In this document: one piece after another, positions 1 to 48,251 of the stretch | Position numbering within the stretch: position 1 is the stretch's first letter | How the letters are laid out: every line of letters begins with the position of its first letter | Position numbers and translations under genes: made by a program | Assembly: GCA_947089855.1 (NCBI GenBank) | Contig: CAMUML010000035.1 | Span: 1 to 48,251, forward strand | Direction: 5' to 3' | Length of the DNA stretch: 48,251 nt | Source: an uncultured Eubacterium sp. | GTDB lineage: Bacteria > Bacillota > Clostridia > Lachnospirales > Lachnospiraceae | Notes under the pieces: generated by a model | Told to the model about the DNA's origin: nothing | The model's input: only the letters and a program-made list of their open reading frames with translations | The model's database searches: none

Positions 1-128
1 CATAAATCCATACGAAAGGGTTATTTTTTTATTAAAAACTTCCAACTCTCAAGTAAAGTTATGGATGGATTATCGATATTGGTAAAGATGGAAAGTACCC
101 ACGCATAGTGATGAATGATAGACAACAG

Positions 129-167
129 AAATACCCCTAAGATGGATTTAGAGGTTTAGGGGTATTT
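129..167. terminator. Hairpin, possible bidirectional terminator
   Basis: Left arm AAATACCCCTAA (129-140) pairs perfectly with TTAGGGGTATTT (156-167) around a 15-nt loop, with A- and T-rich flanks on both sides. It probably ends a transcript that enters from the left edge. Bases 1-128 hold only short open tails without a recognisable product; one frame stays open into the left arm and could be the end of a truncated gene. Confidence 0.55.
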
Positions 168-265
168 TATCGCTGCCATGGCTGGTGTGGTTGGCCACCG
201 CATCACAAATGGCTAGACAGCAAGGATGCAGAGGACAGCAGATGGAGAAAGGGATGGGGATTACA

Positions 266-1141
266 ATGGGAATGGATCTGTGGGAAGAAAGGATCAACAT
301 TTTTGAGGACACAAGGCAGCTGTATGAAACAAATAGCAAGCTGATTGCTTCGATACTGGATTCCAAAAAGCATCAGAAAGTTATTGCAGAGGGGGTAAAT
401 CTACCGGCTTTTGCACAGAAAGACGGTATGCCTGCAAAAGTGTTGGTATCAAAAAGGAGGAGCCTTGAAGCAGCTAGGCAATACCGGGGCCGGAAGGTAT
501 GTGCCCTTAACTTTGCATCTGCGACAAACCCGGGAGGCGGTGTAACAAATGGCTTAAATGCACAAGAGGAAGCAATCTGCAGGTGCAGCACCCTATATGC
601 GTGTATTTCAGACAAGGAAATAGTCGGCCGGTTTTATGAAAAGCACCAGCATGGGCTGGAGGATGGGCAGCTGACGGCGTTGTATAATGATGACTGCATC
701 TATACACCGGATGTAACCGTATTTAAAACGGATACGGAAAAACCGGAGTTAATGCCGGAAAAGGAATGGTATGGGGTAGATATAGTAAGCTGCGCAGCCC
801 CAAACCTCCGTAGCGGGCTATACAGCCAATGGAGCCAAGTTGGCGCTAAAGCGTCTGAAATAGGGGAGGATGGGCTGATGGGCCTGCACAAAAAGCGGCT
901 ACACAGGATTTTGGAAATTGCCAGGATGAACAATGCTGAGATTATGGTTTTAGGTGCATTTGGCTGCGGTGCATTCCAAAACCCACCGGATATAGTTGCA
1001 CATGCAATGTTAGATGTAATCAGTGGTTATCTGCGTGACTTTAGCGTGATAGAAATTGCTATTTACTGCCGGCCATACGATGAACGGAATTACGATGTGT
1101 TCAGACAGGTATTAGCCCCGGTCTGCAACCTTCAGGAATAG
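266..1141 (+). CDS. TIGR02452-family protein, microbial-type poly(ADP-ribose) glycohydrolase-like
   Basis: Likely ADP-ribose-processing macrodomain-fold protein of the DUF2263/TIGR02452 family. The PARG signature is visible: a GGG triplet at residues 90-92 of NPGGGVTNG, followed by the catalytic-type QEE at residues 100-102. A later glycine/alanine-rich segment (VLGAFGCGAFQNPP) is the usual second macrodomain loop before the C-terminus. The length of 291 residues fits the family. The frame is open from 185, but family proteins normally begin close to the xxRxxIFExT segment seen here, and the purine-rich GGGATGGGG at 251-259 is well placed for ATG 266; ATG 242 and 272 are alternatives. It stands alone, convergent with the next gene. 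Members occur in phages, mobile islands and chromosomes; the target here is unknown. Confidence 0.8.
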   Translation: MGMDLWEERINIFEDTRQLYETNSKLIASILDSKKHQKVIAEGVNLPAFAQKDGMPAKVLVSKRRSLEAARQYRGRKVCALNFASATNPGGGVTNGLNAQEEAICRCSTLYACISDKEIVGRFYEKHQHGLEDGQLTALYNDDCIYTPDVTVFKTDTEKPELMPEKEWYGVDIVSCAAPNLRSGLYSQWSQVGAKASEIGEDGLMGLHKKRLHRILEIARMNNAEIMVLGAFGCGAFQNPPDIVAHAMLDVISGYLRDFSVIEIAIYCRPYDERNYDVFRQVLAPVCNLQE

Positions 1142-1273
1142 GCTGGCAACGTTACTGTTTTTGAAGGGAAGGCCAGCGATGATAAGGTTGGTTTTCGTTG
1201 ACGGTTCCGGGGCGGATATAGATTTTGGCATACCAAAGTATGCTGTGAAAAAAACTTACCGCCACCATTAAAA

Positions 1274-1303
1274 ATCAGCTGCATAGCCCGCTATGCAGCT
1301 GAT
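1274..1303. repeat. REP-like palindrome, copy 1
   Basis: Perfect 14-bp arms, ATCAGCTGCATAGC and its complement, around a CC centre, preceded by a run of A. The core CATAGC-NN-GCTATG recurs at 4992-5039 and 27109-27158. It lies between two convergent genes and may act as a terminator for both. Confidence 0.75.
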
Positions 1304-1316
1304 CCGCTACGTTCCT

Positions 1317-1943
1317 TTATTTTGTATTTTTGACATTTTCCCAAATTTCATCGTCAAATACCCTGTCTTTATAATAATACTTTCTATCTTCCTCTGTAAC
1401 TTCCCTGACTACGTGGCATGGATTGCCAGCGGCAATTACCCCAGCTGGAATATCTCTTGTTACAACGCTCCCGGCCCCAATTACGGTATCGGAACCGATT
1501 GAAATGCCCGGTAAAATGACGCAATTCCCCCCGATCCATACACGGTCCCCAATCGTGGCTGGAATTCCATATTCATAGCCGGATTTTCTGCTTTGCGGAT
1601 GGATCGGGTGCCCTGCCGTATAAATTGAAACAAAGGGGCCAAAAAGGACATCGTCGCCGATTGTAATTTTGCCTACGTCAAGCATGGTGCAGTAGGCATT
1701 CGCATAAAAATTATTCCCTAATTCGATATGGGTTCCGTATTCACAGTGAAACGGAGGTTCAAAATAGATGTTACCCTTATGTATGATCCCTAATTCATCC
1801 AGGTATTTCATCCCCTGTTCCGGGTCAAACGGCATACATTCATTATACTGGCGGATGATACGTTTCGCTTTTGTCTGTTCCTTTATCACAGAATCATCTG
1901 AAAAATATGCCATGCCGGTATCCCTTCTTGTCCTGTTATCCAT
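1317..1943 (-). CDS. Sugar O-acetyltransferase, maltose/galactoside acetyltransferase type
   Basis: A 208-residue LacA/Maa-type acetyl-CoA-dependent O-acetyltransferase. The N-terminal helical maltose-acetyltransferase region (about residues 15-65, RIIRQYNECMPFDPEQ) leads into a left-handed beta-helix of hexapeptide repeats (about 75-190). The expected catalytic histidine lies in IYTAGHPIHPQSR (about 110-120), and the cofactor-binding end is VIGAGSVVTRDIPAGVIAAGNP. The start is supported by AAGGAG shortly upstream on the minus strand; a second methionine at residue 11 is less likely. It is a single gene, so the natural acceptor sugar cannot be read from context. Confidence 0.88.
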   Translation of the reverse strand: MDNRTRRDTGMAYFSDDSVIKEQTKAKRIIRQYNECMPFDPEQGMKYLDELGIIHKGNIYFEPPFHCEYGTHIELGNNFYANAYCTMLDVGKITIGDDVLFGPFVSIYTAGHPIHPQSRKSGYEYGIPATIGDRVWIGGNCVILPGISIGSDTVIGAGSVVTRDIPAGVIAAGNPCHVVREVTEEDRKYYYKDRVFDDEIWENVKNTK

Positions 1944-2129
1944 ATTTGTATACTCCTTTAAATTGACATGATACGTTTCTGTGCCTATAATACAATGAAA
2001 CAGATGGCATAGCTATCAATTTTATATCAGAATCTATAACAATCCTGCACGGCCTTATGTGCCAGATGCTTTGGGGCACCATCCGGACAGAAATATTTTT
2101 CAGCTGGACGTTATGGATAAGGAGCTAGC

Positions 2130-2174
2130 TCAAAATAATATGGGCATATTATTTTGAGACAGTTCCTAAGGATA
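2130..2174. repeat. Relic of the MITE at 27055-27210
   Basis: Bases 2149-2174 match 27193-27218 at 24 of 26 positions, covering the right terminus GACAGTTCC and the following TAA flank. Instead of the full interior, the terminus is preceded by a perfect 13-bp palindrome (TCAAAATAATATG at 2130-2142 with its complement at 2145-2157). It looks like an internally deleted copy of the same element, placed directly upstream of the AraC gene. Confidence 0.6.
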
Positions 2175-2207
2175 GTTGTGCTTGTGAAAACGCAAAGGGG
2201 GATATAT

Positions 2208-3125
2208 ATGGCACTACAGCTCTGTTTAAATGATGACCGTTCGGAAACATTGCATTATGATTTTACCGAATATCCGGTCCTTGCACGTCAGGCAGCTTTG
2301 TCTTCCTATCCCAATTATTCTGCCCCAAGCCATTGGCATGACGCTGTTGAATTTACGGTTATACTTTCCGGCAGTATGAATTACAATGTAAACGGAAACG
2401 TGATATTGCTGCAGGAAGGAGAAGGGATTTTCGTCAATGCAAAGCAGCTTCATTTTGGATTTTCACAACAAAAAGAATGCCATTTTTTATATGTTATCCT
2501 GCATCCGTTGCTATTGTGCAATTCCCCTGCAATGGAGCATAGCTTTGTTGTTCCGTTGATTGAGAATCAAAATGCGGCATTCCTTAAACTGGAGCGAAGC
2601 AATCAGCGGCAGGGGCAGATGATAAAAAGCCTAAAATACATATATAAAATAAAATCTTCCAAGACAGCCCCTTTAAAGATCCAGTCAGCGTTTGCCTTTA
2701 TTTGGTCAGAGCTTCTTGAAATGATTCCACAGGATAAACACTCTTACCCGCCCCCTGCCGGGAATCTTTCAATATTGAGGAATATGGTTGGATTTATACA
2801 GCAAAACTACAGTGAAAAGGTTTCGCTGAAAGATATTGCAGCTGCTGGCGCGGTAGGGCAAAGCAAATGCTGCAAACTCTTTTCTTCCTACCTAAACCAG
2901 ACACCAAATGAATACTTGACATTATACCGCCTTAACAAAGGCTGTGAACTGCTTTCTAATACAGACCGGACAATTGCTGAAACTGCGCTCGAAGTTGGGT
3001 TTAGCAGCGCAAGTTATTTTGCCGAAACCTTCCGCAAAGCATTTGGGCAAAGCCCTACGGAATACAGGCGGGGGGGGGTTACTTTTCACACCCCAGCCAA
3101 AAAGCGGCTGTGCTGTAAAAAGTAA
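2208..3125 (+). CDS. AraC-family transcriptional regulator with N-terminal cupin
   Basis: Sugar- or metabolite-responsive DNA-binding regulator of about 305 residues. The N-terminal part carries a cupin-like pocket (SHWHDAVEFTVILSGSMNY; later EGEGIFVNAKQLHFGF). The C-terminal 100 residues hold two helix-turn-helix motifs: SLKDIAAAGAVGQSKCCKLF, and RTIAETALEVGFSSASYFAE followed by FRKAFGQSPTEYR, the AraC signature. ATG 2208 is preceded by AAGGGGG; the longer frame begins inside the MITE relic and is rejected. After SPTEYRR the reading frame enters the repeat at 3078-3237, so the last residues, about 15, are encoded by the repeat rather than by an ancestral C-terminus. Its target is not evident. 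Confidence 0.85.
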   Translation: MALQLCLNDDRSETLHYDFTEYPVLARQAALSSYPNYSAPSHWHDAVEFTVILSGSMNYNVNGNVILLQEGEGIFVNAKQLHFGFSQQKECHFLYVILHPLLLCNSPAMEHSFVVPLIENQNAAFLKLERSNQRQGQMIKSLKYIYKIKSSKTAPLKIQSAFAFIWSELLEMIPQDKHSYPPPAGNLSILRNMVGFIQQNYSEKVSLKDIAAAGAVGQSKCCKLFSSYLNQTPNEYLTLYRLNKGCELLSNTDRTIAETALEVGFSSASYFAETFRKAFGQSPTEYRRGGVTFHTPAKKRLCCKK

Positions 3126-3237
3126 CGGCATCCGGCCCATTGGAAGTTCGCCTTTGGCGAAGGGCCGGATGCATGGCAAGCCGCATTCTTTGGCCCAGAC
3201 CAAGCAGCGGGTGCTTGGTCTGGGTGTGAAAAGTAAC
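3078..3237. repeat. 160-bp element with terminal inverted repeats GTTACTTTTCACACC
   Basis: Ends GTTACTTTTCACACCCCAG (3078-3096) and CTGGGTGTGAAAAGTAAC (3220-3237) are inverted copies with one base inserted. Inside are a CCCAGACCAAGCA/TGCTTGGTCTGGG hairpin near the right end, a GCATCCGGCCC/GGGCCGGATGC hairpin, and a further AAAAAGTAACGGC copy. GGCGGGGG-like runs flank both ends. Related GTGAA(A/T)AGTAAC units occur at 23445-23571 and 46174-46185. No coding capacity; MITE- or REP-like. Confidence 0.7.
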
Positions 3238-3275
3238 GGCGGGGGTAACTATAATATTTTAATTAGCGAGATTGA

Positions 3276-3304
3276 TTGACTTTGCAGTATTTTTTTGCTA
3301 AAAT
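3276..3304 (+). promoter_or_regulatory. Sigma-A-type promoter of the TetR gene
   Basis: TTGACT (3276-3281), 17-bp spacer, TAAAAT (3299-3304). Transcription would start near 3311. This excludes the in-frame upstream codons at 3276 and 3303 as starts and supports TTG 3342. Confidence 0.75.
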
Positions 3305-3341
3305 GAAAGTGCCCACTTGCATAAGGGAGGGGGATGGCCAC

Positions 3342-3917
3342 TTGGACGAAACAAGTCAAAAAATCATAGATGCTGCTATGATGCTAATAAGGGAAAATGG
3401 CTATGTTGCCACGACAACAAAAGCAATCGCAAAGGCTGCAGGTGTAAATGAGTGTACCCTGTTCCGCAAATTTAAAAATAAGAAAGATATTGTGCTGCAA
3501 GGTGTAAACCAAGCTGGGTGGAGGGCAAATGTAACGCCGCAAATTTTTGAGGATGTGCAGTGGGACTTGCAGGCAGACATAGAGATGTTTATGAGGGCAT
3601 ATATGGATAGGATGACGCCAGATTTTGTAAAGTTGTCCATCGGTTTGAGGGCACCTCAAATATATGAGGAAACGTCTTCCATGATTATGAAAGTTCCACA
3701 GGCTTTTTTATCGTCATTCACACAGTATCTTAATAAAATGTATGATTTGGGGAAGATACCAAAAGCGGATTTTGATGCTCTGGCCCTGGCCATTTTCTCA
3801 TCTGCATTTGGATATTCGTTTTTAAATGCATCCTTTGGTAAGGAATTATCGAACGTGGAAAAAGAGGAATATATCAAAAGCAGCGTACAAATGTTTATCA
3901 AAGGTTTTAAACGGTGA
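3342..3917 (+). CDS. TetR/AcrR-family transcriptional regulator
   Basis: A 191-residue repressor-type protein. The N-terminal helix-turn-helix reads QKIIDAAMMLIRENGYVATT then KAIAKAAGVNECTLFRKFKN (about residues 5-50), the classic TetR arrangement. The remaining helical domain would bind an unknown ligand. The start is TTG at 3342, eight bases after AGGGAGGGGG and downstream of a clear promoter whose -10 overlaps the earlier in-frame ATG. It is followed, within a few bases of its stop, by the broken acetolactate synthase fragment, so the original downstream neighbour seems to have been lost. Confidence 0.85.
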   Translation: MDETSQKIIDAAMMLIRENGYVATTTKAIAKAAGVNECTLFRKFKNKKDIVLQGVNQAGWRANVTPQIFEDVQWDLQADIEMFMRAYMDRMTPDFVKLSIGLRAPQIYEETSSMIMKVPQAFLSSFTQYLNKMYDLGKIPKADFDALALAIFSSAFGYSFLNASFGKELSNVEKEEYIKSSVQMFIKGFKR

Positions 3918-3922
3918 AATAA

Positions 3923-4327
3923 AAAAATAGTAATGGATATTCGGGCAATGTGCGGCAATGGCAGGAGATGTTTTATGGCAGGTGTTATTCGAGCACCTGT
4001 TTGCGTTACCGGAGAAGTTGTGGAACAGGCTGTAATACCCCTGGCCACCGCTGTCCAGAATATACACCTAATTTTATTGCACTGGCAGAAAGCTATGGGG
4101 CGAAGGGCATTTGTGTTACAAAAAAAGAGGATATAGAAACAGCTTTGCAAAGTGCGCAGCAGAATACAAAAACGCCTACGGTTATTGAATTTATCATAGA
4201 CAAGGAATGTAATGTTATGCCAGTTGTGCCGCCTGGGAATCCCCTTAATGATATGGTTTTGGAAAGCAGGGAACCCTGCAAGCCCAACCACCAGCACACA
4301 GTATTGAGAAGAATAAAGGAAAACTGA
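3923..4327 (+). pseudogene. 3' remnant of acetolactate synthase large subunit
   Basis: The frame reads GYSGNVRQWQEMFYGRCYS and, after an interval, PNFIALAESYGAKGICVTKK, then TVIEFIIDKECNVMPVVPPG. These are the conserved C-terminal blocks of the ThDP-dependent acetolactate synthase catalytic subunit (the VRQWQE block and the VMPMVPPG-type end). Only about 134 codons remain of the usual 550 or more, there is no start codon or ribosome binding site, and a stop lies just upstream in frame. The last 20 or so residues no longer look like the family. Interpreted as a truncated gene joined to the region just after the TetR stop by rearrangement. Confidence 0.75.
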
Positions 4328-4660
4328 ATACGGTGCAGACGCGGCGTTTCCCTATGCCTGCACAGGGAGGACAGGGACGCCGTATGGGTGGGCCCTGCTA
4401 TATATACGGCTTTGCAGGATTTGTAAGCCCGCGCCGGAGCCTATAAATAGCGTTGAAATCCGTTATCAATAGTGATATACTTGATCCACGGTATTCTATG
4501 ATGAAAATGGCTGAAGGAGAGTGCCTATACAGATCCGCGAGCACAAATATGAATAAAATCCTGGCAGCGCTGGACGGATTTACTTATAATATTCTATTAT
4601 GGGAGTGTAATTATAAGTGTCAAGAGGGCAAGTCTTGACAGGCGAAAGGAGAATAAAATC
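4328..4660. other. Intergenic stretch without a supported gene
   Basis: It contains GC-rich short inverted segments near 4337-4385 and a 61-codon TTG-initiated frame (4453-4638) that has no ribosome binding site and no recognisable product. I see no convincing gene. Confidence 0.4.
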
Positions 4661-4846
4661 ATGATGGAGGTATTAGGTATGACAGTTGACGAAAAGAAAG
4701 ATATGCTTCTGGAAATATTGGCTGACCTGTACGCAATCAAGGCTGCAAACAAAGAGGAAAACACAGTGTTAGACCATAAAATTAAAGTAACAGAGAAACG
4801 GCTTGAGATTTTAGGTGTTACGGATTTAGCAGACCTCAAACCATAA
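4661..4846 (+). CDS. Small helical protein of unknown function
   Basis: A 61-residue acidic/basic helix-forming protein, with heptad-like leucine/isoleucine spacing through residues 10-55 (KDMLLEILADLYAIKAANKE) suggesting a coiled coil or small helical hairpin. AAAGGAG precedes ATG 4661, and GGAGG also lies eight bases before ATG 4679, so either start is plausible. It has no membrane segment and no cysteines. No family recognised. A palindromic repeat follows it. Confidence 0.55.
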   Translation: MMEVLGMTVDEKKDMLLEILADLYAIKAANKEENTVLDHKIKVTEKRLEILGVTDLADLKP

Positions 4847-4991
4847 TACTATACTGCAAACCGCCAGAATGTACAGTAATGTAACCAAGAAAGTGCCTGG
4901 CTGGTGGCCTGCAGCTGGGTTATGCCGTAAATTTAACTGGTGTGTAAACAGCGCAGGCTTGCTATGCTGCTATAATTAGCCCAAAAGACAA

Positions 4992-5039
4992 AGGGCAAAA
5001 ATCAGTTGCATAGCCCGCTATGCGCCTGATTTTTGCCCT
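4992..5039. repeat. REP-like palindrome, copy 2
   Basis: Arms of 23 bp (AGGGCAAAAATCAG then GCATAGC) pair across a CC centre with two mismatched positions. Core matches copies at 1274-1303 and 27109-27158. T-rich on the exit side in both directions, so it could terminate the small gene and the sigma operon. Confidence 0.75.
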
Positions 5040-5116
5040 GCACCTGCTAAAATTATTTTTTTACAGTTCCGAAGGACCTTCGGGACGGCGCGAAAGAAAA
5101 GGCTGTATAAATCAGC

Positions 5117-5239
5117 CTAGAAACCGAATCGGGCGGCAGGCACACAAATAACGTCAGCAGAAATCCAATATACATTCTCAACGGCAGTTTCCTTTTTGAA
5201 TGCTTTTCTTAGATTTTTTATACGGATTATCTTCTCCAC
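5117..5239 (-). pseudogene. Truncated ABC-transporter ATPase gene, N-terminal remnant
   Basis: A GTG codon at 5239-5237 follows GGGAGAATAAAAAA and overlaps the end of the anti-sigma gene. It opens a 40-residue frame beginning MEKIIRIKNLRKAFKKETAV, the usual first beta strands of an ABC ATPase. Similarity stops after about 20 residues, before the Walker A loop, and the frame runs into unrelated sequence and a TAG. Sigma/anti-sigma operons in Firmicutes often continue into an ABC transporter, so this is read as the stump of a deleted transporter gene. Confidence 0.6.
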
Positions 5240-5994
5240 TTTTTTATTCTCCCAATAATTCCAAATACAATGATTCCAATGATTTCTCCAAGGGCATTGC
5301 TTAGAAAGCCTTGCATATGGAGTGCGTCTTTCCACACATAATCTCCTGTGATTAGTCTGGTGGCATAGTTGCCTATAATTGCCAAGAATAGAAGCAATGC
5401 TATGCAATCCCAAATATTCCATTTTAGGAATGCCTTTGCAAGCACTGGAAGCCAGAGGACAAGAAGCCATAACAGCAGGATAGGCAAACCATAACGGAAA
5501 AGCCAGACTGTCCCTGTTCCAATAAGATAATATCTGGTAATCTGTATGACAGAAAGCAGGATAAATACCCCAATGCTTATGACTGCCATTACAATACAGC
5601 CTTTATTCTTTTTACAGGTTGAAAGAGTATATAGTAAAGCGTCAGCAAACAAGCAGGAGCTTGCGGCAATCAAGGACCATGTAATTCCTTTGTTTACCGC
5701 CAAATCCACAATCAGGCAGATAAGTATCGCAATAAAGCTAAGGCAGCCTAAGCCATATAGCAGGTACATTTTCTTTGTTTTTTTCAAGAACCTTTTTACA
5801 TCTGAAATTTCTGACGACGGCGTTTCCATTTCCAGACGACAAGCCATATCGTGATAGATCTTACTACATTCTGTACAATGCCCTAAATGGTTATCAATGC
5901 TTTTTTTGGAAACGTCACTTACCATTTCATCAACATAAAGAGGAAGTAAATCTCTGACAATCTCACAAGCTAATTCTTTTTCCCTTATTTCCAT
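5227..5994 (-). CDS. Zinc-finger anti-sigma factor, multi-pass membrane protein
   Basis: Predicted partner that holds the upstream ECF sigma factor inactive. The N-terminus has the anti-sigma zinc motif H36-x3-C40-x2-C43 (NHLGHCTECSK), preceded by the helix CEIVRDLLPLYVDEM typical of zf-HC2 proteins. From about residue 75 there are six or so hydrophobic segments (for example LLYGLGCLSFIAILICLIV). The start overlaps the sigma gene stop by 10 bases, which suggests translational coupling. It is 255 residues, larger than single-pass anti-sigma factors, so it may sense a membrane signal itself. The signal is unknown. Confidence 0.82.
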   Translation of the reverse strand: MEIREKELACEIVRDLLPLYVDEMVSDVSKKSIDNHLGHCTECSKIYHDMACRLEMETPSSEISDVKRFLKKTKKMYLLYGLGCLSFIAILICLIVDLAVNKGITWSLIAASSCLFADALLYTLSTCKKNKGCIVMAVISIGVFILLSVIQITRYYLIGTGTVWLFRYGLPILLLWLLVLWLPVLAKAFLKWNIWDCIALLLFLAIIGNYATRLITGDYVWKDALHMQGFLSNALGEIIGIIVFGIIGRIKKWRR

Positions 5995-6476
5995 TCTCTC
6001 ATTCCTTTCATGATTTTTTGTTTCCCCCTGTAATAAGTTACCCTCGCCCAGTTTTCTGTTTTTCCTAAAATAGCCGCAATTTCAGAAAATTGTAGTTCTC
6101 CTGCCAACCGTAAATACATGACTTCTTTTGTTACATCGTCAAGGTTGTGCATTAGGCGGAAAATTTCTATTTTTTCTAAATTGTCCAGACTTTTACTTTC
6201 AACATTTTCTGTGGAAGGCATGCAATCGTCCAGTGGGGTGGTTTTATGCCTGCTTCTTTTTTCCAGTTCCTTATACCATGTTTTCTTGGCAATTCCGCAT
6301 AGCCAGACCGAAATTTTACAGTTGCCCCGAAATTTGTCAATCCCTTTAATTGCTTGAAAAAATGTTTCCTGCGTCAGTTCCTCGGCAAGTCCGCAGTCCT
6401 GCGTTAAGCCGCATAGGTATTTATATATCATGGCAGCGTTTTCCCGATATATTTCATCAATTTTTTCTTTATCCAT
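5985..6476 (-). CDS. ECF-type RNA polymerase sigma factor
   Basis: A 163-residue sigma-70-family factor with only regions 2 and 4. Region 2 includes YKYLCGLTQDCGLAEELTQE and TFFQAIKGIDKFRG; region 4 has the helix-turn-helix ELQFSEIAAILGKTENWARV. These are the defining parts of ECF sigma factors. GAGGTG precedes the ATG on the minus strand. In the present orientation of the 6858-7180 segment, the promoter at 6892-6920 points towards this operon. The regulon is unknown. Confidence 0.88.
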   Translation of the reverse strand: MDKEKIDEIYRENAAMIYKYLCGLTQDCGLAEELTQETFFQAIKGIDKFRGNCKISVWLCGIAKKTWYKELEKRSRHKTTPLDDCMPSTENVESKSLDNLEKIEIFRLMHNLDDVTKEVMYLRLAGELQFSEIAAILGKTENWARVTYYRGKQKIMKGMREWK

Positions 6477-6857
6477 ATCAGCACCTCGTAGTATTAGTTC
6501 TTTTCAAGTGCGATTTGTTACAAACATTTTTGACTTTTTTATTTTTCTGGCAGTGATCAATATAATGACACCACATCTATTGCCAAAGCATTTAAGGCAC
6601 ATTTAGGGCAGCGTATGGTTTTTAATCCTTTTTTTGCTTTATTGCAGCCTATCCGCAATAAATACCACTTTTGGTTTGCCGGGGAAAAATGAAAACAGAA
6701 AAGTAAAATTGGATGTTGCGTATTTTTGGTAGTGATTTACTTATCAGCAAATCAACTTTTTTATTTCTGAAAATGTGGTTTTGTATATCTTTTGTTTTGT
6801 GATATGTAAATTATACTAGGCTGAATAGGAAGAATGTGCAAATCAAAATTCTTATTG
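6477..6857. other. AT-rich leader between sigma gene and inverted repeat
   Basis: No coding region seen. On the minus strand it would be the untranslated leader or promoter region of the sigma operon. It contains the palindrome TTTGTTACAAA (6514-6524) close to the sigma start, a possible operator or ECF -35 region, which I cannot decide from sequence alone. Confidence 0.35.
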
Positions 6858-6882
6858 ATAACTTTTTATAGTAAACTGTTAT
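6858..6882 (+). repeat. Left inverted repeat of candidate invertible segment
   Basis: 25-bp repeat ending in TATAGTAAACTGTTAT. It matches the complement of 7156-7180 at 24 of 25 positions. The repeat itself has dyad ends (ATAAC/GTTAT) around an asymmetric centre, as in sites bound by site-specific recombinases. Confidence 0.75.
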
Positions 6883-7155
6883 CCTTTAAGTATTCTATCT
6901 CAATCTAATGACTTTTGCAACACCAAAGAAAAAATTGTCTATTTTTACTTATTTTAGTATGTTTTTTTAGTTATTAGAGACTTTTTTTGTCTATTATATA
7001 CAAATTCTTAAAAGAAATCCATGCAGCCAGATTGATCTGGAATTGCCAGGCCCGAGTGCAAAATGTAAAAAAATATATATTACAGTTTTTCCTCCTCGCC
7101 TGTGAAAACCCTTATAAATCAAGGCTTTGCGGTATTTTTAAATGGTATTTGGAGC
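6883..7155. other. 273-bp candidate invertible promoter segment
   Basis: AT-rich, without a convincing gene. It is bounded by the two 25-bp inverted repeats and carries a strong outward promoter at its left end. As sequenced, that promoter reads left towards the ECF sigma operon. After inversion it would read right towards the polysaccharide locus. I find no comparable promoter near the right end in the present orientation. No recombinase gene is in the window. Confidence 0.6.
6892..6920 (-). promoter_or_regulatory. Sigma-A-type promoter inside the invertible segment
   Basis: On the minus strand: TTGCAA (6920-6915), a spacer of exactly 17 bp, and TAGAAT (6897-6892). Transcription would start near 6885, at the edge of the left inverted repeat, heading towards lower coordinates. 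Confidence 0.65.
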
Positions 7156-7180
7156 ATAACAGTTTACTATAAAATGTTAT
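7156..7180 (-). repeat. Right inverted repeat of candidate invertible segment
   Basis: Complementary copy of 6858-6882, including ATAACAGTTTACTATA. It lies about 95 bp before the start of the XRE regulator gene. A shorter related string, TGTTTACTAT, occurs at 7656-7665 before the Wzz-like gene. Confidence 0.75.
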
Positions 7181-7276
7181 GCACAATAGAATGTAATTTA
7201 TTACATGGATTCTAGAGGCACGAAACAGGCCCAGTTTGTTAGGAGGGGCCTGCTACGGCAAAGGATGGGGAAGATC

Positions 7277-7642
7277 ATGCGGGAATTGGATTACGGCAAA
7301 ATCGGAATGCGGATACGCCAAGTAAGGAAAGCAAAAGGCTGGTCGCAGAATGAGCTAGCGAAGCAGTGTGGCATTAGCATGTCATTCCTGGGCCATATTG
7401 AGCGTGGGAGCAGGGTCATGAGTATGGAGACGTTTGTAAGAATATGCAAAGTACTGGATGCCGGGGCAGATGAACTGCTTTGGGGCGAAGCAAGCCCATC
7501 TGGGGCAGCGCTTGATATGTGGGGCAGTGTAGGGAAGGGCGACGGTGGAAAGCAGTGCAAGGGTACAGGGAAGCAAGCGGATAGCTATGCGATGTATGTC
7601 AGGATTATGAAGTCGGTGGCTGAGATAATGAATGAAACGTAG
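7277..7642 (+). CDS. XRE-family (helix-turn-helix) regulator
   Basis: DNA-binding protein of about 121 residues. A Cro/CI-type domain spans about residues 8-70: IGMRIRQVRKAKGWSQNELA then QCGISMSFLGHIERGSR. The C-terminal tail is glycine/lysine-rich and helical at the end. ATG 7277 follows AAGGATGGGGAAG; the longer frame from 7205 lacks a ribosome binding site. It is the first gene after the inverted repeat and about 100 bp before the Wzz-like gene, so it is a likely regulator of the polysaccharide operon. Confidence 0.8.
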   Translation: MRELDYGKIGMRIRQVRKAKGWSQNELAKQCGISMSFLGHIERGSRVMSMETFVRICKVLDAGADELLWGEASPSGAALDMWGSVGKGDGGKQCKGTGKQADSYAMYVRIMKSVAEIMNET

Positions 7643-7744
7643 GATGGTTAATATCTGTTTACTATCACTTTTAAAGAGTGTACAGGATATTAGTTGTGCG
7701 GGTGAAGGAAGATTGAGGCCGTAAGGAAAGGATCGATAACCAGG

Positions 7745-9193
7745 ATGGAGAAACAGTTTTCTTGGAAAAGGACAGAAGACATAGAAATAGAGCTATTAGA
7801 CCTGCTCCGAAGGCTCTGCAGAAAATGGAAGCAGGCGATAGCCTGTGCCGTGGCTGGTGCCGTGATTTTGGGTGGATACGGATGGATAAAGGGCAGGGGC
7901 AGCGTGGATGCAGACATGTCTGGCACGGTAGCAAAAGCTAGGCTGACAGAGGAAGAAGGGCAAGCGGTTATGGCAGCTGTGCAGTTAAATAATGAAACCG
8001 GCAGCTTGGAGGAATACTTGGGAAATTCTCTACTTATGCAGGCTGATCCTTATCATAGGGCCAAGGTTATCCTGCTTTATTGCATTGACCATGCGAAACG
8101 CCAGGAACTGCCGCGGATAACGGAAAGCTACCTGAATTATATCATAAATGGAGGCGCTGCGGATGAGCTAAAAAAATGTGGCCACAGTGTATGGGAACTG
8201 GACAAGAGTTACTTGGCGGAATTAATGACGGCGTACCAGAAAACATACAGCTCCCCTTACCAGGTGGTTGTGGAGGACGTGGCGGACAGCAGCATGTTGT
8301 CGGAGACCCTGTTTTATGTAGAAATAACAGGGAAAAATACCGACATGGCAGGGCAGATGGCAAAGGATGTGCGGTCTGTACTGGAAGTGTATGCGGGCAC
8401 GGTCATAAAGAAAGCAGGCAGCCATAAATTGACACTCATAAGTACATCCGAAAGTGTGACGGCGGACAATAGTTTGCAGGCACAGCAGCGTGAAAAAAGG
8501 GCACTCTTGTCTTCAAATAAGACAAGCTTAAAGGCGATGACGGATGCTTTTAGTGAAGGGCAGATGAAAGCATACCAGGAGCAAGCAGGTATAGAAGAGA
8601 AAGGCAGCCAGGAGGAAACGGCAGAAGTTGAGAATGCAGGGGCTGGCATAATATATATATTTTTAGGGTTTGCAGGGGGCATTTTTGTCTACTGTGGCAT
8701 TTTTGCATGCCTGTATATGTTCCGGGATACAGTAAAAAGTGCAGGGGAAATGAAAAGGATGTACCGGTTCCCGTTTTATGGAGAAATCCAGCTGCAAGAA
8801 GCGGCTGGAAAACGGGGCAGAAAAAAAGCAAGGCTGCAGCCGGATGCCAATAGCTGCAGTCGGGCACAGGTGTTAAACCGGATTAGGCTGGCGTGCAAAA
8901 AGCAGGGGGTGGCACGGTTGTATGCGGCTTCTGATTTTATATACCGCAGCCAGGAAAAGGAATGCCTGGAAGGCATTGCCTCACAGTTGAAGGGATGGGG
9001 GATTGAGTTGGCGGCAACTGAAAATGCCAGCCTGGATACGGCTTCCTGGGACAGACTGGCAGAAGCGGGGAATGTCCTGATGGTGTGCAGGATAGGTAAG
9101 ACAACACACCGGATGATTGATGATGCAATGAATTTTTACTTGGAAAATGGTATCTCCGTATTAGGTGCTGTGGCATTTTCGGAGGATATATAA
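7745..9193 (+). CDS. Wzz/CapA-like polysaccharide co-polymerase with degenerate kinase-like tail
   Basis: Predicted chain-length regulator for the surface polysaccharide. It is a 482-residue membrane protein with one membrane segment at about residues 33-53 (AIACAVAGAVILGGYGW) and a second at about 300-327 (YIFLGFAGGIFVYCGIFACL), with a large extracytoplasmic region between. The cytoplasmic C-terminus (about 375-482) resembles a shrunken bacterial tyrosine-kinase/ParA fold (NVLMVCRIGKTTHRMIDDAM then GISVLGAVAF) but has no Walker A or B motif and no tyrosine cluster. It may be a vestigial CpsD domain or a docking module. First structural gene of the locus. Confidence 0.78.
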   Translation: MEKQFSWKRTEDIEIELLDLLRRLCRKWKQAIACAVAGAVILGGYGWIKGRGSVDADMSGTVAKARLTEEEGQAVMAAVQLNNETGSLEEYLGNSLLMQADPYHRAKVILLYCIDHAKRQELPRITESYLNYIINGGAADELKKCGHSVWELDKSYLAELMTAYQKTYSSPYQVVVEDVADSSMLSETLFYVEITGKNTDMAGQMAKDVRSVLEVYAGTVIKKAGSHKLTLISTSESVTADNSLQAQQREKRALLSSNKTSLKAMTDAFSEGQMKAYQEQAGIEEKGSQEETAEVENAGAGIIYIFLGFAGGIFVYCGIFACLYMFRDTVKSAGEMKRMYRFPFYGEIQLQEAAGKRGRKKARLQPDANSCSRAQVLNRIRLACKKQGVARLYAASDFIYRSQEKECLEGIASQLKGWGIELAATENASLDTASWDRLAEAGNVLMVCRIGKTTHRMIDDAMNFYLENGISVLGAVAFSEDI

Positions 9194-9258
9194 AGTAGGT
9201 AAAACTGGAACGGAACGTGAGAGTTTGAAGGCTGCACAGGAAGGGAAGGGGTAATAAA

Positions 9259-9345
9259 ATGCCCGTTGGTACGGGGGAGTGCCTGGAGTGTGGAATAGCT
9301 GTGGGGATGGCGAAGCCTGCCCCTTGGATAGATGGCATGGTATGA
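9259..9345 (+). CDS. 28-codon leader ORF coupled to the first glycosyltransferase
   Basis: ATG 9259 has a strong ribosome binding site (GGAAGGGG). The frame reads MPVGTGECLECGIAVGMAKP and a further eight residues, then ends in an ATGA overlap with the in-frame ATG 9342 of the glycosyltransferase. The glycosyltransferase itself has no good ribosome binding site. A translationally coupled leader is the simplest reading; an old frameshift is possible. No function is implied by the peptide, though CLEC is notable. Confidence 0.4.
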   Translation: MPVGTGECLECGIAVGMAKPAPWIDGMV

Positions 9346-10625
9346 AGGCCGCCCCTATTTTGAGAAGGCAACAGAGAAGAATGGATAAGAAAACTGCTAA
9401 AAAACGTTTGCATATTTTAGTTATTTCCCAATACTTTCATCCAGAGACTTTTCGGATAAATAATATGGCAGCTGAGTGGGTGAAACGGGGTTATAAAGTA
9501 ACGGTACTAACCGGAATTCCGAATTATCCTATGGGAAAGTTTTTTGACGGATATGGCTATTTCCATAGGCGGAGGGAAAAATGGAATGGGGTAGAGGTTA
9601 TACGGATACCAATTGTACCGAGGGGGTCTTGCAGCATAGGGATGGCTGCCAACTATATTTCTTTTGTACTGTCTGGCTGGTGGTGGATGGTATCAAATAA
9701 CGTCCATGCCGACCTTGTATTTACTTATGAAGTAAGCCCGATGACACAAGCATTGATTGGATGCTGGTATGCTAGGAAATATCATATTCCACACTTTTTA
9801 TATGTGCAAGATTTATGGCCGGAAAATGTGGAGGCAGTAACAGGCATTCGAAATCCTTTGGTGATAAATCCTATAAACAGTATGGTTGATTATATTTATA
9901 AGCATACCGACCAAATTTTTACCACATCGCAGTCTTTTGCAGATGCGATTATAAATCGGAAAGTACCCGTAGGTAAAAGGAAGGTGCATTACTGGCCACA
10001 ATATGCAGAAGAGTTTTCCAAGCCTTTGAAACGGAAACGCATTCCAGATGACGGGATATTCTATATTGTATTCACTGGGAATATAGGCAAAGCACAAGGG
10101 CTTGATATTTTGCCAAAAGCGGCAGAGAAATTTAGTAACTCTAATATTCGTTTTGTTATTGTGGGAGATGGACGTTACCAGAAGCAGTTTGAGGCAGAGA
10201 TAAAAAAACGAGGGGTTGCTGATCGGTTCATAATGGTTCCGCGGCAGCCTGCGGAGGTGGTACCTAGTATTCTTTCTTGTTGTGATGCAGCATTCCTGTC
10301 TTTTGCGGATACACCGTTATGGAAGAAGACAATTCCGGCAAAACTTCAGTCATATATGGCTTGTGGTATGCCGATTATTGCTGCGGCGAAAGGTGAAACA
10401 AGAAGGATCATAAATGAGGCCGGCTGTGGTATCTGTTGTGATATTGGTGATAGCAGCGCATTAGTAAAAGCGATACAAGAGATGTTAAAAACTGATTTAG
10501 TAAATATGGGAAAGAACAGCCGGGCATATTGCGAGAGGTTTTTTGATAAAAACAAACTTATGGATCAAATGGACAAATACATTGCATTTGAGATACAAAG
10601 AGATATTAGAGGAGTAAATCAATAA
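9342..10625 (+). CDS. GT4-family glycosyltransferase, WbuB/WcaI-like
   Basis: Cytoplasmic retaining glycosyltransferase (GT-B fold), about 427 residues. The N-terminal domain begins LHILVISQYFHPETFRIN with FLYVQDLWPENVEAVTGIRN further on, both typical of the WbuB/WcaI group. The C-terminal nucleotide-sugar domain has IVFTGNIGKAQGLDILPKA and the acidic GT4 loop region (PAKLQSYMACGMPIIAAAKG). ATG 9342 overlaps the leader ORF stop; ATG 9381 (MDKKTAKKR) is an alternative. It ends in a TAATG overlap with the amidotransferase gene. Donor and acceptor are unknown, but the group often adds N-acetylated aminosugars early in repeat-unit assembly. Confidence 0.88.
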   Translation: MKAAPILRRQQRRMDKKTAKKRLHILVISQYFHPETFRINNMAAEWVKRGYKVTVLTGIPNYPMGKFFDGYGYFHRRREKWNGVEVIRIPIVPRGSCSIGMAANYISFVLSGWWWMVSNNVHADLVFTYEVSPMTQALIGCWYARKYHIPHFLYVQDLWPENVEAVTGIRNPLVINPINSMVDYIYKHTDQIFTTSQSFADAIINRKVPVGKRKVHYWPQYAEEFSKPLKRKRIPDDGIFYIVFTGNIGKAQGLDILPKAAEKFSNSNIRFVIVGDGRYQKQFEAEIKKRGVADRFIMVPRQPAEVVPSILSCCDAAFLSFADTPLWKKTIPAKLQSYMACGMPIIAAAKGETRRIINEAGCGICCDIGDSSALVKAIQEMLKTDLVNMGKNSRAYCERFFDKNKLMDQMDKYIAFEIQRDIRGVNQ

Positions 10626-11797
10626 TGATGCAAAAACGTATCATGCCAAAAAACGTAAAAAATTACCACAGAAAATATCAGATTTGCACAAATTGTGTCA
10701 TGGACACTTCGGATTCAAAGATTACTTTCGATAGCAAAGGAGTTTGCGACTTCTGTAATGACTATTATGATAATATTCTTCCAAAATGGAAACAGGGGGT
10801 AGAAGGGAAGGAAGAATTGAAACGAATATCTAATCAGATCCGGAAAGCTGGCAAGGAAAAGAAATATGACTGTTTGATCGGAATGAGTGGGGGCGTAGAT
10901 AGCTCCTACCTTTGTTACATAGCGAAGAAAGCCATGCACCTTCGCCCGCTTGTTTTTTGTGTGGATACAGGTTGGAACCTGGATATAGCAACGAAAAATA
11001 TTGTACGGATTGTAAAAGCACTTGACCTTGCTATGTACACAGAAGTAATTGATTGGCAGGAAATGAGGGATTTGCAGCTAGCATTTTTCAAAGCACAGGT
11101 TCCATATCAGGATTTACCACAAGATCATGCTATTTTTGCCTCACTCTATAACTATGCCGTAAAGAATGGATTCAAATATGTCCTAACCGGAGCCAATAAT
11201 GCGACGGAATGTATCCGGCCGCCGATTGAATGGGTATATCAGAATGATCTGACATTGATTAAGGATATACATAAGAAGTATGGTTCGGTTCCACTAAATA
11301 CGTTCCCAACGTGCAGTATGTTAATGTACAGGGGATATTATACGTATATTCGGGGGATGAAGAAGGTTGCGCCACTTAACTTTATCAAGTACGACAAGGA
11401 AAAAGCAAAGAGGTTCCTGCAGAATCAATTCGGATGGGAACCTTATGAAAATAAGCATTATGAAAATGTGTTTACGAGATGGTATGAGGGCTTCTACCTT
11501 CCGTATAAGTTTGGATATGACAAAAGAAGGGTTTACTTTTCTAATGAGATACTGGCCGGGACACTTACTAGAAAAGAAGCCCTTAAGGAACTTGCAAATA
11601 CCCCTTATCCTGCTGAGGCACAGCAGGAGGATAGGAAATATATTGCAAAGAAGCTGGGTATCAGTACAGCGGAGTTTGACTGCATGATTGACGGGCCGAA
11701 TAAGTCCTTCGAGGATTATAAGAATTCTTGGAATACGATTCGGCTTGGTACCATTGTTTTGAGGAAGCTTGGGGTTGAGAAGAAAAAGTTCCGTTGA
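10625..11797 (+). CDS. N-acetyl sugar amidotransferase, WbpG/PseA-like
   Basis: 390-residue ATP-dependent enzyme expected to convert an acetamido group of a nucleotide sugar to an acetamidino group. An N-terminal cysteine pair set (CTNCVMD and CDFCNDY, residues about 19-42) precedes an adenine-nucleotide alpha-hydrolase PP-loop, IGMSGGVDSSYL. It matches the TIGR03573 family. In Pseudomonas, WbpG works with HisH- and HisF-like subunits that deliver ammonia; neither is in this window. Placement beside WbpB-, WbpD- and WbpI-like genes suggests a 2,3-diamino-uronic acid as substrate. RBS GGAG precedes ATG 10625. Confidence 0.87.
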   Translation: MMQKRIMPKNVKNYHRKYQICTNCVMDTSDSKITFDSKGVCDFCNDYYDNILPKWKQGVEGKEELKRISNQIRKAGKEKKYDCLIGMSGGVDSSYLCYIAKKAMHLRPLVFCVDTGWNLDIATKNIVRIVKALDLAMYTEVIDWQEMRDLQLAFFKAQVPYQDLPQDHAIFASLYNYAVKNGFKYVLTGANNATECIRPPIEWVYQNDLTLIKDIHKKYGSVPLNTFPTCSMLMYRGYYTYIRGMKKVAPLNFIKYDKEKAKRFLQNQFGWEPYENKHYENVFTRWYEGFYLPYKFGYDKRRVYFSNEILAGTLTRKEALKELANTPYPAEAQQEDRKYIAKKLGISTAEFDCMIDGPNKSFEDYKNSWNTIRLGTIVLRKLGVEKKKFR

Positions 11798-11817
11798 TAT
11801 GGAGAGGGGTAAAAGGC

Positions 11818-12981
11818 TTGCGGTTATTATTGGTTGATAATGCTCATTTGTATCAAGATAAAAACGGTAATTATTATGCACCGTCTATTTATAGTTATGG
11901 CTTTCTTCAAAGATATTTGAATGTTTTTGAAGAAGTCAGGTTTATGGGGAAGGTGTATCCTGTTACGCTTGAGGATACGTCGAAATATACATGCGTTAGC
12001 GGAAAAGGTGTGGAGGTATACGGGATTCCTTGGTATCAGGGGCTCAAGGATATGTGGAAGAAAGCGCATAGGGTTATTCCCGCTTTCTGGGATGCTTCTA
12101 AGGGATGTGATTGTATTATATTTAGAATTGCGCAGTTAGAAAGTTTCTTTGTATATCTGTTGGGCGGGAAAAAGAAACCTTATGCTGTTGAGGTTATAAA
12201 CGATCCGGAAGCATGGATGGATCTGCCTGCATGGATGAAAAAATTTTCTGGGGATATGACAAGGAGGATGATTAGAAATGCGAAGGGAGCTGCTTTTGTA
12301 ACAAAGGAGGTCCTTCAGAAAAAATATGCAGCAGGGAAAAAGAAAAAGGGGGCATTTACGGCAAATTATTCTTCTGTTGAGCTAGATGAATCGATGATTG
12401 CAAATAAGCCTTTGAGGTTTCCGAAAAACGGAGCTTTTAGGATTATCCATATTTCCAATCTTATTAATAATCATATGAAAGGCCATACTACGTTAATAAA
12501 TGCGGCAAAAATTGTAATAGATAAAGGATATGACGTATCTGTGGAATTTGTTGGTGAGGGGGATAAGGTTAGTGAATTCCGCAATTATGCGGAAAGATTA
12601 GGTATTGGGCAGAAAATAGAATTTGTTGGCCGTACAAACAGTGTGGACCAGTTATTTAACGAATTAAAAAAAGCCAGCCTGATGGTATTTCCATCTGTGA
12701 CAGAAGGATTGCCAAGGGTGTTGGTCGAAGCTATGGCAGTGGGGCTTCCATGCCTCTCAACACCGGTAGGCGGCATTCCGGAATTGTTGGATCGGAAATA
12801 TTTGTTTGAACCGGATGATGCCGATGGGTTTGGAAATGAAATTGCCAGGCTTATGGACAATCCTAGGGAAATGGAAAAAATGAGCGGCGATAATATTGCA
12901 AAAGCCTGCGAATATAAAGCAGCTTTATTGAATCAGAAGAGAAGCTGGTTTTATAAAAAATTAAGGGAAAGTATCACTTAA
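11818..12981 (+). CDS. GT4-family glycosyltransferase
   Basis: GT-B fold transferase of about 387 residues. N-terminal LRLLLVDNAHLYQDKNGNYY; the C-terminal Glyco_transf_1 domain has FRIIHISNLINNHMKGH and VFPSVTEGLPRVLVEAMAVG, which includes the ExxxGxxxxExxA-type donor-binding motif, followed by LPCLSTPVGGIPELL. The frame extends to a TTG at 11794, but TTG 11818 is eight bases after GGAGAGGGG and is preferred. Linkage and donor not predictable. Confidence 0.87.
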   Translation: MRLLLVDNAHLYQDKNGNYYAPSIYSYGFLQRYLNVFEEVRFMGKVYPVTLEDTSKYTCVSGKGVEVYGIPWYQGLKDMWKKAHRVIPAFWDASKGCDCIIFRIAQLESFFVYLLGGKKKPYAVEVINDPEAWMDLPAWMKKFSGDMTRRMIRNAKGAAFVTKEVLQKKYAAGKKKKGAFTANYSSVELDESMIANKPLRFPKNGAFRIIHISNLINNHMKGHTTLINAAKIVIDKGYDVSVEFVGEGDKVSEFRNYAERLGIGQKIEFVGRTNSVDQLFNELKKASLMVFPSVTEGLPRVLVEAMAVGLPCLSTPVGGIPELLDRKYLFEPDDADGFGNEIARLMDNPREMEKMSGDNIAKACEYKAALLNQKRSWFYKKLRESIT

Positions 12982-12992
12982 GGGAAATAAAA

Positions 12993-14090
12993 ATGATTAG
13001 GTTGTTGTTTTTTGTGCTATTAGCCATAAATTTTATCTATGCGGTACTGAATTTAAAATCTAACATTATCATTGCCCTGACATATGCTGGGACATTCTTG
13101 ATTTTTGGCGGGAATACGATGTCGGTGGATTATGTAGGATACGAATATGCTTTTAACAGGATGGCTTATTCTGAATTTGAACCTGGATATGTGTTGTTTT
13201 GCACGCTGGTAAAAAAACTAGGGTTCACTTATCAGGGTGTAGTGGTGATATGGGAAATATTGCTTTTGGCGCTCATTACGTATTTAATTGTGAAAATTAA
13301 AGGAAATTTCCACATTTTCTTTTTTGCATTTTTGTGTTTTGAGCAATTTATGGGGAATGTACAAACAAGAAGTTTTTTGGCTTCCGTGTTCCTTGCAATT
13401 GCTGTTGTATTTATGGGTGAAAAGAAAAGATGGACGTCTGTCTTGTTGACGCTTGCTGCTATGACGGTACATAGCTCTATCGGTATATTCCTTCCGTTTT
13501 TTTTATTTTATGGTAGAAAAATGAGAATAAGAAATATAGCAAAAATAGCGCTTTGGCTTATGGCAGGGGTCCTGTTGCTGCTTGTGGCTTTTAATTATGT
13601 AACTGCCTATAATCCGTTATCTGATATGGTATATCAAATATTGTATGCGGTTGGCAGTATCCAGAAAGCAAGGGCATATTCTGGAACAACAAGATTTGGG
13701 GCACTGTTATATGCGTTGTTTTATTTTGCAAATGTTTACACGGTATATTTTATGCAACGGAAAATAAAAAGGGAGAGGGGGATTGCACTGGATGGGTATG
13801 ACCGTGCGGTTATGGCGATAAACCTTTATGTATCCATGTTTTTGCCGTTTCTTGCCGTGTCAACTGTTTTTTACCGGTTTTACCGGTTATTAAATATAGC
13901 GAATTATGCTTATTGTTCTAGTATTTTACAATCTTTGAAAAAGCCAAAGTTTTTGTCGATAAACCTTAGAAGCGCAGAATGCTTATTATGCCTGGCTGGT
14001 AATTGCGCCCTTTGGGCGGCCCTTCATATTTACTTCTCTCCGGGGGTTTACAGTTTCATCTTTGAAAATAATATGTTTATCCATTCGTAA
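12993..14090 (+). CDS. EpsG/Wzy-type polysaccharide polymerase
   Basis: 365-residue integral membrane protein with about nine to ten hydrophobic segments, starting LLFFVLLAINFIYAVL. The early loop with SVDYVGYEYAFNRMAYSEFE, then EPGYVLF, is characteristic of the EpsG family, which has YxxxF-type and EPG(Y/F) motifs between the second and third helices. EpsG/Wzy proteins join lipid-linked repeat units on the outer face of the membrane. GGGAAATAAAA precedes ATG. It sits between glycosyltransferase genes, as expected of a Wzx/Wzy-type locus. Confidence 0.83.
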   Translation: MIRLLFFVLLAINFIYAVLNLKSNIIIALTYAGTFLIFGGNTMSVDYVGYEYAFNRMAYSEFEPGYVLFCTLVKKLGFTYQGVVVIWEILLLALITYLIVKIKGNFHIFFFAFLCFEQFMGNVQTRSFLASVFLAIAVVFMGEKKRWTSVLLTLAAMTVHSSIGIFLPFFLFYGRKMRIRNIAKIALWLMAGVLLLLVAFNYVTAYNPLSDMVYQILYAVGSIQKARAYSGTTRFGALLYALFYFANVYTVYFMQRKIKRERGIALDGYDRAVMAINLYVSMFLPFLAVSTVFYRFYRLLNIANYAYCSSILQSLKKPKFLSINLRSAECLLCLAGNCALWAALHIYFSPGVYSFIFENNMFIHS

Positions 14091-14109
14091 ATCACGAAAG
14101 GAATGTAAA

Positions 14110-15021
14110 ATGAAAAATAAAATACTATTTATTGGCAATACGGATATGAACCGTACCATGTTTGAAGGCAATCGCTGTGTGGATTGCAGGGAAGGGTTTT
14201 GGTCTCATGCGCTGTTGAATAGAATGATGAGAAGGATACGTCCGCTTGTAGGCTTATCGCTTTCGGACTGGAAAAGGGATTTAGGATCTTATGGATGCGT
14301 CGTTATATCAGATCAGGGCTATAGAAATGGAATGGTCCCTTATTTGAAAAAAAAGGACGCAAAATGCAGGGTAATCGTATATTTGCGCAATAGTATGATG
14401 TCTATTCATTCCTATAAATATAAAATAGATTTTGAAGAAATCAGAAACTTCGGGGCGGAACTATGGTCTTATAATAAAAACGATTGTAAGGAGTATGGAT
14501 ACCGGTATAACCGGCAGTTTTTTAATCCCTATCTGCCGAAACGATATGGTTGCGGCCAATGTGATTTTGACCTTGTTTTTCTTGGAGATGAAAAGGGAAG
14601 AGGAAGTACACTGGACCGTATCTATACATTGTGTACGGCACAGGGGATCAAAACATATTTTAATATTATTGGAAGTACGGCAGGCTATAACCGGAATATT
14701 GGCAACCGGTTTATGCCCTATAAAGAATACCTCCAAAAAATTGTAGCAAGGAGCAGGGCGGTTCTAGACATTGTAACAGAAATAAATTATGGATTGACGT
14801 TAAGGCCGTTAGAAGCAGTATTTTTTAGAAAGAAACTTGTCACAACTTACAAGGAGATCAAGTATGAGGATTTTTATAAAAAAGAAAATATCTTCATTAT
14901 TGGAGAGGATCGTTGGAGCGATTTAAAGGATTTTATAATGTCGCCTTACGAAGAGGTTGACCGCAAAATTTGCGAAAGATATACAGTAGCAAGCTGGTAT
15001 CAAACATTTATGGACGGTTGA
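14110..15021 (+). CDS. Putative glycosyltransferase, GT-B-like lipopolysaccharide-type protein
   Basis: 304-residue soluble protein beginning MKNKILFIGNTDMNRTMFEG. The C-terminal third (VARSRAVLDIVTEINYGLTL then RPLEAVFFRKKLVTT) resembles small GT-B-type capsule/LPS transferases found in similar loci, where a conserved glutamate in a RxxE-type segment contacts the donor. No DXD-type metal motif is obvious. ATG 14110 has AAAGGA upstream; the frame itself is open from 14062 inside the preceding gene. Assignment rests on the C-terminal pattern and context, so the specific family is uncertain. Confidence 0.62.
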   Translation: MKNKILFIGNTDMNRTMFEGNRCVDCREGFWSHALLNRMMRRIRPLVGLSLSDWKRDLGSYGCVVISDQGYRNGMVPYLKKKDAKCRVIVYLRNSMMSIHSYKYKIDFEEIRNFGAELWSYNKNDCKEYGYRYNRQFFNPYLPKRYGCGQCDFDLVFLGDEKGRGSTLDRIYTLCTAQGIKTYFNIIGSTAGYNRNIGNRFMPYKEYLQKIVARSRAVLDIVTEINYGLTLRPLEAVFFRKKLVTTYKEIKYEDFYKKENIFIIGEDRWSDLKDFIMSPYEEVDRKICERYTVASWYQTFMDG

Positions 15022-15031
15022 GGTATTTGAA

Positions 15032-16168
15032 ATGTCAGATAAAAAAATAAGGGGGATCTATTTTACCTATAGCGATACCGATGATGGGAATTCAGGGGTC
15101 GGCAGAAAAATAAAAGCACAGTATGAAAGTTTCCTTGATCATGGATACGATATGAAAATATACACTTTATATAAGCCAGTGGATCCATTCAATAAGTTAG
15201 CAAGAAGATTGCCGTTTTCAAATAATACACCAGTATGGGACAGGTCCATTACATGTAAAGGCAGCGATTTTATTTATTTTCGCAGGCCGCAAGCGATGAC
15301 AGGCAGTTTTATCCGATATTTTAGAAAAGTCAAACAAAATAATCATAATCTTAAAGTAATCATGGAGATACCGACTTATCCATATGATAAGGAAATATCG
15401 AAGGAATGGTATAACATTCCGCTTTTAATCAAAGATAAAATAGCACGGAAAAAATTAAATGGCCTGGTTGATAGAATTGCATGTATTGGGGAAGAAAAGA
15501 GGATATATCATATTCCAACCATTAGGATAAAAAACGGATTTGATTTTAAGGGAATACCAGTCTCAAGGGAAGTAGATCCGTCCTGTATCCATCTGGCCTG
15601 TGTTGCTTGGTTTAGTTTTTGGCATGGATACGACAGGCTTCTAAATGGATTAAAGCATTACTATGAAAAAGGTGGAAAAAGAAAAGTTTTTATCCATTTT
15701 ATTGGGGATGGGCCAGAGTTGGAAAATTATCAAAAGCTTTCAAAAGAAAACGGGCTAAATGAAAGTACGGTATTTCATGGGCCGATGAAAAAAGAAGGGA
15801 TTCAAGAAATTCTAAACCACTGTGATATGGGGGTTGGGGCCCTTGGAATGTACCGGCAGAAATATTTTGGTATCGGGGCGTCCTTAAAAATGCGTGAATA
15901 TATGGCATCCGGGCTTCCACTTATGACAGGGGTGCGGTCAGATGTCGGGGAAATTGCGGAAATGAAAAAATATGTATTGGAATATCCGAATAATGGATCC
16001 ATGATTGATATAAAACGTATGGTTTCTTATCTAGACCATTTATATCAGGAAGTGGAAGGGGATCTTTCCATATTGGGAAATGAAATCAGGAATCAGGCAG
16101 AATTGCATTTTAGTATGGATGCAGCAATGAAAAACGTCTTTCATTATCTGGATAGAGAGGTATTATGA
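15032..16168 (+). CDS. Glycosyltransferase, GT4-like
   Basis: 378-residue transferase. The N-terminal half has a binding loop around DGNSGVGRKIKAQYESFLDH; the C-terminal Rossmann domain includes KVFIHFIGDGPELENYQKLS and the donor-site region around GIGASLKMREYMASGLPLM, matching the GT4 K(x)REYMA(C/S)G pattern. It starts about 10 bp after the previous gene and overlaps the epimerase gene by ATGA, so it is in the same transcript. Sugar specificity unknown. Confidence 0.84.
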   Translation: MSDKKIRGIYFTYSDTDDGNSGVGRKIKAQYESFLDHGYDMKIYTLYKPVDPFNKLARRLPFSNNTPVWDRSITCKGSDFIYFRRPQAMTGSFIRYFRKVKQNNHNLKVIMEIPTYPYDKEISKEWYNIPLLIKDKIARKKLNGLVDRIACIGEEKRIYHIPTIRIKNGFDFKGIPVSREVDPSCIHLACVAWFSFWHGYDRLLNGLKHYYEKGGKRKVFIHFIGDGPELENYQKLSKENGLNESTVFHGPMKKEGIQEILNHCDMGVGALGMYRQKYFGIGASLKMREYMASGLPLMTGVRSDVGEIAEMKKYVLEYPNNGSMIDIKRMVSYLDHLYQEVEGDLSILGNEIRNQAELHFSMDAAMKNVFHYLDREVL

Positions 16169-17238
16169 AGATAGCTACAATAGTAGGCGCGAGGCCGCAA
16201 TTTATTAAGGCGTCTGTTGTTTCAAAAGAATTAAGAAAAAACCATACGGAGATACTTGTCCATACAGGCCAGCATTACGATTACCAAATGTCTGAAAAAT
16301 TTTTTGAAGAACTAGATATTCCAAATCCGGATTATAATCTTGGTATTTCTGGCGGAAGCCACGGACAGATGACTGGTAGAATGATCATTGGAATTGAGGA
16401 AGTGTTGATAAAAGAAAAACCCGAATGGCTGCTGGTATATGGTGATACCAATTCAACTTTAGCTGCGGCGTTGGCCGCGGCAAAACTTCATATCCCAATT
16501 TGCCATGTGGAAGCTGGAACACGTACCCACAACATGGAAAACCCCGAGGAGGTTAACCGGATCTGCACGGATCATATTTCATCATTGCTTTTAGCATGTA
16601 CAGAAAATGATAAGAAGGAACTCCAAAAGGAGGGGCTTTGGGAAAAATCAGAAATAGTTGGCGATACAATGTACGATGCATTTCTTAGATTCAAGGATCA
16701 ATTAGATGTGCAAGAATTGAAGCTTCGGCAGTTAAATGGGATAGAAAAGAAAGTGCCTGATAAATTTTATTATATGACATGCCATCGGGAAGAAAATACA
16801 AATGATGCAAAACTGGCAGAAATATGCAATGCCATGAATCAGCTTGACCATCTAGTTATTTATCCCGTACATCCAAGAAATAGGGAGAGGGTTCACCGCA
16901 TACAACAAGTAAGCCATTATGGCAATATCTGTTTTGTAGAGCCGGTTGGGTATTTGGAAAGTGTATCTCTTGTAAGTCATGCGCAGAAAATAGTAACGGA
17001 CTCAGGGGGGCTTCAAAGGGAAGCTTTTTTTGCTGGAAAACAATGTATTACAATCCTTGACCATGTCACGTGGGAGGCAACGATGGTAAATGGCCGCAAT
17101 CAGCTTGCGAAACCAGATTGTAACGATATTTTAAGCAAACTGGAGAAAAAACAAAGCGTGGACCATTGCTACCAGCCATTTGGGGATGGACATGCAGCAG
17201 AAAAAATAGTCCGGTGTATTGAGAATAAAGTAAAATAG
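16165..17238 (+). CDS. Non-hydrolysing UDP-sugar 2-epimerase, WecB/WbpI type
   Basis: 357-residue enzyme that inverts C2 of a UDP-HexNAc. N-terminal VGARPQFIKASVVSKEL, then HTGQHYDYQMSEKFFEELDI, LLVYGDTNSTLAAALAAAKL, HVEAGTRT, and the UDP-binding TDSGGLQREAFFAGK in the C-terminal domain. These are hallmark WecB-fold motifs. The GARPQFIKA start and the PDYNLGI segment look more like WbpI/WecB than the FnlC/CapG epimerases of the L-FucNAc pathway. Given WbpB-, WbpD- and WbpG-like neighbours, UDP-GlcNAc(3NAc)A to UDP-ManNAc(3NAc)A is a likely reaction; UDP-ManNAc formation is the alternative. Confidence 0.88.
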   Translation: MKIATIVGARPQFIKASVVSKELRKNHTEILVHTGQHYDYQMSEKFFEELDIPNPDYNLGISGGSHGQMTGRMIIGIEEVLIKEKPEWLLVYGDTNSTLAAALAAAKLHIPICHVEAGTRTHNMENPEEVNRICTDHISSLLLACTENDKKELQKEGLWEKSEIVGDTMYDAFLRFKDQLDVQELKLRQLNGIEKKVPDKFYYMTCHREENTNDAKLAEICNAMNQLDHLVIYPVHPRNRERVHRIQQVSHYGNICFVEPVGYLESVSLVSHAQKIVTDSGGLQREAFFAGKQCITILDHVTWEATMVNGRNQLAKPDCNDILSKLEKKQSVDHCYQPFGDGHAAEKIVRCIENKVK

Positions 17239-17239
17239 A

Positions 17240-18745
17240 ATGAAAAAAATATTATCTAAGCTTATGACGCCGGATAAAGCTTCCCGGGGCCAAAAAACAG
17301 TTGCATTAATGATTGCTGGAACATCGAATACGGTATTAAGTATGGTACTCCAGATGATCGTGACAAGGTTGTTTACAAAAGAGGAAGTTGCAATCTATAA
17401 CCAGGGGCAGTTGGTTTTTACTACAGTACAGCCAATCTTGCAGATGGGGGTATCATCTGGCATATATTATCATTTTGTCAGAAACAAGCATAGGGCCAGG
17501 GCTGTGATGAATGAAGGGGTTCTGATTACCGTTTTGACGAGTGCAATCTTTGGGCTGTTTGTATTATTTCATGGGAATGTGGTGCTGGCCGGGATACTGG
17601 GCAATCATAAAGCAACAAGGTTACTGTATTTTTTGATTCCATATGTACTGGTCTGTGTGCCGGAGACGATTGCACATATTGGATTTATTTATACAAACCG
17701 GATACGATTTTCTTCATGGTATAGTATCATGAAATCATTGCTTTGTGCATGTACGCTTATTGTATTTGCGCTCGTCCAGGATAGTGGCTCAGTCCTGTTT
17801 GCTGCACGTGTTGCGGCCCAGTCTTTGCTTGGAGTGTTGACATTTTATTTGATCTACCGGTATGTTGTGCGGCCAGATGGATCGCATATAGAAAAGGATA
17901 GTATGAAAAGCCTTTTGATGGTTTCGTTGCCGTTAGGCATAGCATCGATGCTTGGAAGGCTGTATACAAACTTGGATAGCTGGGTGGTTTCAGGGTTCAT
18001 GGGCCCGGAAGCATATTCTGTATTCCAAATGGGGGCATTTGAGATTCCATTTATCGGAATCATAACGAATTCGGTTTCTACGGTAATGACAGTCGATATT
18101 ACAACTGCAATAAGGGAAAAGAAATACCAGGCTGCAATCAGTTTATTTAGAGGTATCGCGTATCGGACATCGCAAATATTGATGCCAATCATGGTGTTTT
18201 TTTTATTTGCAGCCAGAAATTTTATCTGTTTTATGTTTACAGAATCTTATGTAGGCGCCATACCTTTTTTCTTATTATATTTATTATATATACCAGTCCA
18301 TACCGTCATGTATGGGCCAATTATGGTTGCGCTTGGCAAGTCGAAAATAATCTTGGCCAGGGATGCAGCCGCTTTTGCCATGAATGCACTGTTAAGTATT
18401 ATACTTGTTATCAGGATTGGCGCAATTGGCGCAACAATAGCAACCATATTTATAACATATGTTTATTCGGTTCCGTTAGATATATATTTGATCGCAAAAT
18501 GGTGCAACGTAAAATGGCATCAGGTTTTGCCGTATGCGCATATGATACGTTGTATTCTGCTTGCGGTTCCAGGCGGGGTAGTATCTTATTTTGTGGATCG
18601 TCATTTTTTTGCACAATTAAGCTATTTTTATAGGTTAATAGGGATGTTTGGAATATATGCAGTGTTGACTGGAATAACCTTTAAGGTAGCATTTCAAATT
18701 TCATATGTGCAGATAGCAAAGGGCTTGTTAAAAAGAAAGCTGTAA
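17240..18745 (+). CDS. Wzx-type oligosaccharide flippase (MATE/MOP superfamily)
   Basis: 501-residue membrane protein with about 12-14 hydrophobic helices, expected to flip lipid-linked repeat units across the membrane. The N-terminal region (GTSNTVLSMVLQMIVTRLFT then KEEVAIYNQGQLVF) and the central SLPLGIASMLGRLYTNLDSW are typical of Wzx/polysaccharide-biosynthesis transporters. It begins one base after the epimerase stop, so translation is probably coupled. Together with the EpsG/Wzy and Wzz-like genes it defines a Wzx/Wzy-dependent pathway. Confidence 0.87.
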   Translation: MKKILSKLMTPDKASRGQKTVALMIAGTSNTVLSMVLQMIVTRLFTKEEVAIYNQGQLVFTTVQPILQMGVSSGIYYHFVRNKHRARAVMNEGVLITVLTSAIFGLFVLFHGNVVLAGILGNHKATRLLYFLIPYVLVCVPETIAHIGFIYTNRIRFSSWYSIMKSLLCACTLIVFALVQDSGSVLFAARVAAQSLLGVLTFYLIYRYVVRPDGSHIEKDSMKSLLMVSLPLGIASMLGRLYTNLDSWVVSGFMGPEAYSVFQMGAFEIPFIGIITNSVSTVMTVDITTAIREKKYQAAISLFRGIAYRTSQILMPIMVFFLFAARNFICFMFTESYVGAIPFFLLYLLYIPVHTVMYGPIMVALGKSKIILARDAAAFAMNALLSIILVIRIGAIGATIATIFITYVYSVPLDIYLIAKWCNVKWHQVLPYAHMIRCILLAVPGGVVSYFVDRHFFAQLSYFYRLIGMFGIYAVLTGITFKVAFQISYVQIAKGLLKRKL

Positions 18746-18774
18746 AAGCGAGAAAAAGGCAGGTTTATAGATAT

Positions 18775-20124
18775 ATGGAAACCAATATTATGAATGTAAT
18801 AAATGACGGATTATGCAGTGCATGCGGTGGGTGTGCAGGGATATGTGGGGAATCGGCAATTAAGATGGATCGAAATCCGGCAGGTTTTTTATATGCCCGC
18901 CTAGATAAAGAAAAATGCATCAGCTGTATGAAATGTACAAAAGTTTGTCCAAGCAATAAAGAAAATGTCAGCCATGTCCTTCCCGAAAGATGGGCAGAAG
19001 GTGAATATCTGGAGGCTTATGTAGGATTTGCAGATGCTGCGCATGTGAGGGAAGGGTCGCAGTCAGGGGGGCTGGTTACTGCTTTATTAAGCTTTATGAT
19101 GGACGAAGGGAGCATAGATGGGGCTGTAGTTACAGATTATGACATAACAGGCCAGAGGCCAAAATCAAAATATGTTACTACAAAGGAAGCCCTGGCGCAT
19201 GCGGCAGGGTCTTATTATTCACAGACGCCAATGGTAGAAACGTATTTGCATCATAAAGATAAAAAATGTGCGGTCGTAGCGTTAGGGTGCCAAAGCCAAA
19301 GCATAAAATTGGCAGCTGAGAATCTGAAAATACCAAAGCCAAAGATGGTTCTTGGGTTGATCTGTGGCGGGCAGTTCAGCTGGAATATGACACAAGATTT
19401 AATCCGGCAAGGAGGGCTGCGCCATCGGAAGCTGGTACGTTTTTTAGCAAGGAAAAAAAACGGTGAATGGCCAGGCAACGTGTATTTTAAAGACTCTGCT
19501 GGAAAAGAATATACCCTTCCTAGTAAAAAAAGGACAAGGCTTCGCCATTACTATATGAACTATCGCTGTATTCAATGTTTTGATTACAATAATGCATATG
19601 CTGATATTGTTTTTGGTGACCCGTGGTGGCTGGTAGGGCATTGGGAAATGGAAAAATTAAAAAAAGGGTATACGATTGCATTGGTGAGAACTAAAAGGGG
19701 GTCAGAGCTGATGCATCGGGCTATATCTGCGGGGGCAATACAGGTGGAAAAAATAGAGGCAAAAAAATATCTGGATTTTAATAACCAAAGTTACTGCTAT
19801 CCCAAGACTTTATACACGCAGCAAGTACTGAATAACCTAAAGCAGCCTAACCTGTATGATGGGATGGGCCTTCGTAGGAAAGCAGGATGGGTGGAAGAGC
19901 AAAGCAAACGGAAAGAAACTATACAATACTACAGGCACTACAATTACTTTTCATTTTTGAATTACAAGGCAAGATCAAAGGAGGAGTCCAGACGGCTGGT
20001 TCAAAAGGAAAAGATTTATCAGTCAATTCTTTCGATGCCAGATCATATCATCGGTTTTTATAAGCGTATATTCAGGTTTACAAAAAGAATATTAATTAGG
20101 GGTGGCAATTTTGAAGCACGTTGA
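18775..20124 (+). CDS. Coenzyme F420 hydrogenase/dehydrogenase beta-subunit-like Fe-S protein
   Basis: 449-residue iron-sulfur flavoprotein-like protein. Two 4Fe-4S motifs lie at the N-terminus (CSACGGCAGICGESAI and CISCMKCTKVCPSN, about residues 13-60), followed by the FrhB-type domain (SQSGGLVTALLSFMMDEG; VVALGCQSQSIKLAAENL; the RCIQCFDYNNAYADIVFGDP block with two more cysteines). Such genes are common in Firmicute and Bacteroidete polysaccharide loci, typically near pyruvyltransferases, where they probably do not use F420 and their reaction is unsettled. The next gene starts within its last 14 bases. Confidence 0.84.
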   Translation: METNIMNVINDGLCSACGGCAGICGESAIKMDRNPAGFLYARLDKEKCISCMKCTKVCPSNKENVSHVLPERWAEGEYLEAYVGFADAAHVREGSQSGGLVTALLSFMMDEGSIDGAVVTDYDITGQRPKSKYVTTKEALAHAAGSYYSQTPMVETYLHHKDKKCAVVALGCQSQSIKLAAENLKIPKPKMVLGLICGGQFSWNMTQDLIRQGGLRHRKLVRFLARKKNGEWPGNVYFKDSAGKEYTLPSKKRTRLRHYYMNYRCIQCFDYNNAYADIVFGDPWWLVGHWEMEKLKKGYTIALVRTKRGSELMHRAISAGAIQVEKIEAKKYLDFNNQSYCYPKTLYTQQVLNNLKQPNLYDGMGLRRKAGWVEEQSKRKETIQYYRHYNYFSFLNYKARSKEESRRLVQKEKIYQSILSMPDHIIGFYKRIFRFTKRILIRGGNFEAR

Positions 20125-20902
20125 CAATCGTATCAAAAATATTTGGAGTAAAAAAATGTTGGAGGAAAAAGGGAAAAGGGTGGATTTTTCCTCTGATTAT
20201 CAGTGGCCGTTTATAGAATATACTTTAAACCAGTATCGGAATAAAAAAGCGTTGCAAGGAAAAGAGGGTATATCCATTTTAGATGCTGGTTGCGGAAATG
20301 GGCGTTATACGGATGCTTTGTTAAAAAAGGGGTATCGAAAGGTCCTCGCAATGGATTTGATTGATGAACATGTATTTAGGAAAAGCGGAATAGATTGTAC
20401 TTATGTACAAGGAAGCCACACGGATATTCCAGCGAAAGATAATTGTTTTGATATTATTATTTGTATGGGTTCGCTTTTTTATCTAAAAAATCCAGAGAAA
20501 GGATTGAAGGAGTTTTATAGAGTCCTAAAACCAGGAGGGATGCTTTTGGTTTCTGTAGCAACAAAGTATTCTTTGTTTACGTTCGACAGGTGCCTAAGAC
20601 GGCTTGGGGGGGGGAAGAGTGCATCACATATAGAATTCTATCATTACAAACATAGCATTTTTAGCTATATAAAAATGTTCCGGCATCAAAATTTTAAAGT
20701 GGTTTGGATCGATGGCTTTTCCCATATTACACATTTTGACTTATTGCTTACGAAACTATGCAGTTTATTAAAGCATATGACAAAAGCAGACATAGCTTAC
20801 CAGAAAAAAGTAGTTGTTTCCAATAGCAAATTTCTAGGATTTATCAGGTCAATTTTCGGTTATTTAGCGGTTGCTGTATGTGAGAAAGGGACATGTTTTT
20901 AA
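20111..20902 (+). CDS. Class I SAM-dependent methyltransferase
   Basis: About 263 residues. The SAM-binding motif I is clear (ISILDAGCGNGRYTDALLKK), followed by motif II-like VLAMDLIDE, the acidic DNCFDIIICMGSLFYLKNPE and the post-motif VLKPGGMLLVSVATK. It resembles Methyltransf_11 enzymes in capsule loci, which methylate repeat-unit sugars. TTG 20111 is eight bases after AGGGGTGG and is preferred over GTG 20102. It overlaps the Fe-S protein gene. The C-terminal part is family-specific and gives no clue to the acceptor. Confidence 0.83.
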   Translation: MKHVDNRIKNIWSKKMLEEKGKRVDFSSDYQWPFIEYTLNQYRNKKALQGKEGISILDAGCGNGRYTDALLKKGYRKVLAMDLIDEHVFRKSGIDCTYVQGSHTDIPAKDNCFDIIICMGSLFYLKNPEKGLKEFYRVLKPGGMLLVSVATKYSLFTFDRCLRRLGGGKSASHIEFYHYKHSIFSYIKMFRHQNFKVVWIDGFSHITHFDLLLTKLCSLLKHMTKADIAYQKKVVVSNSKFLGFIRSIFGYLAVAVCEKGTCF

Positions 20903-20905
20903 CGT

Positions 20906-22261
20906 ATGATTAAAAAAGAAGTGTTAACCTATTTGATCAAATATCTGTTAGGGAATGAGAATCAGGGATTACATGAATATGTCTATTATAAAGTTCCTGA
21001 AAATACGTTTGGTAAAGGTATCTACATAGTTCCCAGCGGATTTTTTGATGAAGGGATTTATTTAACAGAGAAAAGCCTGCCGCAAAATAGAATCGACAGT
21101 GTGGAAGGCATTATTTCTTTATTTGGTAAAGATAAATGTGAAGCCTATGGGAATTATATCGTTTTATACGCAGATATAATCGCATCTGCGTTTTTTCTGG
21201 TTACTAGGTACGAAGAATATGTCAGGCGGGATTGCCGCGATCAGCATGGCCGTTTTATAGGGCGGGAAAGTACACAGTATAAATTTGGCATTCTCCAGGA
21301 GCCTGTTGTAAATCAATATGGATGTGCGCTTCTTAAGATGTTAAATACGATAGGAATCCGTACATCGGATACAGGGGTTGGGGTAAAAAAGGTTTATTTG
21401 ACGCACGATATTGATATACCTTGGTCTGTGCCTGAAAACGTCTATAAGCGGTTCAAAATATTTATCCGTTCTATGGCTGCAATTGTTTGCAATAAGAACA
21501 GGGAAATCCATAAGAAAAAATTAAAGATATTATTTCATCGGATCGATGATCCAGCGGATACGTTTGATTTCCTGATAGAACAGGATGCTTCCGTTAAATG
21601 TATTTATCATGATAAATTTGACAGCTTGTACTTTCTGATGGTTTGCGAAAAAGGGGCATATGATCTAGGTTATATCGAGGAAGAAGCAAAAACGCATAAA
21701 TTAGTGGATAAGCTGAAGGCTTCTGGTGCTAAGTTTGGAATACATATTGGTTACCAGGCAGGTGGGCAGCCTTATCGGATTAAGGGGGAATGTGAAAAAT
21801 ATCAATCATTTATGGGAGAAATGCCAAAATGGTCGAGGCATCATTATTTGATGTGTAGGGAGCCAGAAGACTATTATGATCTTTTGGAAAATGGGGTAAC
21901 GGATGATTTTAGCTGTTGTTTTGCAGATGGGGGAGGATTCCGCCTTGGGACATGCAGGCCAGTAAAATGGATCGATCCTGTTAAAATGGAAATAACAGGA
22001 TTAATGTTGCATCCACTTTTTGCAACAGAAGGAAAGCTATGCCAAAAAGAGTATATGGGAATGGGGTATGATGAAGCGTTATCCTATCTATATACGCAGA
22101 TTGATAAAATAAAACAATATCAAGGGGAAGTAGTTATATTGTTTCACAATACAAGTGTTTCCATTGATAATAAATACCATTTAAGGGAAATGTATGTATC
22201 GTTAGTGAAGTATATTCGGGAGTTGGGAGAAAATGACTGTAATCACATGCAATTTAAATAA
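20906..22261 (+). CDS. Polysaccharide-deacetylase-like protein with DUF7033-type N-terminus
   Basis: 451-residue soluble protein. The N-terminal region (about 1-140) includes DIIASAFFLVTRYEEYVRRD, typical of the domain found in front of NodB-like deacetylases in capsule clusters. At about residue 165 it has VYLTHDIDIPW, which matches the metal-binding start of the NodB fold (normally TFDD). A later histidine-rich stretch (FGIHIGYQAGGQ; MPKWSRHHYLMC) could complete the site. Catalysis is unproven and the motif is a variant. It overlaps the pyruvyltransferase gene by 29 bases. Confidence 0.7.
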   Translation: MIKKEVLTYLIKYLLGNENQGLHEYVYYKVPENTFGKGIYIVPSGFFDEGIYLTEKSLPQNRIDSVEGIISLFGKDKCEAYGNYIVLYADIIASAFFLVTRYEEYVRRDCRDQHGRFIGRESTQYKFGILQEPVVNQYGCALLKMLNTIGIRTSDTGVGVKKVYLTHDIDIPWSVPENVYKRFKIFIRSMAAIVCNKNREIHKKKLKILFHRIDDPADTFDFLIEQDASVKCIYHDKFDSLYFLMVCEKGAYDLGYIEEEAKTHKLVDKLKASGAKFGIHIGYQAGGQPYRIKGECEKYQSFMGEMPKWSRHHYLMCREPEDYYDLLENGVTDDFSCCFADGGGFRLGTCRPVKWIDPVKMEITGLMLHPLFATEGKLCQKEYMGMGYDEALSYLYTQIDKIKQYQGEVVILFHNTSVSIDNKYHLREMYVSLVKYIRELGENDCNHMQFK

Positions 22262-23444
22262 GGATTATAATCTTGGCGGCCCATCAATATTGCTAGGGCT
22301 GGATCAATTATTAAAAGAAATTTATCCGAATCATTATAAAATTATTAACTTGCAGGCTGGCGAAAATCCGGCGGCAGTTGATGATGGATTGCCAATGGAA
22401 ACTTTTTATTATTATCCTCCAACGAAGCGGTATATTTTCCGCTTCCTTTTTGGCTATAAAAACCATGTGGGGCTTGCAAAATTGATTTCCATTATAAAAA
22501 AAGCAGACATAGTTGTAGATTTATATGGGATTTGCTTCTGTGATTCCTTAAGTGGGGCAGAAGGCAATGAAACAAAATACAGGCTTTGGGATTTTGGTGC
22601 GTTTACTATTGCGGTTATTTCTAAACTGCTGCTAAAAAAGCGGGTTGTGAAGAATATGGCAAGTTATGGGCCGATGCATTCAAAATATAATAGGAGCAGT
22701 GCAAAGTATATGTGTACAAATATATTTGATAAGGTAGCTGCACGTGAAGGTTTGAGCAGAAAAAGGATAGCAAAAGTTTTAAAAGATACCGATATACTCC
22801 TGGCTCCGGATATTGCGAACCTTATGCCCTATAGGCAAAAGAAGGGCATGGAAGGGAAAATAACGGTTTCCGTTAGCCATCGGATTGAAAAAGAATGGAA
22901 ATCTGCGGAAGCTTATGTGGATTGTATTTCAAATTTATGCAGGTTTTTCGCAAAAGAAAAAATGGAGGTAATGATTGTACCGAATGAATGTAAGCCATCC
23001 GCTTATACCGATGTATCCGTAGCGGAAAAGATCAGGAAAAATCTAAAGGAACAGGGGATAGCGGTTAGTATCCTTCCTGTTGCAAAGATGGCTGCGCAGG
23101 ATATTAAGAATGTAATAGCATCCTCTAAACTTATGGTAGGAAGCCGGTATCATTCCTGTGTAGCTGCTTTGTCAAGTGGTGTTCCAACAATTGTAATCGG
23201 ATGGCACAATAAATATGAAGAGCTGCTTGAAAAATATGGGCAAAGCAAATGGTATTTGTCATGTGTCGAATGTACGTCGGAAAAGCTGATCTCGATGGCA
23301 GCAGATTTATTGGCAAATTACGAGAAAGAAAAAGCAACGATTATTGGCCATCGCCCGGATGTTCAAGCGCAGGTATTAGCGGCAGGAAGAAAACTTGTTA
23401 CTATTCACAGCCAGTTTGCTCTTGACAAATATTCCAAGTTATGA
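22233..23444 (+). CDS. Polysaccharide pyruvyl transferase family protein (WcaK-like)
   Basis: 403-residue protein expected to add a pyruvate ketal from PEP to a glycan. It begins MTVITCNLNKDYNLGGPSIL, the N-terminal G-rich start of the PS_pyruv_trans domain, and ends with the conserved VGSRYHSCVAALSSGVPTIV and IGWHNKYEELLEKYG blocks that carry the catalytic-type RxH. GGGAG lies directly before ATG 22233 within the preceding gene. The F420-hydrogenase-beta-like protein, a frequent companion, is three genes upstream. Confidence 0.84.
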   Translation: MTVITCNLNKDYNLGGPSILLGLDQLLKEIYPNHYKIINLQAGENPAAVDDGLPMETFYYYPPTKRYIFRFLFGYKNHVGLAKLISIIKKADIVVDLYGICFCDSLSGAEGNETKYRLWDFGAFTIAVISKLLLKKRVVKNMASYGPMHSKYNRSSAKYMCTNIFDKVAAREGLSRKRIAKVLKDTDILLAPDIANLMPYRQKKGMEGKITVSVSHRIEKEWKSAEAYVDCISNLCRFFAKEKMEVMIVPNECKPSAYTDVSVAEKIRKNLKEQGIAVSILPVAKMAAQDIKNVIASSKLMVGSRYHSCVAALSSGVPTIVIGWHNKYEELLEKYGQSKWYLSCVECTSEKLISMAADLLANYEKEKATIIGHRPDVQAQVLAAGRKLVTIHSQFALDKYSKL

Positions 23445-23571
23445 GGCTGTAAATAGTAACATTCGCAGGCTCATGGAAAGAATTTGCCTTGCAAATTGGA
23501 GCCTGCTCACTCCTGAATCAGCTTGGCAGCCACCTGGACAGCGGGGTGTTCAGGTGGCTGTGAATAGTAAC
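23445..23571. repeat. Hairpin repeat with GTRAATAGTAAC ends
   Basis: Direct copies GGCTGTAAATAGTAAC (23445-23460) and GGCTGTGAATAGTAAC (23556-23571) bracket two hairpins: GCAGGCTC/GAGCCTGC (23465-23506), and AGCCACCTG with its complement (23528-23559). Related to the 3078-3237 element. It fills the gap between the pyruvyltransferase and the WbpB-like gene. The overlapping 76-codon frame is considered chance. Confidence 0.65.
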
Positions 23572-23657
23572 GAAAACTTTTCATTGTATGATGGGGCAAA
23601 CGCTGAATTGATAGGCAATAGCTGAAAAGCAAATAGTATAGGTAAGGAGAAAACATA

Positions 23658-24731
23658 ATGAGATACGCACTGATAGGATGTGGCAGAATATCACCGAACC
23701 ATATTGCTGCTGCGCAAAGGAATCATATGCATTTCGTTGGATTGTGCGATATTGATCAAGTTATGATATTGGACAAAATTGCAAAATTTGGCTTGCAAAG
23801 CGTCAATCAATATTATGATTATCGGGAAATGTTAGAGAAAGAGAAGCCGGAGTTAGTGGCGATTGCAACTGAAAGCGGCAAACACGCAGCAATTGCCCTT
23901 GATTGTATTGAAGCGGGTTGTAATCTGATCATTGAAAAGCCAATTGCATTATCGATTGCTGATGCAGACGCAATTATTAAATCAGCAAAAGCAAAAGGGG
24001 TAAAAGTATGTGTCTCACATCAAAACCGGTTTAATAAATCGATACAGAAGATAAGGGACGCATTGGAAAAGAACCGTTTTGGAAAAATGTTTTATGGTAC
24101 AGCCCATATCCGATGGTGCAGGGACTGGGAATATTATTCCAGGGCCAAATGGAGGGGGACATGGGAACAGGATGGCGGGGCATTAATGAACCAATGTATC
24201 CACAACATCGACCTTTTGCGGTGGATGATGGGGGATGAGGTAGATGAAGTAATCGGGATGACCGACCGGCTGAACCACCCCTATATAGAAGCAGAGGATT
24301 TCGGAATTGCATTGATAAAATTCAAAAATGGATCATACGGAATCGTAGAGGGTACGACAGATTTATATCCAAAAAATTTGGAAGAGACCCTCTATTTATT
24401 TGGCTCAAAAGGAACTGTGAAAGCAGGCGGGCAGAGCGTTAATCTCATTGAGGAATGGCGCTTTTCTGACGCGCTTGACGAGCCGGAAGCCGTGATTGCG
24501 AAGTTTTCTGAAAACCCTCCCAATGTATATGGATTTGGACATACGCCGCTTTATGCCGATATGGCCGAGGCAATCAAAAAAGGCCGTGAACCATATGTAG
24601 ATGCGTGGGCAGGGAAAAGGGCATTAGAATTGGTACTTGCAATCTATCAATCTGCTGCGCAAGGGAAGCGTGTGAAGCTTCCGCTCAATGCGTGTTCTAC
24701 GTTAGATTTTAAAAATAGGTTTGTAAATTAG
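23658..24731 (+). CDS. Gfo/Idh/MocA oxidoreductase, WbpB/WlbA-like UDP-GlcNAcA 3-dehydrogenase
   Basis: 357-residue NAD-dependent enzyme. The N-terminal Rossmann motif is YALIGCGRISPNHIAAA, the EKPIALS segment is at about residue 95, and the C-terminal catalytic region includes WRGTWEQDGGALMNQCIHNI, with the lysine, aspartate and histidine positions typical of WlbA/WbpB. These enzymes oxidise C3 of UDP-GlcNAcA before transamination. AAGGAG precedes ATG 23658. The adjacent TviB/WbpO-like gene can supply UDP-GlcNAcA and the WbpD-like gene at the end of the run can acetylate the C3 amine, but no aminotransferase is present here. Confidence 0.83.
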   Translation: MRYALIGCGRISPNHIAAAQRNHMHFVGLCDIDQVMILDKIAKFGLQSVNQYYDYREMLEKEKPELVAIATESGKHAAIALDCIEAGCNLIIEKPIALSIADADAIIKSAKAKGVKVCVSHQNRFNKSIQKIRDALEKNRFGKMFYGTAHIRWCRDWEYYSRAKWRGTWEQDGGALMNQCIHNIDLLRWMMGDEVDEVIGMTDRLNHPYIEAEDFGIALIKFKNGSYGIVEGTTDLYPKNLEETLYLFGSKGTVKAGGQSVNLIEEWRFSDALDEPEAVIAKFSENPPNVYGFGHTPLYADMAEAIKKGREPYVDAWAGKRALELVLAIYQSAAQGKRVKLPLNACSTLDFKNRFVN

Positions 24732-24746
24732 GAGCAAAGTAAAAGG

Positions 24747-26054
24747 ATGATATATCAAGATTTAATTGAAAAAAAGGAAGCACTATCGGTGATAGGGCTT
24801 GGATATGTCGGAATGCCAATCGCCATAGCTTTTGCAAAGAAAATAGAGGTTATTGGCTTTGACTTGAATGAAAAAAAGATTCAGTTATATAAATCAGGGA
24901 TTGACCCGACAAAAGAAGCTGGAGATGGCGCCATAAAATCCACTACGGTCCATTTTACAGCAGATGAATCGAAACTGCAAAAAGCAAGGTTCCATATTGT
25001 CGCAGTCCCTACGCCGATCCATTATGACCACACACCAGACCTTGCCCCCATCAAGGACGCATCTGTTATCCTTGGAAGGAATCTTAAGAAGGGTTCTATC
25101 GTTGTATTTGAATCTACCGTATATCCAGGTGTTACCGAAGAAGTATGCGTTCCCATACTGGAAGAACAGTCGGGTTTCGTATGCGGTGTGGATTTTAAGG
25201 TTGGATATAGCCCGGAAAGGATTAATCCAGGGGACAAGGTACATAGGCTGGAAACAATTCAAAAAATTGTCAGTGGTATGGACGGGGAAAGCCTGGATAT
25301 AATTGCGAAAGTGTATGGGCTTGTTGTGGAAGCAGGTGTTTATAAGGCAGAAAATATTAAGGTTGCAGAAGCGGCGAAGGTGATAGAGAATTCGCAGCGC
25401 GACATTAATATTGCTTTTATGAATGAACTTGCCATTATTTTCAACAAGATGGGGATTGATACGAAATCTGTTTTAAAGGCGGCTGGTACGAAGTGGAATT
25501 TTTTGGACTTTGCCCCTGGGTTGGTTGGAGGTCATTGCATTGGCGTTGATCCATATTACTTGACTTATAAGGCAGAAACGCTGGGGTACCACAGCCAGGT
25601 TATCCTTTCGGGCAGGCGTATCAATGATAGCATGGGCAAGTATGTGGCAGAAAATTGTGTGAAAAGTTTGATAACGGCGCGGAAACATATTCATTCCGCA
25701 AAGGTTGCTATTCTCGGTTTCACTTTTAAGGAGAACTGCCCAGATACGAGAAATACGAAAGTAATTGATATAGTTAATGAATTACGTGAATATGGTATAG
25801 AACCGCAAATTGTTGACCCGCAGGCGGATATAGAGGAGGCAGGACGGTTATATGGCATAAAATTTATGGACATGAAGTGTATGAAAAATATCGATGCAGT
25901 CATACTTGCTGTTGCCCATAAGGAATTTATGGAGCTGTCCCGGCCAGAGGTTGACAGCCTATATAGTGGCGGCAAGAAAATTTTACTTGATATAAAGGGA
26001 ATATTAAACCGGAAGGAATACGAAGAAGCTGGTTATAGTTATTGGAGATTATAA
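24747..26054 (+). CDS. UDP-N-acetylhexosamine 6-dehydrogenase, TviB/WbpO type
   Basis: 435-residue NAD-dependent nucleotide-sugar dehydrogenase that oxidises C6 twice to give the uronic acid. N-terminal NAD site [16 protein letters not shown]; middle [14 protein letters not shown] and SPERINPGD; catalytic Cys264 in [21 protein letters not shown]-terminal UDP domain with [37 protein letters not shown] is characteristic of the TviB/WbpO/WbpA-like branch rather than UDP-glucose dehydrogenases. The following TviC/WbpP-like epimerase makes the Vi-antigen-type pair leading to UDP-GalNAcA. Confidence 0.88.
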
Positions 26055-27029
26055 ATGGGATATGAGAATGTGAAATTTTCTGAGGATAGCCTATTCCTTG
26101 TTACTGGAGGGGCAGGATTTATTGGATCAAATTTATGTGAGGCGGTACTTCATATGGGATATAAGGTCCGCTGCCTTGATGACCTTTCTACAGGCCATAT
26201 CGAAAATATAGAGTCTTTTATGGGGGATGAAAACTTTGAATTTATAAAAGGCGATGTGAAGGAATTTGGCTTATGTATGGATGTATGCGAAGGGGTAGAT
26301 TTTGTTTTGCACCAGGCGGCATGGGGATCCGTACCCCGTTCGATTGAAATGCCGCTTTATTATTGTGCTAACAATATCAATGGAACGCTTAATATGTTGG
26401 AAGCAGCCAGGCAGCGCCGTGTCAAAAAATTTGTGTATGCCTCTAGCTCTTCTGTCTATGGCGATGAACCCCATCTGCCGAAGCAAGAAGGGCGCGAAGG
26501 AAATTTACTGTCGCCTTATGCAGTATCAAAACGGGCCGATGAAGAATGGGCAAAACAGTATACAAGGCATTATGGATTGGAGACATTTGGATTAAGGTAT
26601 TTTAATGTTTTCGGGAAACGGCAAGATCCAAATGGAGTATATGCAGCGGTTATTCCAAAGTTCATAAAAGAGTTAATGGACGGCAAGGTCCCGACGATTT
26701 ATGGCGACGGTAAGCAAAGCAGGGATTTTACATATATAGAGAATGTGGTAGAAGCAAATTTAAAAGCATGTTTAGCAGGAAAAGAGGCGGCAGGGGAAAC
26801 ATACAACATTGCTTACGGTGGGCGTGAGTATCTTTTGGATATATATTACTACCTTGCACAAGCACTGGGGATGCATAGGGAACCTAACTTTAGTACCGTC
26901 CGCGCAGGTGATATTAGGCATTCGAATGCAGATATTAGCAAGGCGAAAGAGAAGTTAGGCTATTGTCCGGATTGGAACTTTGAACGTGGTATCCAAGCTG
27001 CGGTTGCATGGTATCGGACGAATCTATAG
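26055..27029 (+). CDS. UDP-GlcNAc(A) C4-epimerase, TviC/WbpP type (extended SDR)
   Basis: 324-residue NAD-binding epimerase. GGAGFIGSNLCEAVL is the cofactor loop, HQAAWGSVPRSIEMP the WbpP-like substrate loop, SSSSVYGDEPHLPK the serine region, and Tyr155-x3-Lys159 (SPYAVSKR) the catalytic pair. The PRSIEMP-type segment is typical of TviC/WbpP enzymes acting on N-acetylated sugars. It starts immediately after the dehydrogenase stop. It converts UDP-GlcNAc/GlcNAcA to the galacto form. The 156-bp MITE lies just downstream. Confidence 0.87.
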   Translation: MGYENVKFSEDSLFLVTGGAGFIGSNLCEAVLHMGYKVRCLDDLSTGHIENIESFMGDENFEFIKGDVKEFGLCMDVCEGVDFVLHQAAWGSVPRSIEMPLYYCANNINGTLNMLEAARQRRVKKFVYASSSSVYGDEPHLPKQEGREGNLLSPYAVSKRADEEWAKQYTRHYGLETFGLRYFNVFGKRQDPNGVYAAVIPKFIKELMDGKVPTIYGDGKQSRDFTYIENVVEANLKACLAGKEAAGETYNIAYGGREYLLDIYYYLAQALGMHREPNFSTVRAGDIRHSNADISKAKEKLGYCPDWNFERGIQAAVAWYRTNL

Positions 27030-27054
27030 GGCAAAACATTTGCTGAAAATTTAA

Positions 27055-27210
27055 GGAACTGTCCCGAAATAACTTACCGATAGTCCGCAGGATTTTTCTT
27101 CGAGAGTGCCACTTAAAAATCAGGCGCATAGCGGGCTATGTAACTGATTTTTAAGTGGTGCTATCGGAGAAAAAGACAAGGAATACGGTAAGTTATTTTG
27201 GGACAGTTCC
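27055..27210. mobile_element. 156-bp MITE-like element inside the polysaccharide operon
   Basis: Terminal inverted repeats of 25 bp match at 24 positions (left end GGAACTGTCCCGAAATAACT; right end GGGACAGTTCC). TAA is found just outside both ends and may be the target duplication. The interior holds the nested palindrome at 27109-27158. There is no coding capacity, so it would need a transposase in trans. A partial relative is at 2130-2174. It separates the TviC-like from the FnlA-like gene; the downstream RBS GGAGG lies outside it. Confidence 0.72.
27109..27158. repeat. REP-like palindrome, copy 3, nested in the MITE
   Basis: 24-bp arms (CCACTTAAAAATCAG then CATAGC) pair around a GG centre with three mismatched positions. 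Shares AAAAATCAG and CATAGC/GCTATG with the copies at 1274-1303 and 4992-5039, in the opposite orientation. Confidence 0.72.
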
Positions 27211-27238
27211 TAACGATATTTTGGAGGTATAGCGTTAC

Positions 27239-28282
27239 ATGGGCAGTTTTAGTGGAGCAATATTGCTGATTACAGGAGGGACAGGTTCGTTTGGCAATAC
27301 CGTGTTAAAGCATTTTCTGAATACGGATATTGGCGAGATCCGCATTTTTTCCCGCGATGAGAAGAAACAAGATGATATGCGGCACGGGTTGCAGCAAAAT
27401 TACCCTGGCCAAGCTTCGAAAGTGAAATTTTATATAGGGAATGTCCGGGATCCCCAGTCCATCCATGATGCAACCATCGGTGTGGACTATATATTTCATG
27501 CAGCAGCGTTAAAACAAGTACCGGCATGTGAGTTTTTTCCAATGGAGGCGGTAGAAACAAATATTATAGGGACAAACAATGTACTTCATGCGGCGATTGA
27601 AGAGAAAGTGAAGACGGTTGTATGTTTGAGTACTGATAAAGCTGCTTACCCGATCAACGCAATGGGGACGTCGAAAGCAATGATGGAACATGTAGTAAGG
27701 GCAAATGCCCGTATTGCCGCAGAACGGGGCGGTACAACGATATGCTGTACCCGTTATGGAAATGTGATGTGCAGCAGGGGATCCGTAATCCCGCTTTTCA
27801 TAAACCAGATCAAATCGGGGCAGCCGGTAACAATTACCAATCCTGATATGACGAGGTTTTTGATGAATTTAGATGAAGCAGTTGATCTGGTAAATTTTGC
27901 ATTTGAGCATGCCAAGCCGGGGGATACCTTTATACAGAAGTCGGATGCATGCACAATAGGGGTATTAGCGAAAGCAGTGCAAAAGCTTTTTGGGGATACG
28001 GGTATTCATATCATTGGAACCCGTCATGGCGAGAAACTTTATGAAACCTTGATGACGAAAGAAGAACGGCTTAGGGCTTCGGACATGGGAAAATATTTCC
28101 GTGTATCAGCGGATAACAGGGACCTCAACTATAACAAATATTTTGTGGAGGGCCAGGCTGCAACAGAAGCAGAGGATGCCTATACAAGCCACAATACGAA
28201 ACGGCTGGATATGGACGAAACGGTTGGGAAGATACTTGCTACAGACTATGTGCAAAAGCAGCTAAAGGTGGTGGGGCAGTGA
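27239..28282 (+). CDS. UDP-GlcNAc 4,6-dehydratase/5-epimerase, FnlA/CapE/WbjB type
   Basis: 347-residue SDR enzyme. ITGGTGSFGNTVLKHF cofactor loop; FHAAALKQVPACEFFPMEAV substrate block; LSTDKAAYPINAMGTSKAMM with Met142-x3-Lys146 in place of Tyr-x3-Lys. That methionine is the known CapE feature and separates it from FlaA1/PseB dehydratases. CRYGNVMCSRGSVIPLF follows. It starts UDP-L-FucNAc/UDP-L-PneNAc synthesis from UDP-GlcNAc. GGAGG at 27223 lies just beyond the MITE. The stop overlaps the next gene (GTGA). Confidence 0.88.
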   Translation: MGSFSGAILLITGGTGSFGNTVLKHFLNTDIGEIRIFSRDEKKQDDMRHGLQQNYPGQASKVKFYIGNVRDPQSIHDATIGVDYIFHAAALKQVPACEFFPMEAVETNIIGTNNVLHAAIEEKVKTVVCLSTDKAAYPINAMGTSKAMMEHVVRANARIAAERGGTTICCTRYGNVMCSRGSVIPLFINQIKSGQPVTITNPDMTRFLMNLDEAVDLVNFAFEHAKPGDTFIQKSDACTIGVLAKAVQKLFGDTGIHIIGTRHGEKLYETLMTKEERLRASDMGKYFRVSADNRDLNYNKYFVEGQAATEAEDAYTSHNTKRLDMDETVGKILATDYVQKQLKVVGQ

Positions 28283-29535
28283 AAATTCTCGTAACAGGAA
28301 GCAATGGTTTTGTTGGGCAAAACCTTATATGTAATCTCAAAAAGATACAAGAAGGTAAGGACAGGGCAAGGCAAAACCTGAAGGTCGCACAGGTATATGC
28401 CTATGATCTTGACTCTACGCAAGAGGAATTAGCGATTGCTTGCAGGGAAGCCGATTTTGTATTTCATCTCGCAGGGGTGAACCGGCCGAAAAACAAATCA
28501 GAATTTATGGATGTGAATTTTAATTTTGCAGGGAAACTTTTGGATATGCTAAAGGCTTGTGGCAACCGGTGCCCTGTTATGTTCTCAAGTTCATCGCAGG
28601 CATCCCTTACTGGGCGGTTTACGGATTCAGAGTATGGCCGTTCGAAACGTGCAGGGGAAGAACTTTTTTTCAAATACGCGAAAGAAACAGGGGCAAGGGT
28701 CTTAGTCTACCGTTTCCCGAACCTTTTTGGAAAATGGTGCAGGCCCAATTATAATTCTGTTGTTGCTACATTCTGTAATGCGATGGCCAATGATGGACCG
28801 TATACCGTCAATGACCGAAATACTAGGCTTGAGCTTTTATATATCGATGATTTGGTCAATGAAATGCTTGACGCATTGGAAGGGAAAGAGCATCGTTGTG
28901 AATATCCAAAAAACGATAAATATAACGGCCTGGAGGCGGTAAAAAGTACAACAGGGCCTTATTGCTATGTACCAACTACCTATTATGCGTCACTTGGTGA
29001 AATTGTAGACCTTCTCGATTCGTTTAAAACGATGCCAAAGTCGCTGCTGATACCAGAAATGCCAGAAGGGTCATTTGCAAAGAAACTGTATGCAACTTAT
29101 TTATCGTATCTTCCGCCAGGAAAGATGGTTTATGACCTTCCATCCCATTCGGACAGCAGAGGGGATTTTGTAGAGCTTATCCGTACGTCTAACTGTGGCC
29201 AGATTTCCATTAATGTGGCAAAACCTGGTATTACCAGGGGGCAGCATTGGCACAATTCTAAGTGGGAAATATTTATTGTTGTTTCTGGGCATGGGCTGAT
29301 ACAGGAACGGCGTATTGGGATTGACCAGGAAACAGGGGAAGGGTATCCTGTGATTGAATTTGAAGCCACCGGCAGGCGTTTGCAGGCGATACAGATGATT
29401 CCAGGATATACACACAATATTATTAATTTATCAAAAACGCAAGATCTAGTGACAATTATGTGGGCAAATGAAATTTTTGATCCGCAACATCCAGACACCT
29501 ATTATGAAGCTGTGGTGGAAGGGCCGGCAGGTTAA
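28279..29535 (+). CDS. Bifunctional epimerase/reductase, FnlB/CapF/WbjC type
   Basis: 418-residue two-domain enzyme. The N-terminal SDR domain (ILVTGSNGFVGQNLICNLKK; FHLAGVNRPKNKSEF; Tyr-x3-Lys in SEYGRSKRAGE) reduces the 4-keto sugar. The C-terminal cupin (about 290-415: DSRGDFVELIRTSNCGQISI; ITRGQHWHNSKWE; PGYTHNIINL) epimerises C3 and has the histidines expected of a metal site. It is longer than the typical CapF (about 370 residues) because of an insertion around residues 200-240. GTG start overlapping the CapE-like stop. CapE plus CapF action yields UDP-2-acetamido-2,6-dideoxy-L-talose. Confidence 0.88.
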   Translation: MKILVTGSNGFVGQNLICNLKKIQEGKDRARQNLKVAQVYAYDLDSTQEELAIACREADFVFHLAGVNRPKNKSEFMDVNFNFAGKLLDMLKACGNRCPVMFSSSSQASLTGRFTDSEYGRSKRAGEELFFKYAKETGARVLVYRFPNLFGKWCRPNYNSVVATFCNAMANDGPYTVNDRNTRLELLYIDDLVNEMLDALEGKEHRCEYPKNDKYNGLEAVKSTTGPYCYVPTTYYASLGEIVDLLDSFKTMPKSLLIPEMPEGSFAKKLYATYLSYLPPGKMVYDLPSHSDSRGDFVELIRTSNCGQISINVAKPGITRGQHWHNSKWEIFIVVSGHGLIQERRIGIDQETGEGYPVIEFEATGRRLQAIQMIPGYTHNIINLSKTQDLVTIMWANEIFDPQHPDTYYEAVVEGPAG

Positions 29536-29589
29536 AGGGCCAGTAGCCATTTTTTGGTAGTAAAAAATTCGGTTTGGAGGAAAACGTAG

Positions 29590-30150
29590 GTGTGTTATTA
29601 TAAACATGAATCGGCGGTAGTCGATAATGATGTTTCTATTGGAGAAGGTACGAAAATCTGGCACTTTTGCCATATCCAATCGGGGGCGAAGATTGGCAGG
29701 GACTGCTCCTTTGGGCAAAATGTAAATGTTTCCAATAATGTTGTGATTGGAGATGGGGTAAAAGTTCAAAACAATGTCAGTATCTATGAAGGGGTAGAAA
29801 TTGAAGACTATGTATTCTGTGGGCCATCGTGTGTTTTTACGAATGACCTTACTCCACGGGCACGGTATCCTAAGGGGCATCAATATGTAAAAACAGTGAT
29901 CCATCATGATGCGACACTTGGGGCAAACTGTACGGTCGTTTGCGGAAATAGCGTCGGGGCTTTTGCAACAATAGCGGCAGGGGCGGTTGTGGCCAAGAAT
30001 ATTCCGCCCCACGCACTGGTTGCCGGTGTCCCGGCAAAACAGATCGGATGGGTGTGCAAATGTGGCCAGGTACTGGATAGGGCATTGATCTGTCCGCATT
30101 GCGGACAACGTTATCGGCTGCAGCAAGAAACTTTGGTCGAAAAACACTAG
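29590..30150 (+). CDS. UDP-2-acetamido-3-amino-uronate N-acetyltransferase, WbpD/WlbB type
   Basis: 186-residue left-handed beta-helix acetyltransferase. It opens with YYKHESAVVDNDVSIGEGTK and has the WbpD-type blocks IWHFCHIQSGAKIGRDCSFG, GPSCVFTNDLTPRAR and VVCGNSVGAFATIAAGAVVA. The C-terminus carries a four-cysteine set (CKCGQ and CPHCGQ), also seen in many family members and probably zinc-binding. It acetylates the C3 amine in the 2,3-diacetamido-uronate pathway. The start is GTG 29590, nine bases after GGAGG. Last gene of the polysaccharide run; convergent with the PucR gene. Confidence 0.85.
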   Translation: MCYYKHESAVVDNDVSIGEGTKIWHFCHIQSGAKIGRDCSFGQNVNVSNNVVIGDGVKVQNNVSIYEGVEIEDYVFCGPSCVFTNDLTPRARYPKGHQYVKTVIHHDATLGANCTVVCGNSVGAFATIAAGAVVAKNIPPHALVAGVPAKQIGWVCKCGQVLDRALICPHCGQRYRLQQETLVEKH

Positions 30151-30215
30151 TGGAATTTGTCTAACTTTAAAAATTCAATCCCCAACAGCAGCTTCATCCG
30201 TTCCACCCCATCCTT

Positions 30216-31844
30216 TCAATCAACTGCAAACAACTCTTTTACCTTATTCATCCGGTAAAAAAACGTATTCTTATGGATACACAAATTCTGTGCTGAAATC
30301 GACAGATTATCAATATGCGTCAGATATTCAGCCAGAGTTTCCAAGTATTTTGTATTATTTTCAGTATCGTACTTTTGTATTGCAAAAATCGCAGGATGGC
30401 AAAAATCTTTTAATTCATGTGTTTCTGACAGGATCTTCCCGATATGGTAAATATAAAAGTCTGTATAAAAACCGATTGGTGTCTGTGGGGCAAAATAAGC
30501 CTTGTATTCTTTGACGCTTAAAGTTTGTTCGTAATGTTTTTTCACATCCGCTAACTGGGAAAACCGGTTGCTTAAAATCCCATACATATTGTTGCGTTCC
30601 AGCCGTTCCGACAGTGGGGAGCAGGTTTGGAATTCTTCCAGTCCATCGGTTTCTTTCATGATCAGGAACACGAGGTTGCCGTCCTGGATCGTCCAGTGGC
30701 AGTCTGGCAGGAGGCTGGACAGCTGGATGGAAAAGATTTCTGCTTTTTTGTGGATATTTGCCTGTGGCTGGCTGATTGAAAAAACTGTAAAAATATACAG
30801 GTATGGTGCGTCTTTCCATCCAAGCAGGTTCTTTCTGGATTCAATAGCTGGCAGGCTGCTGAATTTTTGGTCGAGCAGTTCAGACAAGAATATGCCATGC
30901 ATCTGCATCAGATGGGGCGAGACAAAGCTTTTCTTTTGCATTTCCCAAGCCACGAGCTGGCTTAAAAAATGGATAAATTCAAAATCATAATCTGTAAACG
31001 GGTGGTCGTATTCGGTTACGCCGATTTCCGCGACTTCAATGCCGTGGATAAAGACTAGCGTATCTACCCAGTAATAGTCAGAATCGGAAGCTTTTCCATA
31101 ACGCAGCTTTTTGCTGGATGCGCGGAGCTGTTCAAATATTTTATCCCGTTTCATACGTTTTAAGTTGTATTCCGTTAAAAAGCCTAGGCTGCGTTGTGTA
31201 CCCAGGTTAAGTGCTGCATCCAAGACGGTGTCTCGGTACATGGCTAAAATCCGATAGCTGGAATCGATTACAATGATTGGCGAGCGGCTGATAATACAAG
31301 CTTCGTCGATAAGATGCTGCAGCCCACGGTTGGAGTTGGATGCTGCAACTAAACGGTTGATCTGGCTGGTATAGCGGTTTTCAGCCAGGAAGGTATGGGA
31401 AGCTTTATCATATACGTGTTTGAGCGGCATGTCTTTGCCACAGGCCAGAAAAATAAAGTTAGCGTTCGGGTATTGGGCGGCATATTGGGGCAGGTTTTGC
31501 CGAAGCAGACCAGGGGAGCGACTGGATCCGGCAGGCTTTGCTGTGTGGTTTGCTGCACCTGGCAGGCAGCTGGAACCTTCCTGCAGCTCCATGCCAATCA
31601 GGCATAGGAAATTCAGAGGCAGTTTTGATGAGCAGGAAAGAATCGTTTGATTGCAGCCAATATATAGGATATGCGGTTCCAGGAGGGTATCTGGCGTAAA
31701 TGGCATAAAGGTATAGATTTCTTCTTCCGGGTTTACGAACGTTGTTTCTAATATTGTGCTGGAGTATGATCCGTTAGCCGCTTTTGGTTTAATGTCTGAT
31801 GTTGGATCTCTTTTGTATTGTTCTTTAAATTGTATGATCTTCAT
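30216..31844 (-). CDS. PucR-family transcriptional regulator
   Basis: 542-residue regulator. The last 45 residues hold the PucR-type helix-turn-helix (LETLAEYLTHIDNLSISAQN then LCIHKNTFFYRMNKVKEL). The middle (about 185-300) is GAF-like (SRSPIIVIDSSYRILAMYRD), followed by a GGDEF-like/CdaR domain. The N-terminal 150 residues are not recognised; they could be the ligand-sensing part. AAGGGA precedes the start on the minus strand. It is divergent from the YkvI-like transporter and the ACP-hydrolase gene run, so it is the likely activator or repressor of that locus, probably responding to its substrate. Confidence 0.85.
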   Translation of the reverse strand: MKIIQFKEQYKRDPTSDIKPKAANGSYSSTILETTFVNPEEEIYTFMPFTPDTLLEPHILYIGCNQTILSCSSKLPLNFLCLIGMELQEGSSCLPGAANHTAKPAGSSRSPGLLRQNLPQYAAQYPNANFIFLACGKDMPLKHVYDKASHTFLAENRYTSQINRLVAASNSNRGLQHLIDEACIISRSPIIVIDSSYRILAMYRDTVLDAALNLGTQRSLGFLTEYNLKRMKRDKIFEQLRASSKKLRYGKASDSDYYWVDTLVFIHGIEVAEIGVTEYDHPFTDYDFEFIHFLSQLVAWEMQKKSFVSPHLMQMHGIFLSELLDQKFSSLPAIESRKNLLGWKDAPYLYIFTVFSISQPQANIHKKAEIFSIQLSSLLPDCHWTIQDGNLVFLIMKETDGLEEFQTCSPLSERLERNNMYGILSNRFSQLADVKKHYEQTLSVKEYKAYFAPQTPIGFYTDFYIYHIGKILSETHELKDFCHPAIFAIQKYDTENNTKYLETLAEYLTHIDNLSISAQNLCIHKNTFFYRMNKVKELFAVD

Positions 31845-32167
31845 AATTAAAATCCCTTATAGGCGGTTTTATTGTGTTGCAGTCCAGTTTTGATGATCAA
31901 TTTTTGTCTTTTTTTAGACTGGATTACATTGTTGTCTTTGCGTTTATTATATAAAATGTTAGAAAAGAAATCAATACTGGAGCATAAAATCTACATATTT
32001 CACAAGCGGATAGTTTGCGCTTCAGGGATTTATCTGCAAACAGCACAAAGCTTTATTTGTGTATTGTCCCAGTATTTTATGAATCCAGTAAGGCAGTGCC
32101 AAGATACGGGCCGCCGTAAGAAGACTTTACCGTATACAGGTTTTATAATAAATTGAAGGAGGCAGCT
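31845..32167. other. Divergent regulatory region between PucR and transporter genes
   Basis: No supported gene; a 94-codon frame here lacks a ribosome binding site. It holds the rightward promoter at 31929-31957 and a long leader of about 200 nt. The leader contains a short dyad CGTAAG/CTTTACCG near 32113-32130 that could be an operator or hairpin. Confidence 0.5.
31929..31957 (+). promoter_or_regulatory. Candidate promoter of the transporter gene
   Basis: TTGTTG (31929-31934), 17-bp spacer, TAAAAT (31952-31957), giving a start near 31964. Confidence 0.5.
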
Positions 32168-33346
32168 ATGAAGAACAAAAGCAGCAGTGCCCAGGTTGCG
32201 CTGGGTGTGGGGTTTGTCTGGTTTACCAGCCAGTTTGGGGGCGGTTTTGCATCCGGTACGCAGTTGTACCAGTATTTCATTAATTTTGGGATCTGGTGCC
32301 TGTTGACGCCTGCGCTGGCACAGTTATACCAGGCAGTGTTCCAATGGTACGCACTCCGGTTTGCGTATGATAACCGGACGGCAAATTACCGTGATTTCTG
32401 TGACAAATTCTATGGGAAATTCCGTTTTATCTTTTCCAACCTTTATGAAGCGGTATATTTTATGCTGATCTTGCTGGCGCCGTCGATTGCGTTTGCAACG
32501 GGGGGTTCTACCCTAAATGAATTGACTGGCATTCCGTATTTGGCTTGTACGGCAATTGTGGGGGTTTTTATTTTTGCGGTATCGCTGTGCAATACGGATA
32601 TGATCCGCAAGGCAGCGACCATCGTATCTTATTTGCTGATTATTGGTGTTTTGTGCGTATTTTTGCCAAATATTGTTGCCCAATGGGGCAGTATTTGCGA
32701 TGCGGTTTCCCAGATGGCTGACGGCACGCTGCCGGTCGGGTCTGCGGAAAGCGGTTCCTTTGGGAGTGCGCTTTGGTACTGCAACTTATATGGTGCGTAT
32801 CATATCGCTTCTGTTGGGCTATATGTGCAGCATGCGCAAAAATTTACAGATAGAAAGCAATGTTTTACCAGTATGCTGTATGGATTTTTTATTAATGCTA
32901 TTATTATTTCGCTGGTGGCAGTAGGGCTATTGGCAGTTTCCATGAACCCAAAGCTGCCGGAGTATTCTGTCTATACGCTGCTTTTTGCCCAGTGCGGCGT
33001 AGCATCCGGCATCCTTGCGCCGATGGTGTCGGTACTCATTATTATAGGGTCTGTTTTTTCGGGTGTAAATATGATCACTGGGTTTGTCAACCGTGTGGTA
33101 ACGGGGCTTGAAAAGAAGGAAGATGCGAAAGCGGCGGAAAGCAAGCACCGTATGCGCACGGTTGTAACGGCATTGGTTTGTACAGTAGCGACCTTTTCCA
33201 TTGCCCAGTTCGGGCTGCTGCCGTTGGTACGAAAAGGTTACAGCTATCTGGGTTTTGCATGTATGATCGTGCTTGTGGTTCCGTTTTTGATACGGATGGT
33301 GATGGAAGCATTTGGCATGGTATCGAATAAAGTGCAGGATGTATAA
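32168..33346 (+). CDS. YkvI-like membrane transporter (COG3949)
   Basis: 392-residue integral membrane protein with about ten hydrophobic helices. The N-terminus (VALGVGFVWFTSQFGGGFAS then GTQLYQYFINFG) is the conserved glycine-rich first helix of YkvI-type proteins, which belong to the APC/SSS-like transporter fold. ATG 32168 is directly after AAGGAGGCAGCT; the in-frame upstream ATG 32153 overlaps the RBS region and is rejected. Family substrates are not well established; here it is positioned to import the substrate, or export the product, of the following enzymes. Confidence 0.8.
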   Translation: MKNKSSSAQVALGVGFVWFTSQFGGGFASGTQLYQYFINFGIWCLLTPALAQLYQAVFQWYALRFAYDNRTANYRDFCDKFYGKFRFIFSNLYEAVYFMLILLAPSIAFATGGSTLNELTGIPYLACTAIVGVFIFAVSLCNTDMIRKAATIVSYLLIIGVLCVFLPNIVAQWGSICDAVSQMADGTLPVGSAESGSFGSALWYCNLYGAYHIASVGLYVQHAQKFTDRKQCFTSMLYGFFINAIIISLVAVGLLAVSMNPKLPEYSVYTLLFAQCGVASGILAPMVSVLIIIGSVFSGVNMITGFVNRVVTGLEKKEDAKAAESKHRMRTVVTALVCTVATFSIAQFGLLPLVRKGYSYLGFACMIVLVVPFLIRMVMEAFGMVSNKVQDV

Positions 33347-33353
33347 AAGGTGT

Positions 33354-33383
33354 TTGACTAAATCATTTCAATTATTATTATAA
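33354..33383 (+). promoter_or_regulatory. Candidate promoter of the ACP-hydrolase operon
   Basis: TTGACT (33354-33359) followed, after 16-18 bp of A/T-rich sequence, by TATTAT/TTATAA (33376-33383), 24 bp or so before the start codon's RBS AGGAGG. The exact -10 cannot be fixed. It may give the ten-gene run a promoter separate from the transporter. Confidence 0.5.
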
Positions 33384-33406
33384 AAACAACAGGAGGTATT
33401 ACAACC

Positions 33407-35905
33407 ATGAGCATCAAACAGCAGATATTTGAAAAGCTTGTAGAACGGGCAGCGCCGCTGTTCGGCAAAACAAAAGCAGAACTGACACAGGAAACCCGCT
33501 TTGCAGAAGACTGTAATGCAAAATCGACCCATTTTTCACAGATCACTACTTATTTGGAAGATGAATTTGATACTGAAATCCCTTATATGTCCTTCCGTAG
33601 GCAGAAAACGATAGGCGAAGCAGTCAATTATGTATTGACGGAATGCCTGGGCGAAGCCGCTGATGACAGCGAGGTGGGCGTTATTGCATCTGGCCAGGCT
33701 CCGGCTGCTGCTGGTGCTGCTTATACCCCGCGCCAGCAGGAAGTGCTTGCAAAACTGGCGGAGCGTGCGGCAGGCTTGTTCCAGGTTGCGGTTTCCGAAG
33801 TTACAAGGGAGAAGGAATTTGCCAAGGATTTTCATGCAAAAAGCGTACAGTATTCGCAGATTACAACTTATCTGGAAGATGAGTTTGATATTGAGATCCC
33901 TTATATGGAGTTCCGCAGGCAGGCGACGGTCGGTGAAGCGGTGGATTATGTTGTGGAAGAATGCTTAGGGGAAGCGGTTGCACCGGCAGCAGATACGGCT
34001 TTTGCTCCGGGTTTGGCGGCGGGTACAACAGCTAACGCACCGGCACCAGCTGCAGTGGCAGGCACAGCGGCTCCTGCACCGGCGCAAGGAAGCGCTTCTT
34101 CTGCGAAATCAGACCATGACGATGAATTGGCAGCGCGGGAACGTTTTACATTAAAAGAAACGTTCCAGGGGGAAGAGCTGGAAGCAGTGTATATGGTGGC
34201 AAGGAAGCCGGTATCGGTAGATCCGGATGTAGATTTGTCAGCAGCTGACGACCCGATGGCACGTATGGGACAGGGGTTCTGCCCGGCTTTTTGCCAGCGT
34301 ACTTATGAAGCGGCTCCTGGCATTTTGTGTGAGCAGGATGTGCCGGTGAAAATGCGTGACGGCGTTACGATTTATGTGGATATTTTTAGGCCAAAGGATG
34401 AGAGCCAGACGTATCCGGTCATTGTATCCTGGTCCTGGTTTGGCAAACGTCCGGGCGAGGGTATGAGTGAATGGCAGATTATGGGCGTGCCGCCGCACAC
34501 AGTATCAAAGCTGGCAAAATTTGAATCGCCGGATCCGATGTACTGGTGTTACCAGGGTTATGCAGTCGCAAACGTAGATGTACGCGGCGCAGGCCATTCG
34601 GAAGGGAATGTACATATGTTTACCCATCAGGACCGGGAAGACGGGTATGATTTTGTGGAATGGGTAGGCACACAGCATTGGTGTAACGGCAATGTCGGTA
34701 TGGCTGGAAATTCTGGTGTAGCAATGCACCAGTGGGGCATTGCAGCGATGCAGCCGCCGCATCTAAAATGTATCGCACCATGGGAATGCACGACGGACCT
34801 TTACCGTGAATCCTTCTATGAAGGCGGTGTTCCGGCGCTTTCCTTTAACAAATTTATTTCGGCACAGGTAACCGGTACGGGCGGAGTGGACAGCCAGGTC
34901 GATATGGCAGAAAAATATCCGCTGATCAATGGGTATTGGGAAGATAAGCGGCCAGACTTTTCCAAGGTAGAGGTGCCGATTTACCAGACTGCAGGGTTTT
35001 CGCATTTCCATTTAAGGGGGTCATGCCAGGCATTCCGTAAGGCGAAATCTAAACGGAAATGGCTGCGGGCACACCGGGACTTTGAATGGCCGGATACCTA
35101 TACGCCGGAAAACCTGGAAGATCTGAAGCGTTTTTATGACCGGTACTTAAAGGATATACATAATGGCTGGGAAATGACGCCGAAGGTACGGATCGACGTT
35201 ATGGATGCTTATGACTGTGATTACCAGACAAAGCGTGCAGAAAACGAGTTCCCGCTGAAACGGACGGAATACAGGAAATATTACCTGGATGCTTCGGATC
35301 CAAATAGCCTGACCATGAAGGATGCGCCGGTATCCGTTGAAAGCAGCGTTGCTTATGACGGCAATACCCAGCAAGTGGAATTTGATATGGCCTTTGGGGA
35401 AGATACGGAACTGACGGGGTATATGTACCTGCATCTGTTTGTGGCAGCAGAGTCCTATAACGATATGGATATGTTTATCAATATCCAGAAAGCGGACGCG
35501 GACGGGAACTGGATCCCTTGGTATACGTTAAATGAGCCGCATCCGGGTGCGTGGGGCAAGTGCCGTATTTCCCACCGGGAGATCAGCAAAGAAGAGTCGC
35601 AGATTGTAAAAGGGCTTATGGTCCAGCCGGTGATGGCGCATAAACGTGAGCTGAAAGTGCAGCCGGGTGAGATTGTACCGGTTGATATTGAGATCGTGCC
35701 ATCTTCCCGTATCTGGCATAAAGGGGAAAAACTGCGTATCCAGATCGCAGGGCGTTATATCCGGGAAGGATGGTTTGAACCGCTGGCATGGGATACGGAT
35801 AACCACGGACGCCAAATCATTTATACGGGCGGCAGGTATGAGTCATTTATCCAGGTGCCGGTCATCCCTCCAAAATATAAAGCCGGGGACTATGTATACC
35901 GGTAA
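33407..35905 (+). CDS. Tandem acyl-carrier-protein / CocE-NonD-type hydrolase fusion
   Basis: 832-residue three-part protein. Residues 1-84 and about 106-188 are two similar ACP-like domains (helix, FAEDCNAKSTHFSQITTYLE, helix, EIPYMSFRRQKTIGEAV). The putative phosphopantetheine serines are Ser40 and Ser146, in AKST and AKSV where ACPs usually have DSL. An Ala/Pro-rich linker (about 190-235) leads to an alpha/beta hydrolase plus C-terminal beta-sandwich of the CocE/NonD/X-Pro peptidase class: VKMRDGVTIYVDIFRPKD, VDVRGAGHSEG, nucleophile Ser436 in GNSG, candidate His556. The position of the family's usual aspartate (GWYD) reads GFSH. AGGAGG precedes the ATG. An AcpS gene follows. I know of no standard family with this architecture. 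Confidence 0.82.
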   Translation: MSIKQQIFEKLVERAAPLFGKTKAELTQETRFAEDCNAKSTHFSQITTYLEDEFDTEIPYMSFRRQKTIGEAVNYVLTECLGEAADDSEVGVIASGQAPAAAGAAYTPRQQEVLAKLAERAAGLFQVAVSEVTREKEFAKDFHAKSVQYSQITTYLEDEFDIEIPYMEFRRQATVGEAVDYVVEECLGEAVAPAADTAFAPGLAAGTTANAPAPAAVAGTAAPAPAQGSASSAKSDHDDELAARERFTLKETFQGEELEAVYMVARKPVSVDPDVDLSAADDPMARMGQGFCPAFCQRTYEAAPGILCEQDVPVKMRDGVTIYVDIFRPKDESQTYPVIVSWSWFGKRPGEGMSEWQIMGVPPHTVSKLAKFESPDPMYWCYQGYAVANVDVRGAGHSEGNVHMFTHQDREDGYDFVEWVGTQHWCNGNVGMAGNSGVAMHQWGIAAMQPPHLKCIAPWECTTDLYRESFYEGGVPALSFNKFISAQVTGTGGVDSQVDMAEKYPLINGYWEDKRPDFSKVEVPIYQTAGFSHFHLRGSCQAFRKAKSKRKWLRAHRDFEWPDTYTPENLEDLKRFYDRYLKDIHNGWEMTPKVRIDVMDAYDCDYQTKRAENEFPLKRTEYRKYYLDASDPNSLTMKDAPVSVESSVAYDGNTQQVEFDMAFGEDTELTGYMYLHLFVAAESYNDMDMFINIQKADADGNWIPWYTLNEPHPGAWGKCRISHREISKEESQIVKGLMVQPVMAHKRELKVQPGEIVPVDIEIVPSSRIWHKGEKLRIQIAGRYIREGWFEPLAWDTDNHGRQIIYTGGRYESFIQVPVIPPKYKAGDYVYR

Positions 35906-35914
35906 ATAGGTAAA

Positions 35915-35953
35915 CGCAGCCGTCCAGGTTTCCTGCCATACTGGGCGGTTGCG
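35915..35953 (+). other. Intercistronic hairpin
   Basis: CGCAGCCGTCCAG (35915-35927) pairs with CTGGGCGGTTGCG (35941-35953), allowing two G-T pairs, around a 13-nt loop. There is no T-run, so it is more likely an mRNA stability or processing element than a terminator. It lies between the fusion gene and acpS. Confidence 0.45.
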
Positions 35954-36064
35954 GATAAACAGAGAACGTAAAGGCTGCAGGGGCAAGGGATAACCTGTGG
36001 CCGGGAAATAATAGATGGCGCAGGCAGCAGGATATAGCAGGTTGGACATGTATAGGGGCAGGAT

Positions 36065-36463
36065 ATGGTCATTGGGGTTGGAACCGATATTTTAAATATG
36101 AAACATATTTCAGGCGAATACTTAAAAGCGGGCGACCCGTTTTTGGAAAAGACTTATTCCGTAAAGGAACAGGAAGAAGCAGGAAAGCGGGAACTGCCTT
36201 TTTATTATTACGCAACCAGGTTTGCTGGAAAAGAAGCGGTATTTAAATCGCTTGGAATTTCCCCGCAGCATGTGCTGCTGTCAGAAATAGAAATTTTAAA
36301 TGACAGTTATGGGGCGCCCTATGTAACGCTTTATGGAAATTTAAAGCAGGCTGCACTGGAAAGGGGGATTACGGACGTCCGGGTTTCCCTTTCCTATGAG
36401 GAAAGTTATGCGTCGGCTTTTGCTGTTGCACAAGGGCAGCAGGAAATTCCAGTATCCGTATGA
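36065..36463 (+). CDS. acpS: Holo-ACP synthase (4'-phosphopantetheinyl transferase)
   Basis: 132-residue AcpS-type enzyme that moves phosphopantetheine from CoA to a carrier-protein serine. GVGTDILNM with Asp8 and RFAGKEAVFKSLG with Glu57 are the magnesium-binding motifs; VSLSYEESYASAFAVAQ is the usual C-terminal strand pair. AGGGGCAGG precedes ATG 36065. Located directly after the tandem-ACP gene, it probably modifies Ser40 and Ser146 there, and is likely additional to the housekeeping enzyme elsewhere in the genome (inference). No fatty-acid genes are nearby. Confidence 0.88.
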   Translation: MVIGVGTDILNMKHISGEYLKAGDPFLEKTYSVKEQEEAGKRELPFYYYATRFAGKEAVFKSLGISPQHVLLSEIEILNDSYGAPYVTLYGNLKQAALERGITDVRVSLSYEESYASAFAVAQGQQEIPVSV

Positions 36464-36524
36464 CAGGCTGCATAGGAAAAACAGACATGGCAGCCAGGGC
36501 AGCAAAAAGGAGGAAAACAGACAG

Positions 36525-37523
36525 ATGGCGTTAATTGAAGAGCTGATAGAGAAAGCAAAACAAAATCCCAAACGGATTGCCCTTCCGGAATGTGAAGCAG
36601 AAAAGACGCTTCTGGCCGCAAGGCAGGTTTTGGATGCAGGCATTGGAGTGCCAGTGCTGGTAAATGACCCGGAGGTTATCAAAGAAACGGCACAAAAAGC
36701 GGGAGTTTCGACCGAAGGGATGGAGATCGTAGACATTACCGACGAAGCATACCGCGATGGCGTGATTGCGCGGTATATGTCTTATCCAAAGCTGATGCTT
36801 TCCGAAAAAGGGGCTAGGCGCAAGATGAAAAACCCAATGTATTACGCTATGATCCTGGAAGCGGCCGGGGATGTGGACGGGACATTCTGCGGGCATGTCA
36901 ATACGACAGGTGATGTGCTGTTATGCGCGCAGCAATGCATTGGCATGCAGGACGGCGTAGATGTGCCTTCTATTTTTGCATTGACAGAGATCCCGGGGTT
37001 TGAAGGGCCGCAGGGAAACCTGATCGCATTGGCTGACTGCGGGCTGAACCCGGAACCAGCTGCGGATGAATTGGCATCGATTGCGATCGCATCGTGCGAT
37101 AATATACAGGCGTTGATGGGATGGGAGCCAAGGTGTGCGTTCCTTAGCTTTTCTACATGTGGTTCTGGGACGGCTGCCAGTGTGGATAAAATTTTAGAAG
37201 CGGTCCGCATTGCAAAAGAACGCCGCCCGGATCTAAAGATTGATGGAGAATTCCAGCTGGACTCTGCAATTTGTCCGCAGGTGGCCCAAAAGAAAGTAAA
37301 CCGGCCAAGTGAAGTTGCAGGAAAGGCCAATATCCTGATTTTCCCGGAATTAAACGCGGCGAATATCGGCATTAAGATGATACAGCTTTTTGCGAAGGGA
37401 AAGGGCTATGGCCATACACTCAGCGGTTTTGCAAAGCCGGTGGCGGATTCGTCCAGGGGCGCCAGTGTAGAAGAGATCGTGGGGGATATTGCAATGGTAA
37501 TTATAGCGGCGGCAAATGCCTAA
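36525..37523 (+). CDS. Phosphate acyltransferase, PTA/PTB family
   Basis: 332-residue enzyme of the phosphotransacetylase family, exchanging an acyl group between phosphate and CoA, or possibly another phosphopantetheine thiol. Family blocks seen: RIALPECEAEKTLLAARQVL, GHVNTTGDVLLCAQQCIG, ALTEIPGFEGPQGNLIALAD, DGEFQLDSAICPQVAQKK, ILIFPELNAANIGIKMIQLF, and ADSSRGASVEEIV with the catalytic-type Ser-Arg. The length is nearer Pta than Ptb. The common GNIGYK reads ANIGIK, a hint of altered acyl specificity. AGGAGG precedes ATG 36525; the frame upstream is chance. Butyrate kinase follows, so acyl-phosphate is the shared intermediate. Confidence 0.85.
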   Translation: MALIEELIEKAKQNPKRIALPECEAEKTLLAARQVLDAGIGVPVLVNDPEVIKETAQKAGVSTEGMEIVDITDEAYRDGVIARYMSYPKLMLSEKGARRKMKNPMYYAMILEAAGDVDGTFCGHVNTTGDVLLCAQQCIGMQDGVDVPSIFALTEIPGFEGPQGNLIALADCGLNPEPAADELASIAIASCDNIQALMGWEPRCAFLSFSTCGSGTAASVDKILEAVRIAKERRPDLKIDGEFQLDSAICPQVAQKKVNRPSEVAGKANILIFPELNAANIGIKMIQLFAKGKGYGHTLSGFAKPVADSSRGASVEEIVGDIAMVIIAAANA

Positions 37524-37544
37524 AGTATGAGAGGAGGAAGCGGT

Positions 37545-38651
37545 ATGGGGTATCGGGTATTTACATTGAGCCCAGGCTCTACGTCTACAAAGCTGGCGGT
37601 ATTTGATGGGGAAAAACGCCTGTTTAAAGCGAATGTGCAGCACGACCCGGAAAAGTTAAAAGGGTTTGCCCGTGTCAGCGAGCAGAAGCCTTACCGTGTG
37701 GAGACGATTTTATCGGAGCTTCGGGAAAACCAGATCGAAATCAAAGATATGGATGCGTTTGCGGCGTATTCCGGCGGGCTAGTGTCTACGCCGGGCGGGA
37801 TTTTTCCGGTGAATGATAAAATATTGGAGGATTGTACGTCAGGGCGCCTAATGGAGCACCCGGCGATCTTGGGCGCGCAGATTATAGACGCGTTTGCAAA
37901 GGAAACCGGCAAGCCGGCATATCTGGTGAATCCGCCGGATGTCGATGAATTTGAGGATGTTGCCAGGCTGACCGGTATCAAAGGCATTTACCGGGAATCC
38001 CACGTGCATGTGTTAAACCAGAAGGAAACTGCCATGCGCGCGGCAAAAGAACTTGGCAAAAAGTATGAAGCTTGCAATTTTATCGTATGCCATGTTGGCG
38101 GTGGGCTTTCGATTACCGCGCAAAAGCAGGGGAAGATAGTGGACGGCAACGACGTATTAAACGGGGAAGGCCCGATGGCGCCGAACCGCAGCGGCTATGT
38201 CCCGTTGATGCCGGTTGTAAAGATGTGCTATTCCGGCGAATATACGCTTCAGGAAATGAAGGAAAAAATCAGCAAAACCGGCGGGCTGGTTTCCCTGCTT
38301 GGCACAGATGATATGCTGGAGATTAAAAAGCGGATCTTAAACGGGGACAGGTGGGCTGCATTGGTTTATAAGAATTTTGCTTACCAGCTTGGAAAATATA
38401 TTGGTTCTTATGCCTGTGTTATGGAAGGCAAAGTCGATGCCATTGTTATGACAGGCGGTGTGTCCAACGATGCAGATTTTATTCAAAATGTGAAAAAATA
38501 TGCCGGGTGGATTGCCCCGTTTATCGTTTATGGCGGAGATTTTGAGATGGAAGCATTGGCATCCGGCGCTATCCGTGCCCTGGAACAGACAGAGGGGCTG
38601 CAGGAATATACGGGTGTACCGGTATGGAGCGGGTTTGATTTTGAATATTGA
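37545..38651 (+). CDS. buk: Butyrate kinase-family acyl kinase
   Basis: 368-residue ASKHA-fold kinase that interconverts a carboxylate and ATP with acyl-phosphate and ADP. TLSPGSTSTKLAVFDGEKRL is the N-terminal phosphate loop, FIVCHVGGGLSITAQKQGKI and NGEGPMAPNRSGYVPL the central ATP/substrate blocks, and IVMTGGVSNDADFI the adenosine motif. Length and motifs match butyrate/branched-chain-fatty-acid kinases. GAGGAGG lies before ATG 37545, so the in-frame ATG 37527 is rejected. With the preceding phosphotransacylase it could make ATP from acyl-CoA, or activate a free acid. Confidence 0.88.
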   Translation: MGYRVFTLSPGSTSTKLAVFDGEKRLFKANVQHDPEKLKGFARVSEQKPYRVETILSELRENQIEIKDMDAFAAYSGGLVSTPGGIFPVNDKILEDCTSGRLMEHPAILGAQIIDAFAKETGKPAYLVNPPDVDEFEDVARLTGIKGIYRESHVHVLNQKETAMRAAKELGKKYEACNFIVCHVGGGLSITAQKQGKIVDGNDVLNGEGPMAPNRSGYVPLMPVVKMCYSGEYTLQEMKEKISKTGGLVSLLGTDDMLEIKKRILNGDRWAALVYKNFAYQLGKYIGSYACVMEGKVDAIVMTGGVSNDADFIQNVKKYAGWIAPFIVYGGDFEMEALASGAIRALEQTEGLQEYTGVPVWSGFDFEY

Positions 38652-38737
38652 CATAGGGCAAAAAAGGGCAGGTACGGTTTTGGGTAACGCATAGTATTGT
38701 GGGAAATGGGCGGCTGTCTAAGCTAAACCGTGCGGAA

Positions 38738-38751
38738 GGCAAAATTTTGCC
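38738..38751. repeat. Short palindrome in the buk-hydrolase spacer
   Basis: GGCAAAATTTTGCC is a perfect 14-bp palindrome in the 130-bp gap before the next gene. It could be an operator; nothing else recognisable is in the gap. Confidence 0.3.
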
Positions 38752-38781
38752 AGTCAGTATAAATTAAGGAAGGTATGGCAG

Positions 38782-39765
38782 ATGGGGAAAAGGATACGAT
38801 TATGTCCGGAAATTACCGACCCGTATTTGCGGAGTTTTTTGAATACGGTTCCGGACATCCGCATGTTTCAAGACGGGCTGGCTATGGAGCAGGCGCTGGC
38901 AGGGCAGGTTTGTGAAGTTGCATTGCCTGGCCGGGAGATTACGGTATGCATACACCGGGCAGGCGCTGGTATACGGCCGGTAGTATTTGAATTCCACGGC
39001 GGCGGTTTTATTTTTGGAAATGCGCAAAAAGATGACAAGATCTGCCAAAAGGTCAGTAAGTCGTTACAGTGCCATGTAATCGGAGTGAATTACCGCCTTG
39101 CACCGGAACACCCTTATCCAGCGGCGTTTGAAGATGCATATGATACGATTTTGTATTTTAAGGAACATGCAGGGGAATACGGTATTGATATACGCCATAT
39201 GGCAGTGATGGGCTATTCCGCAGGGGCAGGCCTTGCAACAGCGGTAGCAATGCGCTGCCGCAGGGAAGGCCATTTTTCCCTTTGCGGCCAGGTATTGCAT
39301 TATCCGTATTTGGATTCGGTGCATATGCCGCAGGAGAAGCCGCATTATGACTGTGATATGGACCCTGAGGTAATGCGGGCATTTACAGTGCTGTATGCAA
39401 AGGAGGAACAACGCAATATCCCGTATGTGTCTCCGGTTTGTGCATCCAAAGAAGACCTTGCAGGCCTTGCACCGGCATGTATCCTGCCAGCGGAAAAGGA
39501 TGGATTAAAAGAGGAAGGGCTGCTGTATGCGGATTTACTGAAAAAAGCAGGGGTGCCGGTATACTGCCAGGTGGTGCCGGATGTGCATCATGGGTATATA
39601 GAAGATGCCGGCAATGAAGCCGTGTATCAGGCAATGGCGGAAGATACGCGGGCGCTTCACAGCCTATATTTTAGGGATTGGGCAAATGCAGCGTTGGATA
39701 TTGCCGTTACGTTTTTAAAGCGTCGGTTTCAGGATGGCGGGTTTGGTAACAGTGGAAAGGACTAA
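38782..39765 (+). CDS. Alpha/beta hydrolase, HSL/esterase type
   Basis: 327-residue hormone-sensitive-lipase-family esterase. The oxyanion motif is VVFEFHGGGFIFGN (about residue 75), the nucleophile elbow MGYSAGAGLATA (about 150), the acid DGLKEEG and the histidine HHGY near residue 275. All catalytic elements are present, so it is probably active on a small ester or lactone, or on an activated acyl group. AAGGAAGG precedes ATG 38782. It is the second hydrolase in this operon, in contrast to the ACP-fused one with a doubtful acid residue. Confidence 0.86.
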   Translation: MGKRIRLCPEITDPYLRSFLNTVPDIRMFQDGLAMEQALAGQVCEVALPGREITVCIHRAGAGIRPVVFEFHGGGFIFGNAQKDDKICQKVSKSLQCHVIGVNYRLAPEHPYPAAFEDAYDTILYFKEHAGEYGIDIRHMAVMGYSAGAGLATAVAMRCRREGHFSLCGQVLHYPYLDSVHMPQEKPHYDCDMDPEVMRAFTVLYAKEEQRNIPYVSPVCASKEDLAGLAPACILPAEKDGLKEEGLLYADLLKKAGVPVYCQVVPDVHHGYIEDAGNEAVYQAMAEDTRALHSLYFRDWANAALDIAVTFLKRRFQDGGFGNSGKD

Positions 39766-39783
39766 ACAAGGAAAGGAAACAGT

Positions 39784-41244
39784 ATGAAAACGATAAAAGC
39801 AGATGTAGCAGTCATTGGGTCTGGCCCATCCGGTTTAGCAGCGGCAGCGCAGTCGGCAGAAAACGGCCTGGATGTCGTTGTATTTGAAAAAGCAGCTGTC
39901 GTAGGGGGCGCTGCCAATATGGGTATGGGCCCGTTTGGCATTGGCACGAAGCAGCAGGGCGATATGATGGTAGACATCGACGTAGAAAAAGCATTTAAAA
40001 TGTTTATGGAATATACGCATTGGAGGTCCGATGCGCGTATGGTAAAGAAATATTTTGAAAATTCCGGCGATACGATCCGCTGGCTGGAAGAATCCTGTGG
40101 CGTAGAATTTGCGGGCGCGTATAAATATTTCCCGAAGTCAGAAGCAACCTGGCATATTGTAGCGGTAAACGGTGGGATTGGACGTAACGGCGGCGCAATT
40201 ATGAATAAGCAGATTTCAGAATATGCGAAAGAAAACGGCGCGCAGTTTTATATGGAAACACCTGCAAAGCAGATTTTAAAAGATGGGGAAGGAAAGATTT
40301 GCGGCGTACTGGCAGTAGGCAGCGATGGGGAGGAGATCCAGTGTGGCTGCAAAGCGGTTATCTTGGCAACCGGAGGTGCTGGGGACAATCCGACGATGAT
40401 CAAAGAACGTACGGGGTATACCTTCCAGGAAAATATGTTTAATTTTGCGATACCAGGGCTGAAAGGCGACGGGATCAAAATGGCAGAGGAAGTAGGGGCT
40501 GCATCTACACCGATGAATGTGGAGATGATGTATATCCTGCCGAATTCAGATTTTGGCCCAGACTGTATCCCGTCTGTATTTATGCAGCCGAATTTAATGG
40601 TTAACCAGCTGGGGCAGCGTTTTATCAATGAAGAAGAAATGCAGAATACAACGTTTACCGGAAATGCGATTTCTTTCCAGAAAGGCGCAGTAGGCTATTC
40701 TATCATTGATTCCAGGATTGCAAAAGGCTATATGAAAAAGGGCGTGGACGTAGTCAATTTTGTACACCATCCGGAAGATGTTTCGGATTTTGCACAGGCA
40801 GTCGACGACGCGGTTGCAAGCGGCAACCCAGATCTGGTAAAAGCGGATTCGATTGAGGAACTGGCAGAAAAACTGGGCATCGACCCGGAAGCGCTGGAAG
40901 AAACCATCGATGAGTACAATGAAATGTGCGAGTCCCATGACAGCATGTTTTACAAGAATCCAAAATTTATGAAGCCGATCGAAAAAGCGCCGTTTTATGC
41001 AGGCAAGTTCCGTCCAGGCGGATATGGGACGCTTGGCGGCATTAAGATCAATGAAAACGCTGAAGTATTGGATAAGGAATGGGAAAAAATCCCTGGCCTG
41101 TATGCGTGCGGGACAGACACCTGTACTATTTATGGGGATTCCTATATGTTCCTGCTGCCAGGGAATACAATGGGCTATTGCCTGAATTCCGGACGTTTTG
41201 CAGGCGATTCCGCAGCTGATTATATAAATGGCGATGAAGAGTAG
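39784..41244 (+). CDS. FAD-dependent reductase, fumarate-reductase/flavocytochrome-c-like
   Basis: 486-residue cytoplasmic flavoprotein of the FAD_binding_2 class. DVAVIGSGPSGLAAAAQSAE is the dinucleotide fold; VGGAANMGMGPFG replaces the usual GG.S..SGG; LATGGAGDNP, RFINEEEMQNTTF and GTLGGIKINENAEVLD, then the C-terminal GLYACGTDTCTIYGDSYMFL, follow the family order. There is no signal peptide, heme or FMN domain, so electrons must come from partners. The following Fe-S genes fit that role. Family members reduce activated C=C bonds or dehydrogenate steroids; the substrate cannot be read. AAGGAAA precedes the ATG. Confidence 0.86.
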   Translation: MKTIKADVAVIGSGPSGLAAAAQSAENGLDVVVFEKAAVVGGAANMGMGPFGIGTKQQGDMMVDIDVEKAFKMFMEYTHWRSDARMVKKYFENSGDTIRWLEESCGVEFAGAYKYFPKSEATWHIVAVNGGIGRNGGAIMNKQISEYAKENGAQFYMETPAKQILKDGEGKICGVLAVGSDGEEIQCGCKAVILATGGAGDNPTMIKERTGYTFQENMFNFAIPGLKGDGIKMAEEVGAASTPMNVEMMYILPNSDFGPDCIPSVFMQPNLMVNQLGQRFINEEEMQNTTFTGNAISFQKGAVGYSIIDSRIAKGYMKKGVDVVNFVHHPEDVSDFAQAVDDAVASGNPDLVKADSIEELAEKLGIDPEALEETIDEYNEMCESHDSMFYKNPKFMKPIEKAPFYAGKFRPGGYGTLGGIKINENAEVLDKEWEKIPGLYACGTDTCTIYGDSYMFLLPGNTMGYCLNSGRFAGDSAADYINGDEE

Positions 41245-41306
41245 AGTTATCTGGACTGTTGCCACATTGAGGCTGGATGGGAATTCAAAAATGATGGAGA
41301 TTAAAT

Positions 41307-43502
41307 ATGAGTGGAACAATAACGTTGACCATTGATGGACAGACGGTAAAAACAGAACCTGGCAAAACGATTTTGGAAGCCGCTTTGGATCATGGAATTT
41401 ATATCCCGCATCTGTGCAGCCATGAAAATTTACATCCGGCAGGGGCCTGCCGCCTTTGCGTGGTAGGCCAGCAGGGTGTAGAAGGTGTAGTTACCTCCTG
41501 TACGGAAAAAGTGCAGGAGGGCATGGTAATTGATACCCATGATGAAACAGCAGAAAAAATACGCAAACTCTCTTGTGATTTTATGTTTAAAACACATCCG
41601 GCAGAATGCACAGGCTGCCCGAAATACGGCAAATGCCAGCTGCAGTCTATTTCCCAGTATGTCGGGGATACCGGCAGGAAGCTGAAAGCCAATACCATAA
41701 ACGTCAAAGCAGACCATAGCAACCCGATTATCCTGCATGAAATGTACCGCTGTATCCTTTGTGGCCGCTGCGTGCGTGCCTGCAATGACCTGCGTGGGGT
41801 GGGTGCGATCCGTTTTGGCGAGGTAAACGGCAGAAGGCAGGTCGTGATCGACGGGGCATCGTTAAAAGATGCGGATTGCCGGTTTTGTACGGCATGTGTG
41901 GAAGTCTGTCCGACCGGGTCTATCCGGGAACATGAAGAATTGGCGGAAAAGCTGGTTGGCAAAACCAGGGAGGAAGGGTTTGTACCATGCCGGAATGCAT
42001 GCCCTGCCCATGTGGATGTGCCGCGGTATATCCGTTTTATCAAAGAAGGGGATTATGCGGCTGCGGCAGCAGTTGTCCGGGAAAAAGTGCCGTTCCCGCA
42101 TGCTTTGGGGTATATCTGCGTACACAATTGTGAATTGGAATGCAAGCGTACAGAATTAAATGAGCCGATCGCTATCCGGAACCTGAAGCGTTATGCGGCG
42201 CAGCAGGATAACGGTGCGTGGAAGCAAAAAGGGTTCCAAAAGCCGTTAACCGGGAAAAAGCTAGCGGTGGTTGGCGCAGGCCCTGCGGGGCTGACAGTTG
42301 CCTATTATGCCGCAAAACTTGGCCACAGCGTAACCGTTTATGAAGCAATGCCGCTTGCTGGCGGGCAGATGCGCTATGGTATCCCAAACTACCGCCTGCC
42401 GCGGGAAGCGCTGGATGCAGAAATCCAGGAGATTTTAACGCAGGGGCAGCAAGATCCGCAAAACCAGATCAAAATCTTATACCAAACCCCGGTCCATCAT
42501 GCGCCGGAATTATTAAAACAAGGGTTTGATGCCGTATTTGTAGCCATTGGAACCCATGCGGGAACCAAACTTCCGATACTAGGCAATGATCTGGACGGTG
42601 TTTTGGTAAATGCAGACTTCCTGCGTGATTTTGAAGAAGGGAACGCGAAGGTAGGCAAAAAAGTAGTTGTCTTAGGCGGCGGGAATGTAGCAGTAGACTG
42701 TGCAGGCGTAGCCCTGCGGCTCGGTGCAGAATCCGTATCAATGGCCTGCCTGGAAGCGTATGGCCAGATGACTGCATCCGACGAAGAGCGCAATTGGGCG
42801 CAAGAAGAAGGCGTCAAGCTTTATAACAGCAAGACCTTCCATGAAATCTTGGACGATGGAAACGGCCATTGTGCAGGCGTACGGATCCAGGGCATAGACA
42901 AATTCTATTTTGACCAGGACCGCAAGGTGCATATGGAGCTTGCCGAAGGGACAGAAGAAGTATTAGAGGCGGATACTGTGATATTTGCAGTCGGGCAGCG
43001 TCCTACGATCTCAGCTGATCCAGACGTATTTGGGCTGGAATTAACGCATGGCAATTATATACAGACAAAAGGGCCGGCGGGAGAGACGAGCGTAACCGGC
43101 GTCTGGGCAGCAGGCGATGCCGTAACCGGCACACAATCTGTAATCAAGGCGATTGCAGCCGCCAGGGAAGCCGTCCAGGAAATCGATCGGTATTTAGGCG
43201 GCGACGGCAATATAGACGAAGCGCTTGCGCCTCAGCAGTATAAAAACCCTTATATCGGTGTGGCCGAGCACTTTGGCGATAAGGAGCGGGTGCAGCCACG
43301 CGTAGTGCCGGTGCCGGAGCGGGTGACCAATTACAGCACCTGCGGCCCGATGGATTTAGGGTTTGATGGGGAAATGGCTGCGTGTGAAGCTGCACGGTGC
43401 CTGCAATGCGACCTTAGATGCGAGCTTGCGCCTCAGAAATTCTGGAGCGATTATATGCCTGGAAATGGATCTGATAAAAAACCTGGTATAGAGGAGGGAT
43501 GA
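41307..43502 (+). CDS. NuoG-like Fe-S / glutamate-synthase-small-subunit-like FAD-NAD(P) fusion
   Basis: 731-residue electron-input protein. The N-terminus is NuoG-like: a 2Fe-2S site (Cys37, Cys48, Cys51, Cys65), HPAECTGCPKYGKCQL, then two 4Fe-4S motifs (CILCGRCVRACNDLRG; CRFCTACVEVCPTGSI). From about residue 225 it is GltD/NfnB-like: CRNACPAHVDVPRYIRFIKE, FAD loop VVGAGPAGLTVAYYAAKLGH, and NAD(P) loop VVLGGGNVAVDCAGVALRLG. A further cysteine group near the C-terminus (ARCLQCDLRCE) could bind another cluster. This order resembles HydA-like/StnC-like subunits of cytosolic transhydrogenases. It probably takes electrons from NAD(P)H to the flavoprotein reductase upstream. Confidence 0.85.
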   Translation: MSGTITLTIDGQTVKTEPGKTILEAALDHGIYIPHLCSHENLHPAGACRLCVVGQQGVEGVVTSCTEKVQEGMVIDTHDETAEKIRKLSCDFMFKTHPAECTGCPKYGKCQLQSISQYVGDTGRKLKANTINVKADHSNPIILHEMYRCILCGRCVRACNDLRGVGAIRFGEVNGRRQVVIDGASLKDADCRFCTACVEVCPTGSIREHEELAEKLVGKTREEGFVPCRNACPAHVDVPRYIRFIKEGDYAAAAAVVREKVPFPHALGYICVHNCELECKRTELNEPIAIRNLKRYAAQQDNGAWKQKGFQKPLTGKKLAVVGAGPAGLTVAYYAAKLGHSVTVYEAMPLAGGQMRYGIPNYRLPREALDAEIQEILTQGQQDPQNQIKILYQTPVHHAPELLKQGFDAVFVAIGTHAGTKLPILGNDLDGVLVNADFLRDFEEGNAKVGKKVVVLGGGNVAVDCAGVALRLGAESVSMACLEAYGQMTASDEERNWAQEEGVKLYNSKTFHEILDDGNGHCAGVRIQGIDKFYFDQDRKVHMELAEGTEEVLEADTVIFAVGQRPTISADPDVFGLELTHGNYIQTKGPAGETSVTGVWAAGDAVTGTQSVIKAIAAAREAVQEIDRYLGGDGNIDEALAPQQYKNPYIGVAEHFGDKERVQPRVVPVPERVTNYSTCGPMDLGFDGEMAACEAARCLQCDLRCELAPQKFWSDYMPGNGSDKKPGIEEG

Positions 43503-43505
43503 TCG

Positions 43506-44822
43506 ATGTTAAAAGAAATGGATTGTACCGATTCCCAGGTACGTAAAATACTCTCGCCTGCCAATGGCGGGCTGTCTGTAGAAGCCGTACAGGCATTAGA
43601 TATGCACACAAAATATGGCGTTGATCTTGCTCCTATACTCCAGGACGCTAGGCAGCGGGGCGGCGCCGCATTGGTAGTAAATTTGGCTGGGGACGATAGC
43701 AGTGCGCCATTGAATGCCTTTCTGGCAGCCGCCCAGCCAGAGAAACTTTCGCTTGCTATAACAGCGGTTGCAAAAGCAGCCGATGCGGAGGAAATCTATC
43801 TGGTAAAGCCAAAGGAAATCGATTTTATGTTCACAGGGGCAGAAGGTACAGCCAACGGCCTGGTTGTGAAAACAGTGGAAGCAGGCCGTTCCCTTGTATT
43901 GCGGGAAGAGTCTGCGCTATACCATTGGATAGCGTCAGGCGTACTGTCTGCAAGCCCAATGGAAAAAGAATTTCCATCACAAGGCTGGCAGGGGCGCCCA
44001 GCTATTGCCCTGGATGCAGAAACACTTTGCAGGATATACGAAGCAGCAAAACCTGGATATATAGAATCAAAACTAGTCGTCATCTTTTGCGCAGGGGAAA
44101 GCCGGGTCGCAGAGGTAAAGGCCGAAACCAGCCTGCAGACGTTGCTTACAGAATGCGGGATCCAACCAGAAAAAAGTGTGCTGGTCGGCGGCGTGTCCGG
44201 CGAATTTGTCGCAGCAGGCCAATGCGGCCAAAAAACAGTCGGGCTTGACGCACAGTGGGACAGCATCGTAGTATATGGGGAAAAAGACTGCCTGGCAGAT
44301 GTGACGAAAAACCTTGCCATACAGGCCAACCGGGAATCCTGTAAAACATGTGTCCTGTGCAGGGAAGGTACATGGCATTTTCAGGCAATTACGCAGGATA
44401 TTACAGCTGGCAGGGCGAAAAAAGAAGACCTTGCGATGATCTTGGATATTGGGCCATTGATCCAGGTAGGGGCACTATGCCATTTGGGGCGTGGCATGGC
44501 CCGTGCCATCGTCAGTTCTATAGAACAAAACCGGCCGGAATTGGAAGCGCATTTTACCAAAAAGGTTTGTCCAGCAGGCGTATGCAAAGCGTTTGCCAAA
44601 TTGGCCATTGACCCGGCCAAATGTACCGGATGCGGCGCCTGTATCGATGTATGCGATGAAGATGCGATTACCGGCAGGAAAAAATTTATCCATATTATCG
44701 ATAACGACTTGTGTGAAAATTGCGGGAAATGCGCGGATGTATGCGAAGAACATGCAATTGTAGCACAGGACGGTACAGTCCGTGTACCAAAGAAGCCAGT
44801 GAAAGTGGGAAAATTTAAATAA
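43506..44822 (+). CDS. NuoF-like Fe-S protein lacking a clear NADH/FMN site
   Basis: 438-residue protein. The C-terminal half is NuoF-like: ESCKTCVLCREG with Cys279, Cys282 and Cys285, and Cys325 in GALCHLGRG, form the N3-type 4Fe-4S site, followed by two ferredoxin motifs (Cys373-383 and Cys403-413, CTGCGACIDVC and CENCGKCADVC). An SLBB-like stretch (about 195-245) comes before. The N-terminal 190 residues sit where the NADH/FMN domain should be, but GRGGAGFP is not intact (only RQRGGAA is seen). So it is probably an electron relay rather than an NADH dehydrogenase. It starts three bases after the preceding stop, with AGGAGG. Confidence 0.82.
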   Translation: MLKEMDCTDSQVRKILSPANGGLSVEAVQALDMHTKYGVDLAPILQDARQRGGAALVVNLAGDDSSAPLNAFLAAAQPEKLSLAITAVAKAADAEEIYLVKPKEIDFMFTGAEGTANGLVVKTVEAGRSLVLREESALYHWIASGVLSASPMEKEFPSQGWQGRPAIALDAETLCRIYEAAKPGYIESKLVVIFCAGESRVAEVKAETSLQTLLTECGIQPEKSVLVGGVSGEFVAAGQCGQKTVGLDAQWDSIVVYGEKDCLADVTKNLAIQANRESCKTCVLCREGTWHFQAITQDITAGRAKKEDLAMILDIGPLIQVGALCHLGRGMARAIVSSIEQNRPELEAHFTKKVCPAGVCKAFAKLAIDPAKCTGCGACIDVCDEDAITGRKKFIHIIDNDLCENCGKCADVCEEHAIVAQDGTVRVPKKPVKVGKFK

Positions 44823-44964
44823 ACAAGATATATGGAAAGAATACACCAGTTTACAACTTTTTAGGTTTTGGCATATTTTTACAAAACCAAGAACTATATA
44901 TTGCATATACCTGCAACTGTTCAATCTATATCTTGTTTTTGAGGAAAAACTTGTAAACTGGCGT
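44821..44964 (+). promoter_or_regulatory. Interleaved inverted repeats before the flavodoxin-family gene
   Basis: Arm A AAACAAGATATA (44821-44832) pairs with 44927-44938, and arm B ACACCAGTTTACAACTTTTT (44843-44862) pairs at 18 of 20 positions with 44945-44964. The order is A-B-A'-B', so both helices can coexist only as a pseudoknot; otherwise they compete. GTTTTT-GAGG-AAAAAC (44935-44950) is a third hairpin across A' and B'. The B arm with its downstream flank recurs at 46359-46403. Candidate regulatory leader; class not recognised. Confidence 0.5.
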
Positions 44965-45001
44965 AAAGAATATGCAAATGTAGCACAAGGAGGGATTTTC
45001 T

Positions 45002-45946
45002 ATGAAAATTTTAGGCATTTCATCAGGGACGTTTAATGGCTCCAATGATTCCATGTGTAAAGAAGCCTTAATGGGCGCACAGGAAGCGGGAGCAGAGATT
45101 GAATTTATCAATTTACATAAATTGGACATCAAGCATTGCACCGGGTGCATTGCCTGCGTCAAAGCAATGATGGGCGGCAAAGGGCGTATTTGTTCCGTAA
45201 AAGACGACTTTTTGTGGCTGCTGGATAAAATGCTGGATGCAGACGGCATTATGATGGTATCCCCAATTTTTGAAAATGGCGTCCCAGGCATTATCCACAC
45301 GATCTGCGACCGTTTTGGGCCGTCTATGGACAGGGGCAACCTAGTAATCGCAGATTCCCTAAATAAAAAAGCGGGCGGGCCAGGTGTCGACGAACGCCTG
45401 TTACGTGACAAAGTAATTTCTTTTATCGGTATAGGCGGGTCGGATTGGGGATCCCTCGTGCAGATGGATCACGGAATGCTTGCAATGAGCCCAATGTGGA
45501 AAATTATTGACAACGATAAATTTCAATGGTCCAAGACCATCCTGATGGATGACAAAGCGCTTGCAAGGGCGCATCAAATCGGAATCAACCTTGCCAATGC
45601 CGCAAAGGATATTAATAATGCATCCTGGCAGGGAGAGGAAGGCGTCTGCCCGCATTGCCACTGCAACAACTTCTATATCGAGCCAGGAACCACCCATGCA
45701 ATCTGCGGCCTGTGCGGCATGGAAGGGGAGTTGGAATCCATAGACGGTAAAATAAGGATCAATTACCCACAAGAGCAGTATGCGCTGGCACACGATACCA
45801 TGTCCGGAAAGATGAAACATGGCAAAGATATACAGGAAAATGAAGGGCGTTTGGCTTACCTGCAGAAAAACAGCGATGAATTTAAAGCACGTAAGAAAAA
45901 ATATATGGACTTTATCCAGCCGACAGTTCCGCAAAAAGGGGCTTAA
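45002..45946 (+). CDS. Flavodoxin-family FMN protein with C-terminal zinc-ribbon-like motif
   Basis: 314-residue protein. The N-terminus is the flavodoxin/NADPH-dependent FMN reductase fold: MKILGISSGTFNGSNDSMCK phosphate loop, HCTGCIACVKAMMGGKGRIC (a cysteine cluster as in Fe-S flavoproteins), and DGIMMVSPIFENGVPGIIHT. At about residues 215-240 CPHCHCNNFYI and CGLCGMEGEL form a four-cysteine ribbon that is unusual for the family and may bind zinc. A charged helical tail follows. AAGGAGG precedes the ATG. It probably exchanges electrons with the preceding Fe-S proteins, or is itself a reductase. Confidence 0.8.
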   Translation: MKILGISSGTFNGSNDSMCKEALMGAQEAGAEIEFINLHKLDIKHCTGCIACVKAMMGGKGRICSVKDDFLWLLDKMLDADGIMMVSPIFENGVPGIIHTICDRFGPSMDRGNLVIADSLNKKAGGPGVDERLLRDKVISFIGIGGSDWGSLVQMDHGMLAMSPMWKIIDNDKFQWSKTILMDDKALARAHQIGINLANAAKDINNASWQGEEGVCPHCHCNNFYIEPGTTHAICGLCGMEGELESIDGKIRINYPQEQYALAHDTMSGKMKHGKDIQENEGRLAYLQKNSDEFKARKKKYMDFIQPTVPQKGA

Positions 45947-46053
45947 AGAAGCATAGGCAATCGCGGTATTTGCAGCTGGCTTCTTAAAGCTAAAATTGAA
46001 AAAATATATAAATAGCGTAGCCGTGTATAAAAGATGTGGCTTTAATTGGGAAG

Positions 46054-46089
46054 GGCCGCCTGTCCGCATTTGCGATCAGGCGGTTTTTT
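46054..46089 (+). terminator. Rho-independent terminator of the metabolic operon
   Basis: CCGCCTG (46056-46062) and CAGGCGG (46077-46083) form the stem, with an inner CGCA/TGCG extension, followed by six T. Good intrinsic terminator about 110 bp after the flavodoxin-family gene. Confidence 0.85.
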
Positions 46090-46173
46090 AATTTATTTGT
46101 GAAAATAAATTGCTACAAGCTATATTATCTTGCGCTACTTGTGTTTTATTGTCTTGTAACAGTTATATTGACT

Positions 46174-46185
46174 GTTACTTTTCAC
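46174..46185. repeat. GTTACTTTTCAC repeat unit
   Basis: Isolated copy of the terminus of the 3078-3237 element, with GTAACAG/CTGTTAC dyad upstream (46156-46178) and AATAGTAAC shortly after. Part of the 544-bp gene-free stretch 45947-46490, which otherwise holds the terminator, the guaA promoter and the 46359 repeat. Confidence 0.45.
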
Positions 46186-46226
46186 GGCCCATCAATAGTA
46201 ACTATTGTCCTTGCAGTAGAAAAAAC

Positions 46227-46255
46227 TTGTGTTTCAGTAAGGGTTGCCTTATAAT
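46227..46255 (+). promoter_or_regulatory. Promoter of guaA
   Basis: TTGTGT (46227-46232), 17-bp spacer, TATAAT (46250-46255). The transcript would have a leader of about 230 nt, including a GCCAAAAT/ATTTTGGC hairpin near its start. I do not see the conserved loops of a purine riboswitch. Confidence 0.6.
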
Positions 46256-46358
46256 AAAAAATGGAATAGGCCAAAATAATTAGGATTTTGGCTGTTGATA
46301 GTTAATTAGGGTAATATGCAGTACATTATCCAAAGAGAAATTTATATTTGAGTAAATA

Positions 46359-46403
46359 ACACCAATTTACAACTTTTCAGGCTTTGACATATTATTGCAA
46401 AAA
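46359..46403 (+). repeat. Second copy of the 45-bp leader motif of 44843
   Basis: Aligns with 44843-44887 at roughly 39 of 45 positions (shared ACACCA, TTTACAACTTTT, CATATT, CAAAA). It lacks the B' partner arm found in the first copy. Located in the guaA leader, about 90 bp before the start codon. Confidence 0.55.
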
Positions 46404-46490
46404 TTCACGGAATCGAAAAGCATTTTTTCACATAGGTTTTCGGCAGTATACAGAAATGATAAGACAGACAGGCTGAAGGAGGAGAACGCA

Positions 46491-48032
46491 ATGGTGCAAG
46501 AAAAAGTCATTGTTCTAGATTTTGGAGGGCAATATAACCAGCTGATTGCAAGGCGTGTGCGCGAGTGCAATGTATATTGTGAGGTATATCCATATACATT
46601 ACCGTTGGAAAAAATCAGGGAGATGGAGCCAAAAGGCATTATTTTTACAGGAGGGCCAAACAGTGCATACTTGGAGGAATCACCGGTATGCGAGAAAGAA
46701 ATCTTTAATCTTGGTATACCAATTTTAGGAATTTGCTATGGTTCACAAGTAATGGCACATTTGCTCGGCGGTATTGTAAAGGCAGCTCCAACCAGCGAAT
46801 ATGGGAAAACGAATGTAAATGTAAATACATCCAGTACCTTATTTACGGGCGTCCATGAGGACACAGTCTGCTGGATGAGCCATACAGATTATATAGAAAC
46901 ACCGCCGGACAGCTTTCTGGTTACCGGGCAAACATCCGCCTGCCCAGTTGCTGCAATGGAATGCCCGCAACGTAAATTGTATGCAACTCAGTTTCACCCA
47001 GAAGTCATGCACACATTAGAAGGCCAGCGGATGCTTTCAAATTTCGTTACCAAGATCTGCGGCTGTACCGGCGACTGGAAAATGGACTCATTTGTAGAAC
47101 GGGCAATCAATGAAATACGTACAAAGGTTGGCAATGGAAAAGTGCTTTGTGCGTTATCAGGCGGTGTCGATTCTTCTGTAGCAGCAGTACTGTTGGCAAA
47201 GGCCGTTGGAAAACAGCTAACCTGCGTATTTGTAGATCATGGCCTTTTGCGCAAAAATGAGGGGGATGAAGTGGAAGCTGTATTTGGACCAGATGGCCCA
47301 TACGACTTGAATTTTATCCGCGTGAACGCACAGGAACGGTTTTACAAAAAACTAGCCGGAATAGAGGAACCAGAGGCAAAGCGGAAGATCATCGGTGAGG
47401 AATTTATCCGCGTTTTTGAAGAAGAGGCCAAGAAAATAGGTGCCGTCGATTATCTTGTACAAGGCACAATTTATCCGGATGTAATCGAATCGGGACTCGG
47501 CAAATCCGCTACCATTAAATCGCACCATAATGTAGGTGGCCTTCCTGATTATGTAGATTTTAAAGAAATTATTGAGCCGCTCCGGCTGCTATTTAAAGAC
47601 GAAGTGCGTAAGGCTGGCCGTGAGCTAGGTATTCCAGAACATCTTGTAAACCGCCAGCCATTCCCAGGGCCAGGGCTTGGAATAAGGATCATTGGCGAAG
47701 TGACGGCAGAAAAAGTGCGCATTGTACAAGATGCCGATGCAATTTACCGGCAGGAAATTGCGGATGCGGGGCTGGATAAAGGAATTGGGCAATATTTTGC
47801 AGCATTGACAAATATGCGGTCTGTTGGGGTTATGGGTGATGAGCGGACATATGATTATGCAGTGGCACTGCGGGCTGTGAAGACGACGGATTTTATGACA
47901 GCTGAGTGTGCGGAGATTCCGTTTGGAGTACTTCAGAAGGTTATGAACCGGATTGTGAATGAGGTGAAGGGGGTTAACCGGGTGGTGTATGATTTGACTA
48001 GTAAGCCGCCTGGGACGATTGAGTTCGAATAG
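46491..48032 (+). CDS. guaA: GMP synthase (glutamine-hydrolysing)
   Basis: 513-residue cytosolic enzyme making GMP from XMP, ATP and glutamine. The class I amidotransferase domain comes first ([20 protein letters not shown]; nucleophile Cys in [21 protein letters not shown]), then the ATP pyrophosphatase PP-loop [20 protein letters not shown], then the GMP synthase dimerisation domain ending in [16 protein letters not shown]. Full length for the family. AAGGAGGAG lies before ATG 46491; the in-frame extension to 46395 runs into the repeat at 46359-46403 and is rejected. It has its own promoter and terminator and is a housekeeping gene. Confidence 0.97.
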
Positions 48033-48041
48033 CGGACATTT

Positions 48042-48085
48042 GGACTGAAAATCCTTATTTTATAGGGTTTTCCAGTCCTTTTTCT
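48042..48085 (+). terminator. Rho-independent terminator of guaA
   Basis: GGACTGAAAATCC (48042-48054) pairs with GGGTTTTCCAGTCC (48065-48078), followed by a T-rich tract. Begins ten bases after the guaA stop. Confidence 0.88.
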
Positions 48086-48153
48086 GTTTCCGTGAGATTG
48101 ATATGAGATGGAAAATTAAGGCTTTTCCAGATAATCCACGTAATCAGAAATTG

Positions 48154-48182
48154 TTGAAAAATGTCAGAATGTGTGCTACAAT
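48154..48182 (+). promoter_or_regulatory. Strong promoter at the right edge
   Basis: TTGAAA (48154-48159), 17-bp spacer, TACAAT (48177-48182). It reads off the window. Confidence 0.72.
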
Positions 48183-48188
48183 GCTTTC

Positions 48189-48251
48189 AGTGCTGTCAGG
48201 ATGGCAGGCGGTTAGCCCTCTCCGGAGGGACTGTGACCCTCCGTTTACATA
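48189..48251 (+). other. Start of a structured transcript, cut by the window edge
   Basis: CCCTC (48216-48220) can pair with GAGGG (48225-48229), or GGAGGG (48224-48229) can pair with CCCTCC (48237-48242). The two stems share a strand and exclude each other. This could be a non-coding RNA or a leader of the next gene; what follows is not visible. Confidence 0.4.

Follow-up and report, generated by a model that had tools for sequence, protein, structure and literature searches.

A run of ten plus-strand genes in the window (the whole 48,251-nucleotide stretch analyzed here) very probably serves flavonoid catabolism, and we tentatively read it as an anaerobic flavonoid-degradation operon in which a carrier-protein acyl relay would keep bond energy as ATP, a complete chain to which we give somewhat less than an even chance. 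The host is a gut or rumen bacterium whose cluster probably breaks down plant flavonoids; unlike in the known pathway, the released acid seems to be caught on a small carrier protein, with its energy kept as ATP. All ten genes, and a PucR-type gene opposite them, were found at or near the positions given in a preliminary description of this DNA (Table 1), with intergenic gaps of 3 to 179 bp within the run.

Table 1 Genes of the run and the divergent regulator.
Feature	Position	Strand	Basis
PucR-type regulator (HTH_30), divergent	30216..31844	-	Pfam over cut-off
Membrane protein, probably transporter	32168..33346	+	Hydrophobic sequence
Fusion of two ACP domains and CocE/NonD S15-type serine hydrolase	33407..35905	+	Pfam/NCBIfam, alignment
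AcpS-type phosphopantetheinyl transferase	36065..36463	+	Pfam ACPS 40.8 bits
PTA-family phosphotransacylase without CoA-phosphate contacts R87, K90, R133	36525..37523	+	Pfam, alignment
Butyrate kinase family (BUK)	37527..38651	+	TIGR02707
HSL-type esterase (Abhydrolase_3)	38782..39765	+	Pfam
FAD_binding_2 ene-reductase candidate	39784..41244	+	Pfam; nearest NCBIfam model VprA
NuoG N-terminal part fused to GltD-like NAD(P)H:FAD part (electron input)	41307..43502	+	Pfam/NCBIfam
NuoF-like Fe-S relay (NADH_4Fe-4S + 2x4Fe-4S)	43506..44822	+	Domain matches
Flavone reductase (FLR) homologue	45002..45946	+	PDB match 7d38

The run starts at the ATG at 32168, preceded by AAGGAGG; the membrane protein encoded there has no match in Pfam or NCBIfam and, judged from its hydrophobicity, is probably a transporter, presumably YkvI-like. 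Matches of the NuoF-like protein are limited to the NADH_4Fe-4S domain and the 2x4Fe-4S ferredoxin part. Rfam and tRNA scans of the studied DNA gave no matches, a terminator scan found 17 where 17.4 were expected and a promoter scan found 37 where 23.8 were expected.

The last gene, which the preliminary description had located correctly as a flavodoxin-family protein while overlooking the substrate class of the run, encodes an FLR homologue whose sole PDB match is the Flavonifractor plautii FLR (7d38; 411.6 bits, E = 1.8e-122; residues 1–313 of 314 aligned, 180/309 identical). Homologues of PGR, DPGC, HOHD/TfD and TAL lie together on another contig of the window's genome (C59, locus L175) and are 50–75% identical to the phloroglucinol set of locus L108, which was named from Pfam domains and excerpts of PMC10470551. 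At L108 and L185 the ACP-CocE module adjoins phloroglucinol genes, at L099 a gene for a C-glycoside deglycosidase sits upstream of the module and in Olsenella-type genomes a PhlC/PhlB-like pair is found nearby. Neither phloretin hydrolase (DAPG_hydrolase, PF18089) nor bacterial chalcone isomerase (query confirmed as PF18232) was found in the window's genome, which is 89.7% complete, so that absence is no proof. We consider flavonoid catabolism probable because an FLR homologue stands in the run and phloroglucinol homologues in a genome where those two enzymes were not found. Given the FLR homologue and the phloroglucinol and C-glycosidase genes beside related modules, the earlier idea that any imported ester might be the substrate now looks improbable.

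Among 397 family-level genomes, FLR was present in 6/11 with the module and 14/386 without it (p = 2.9e-6) and, once the window's genus was left out, in 4/9 module genomes (p ~3e-4, total kept at 397; Fisher tests, both ignoring shared ancestry). This genome-wide co-occurrence, together with the recurrence of the FAD protein, NuoG and FLR alongside the core in distant groups, argues against two side-by-side modules, in which ACP-CocE-PTA-BUK would handle some other acyl compound and flavone reduction would run independently, with no shared flux. We regard that arrangement as improbable, although reductases were not found at many core loci among the best 80 of 261, and core parts and reductases lie apart in some genomes. 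Phloretin hydrolase was present in 2/11 module and 21/386 other genomes (p = 0.13; Fisher, n = 397, shared ancestry ignored); mutual exclusion of this enzyme and the module was rejected given this p value and the finding of ACP elsewhere in G450–G452, G455, G456/G259 and G399. Across 51 module genomes (50 picked by hand from the best 80 of 261 loci with near-duplicates dropped, plus the window's own), FLR at ≥49% identity was present in 34 and below that level or absent in 17, and phloretin hydrolase was present in 11. Several counts from this set speak against the chain: besides the 17 genomes without FLR at that level and the 11 with phloretin hydrolase, chalcone isomerase was present in only 2/51, which leaves ring opening without an assigned enzyme, and DPGC at E ≤ 1e-30 was lacking in 36/51.

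The conserved core of the module comprises ACP, the CocE/NonD hydrolase, PTA and BUK. Among 19 CocE clusters, ACP was found in 18, BUK in 17 and PTA in 16. At the best 80 of 261 CocE relatives, with counts limited to the DNA examined per locus, ACP was fused or adjacent to CocE in 69/79, and a PucR relative (46/80), AcpS (32/80) and a transporter-type membrane protein (12/80) were also found. The core occurs in Bacillota, Actinomycetota, Deltaproteobacteria and one Spirochaetes MAG (as titled), and no ACP, PTA or BUK was found within 4.8–20 kb at seven loci of distant CocE relatives (~37–51% identity; L035, L037–L042). Since the core recurs across phyla and its ACP, PTA and BUK were not found in the DNA read at these seven loci, the run reflects more than chance. 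Joint conservation in relatives, on which the preliminary description had staked its proposal, is seen, and the carrier-protein tether it postulated is a conserved feature of the module.

The tandem-ACP/hydrolase fusion was also described correctly: ACP domains at about residues 1–82 and 109–190, each with a serine at the phosphopantetheine position, precede a Pfam/NCBIfam-matched S15/CocE-NonD domain. An AlphaFold model, used solely for domain layout, has a mean pLDDT of 81.7 and low-confidence linkers at residues 87–103 and 193–236. The serine aligns with Ser36 of Escherichia coli ACP (GADSLD in E. coli, NAKSVN here) and is present in 85/85 unique ACP domains, while the Asp that precedes it in the DSL motif is absent (Lys in 81/85, Arg in 4/85). 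For the AcpS-type gene, the proposed identity is upheld by Pfam (40.8 bits, cut-off 25) and falls short in NCBIfam (acpS, 52.6 bits, cut-off 59.8). Position 14 of AcpS, an Arg in Bacillus subtilis that contacts ACP Asp35, is non-Arg in the window and in many relatives among the N-termini read; strict coevolution with the ACP Lys was rejected, as Arg also occurs in many relatives with Lys-Ser or Arg-Ser ACPs, a point against the proposed chain.

For PTA, the longest ORF begins at 36396 and the homologous part at about 36525. Its sole Pfam match is PTA_PTB, and the PTA/PTB assignment made earlier can be refined to a score nearer Pta than Ptb, with the NCBIfam pta cut-off missed (251.8 versus 311.2 bits). 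In M. thermophila Pta numbering (K90 placed by offset from PgPta Lys92), residues of the R87, K90 and R133 type bind the CoA phosphates, according to excerpts of PMC6461089 and PMC7902834. Of 69 unique PTAs of the module type, one has R87 and none has K90 or R133; the set includes the Olsenella thiolase-linked type and two members (L197, L208) placed by sequence with neighborhoods unread. The catalytic S309 and R310, in contrast, were kept in 69/69. Ten unique housekeeping PTAs, which share more identity with the M. thermophila enzyme than with the window's and were listed after the identity table had been seen, kept the contacts in 10, 10 and 9 and S309 and R310 in 9 and 10; two of them belong to genome G107, for which no module is known. 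When the split by identity was recomputed, 10/10 housekeeping and 69/69 module-type PTAs fell on opposite sides. Loss of the CoA-phosphate contacts with S309 and R310 retained leads us to infer that the window PTA takes acyl-ACP instead of acyl-CoA, narrowing an earlier 'ACP (or CoA)' thioester towards ACP. Against this, activity of the Porphyromonas gingivalis enzyme fell by only 58% and 21% in single mutants of the R89A and R135A type (excerpts of PMC6461089). The adjoining kinase was rightly named, exceeding the TIGR02707 cut-off (NCBIfam butyr_kinase, 395.6 versus 289.1 bits). We know of no butyrate-kinase-family enzyme that accepts arylpropionates, which counts against the proposed chain.

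From its homology, FLR would reduce flavones or flavonols, giving products at flavanone level. The FAD flavoprotein, supplied from NAD(P)H by way of the NuoG-GltD and NuoF-like proteins, would then reduce the ring-opened enone and yield a dihydrochalcone, for example phloretin, and AcpS or an Sfp-type enzyme would add phosphopantetheine to the ACP serines. In the fourth and weakest step, the CocE/S15 serine enzyme would attack the aryl ketone of the acyl-phloroglucinol, freeing phloroglucinol, and the thiol tethered to the fusion's own ACP would take up the arylpropionyl group in place of water; we see such C–C cleavage by CocE as evenly balanced. PTA, having lost its CoA-phosphate contacts, would convert acyl-ACP and phosphate to acyl-phosphate, from which the butyrate-kinase-family enzyme would form ATP and free arylpropionate. 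Phloroglucinol would enter the PGR/DPGC/HOHD/TAL pathway, homologues of which lie elsewhere in the genome. The ACP-PTA-BUK acyl relay itself is quite probable, and it likely runs in the ATP-gaining direction.

Two of the earlier assignments are reversed in this chain. The CocE domain, formerly given product release, more likely loads ACP than unloads it because PTA and BUK give an energy-saving exit from the carrier. ATP gain through butyrate kinase, previously an alternative, is likelier than the activation direction then preferred, in which the kinase and PTA spend ATP to form acyl-ACP, the FAD protein reduces the chain and CocE releases it. We consider that direction and order improbable, even though every part is present, the kinase and PTA reactions are reversible and the nearest NCBIfam models of the FAD protein are ene-reductases (VprA, 321.7 bits against a cut-off of 600). 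FLR indicates reduction of a free flavonoid, the FAD protein was found in just 25/80 loci (best 80 of 261, within the DNA examined), with the core often lacking a reductase there, and spending ATP before hydrolyzing the thioester would bring a fermenter no gain. In an alignment to 1kss, read by eye, FccA residues H365, R402, H504 and R544, presumably the functional residues of fumarate reductase, are replaced by Y, Q, G and Y (1kss itself has Ala at position 504), and fumarate-type reduction was set aside as unlikely. The known FLR takes flavones in free form, and these four residues are missing from the FAD protein; reduction therefore probably precedes loading and uses the free flavonoid, where an ACP-bound acyl chain was first proposed. 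Riboflavin degradation (PMC12934955) was also rejected, five module terms being absent from that paper and 'flavoprotein' present.

The same relay could instead be fed by CocE, perhaps with the HSL esterase, cleaving an oxygen ester of an acylated or galloylated phenolic, with the dihydrochalcone cleaved elsewhere. This version is unlikely, albeit the foremost of the alternatives: those CocE/NonD relatives whose function is known are esterases (one of them, cocaine esterase, is among the PDB matches of the CocE domain, the region of its catalytic acid being left unaligned in the S15-domain alignment), the HSL esterase lies within the run and phloretin hydrolase coexists with the module in the 11 genomes noted above. 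It would, however, leave the C–C step unfilled in the window's genome, which has FLR and phloroglucinol homologues and no phloretin hydrolase found; HSL was found in only 23/80 loci (best 80 of 261, within the DNA examined), and ATP would be energetically harder to obtain from an ordinary ester. A non-degradative module, in which the kinase and PTA load ACP and CocE acylates an acceptor, would accord with the acyltransferase activity possible for serine hydrolases and with ACP-fused acyl transfer, which is common in biosynthesis, but the catabolic neighborhood (FLR, phloroglucinol and deglycosidase genes) makes it very unlikely.

A full-text literature search found no description of this gene set, in line with the earlier statement that no characterized pathway has it. 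The flavonoid-degrading chain with its ACP relay would amount to a new substrate-level phosphorylation, in which a serine enzyme cleaves a C–C bond of an acylated polyphenol and loads the acyl group onto an ACP, fused or neighboring, and acyl-ACP yields ATP through a butyrate-kinase-type enzyme and a phosphotransacetylase that has given up CoA binding, CoA-free and spread between phyla; we hold this possible, with the balance slightly against it. Phloretin hydrolase, with which flavonoid breakdown by anaerobes is known to end, transfers the acyl group to water. If the reading is true, many gut and rumen anaerobes could gain ATP at this step, phosphotransacetylases can switch from CoA to a carrier protein and a carrier-protein energy pathway exists in gut, rumen and sediment anaerobes of several phyla. 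The module's genes also provide a marker for candidate flavonoid degraders that surveys based on chalcone isomerase and phloretin hydrolase would overlook.

The known anaerobic pathway of F. plautii and Eubacterium ramulus (FLR – CHI/Fcr – EnoR – phloretin hydrolase) shares with the window's genome an FLR start and a phloroglucinol end, represented here by homologues; in place of the undetected chalcone isomerase and phloretin hydrolase, the run has ACP, CocE, PTA, BUK and an NAD(P)H-fed FAD reductase. Pta-Ack and Ptb-Buk, which form acids and ATP from acyl-CoA, involve the same two protein families and the chemistry proposed here, whereas in the window PTA, linked to ACP and AcpS, the contacts to the CoA phosphates are missing. 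PlsX, an acyl-ACP:phosphate acyltransferase, would be matched in forming acyl-phosphate from acyl-ACP, although it belongs to another Pfam family, and the window enzyme would act in catabolism together with a kinase. Citrate lyase and malonate decarboxylase likewise employ a carrier-bound thioester in anaerobic catabolism; they differ in prosthetic group and enzymes and are not known to have an AcpS, PTA or kinase relay. The proposed acyl transfer resembles that of Pseudomonas protegens PpATase (PhlACB), a Friedel-Crafts C-acyltransferase for which, in excerpts of PMC6392133, acylphloroglucinol is a reversible acyl donor to an enzyme Cys thiol. Unlike the window module, PpATase is a complex of the thiolase fold that has neither a carrier protein nor an S15 hydrolase and recovers no ATP.

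The ten plus-strand genes listed for the run in the preliminary description, and the opposing PucR-type gene, are all present as listed, and the next gene downstream is guaA. G+C content is 0.46–0.53 in the run (window positions 32001–46000), 0.37–0.46 upstream and 0.43 downstream, and the raised value in the run suggests acquisition by transfer. Surface-polysaccharide genes precede the run, the last ones read including FnlA- and WbcJ-like enzymes. The genome, of which the window makes up contig C35, comprises 4.08 Mb in 101 contigs at 89.7% completeness, and any gene absent from this draft may simply fall in a gap.

Features of the run and of related loci
Feature	Location	Strand	Remarks
Surface-polysaccharide genes	window 7200–30200
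Ten-gene run	window 32168–45946	plus	intergenic gaps 3 to 179 bp
Flavone reductase homologue	window 45002–45946	plus	one of the ten genes
PucR-type gene	window	opposite to the run
PF01648 match	contig C44 (locus L188, 1285–2109)	minus	274-aa frame, Sfp-type size
C-glycoside deglycosidase beta subunit (PF19906)	locus L099		between AP_endonuc_2 and GFO_IDH_MocA genes, upstream of module
2-hydroxyglutaryl-CoA dehydratase D-type gene and acyl-CoA dehydrogenase	loci L060 (5185–6303) and L064 (1444–2583)		upstream of module
Second unit: thiolase (PhlC-like among matches), OB protein, Gly-Ser carrier, CoA-contact-free PTA, BUK	locus L253 (Tractidigestivibacter), 3619–8007		near ACP–CocE module

The run very likely serves flavonoid catabolism. 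The flavone reductase homologue (FLR) matched a single PDB sequence at E values up to 0.1, the Flavonifractor plautii flavone reductase 7d38, to which it is identical at 180 of 309 aligned positions over its full length. That enzyme starts flavone and flavonol breakdown, and every one of 11 additional homologues assayed in the same study converted apigenin (PMC7862272). Homologues of a cupin, PGR, DPGC, TAL and HOHD form one group on contig C59 of the window's genome, and a set of the PGR/DPGC/TAL/HOHD type is the pathway described for phloroglucinol (PMC10470551). In two related loci, L108 and L185, phloroglucinol-type genes and the acyl-carrier module occur together. The deglycosidase subunit gene in L099 is flanked by what we take to be the usual partners of this enzyme.

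A CocE-alignment scan of GTDB species genomes returned 261 relatives, the best 80 of which were analysed; by record title these belong to Lachnospiraceae, Oscillospiraceae, Coriobacteriia, Bifidobacterium, Erysipelotrichaceae, Deltaproteobacteria, a Spirochaetes MAG and further taxa, and cultivated Konateibacter and Tractidigestivibacter strains are among them. In the DNA flanking these 80 hydrolase genes, at most 10 kb per side and often cut short by contig ends, we found an acyl carrier protein (ACP) at 70 loci, a PTA-family phosphotransacylase (PTA) and a butyrate kinase (BUK) at 58 each (counts that take in a few second copies), PucR at 46, FLR-family proteins at 38 (including weak matches of 24–37% identity), AcpS at 32, the FAD protein at 25, NuoG–GltD and HSL at 23 each, the NuoF relay at 16 and the transporter at 12. 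When loci were merged at 80% CocE identity, ACP, BUK and PTA were present in 18, 17 and 16 of 19 clusters, and at 90% identity in 33, 31 and 29 of 37. The ACP was fused to or adjoined CocE at 69 of 79 loci, with fusion at 22, of which 14 carried two ACPs. Within the ACP-type CocE clade, six genomes without an ACP at the locus (G456 and G259, with identical matches, counted once) encode one elsewhere, beside a PTA of the module kind. In three genomes with more distant CocE proteins (G033, G265 and G378; ~50% identity), the ACP search gave weak, housekeeping-like matches only, and seven distant-CocE loci, including those of these three genomes, had no core genes in the stretch read. Single genomes were also seen with two different ACP–CocE modules (L062/L102, L103/L117 and L096/L179), which perhaps serve different flavonoid classes.

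The carrier domains retain the predicted attachment serine. In the ACP profile alignment with E. coli ACP, GADSLD aligns with NAKSVN, and the serine at the phosphopantetheine position is kept in all 85 unique domains; 81 of them have Lys immediately before it and the other 4 have Arg. The AlphaFold model of the window's fusion (mean pLDDT 81.7, pTM 0.69) shows two helical carrier modules joined to the hydrolase by low-confidence linkers such as would be expected of a swinging carrier. Apart from the AcpS of the run, the genome gave a single PF01648 match, the Sfp-sized frame on C44; no housekeeping AcpS was seen among these matches, perhaps owing to genome incompleteness.

If acyl groups leave the ACP through PTA, this enzyme need not bind CoA. 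In Porphyromonas gingivalis Pta, Arg89 and Lys92 are reported to hold the 3'-phosphate of acetyl-CoA and Arg135 the beta-phosphate; the two arginines correspond to R87 and R133 of M. thermophila Pta (PMC6461089), while the equivalence of Lys92 with K90 was set here by numbering offset. Among 69 unique module-type PTAs, R87 was kept in one (at L107, in a gapped stretch) and K90 and R133 in none, and S309 and R310 were kept in all; the corresponding counts in ten housekeeping PTAs were 10, 10, 9, 9 and 10. The module-type proteins formed one clade (support 0.83; midpoint-rooted FastTree of a set including two duplicates). We read the joint loss of R87, K90 and R133 as a probable change of acyl carrier. 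Loss of the 3'-phosphate arginine is reported to abolish acetyl-CoA binding by the PTA domain of a malic enzyme (PMC7902834). Against a carrier change stands the finding that P. gingivalis Pta lost only 58% of its activity when Arg89 was replaced and 21% when Arg135 was (PMC6461089).

The most likely order of steps is FLR and FAD protein, CocE and ACP, PTA, and finally kinase. FLR, together with the FAD protein and the electron-input partners of the latter, would convert the flavonoid to a dihydrochalcone; CocE would move the arylpropionyl group onto the ACP, freeing phloroglucinol; PTA would yield the acyl-phosphate and the kinase ATP. An alpha/beta-hydrolase that splits an acyl-dihydroxypyridine C–C bond is known in 2,6-dihydroxypseudooxynicotine hydrolase. 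In PpATase, the acyl group of an acylphloroglucinol has been shown to pass reversibly to an enzyme thiol (PMC6392133).

Chalcone isomerase was detected in only 2 of 51 module genomes and was not found in that of the window (a draft, 89.7% complete), so we assign no enzyme to ring opening. Phloretin hydrolase occurred in 11 of the 51. DPGC (E ≤ 1e-30) was present in only 15 and FLR (at least 49% identity) in 34, so some of the modules may act on other compounds. Among 397 family-level genomes, taken to be Lachnospiraceae because contigs are shared (G409 and L053, for instance), 11 had the module, 20 FLR and 23 phloretin hydrolase; module and FLR coincided in 6, FLR and phloretin hydrolase in 11 and all three in 1. 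Four genomes (G126, G189, G306 and G423) had FLR with neither cleavage system detected, and may possess another.

Among the papers listed by our full-text searches of open-access literature, none links flavonoid cleavage with an acyl carrier, a PTA or a butyrate kinase, although subscription literature may describe it, and a word search for 'acyl carrier' gave no match in PMC11170127, PMC7862272, PMC10470551, PMC11868195, PMC12940152 or PMC8084988. Butyrate kinase is reported to be induced on phloroglucinol, for a CoA route (PMC10470551). The proposed recovery of ATP by way of an ACP has a fair chance of being new in principle.

Olsenella-type genomes carry a second unit near the first, in which a thiolase and an OB protein accompany a further small Gly-Ser carrier, a PTA free of CoA contacts and BUK, suggesting that the carrier–PTA–kinase relay pairs with different cleaving enzymes. 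The thiolase matches PhlC (9skh, E = 4.5e-20) and scores better against other thiolases. Genes like those of the L253 unit were also seen at L083, L087, L090, L091, L094, L095 and L097, with the full set of parts not visible at every locus.
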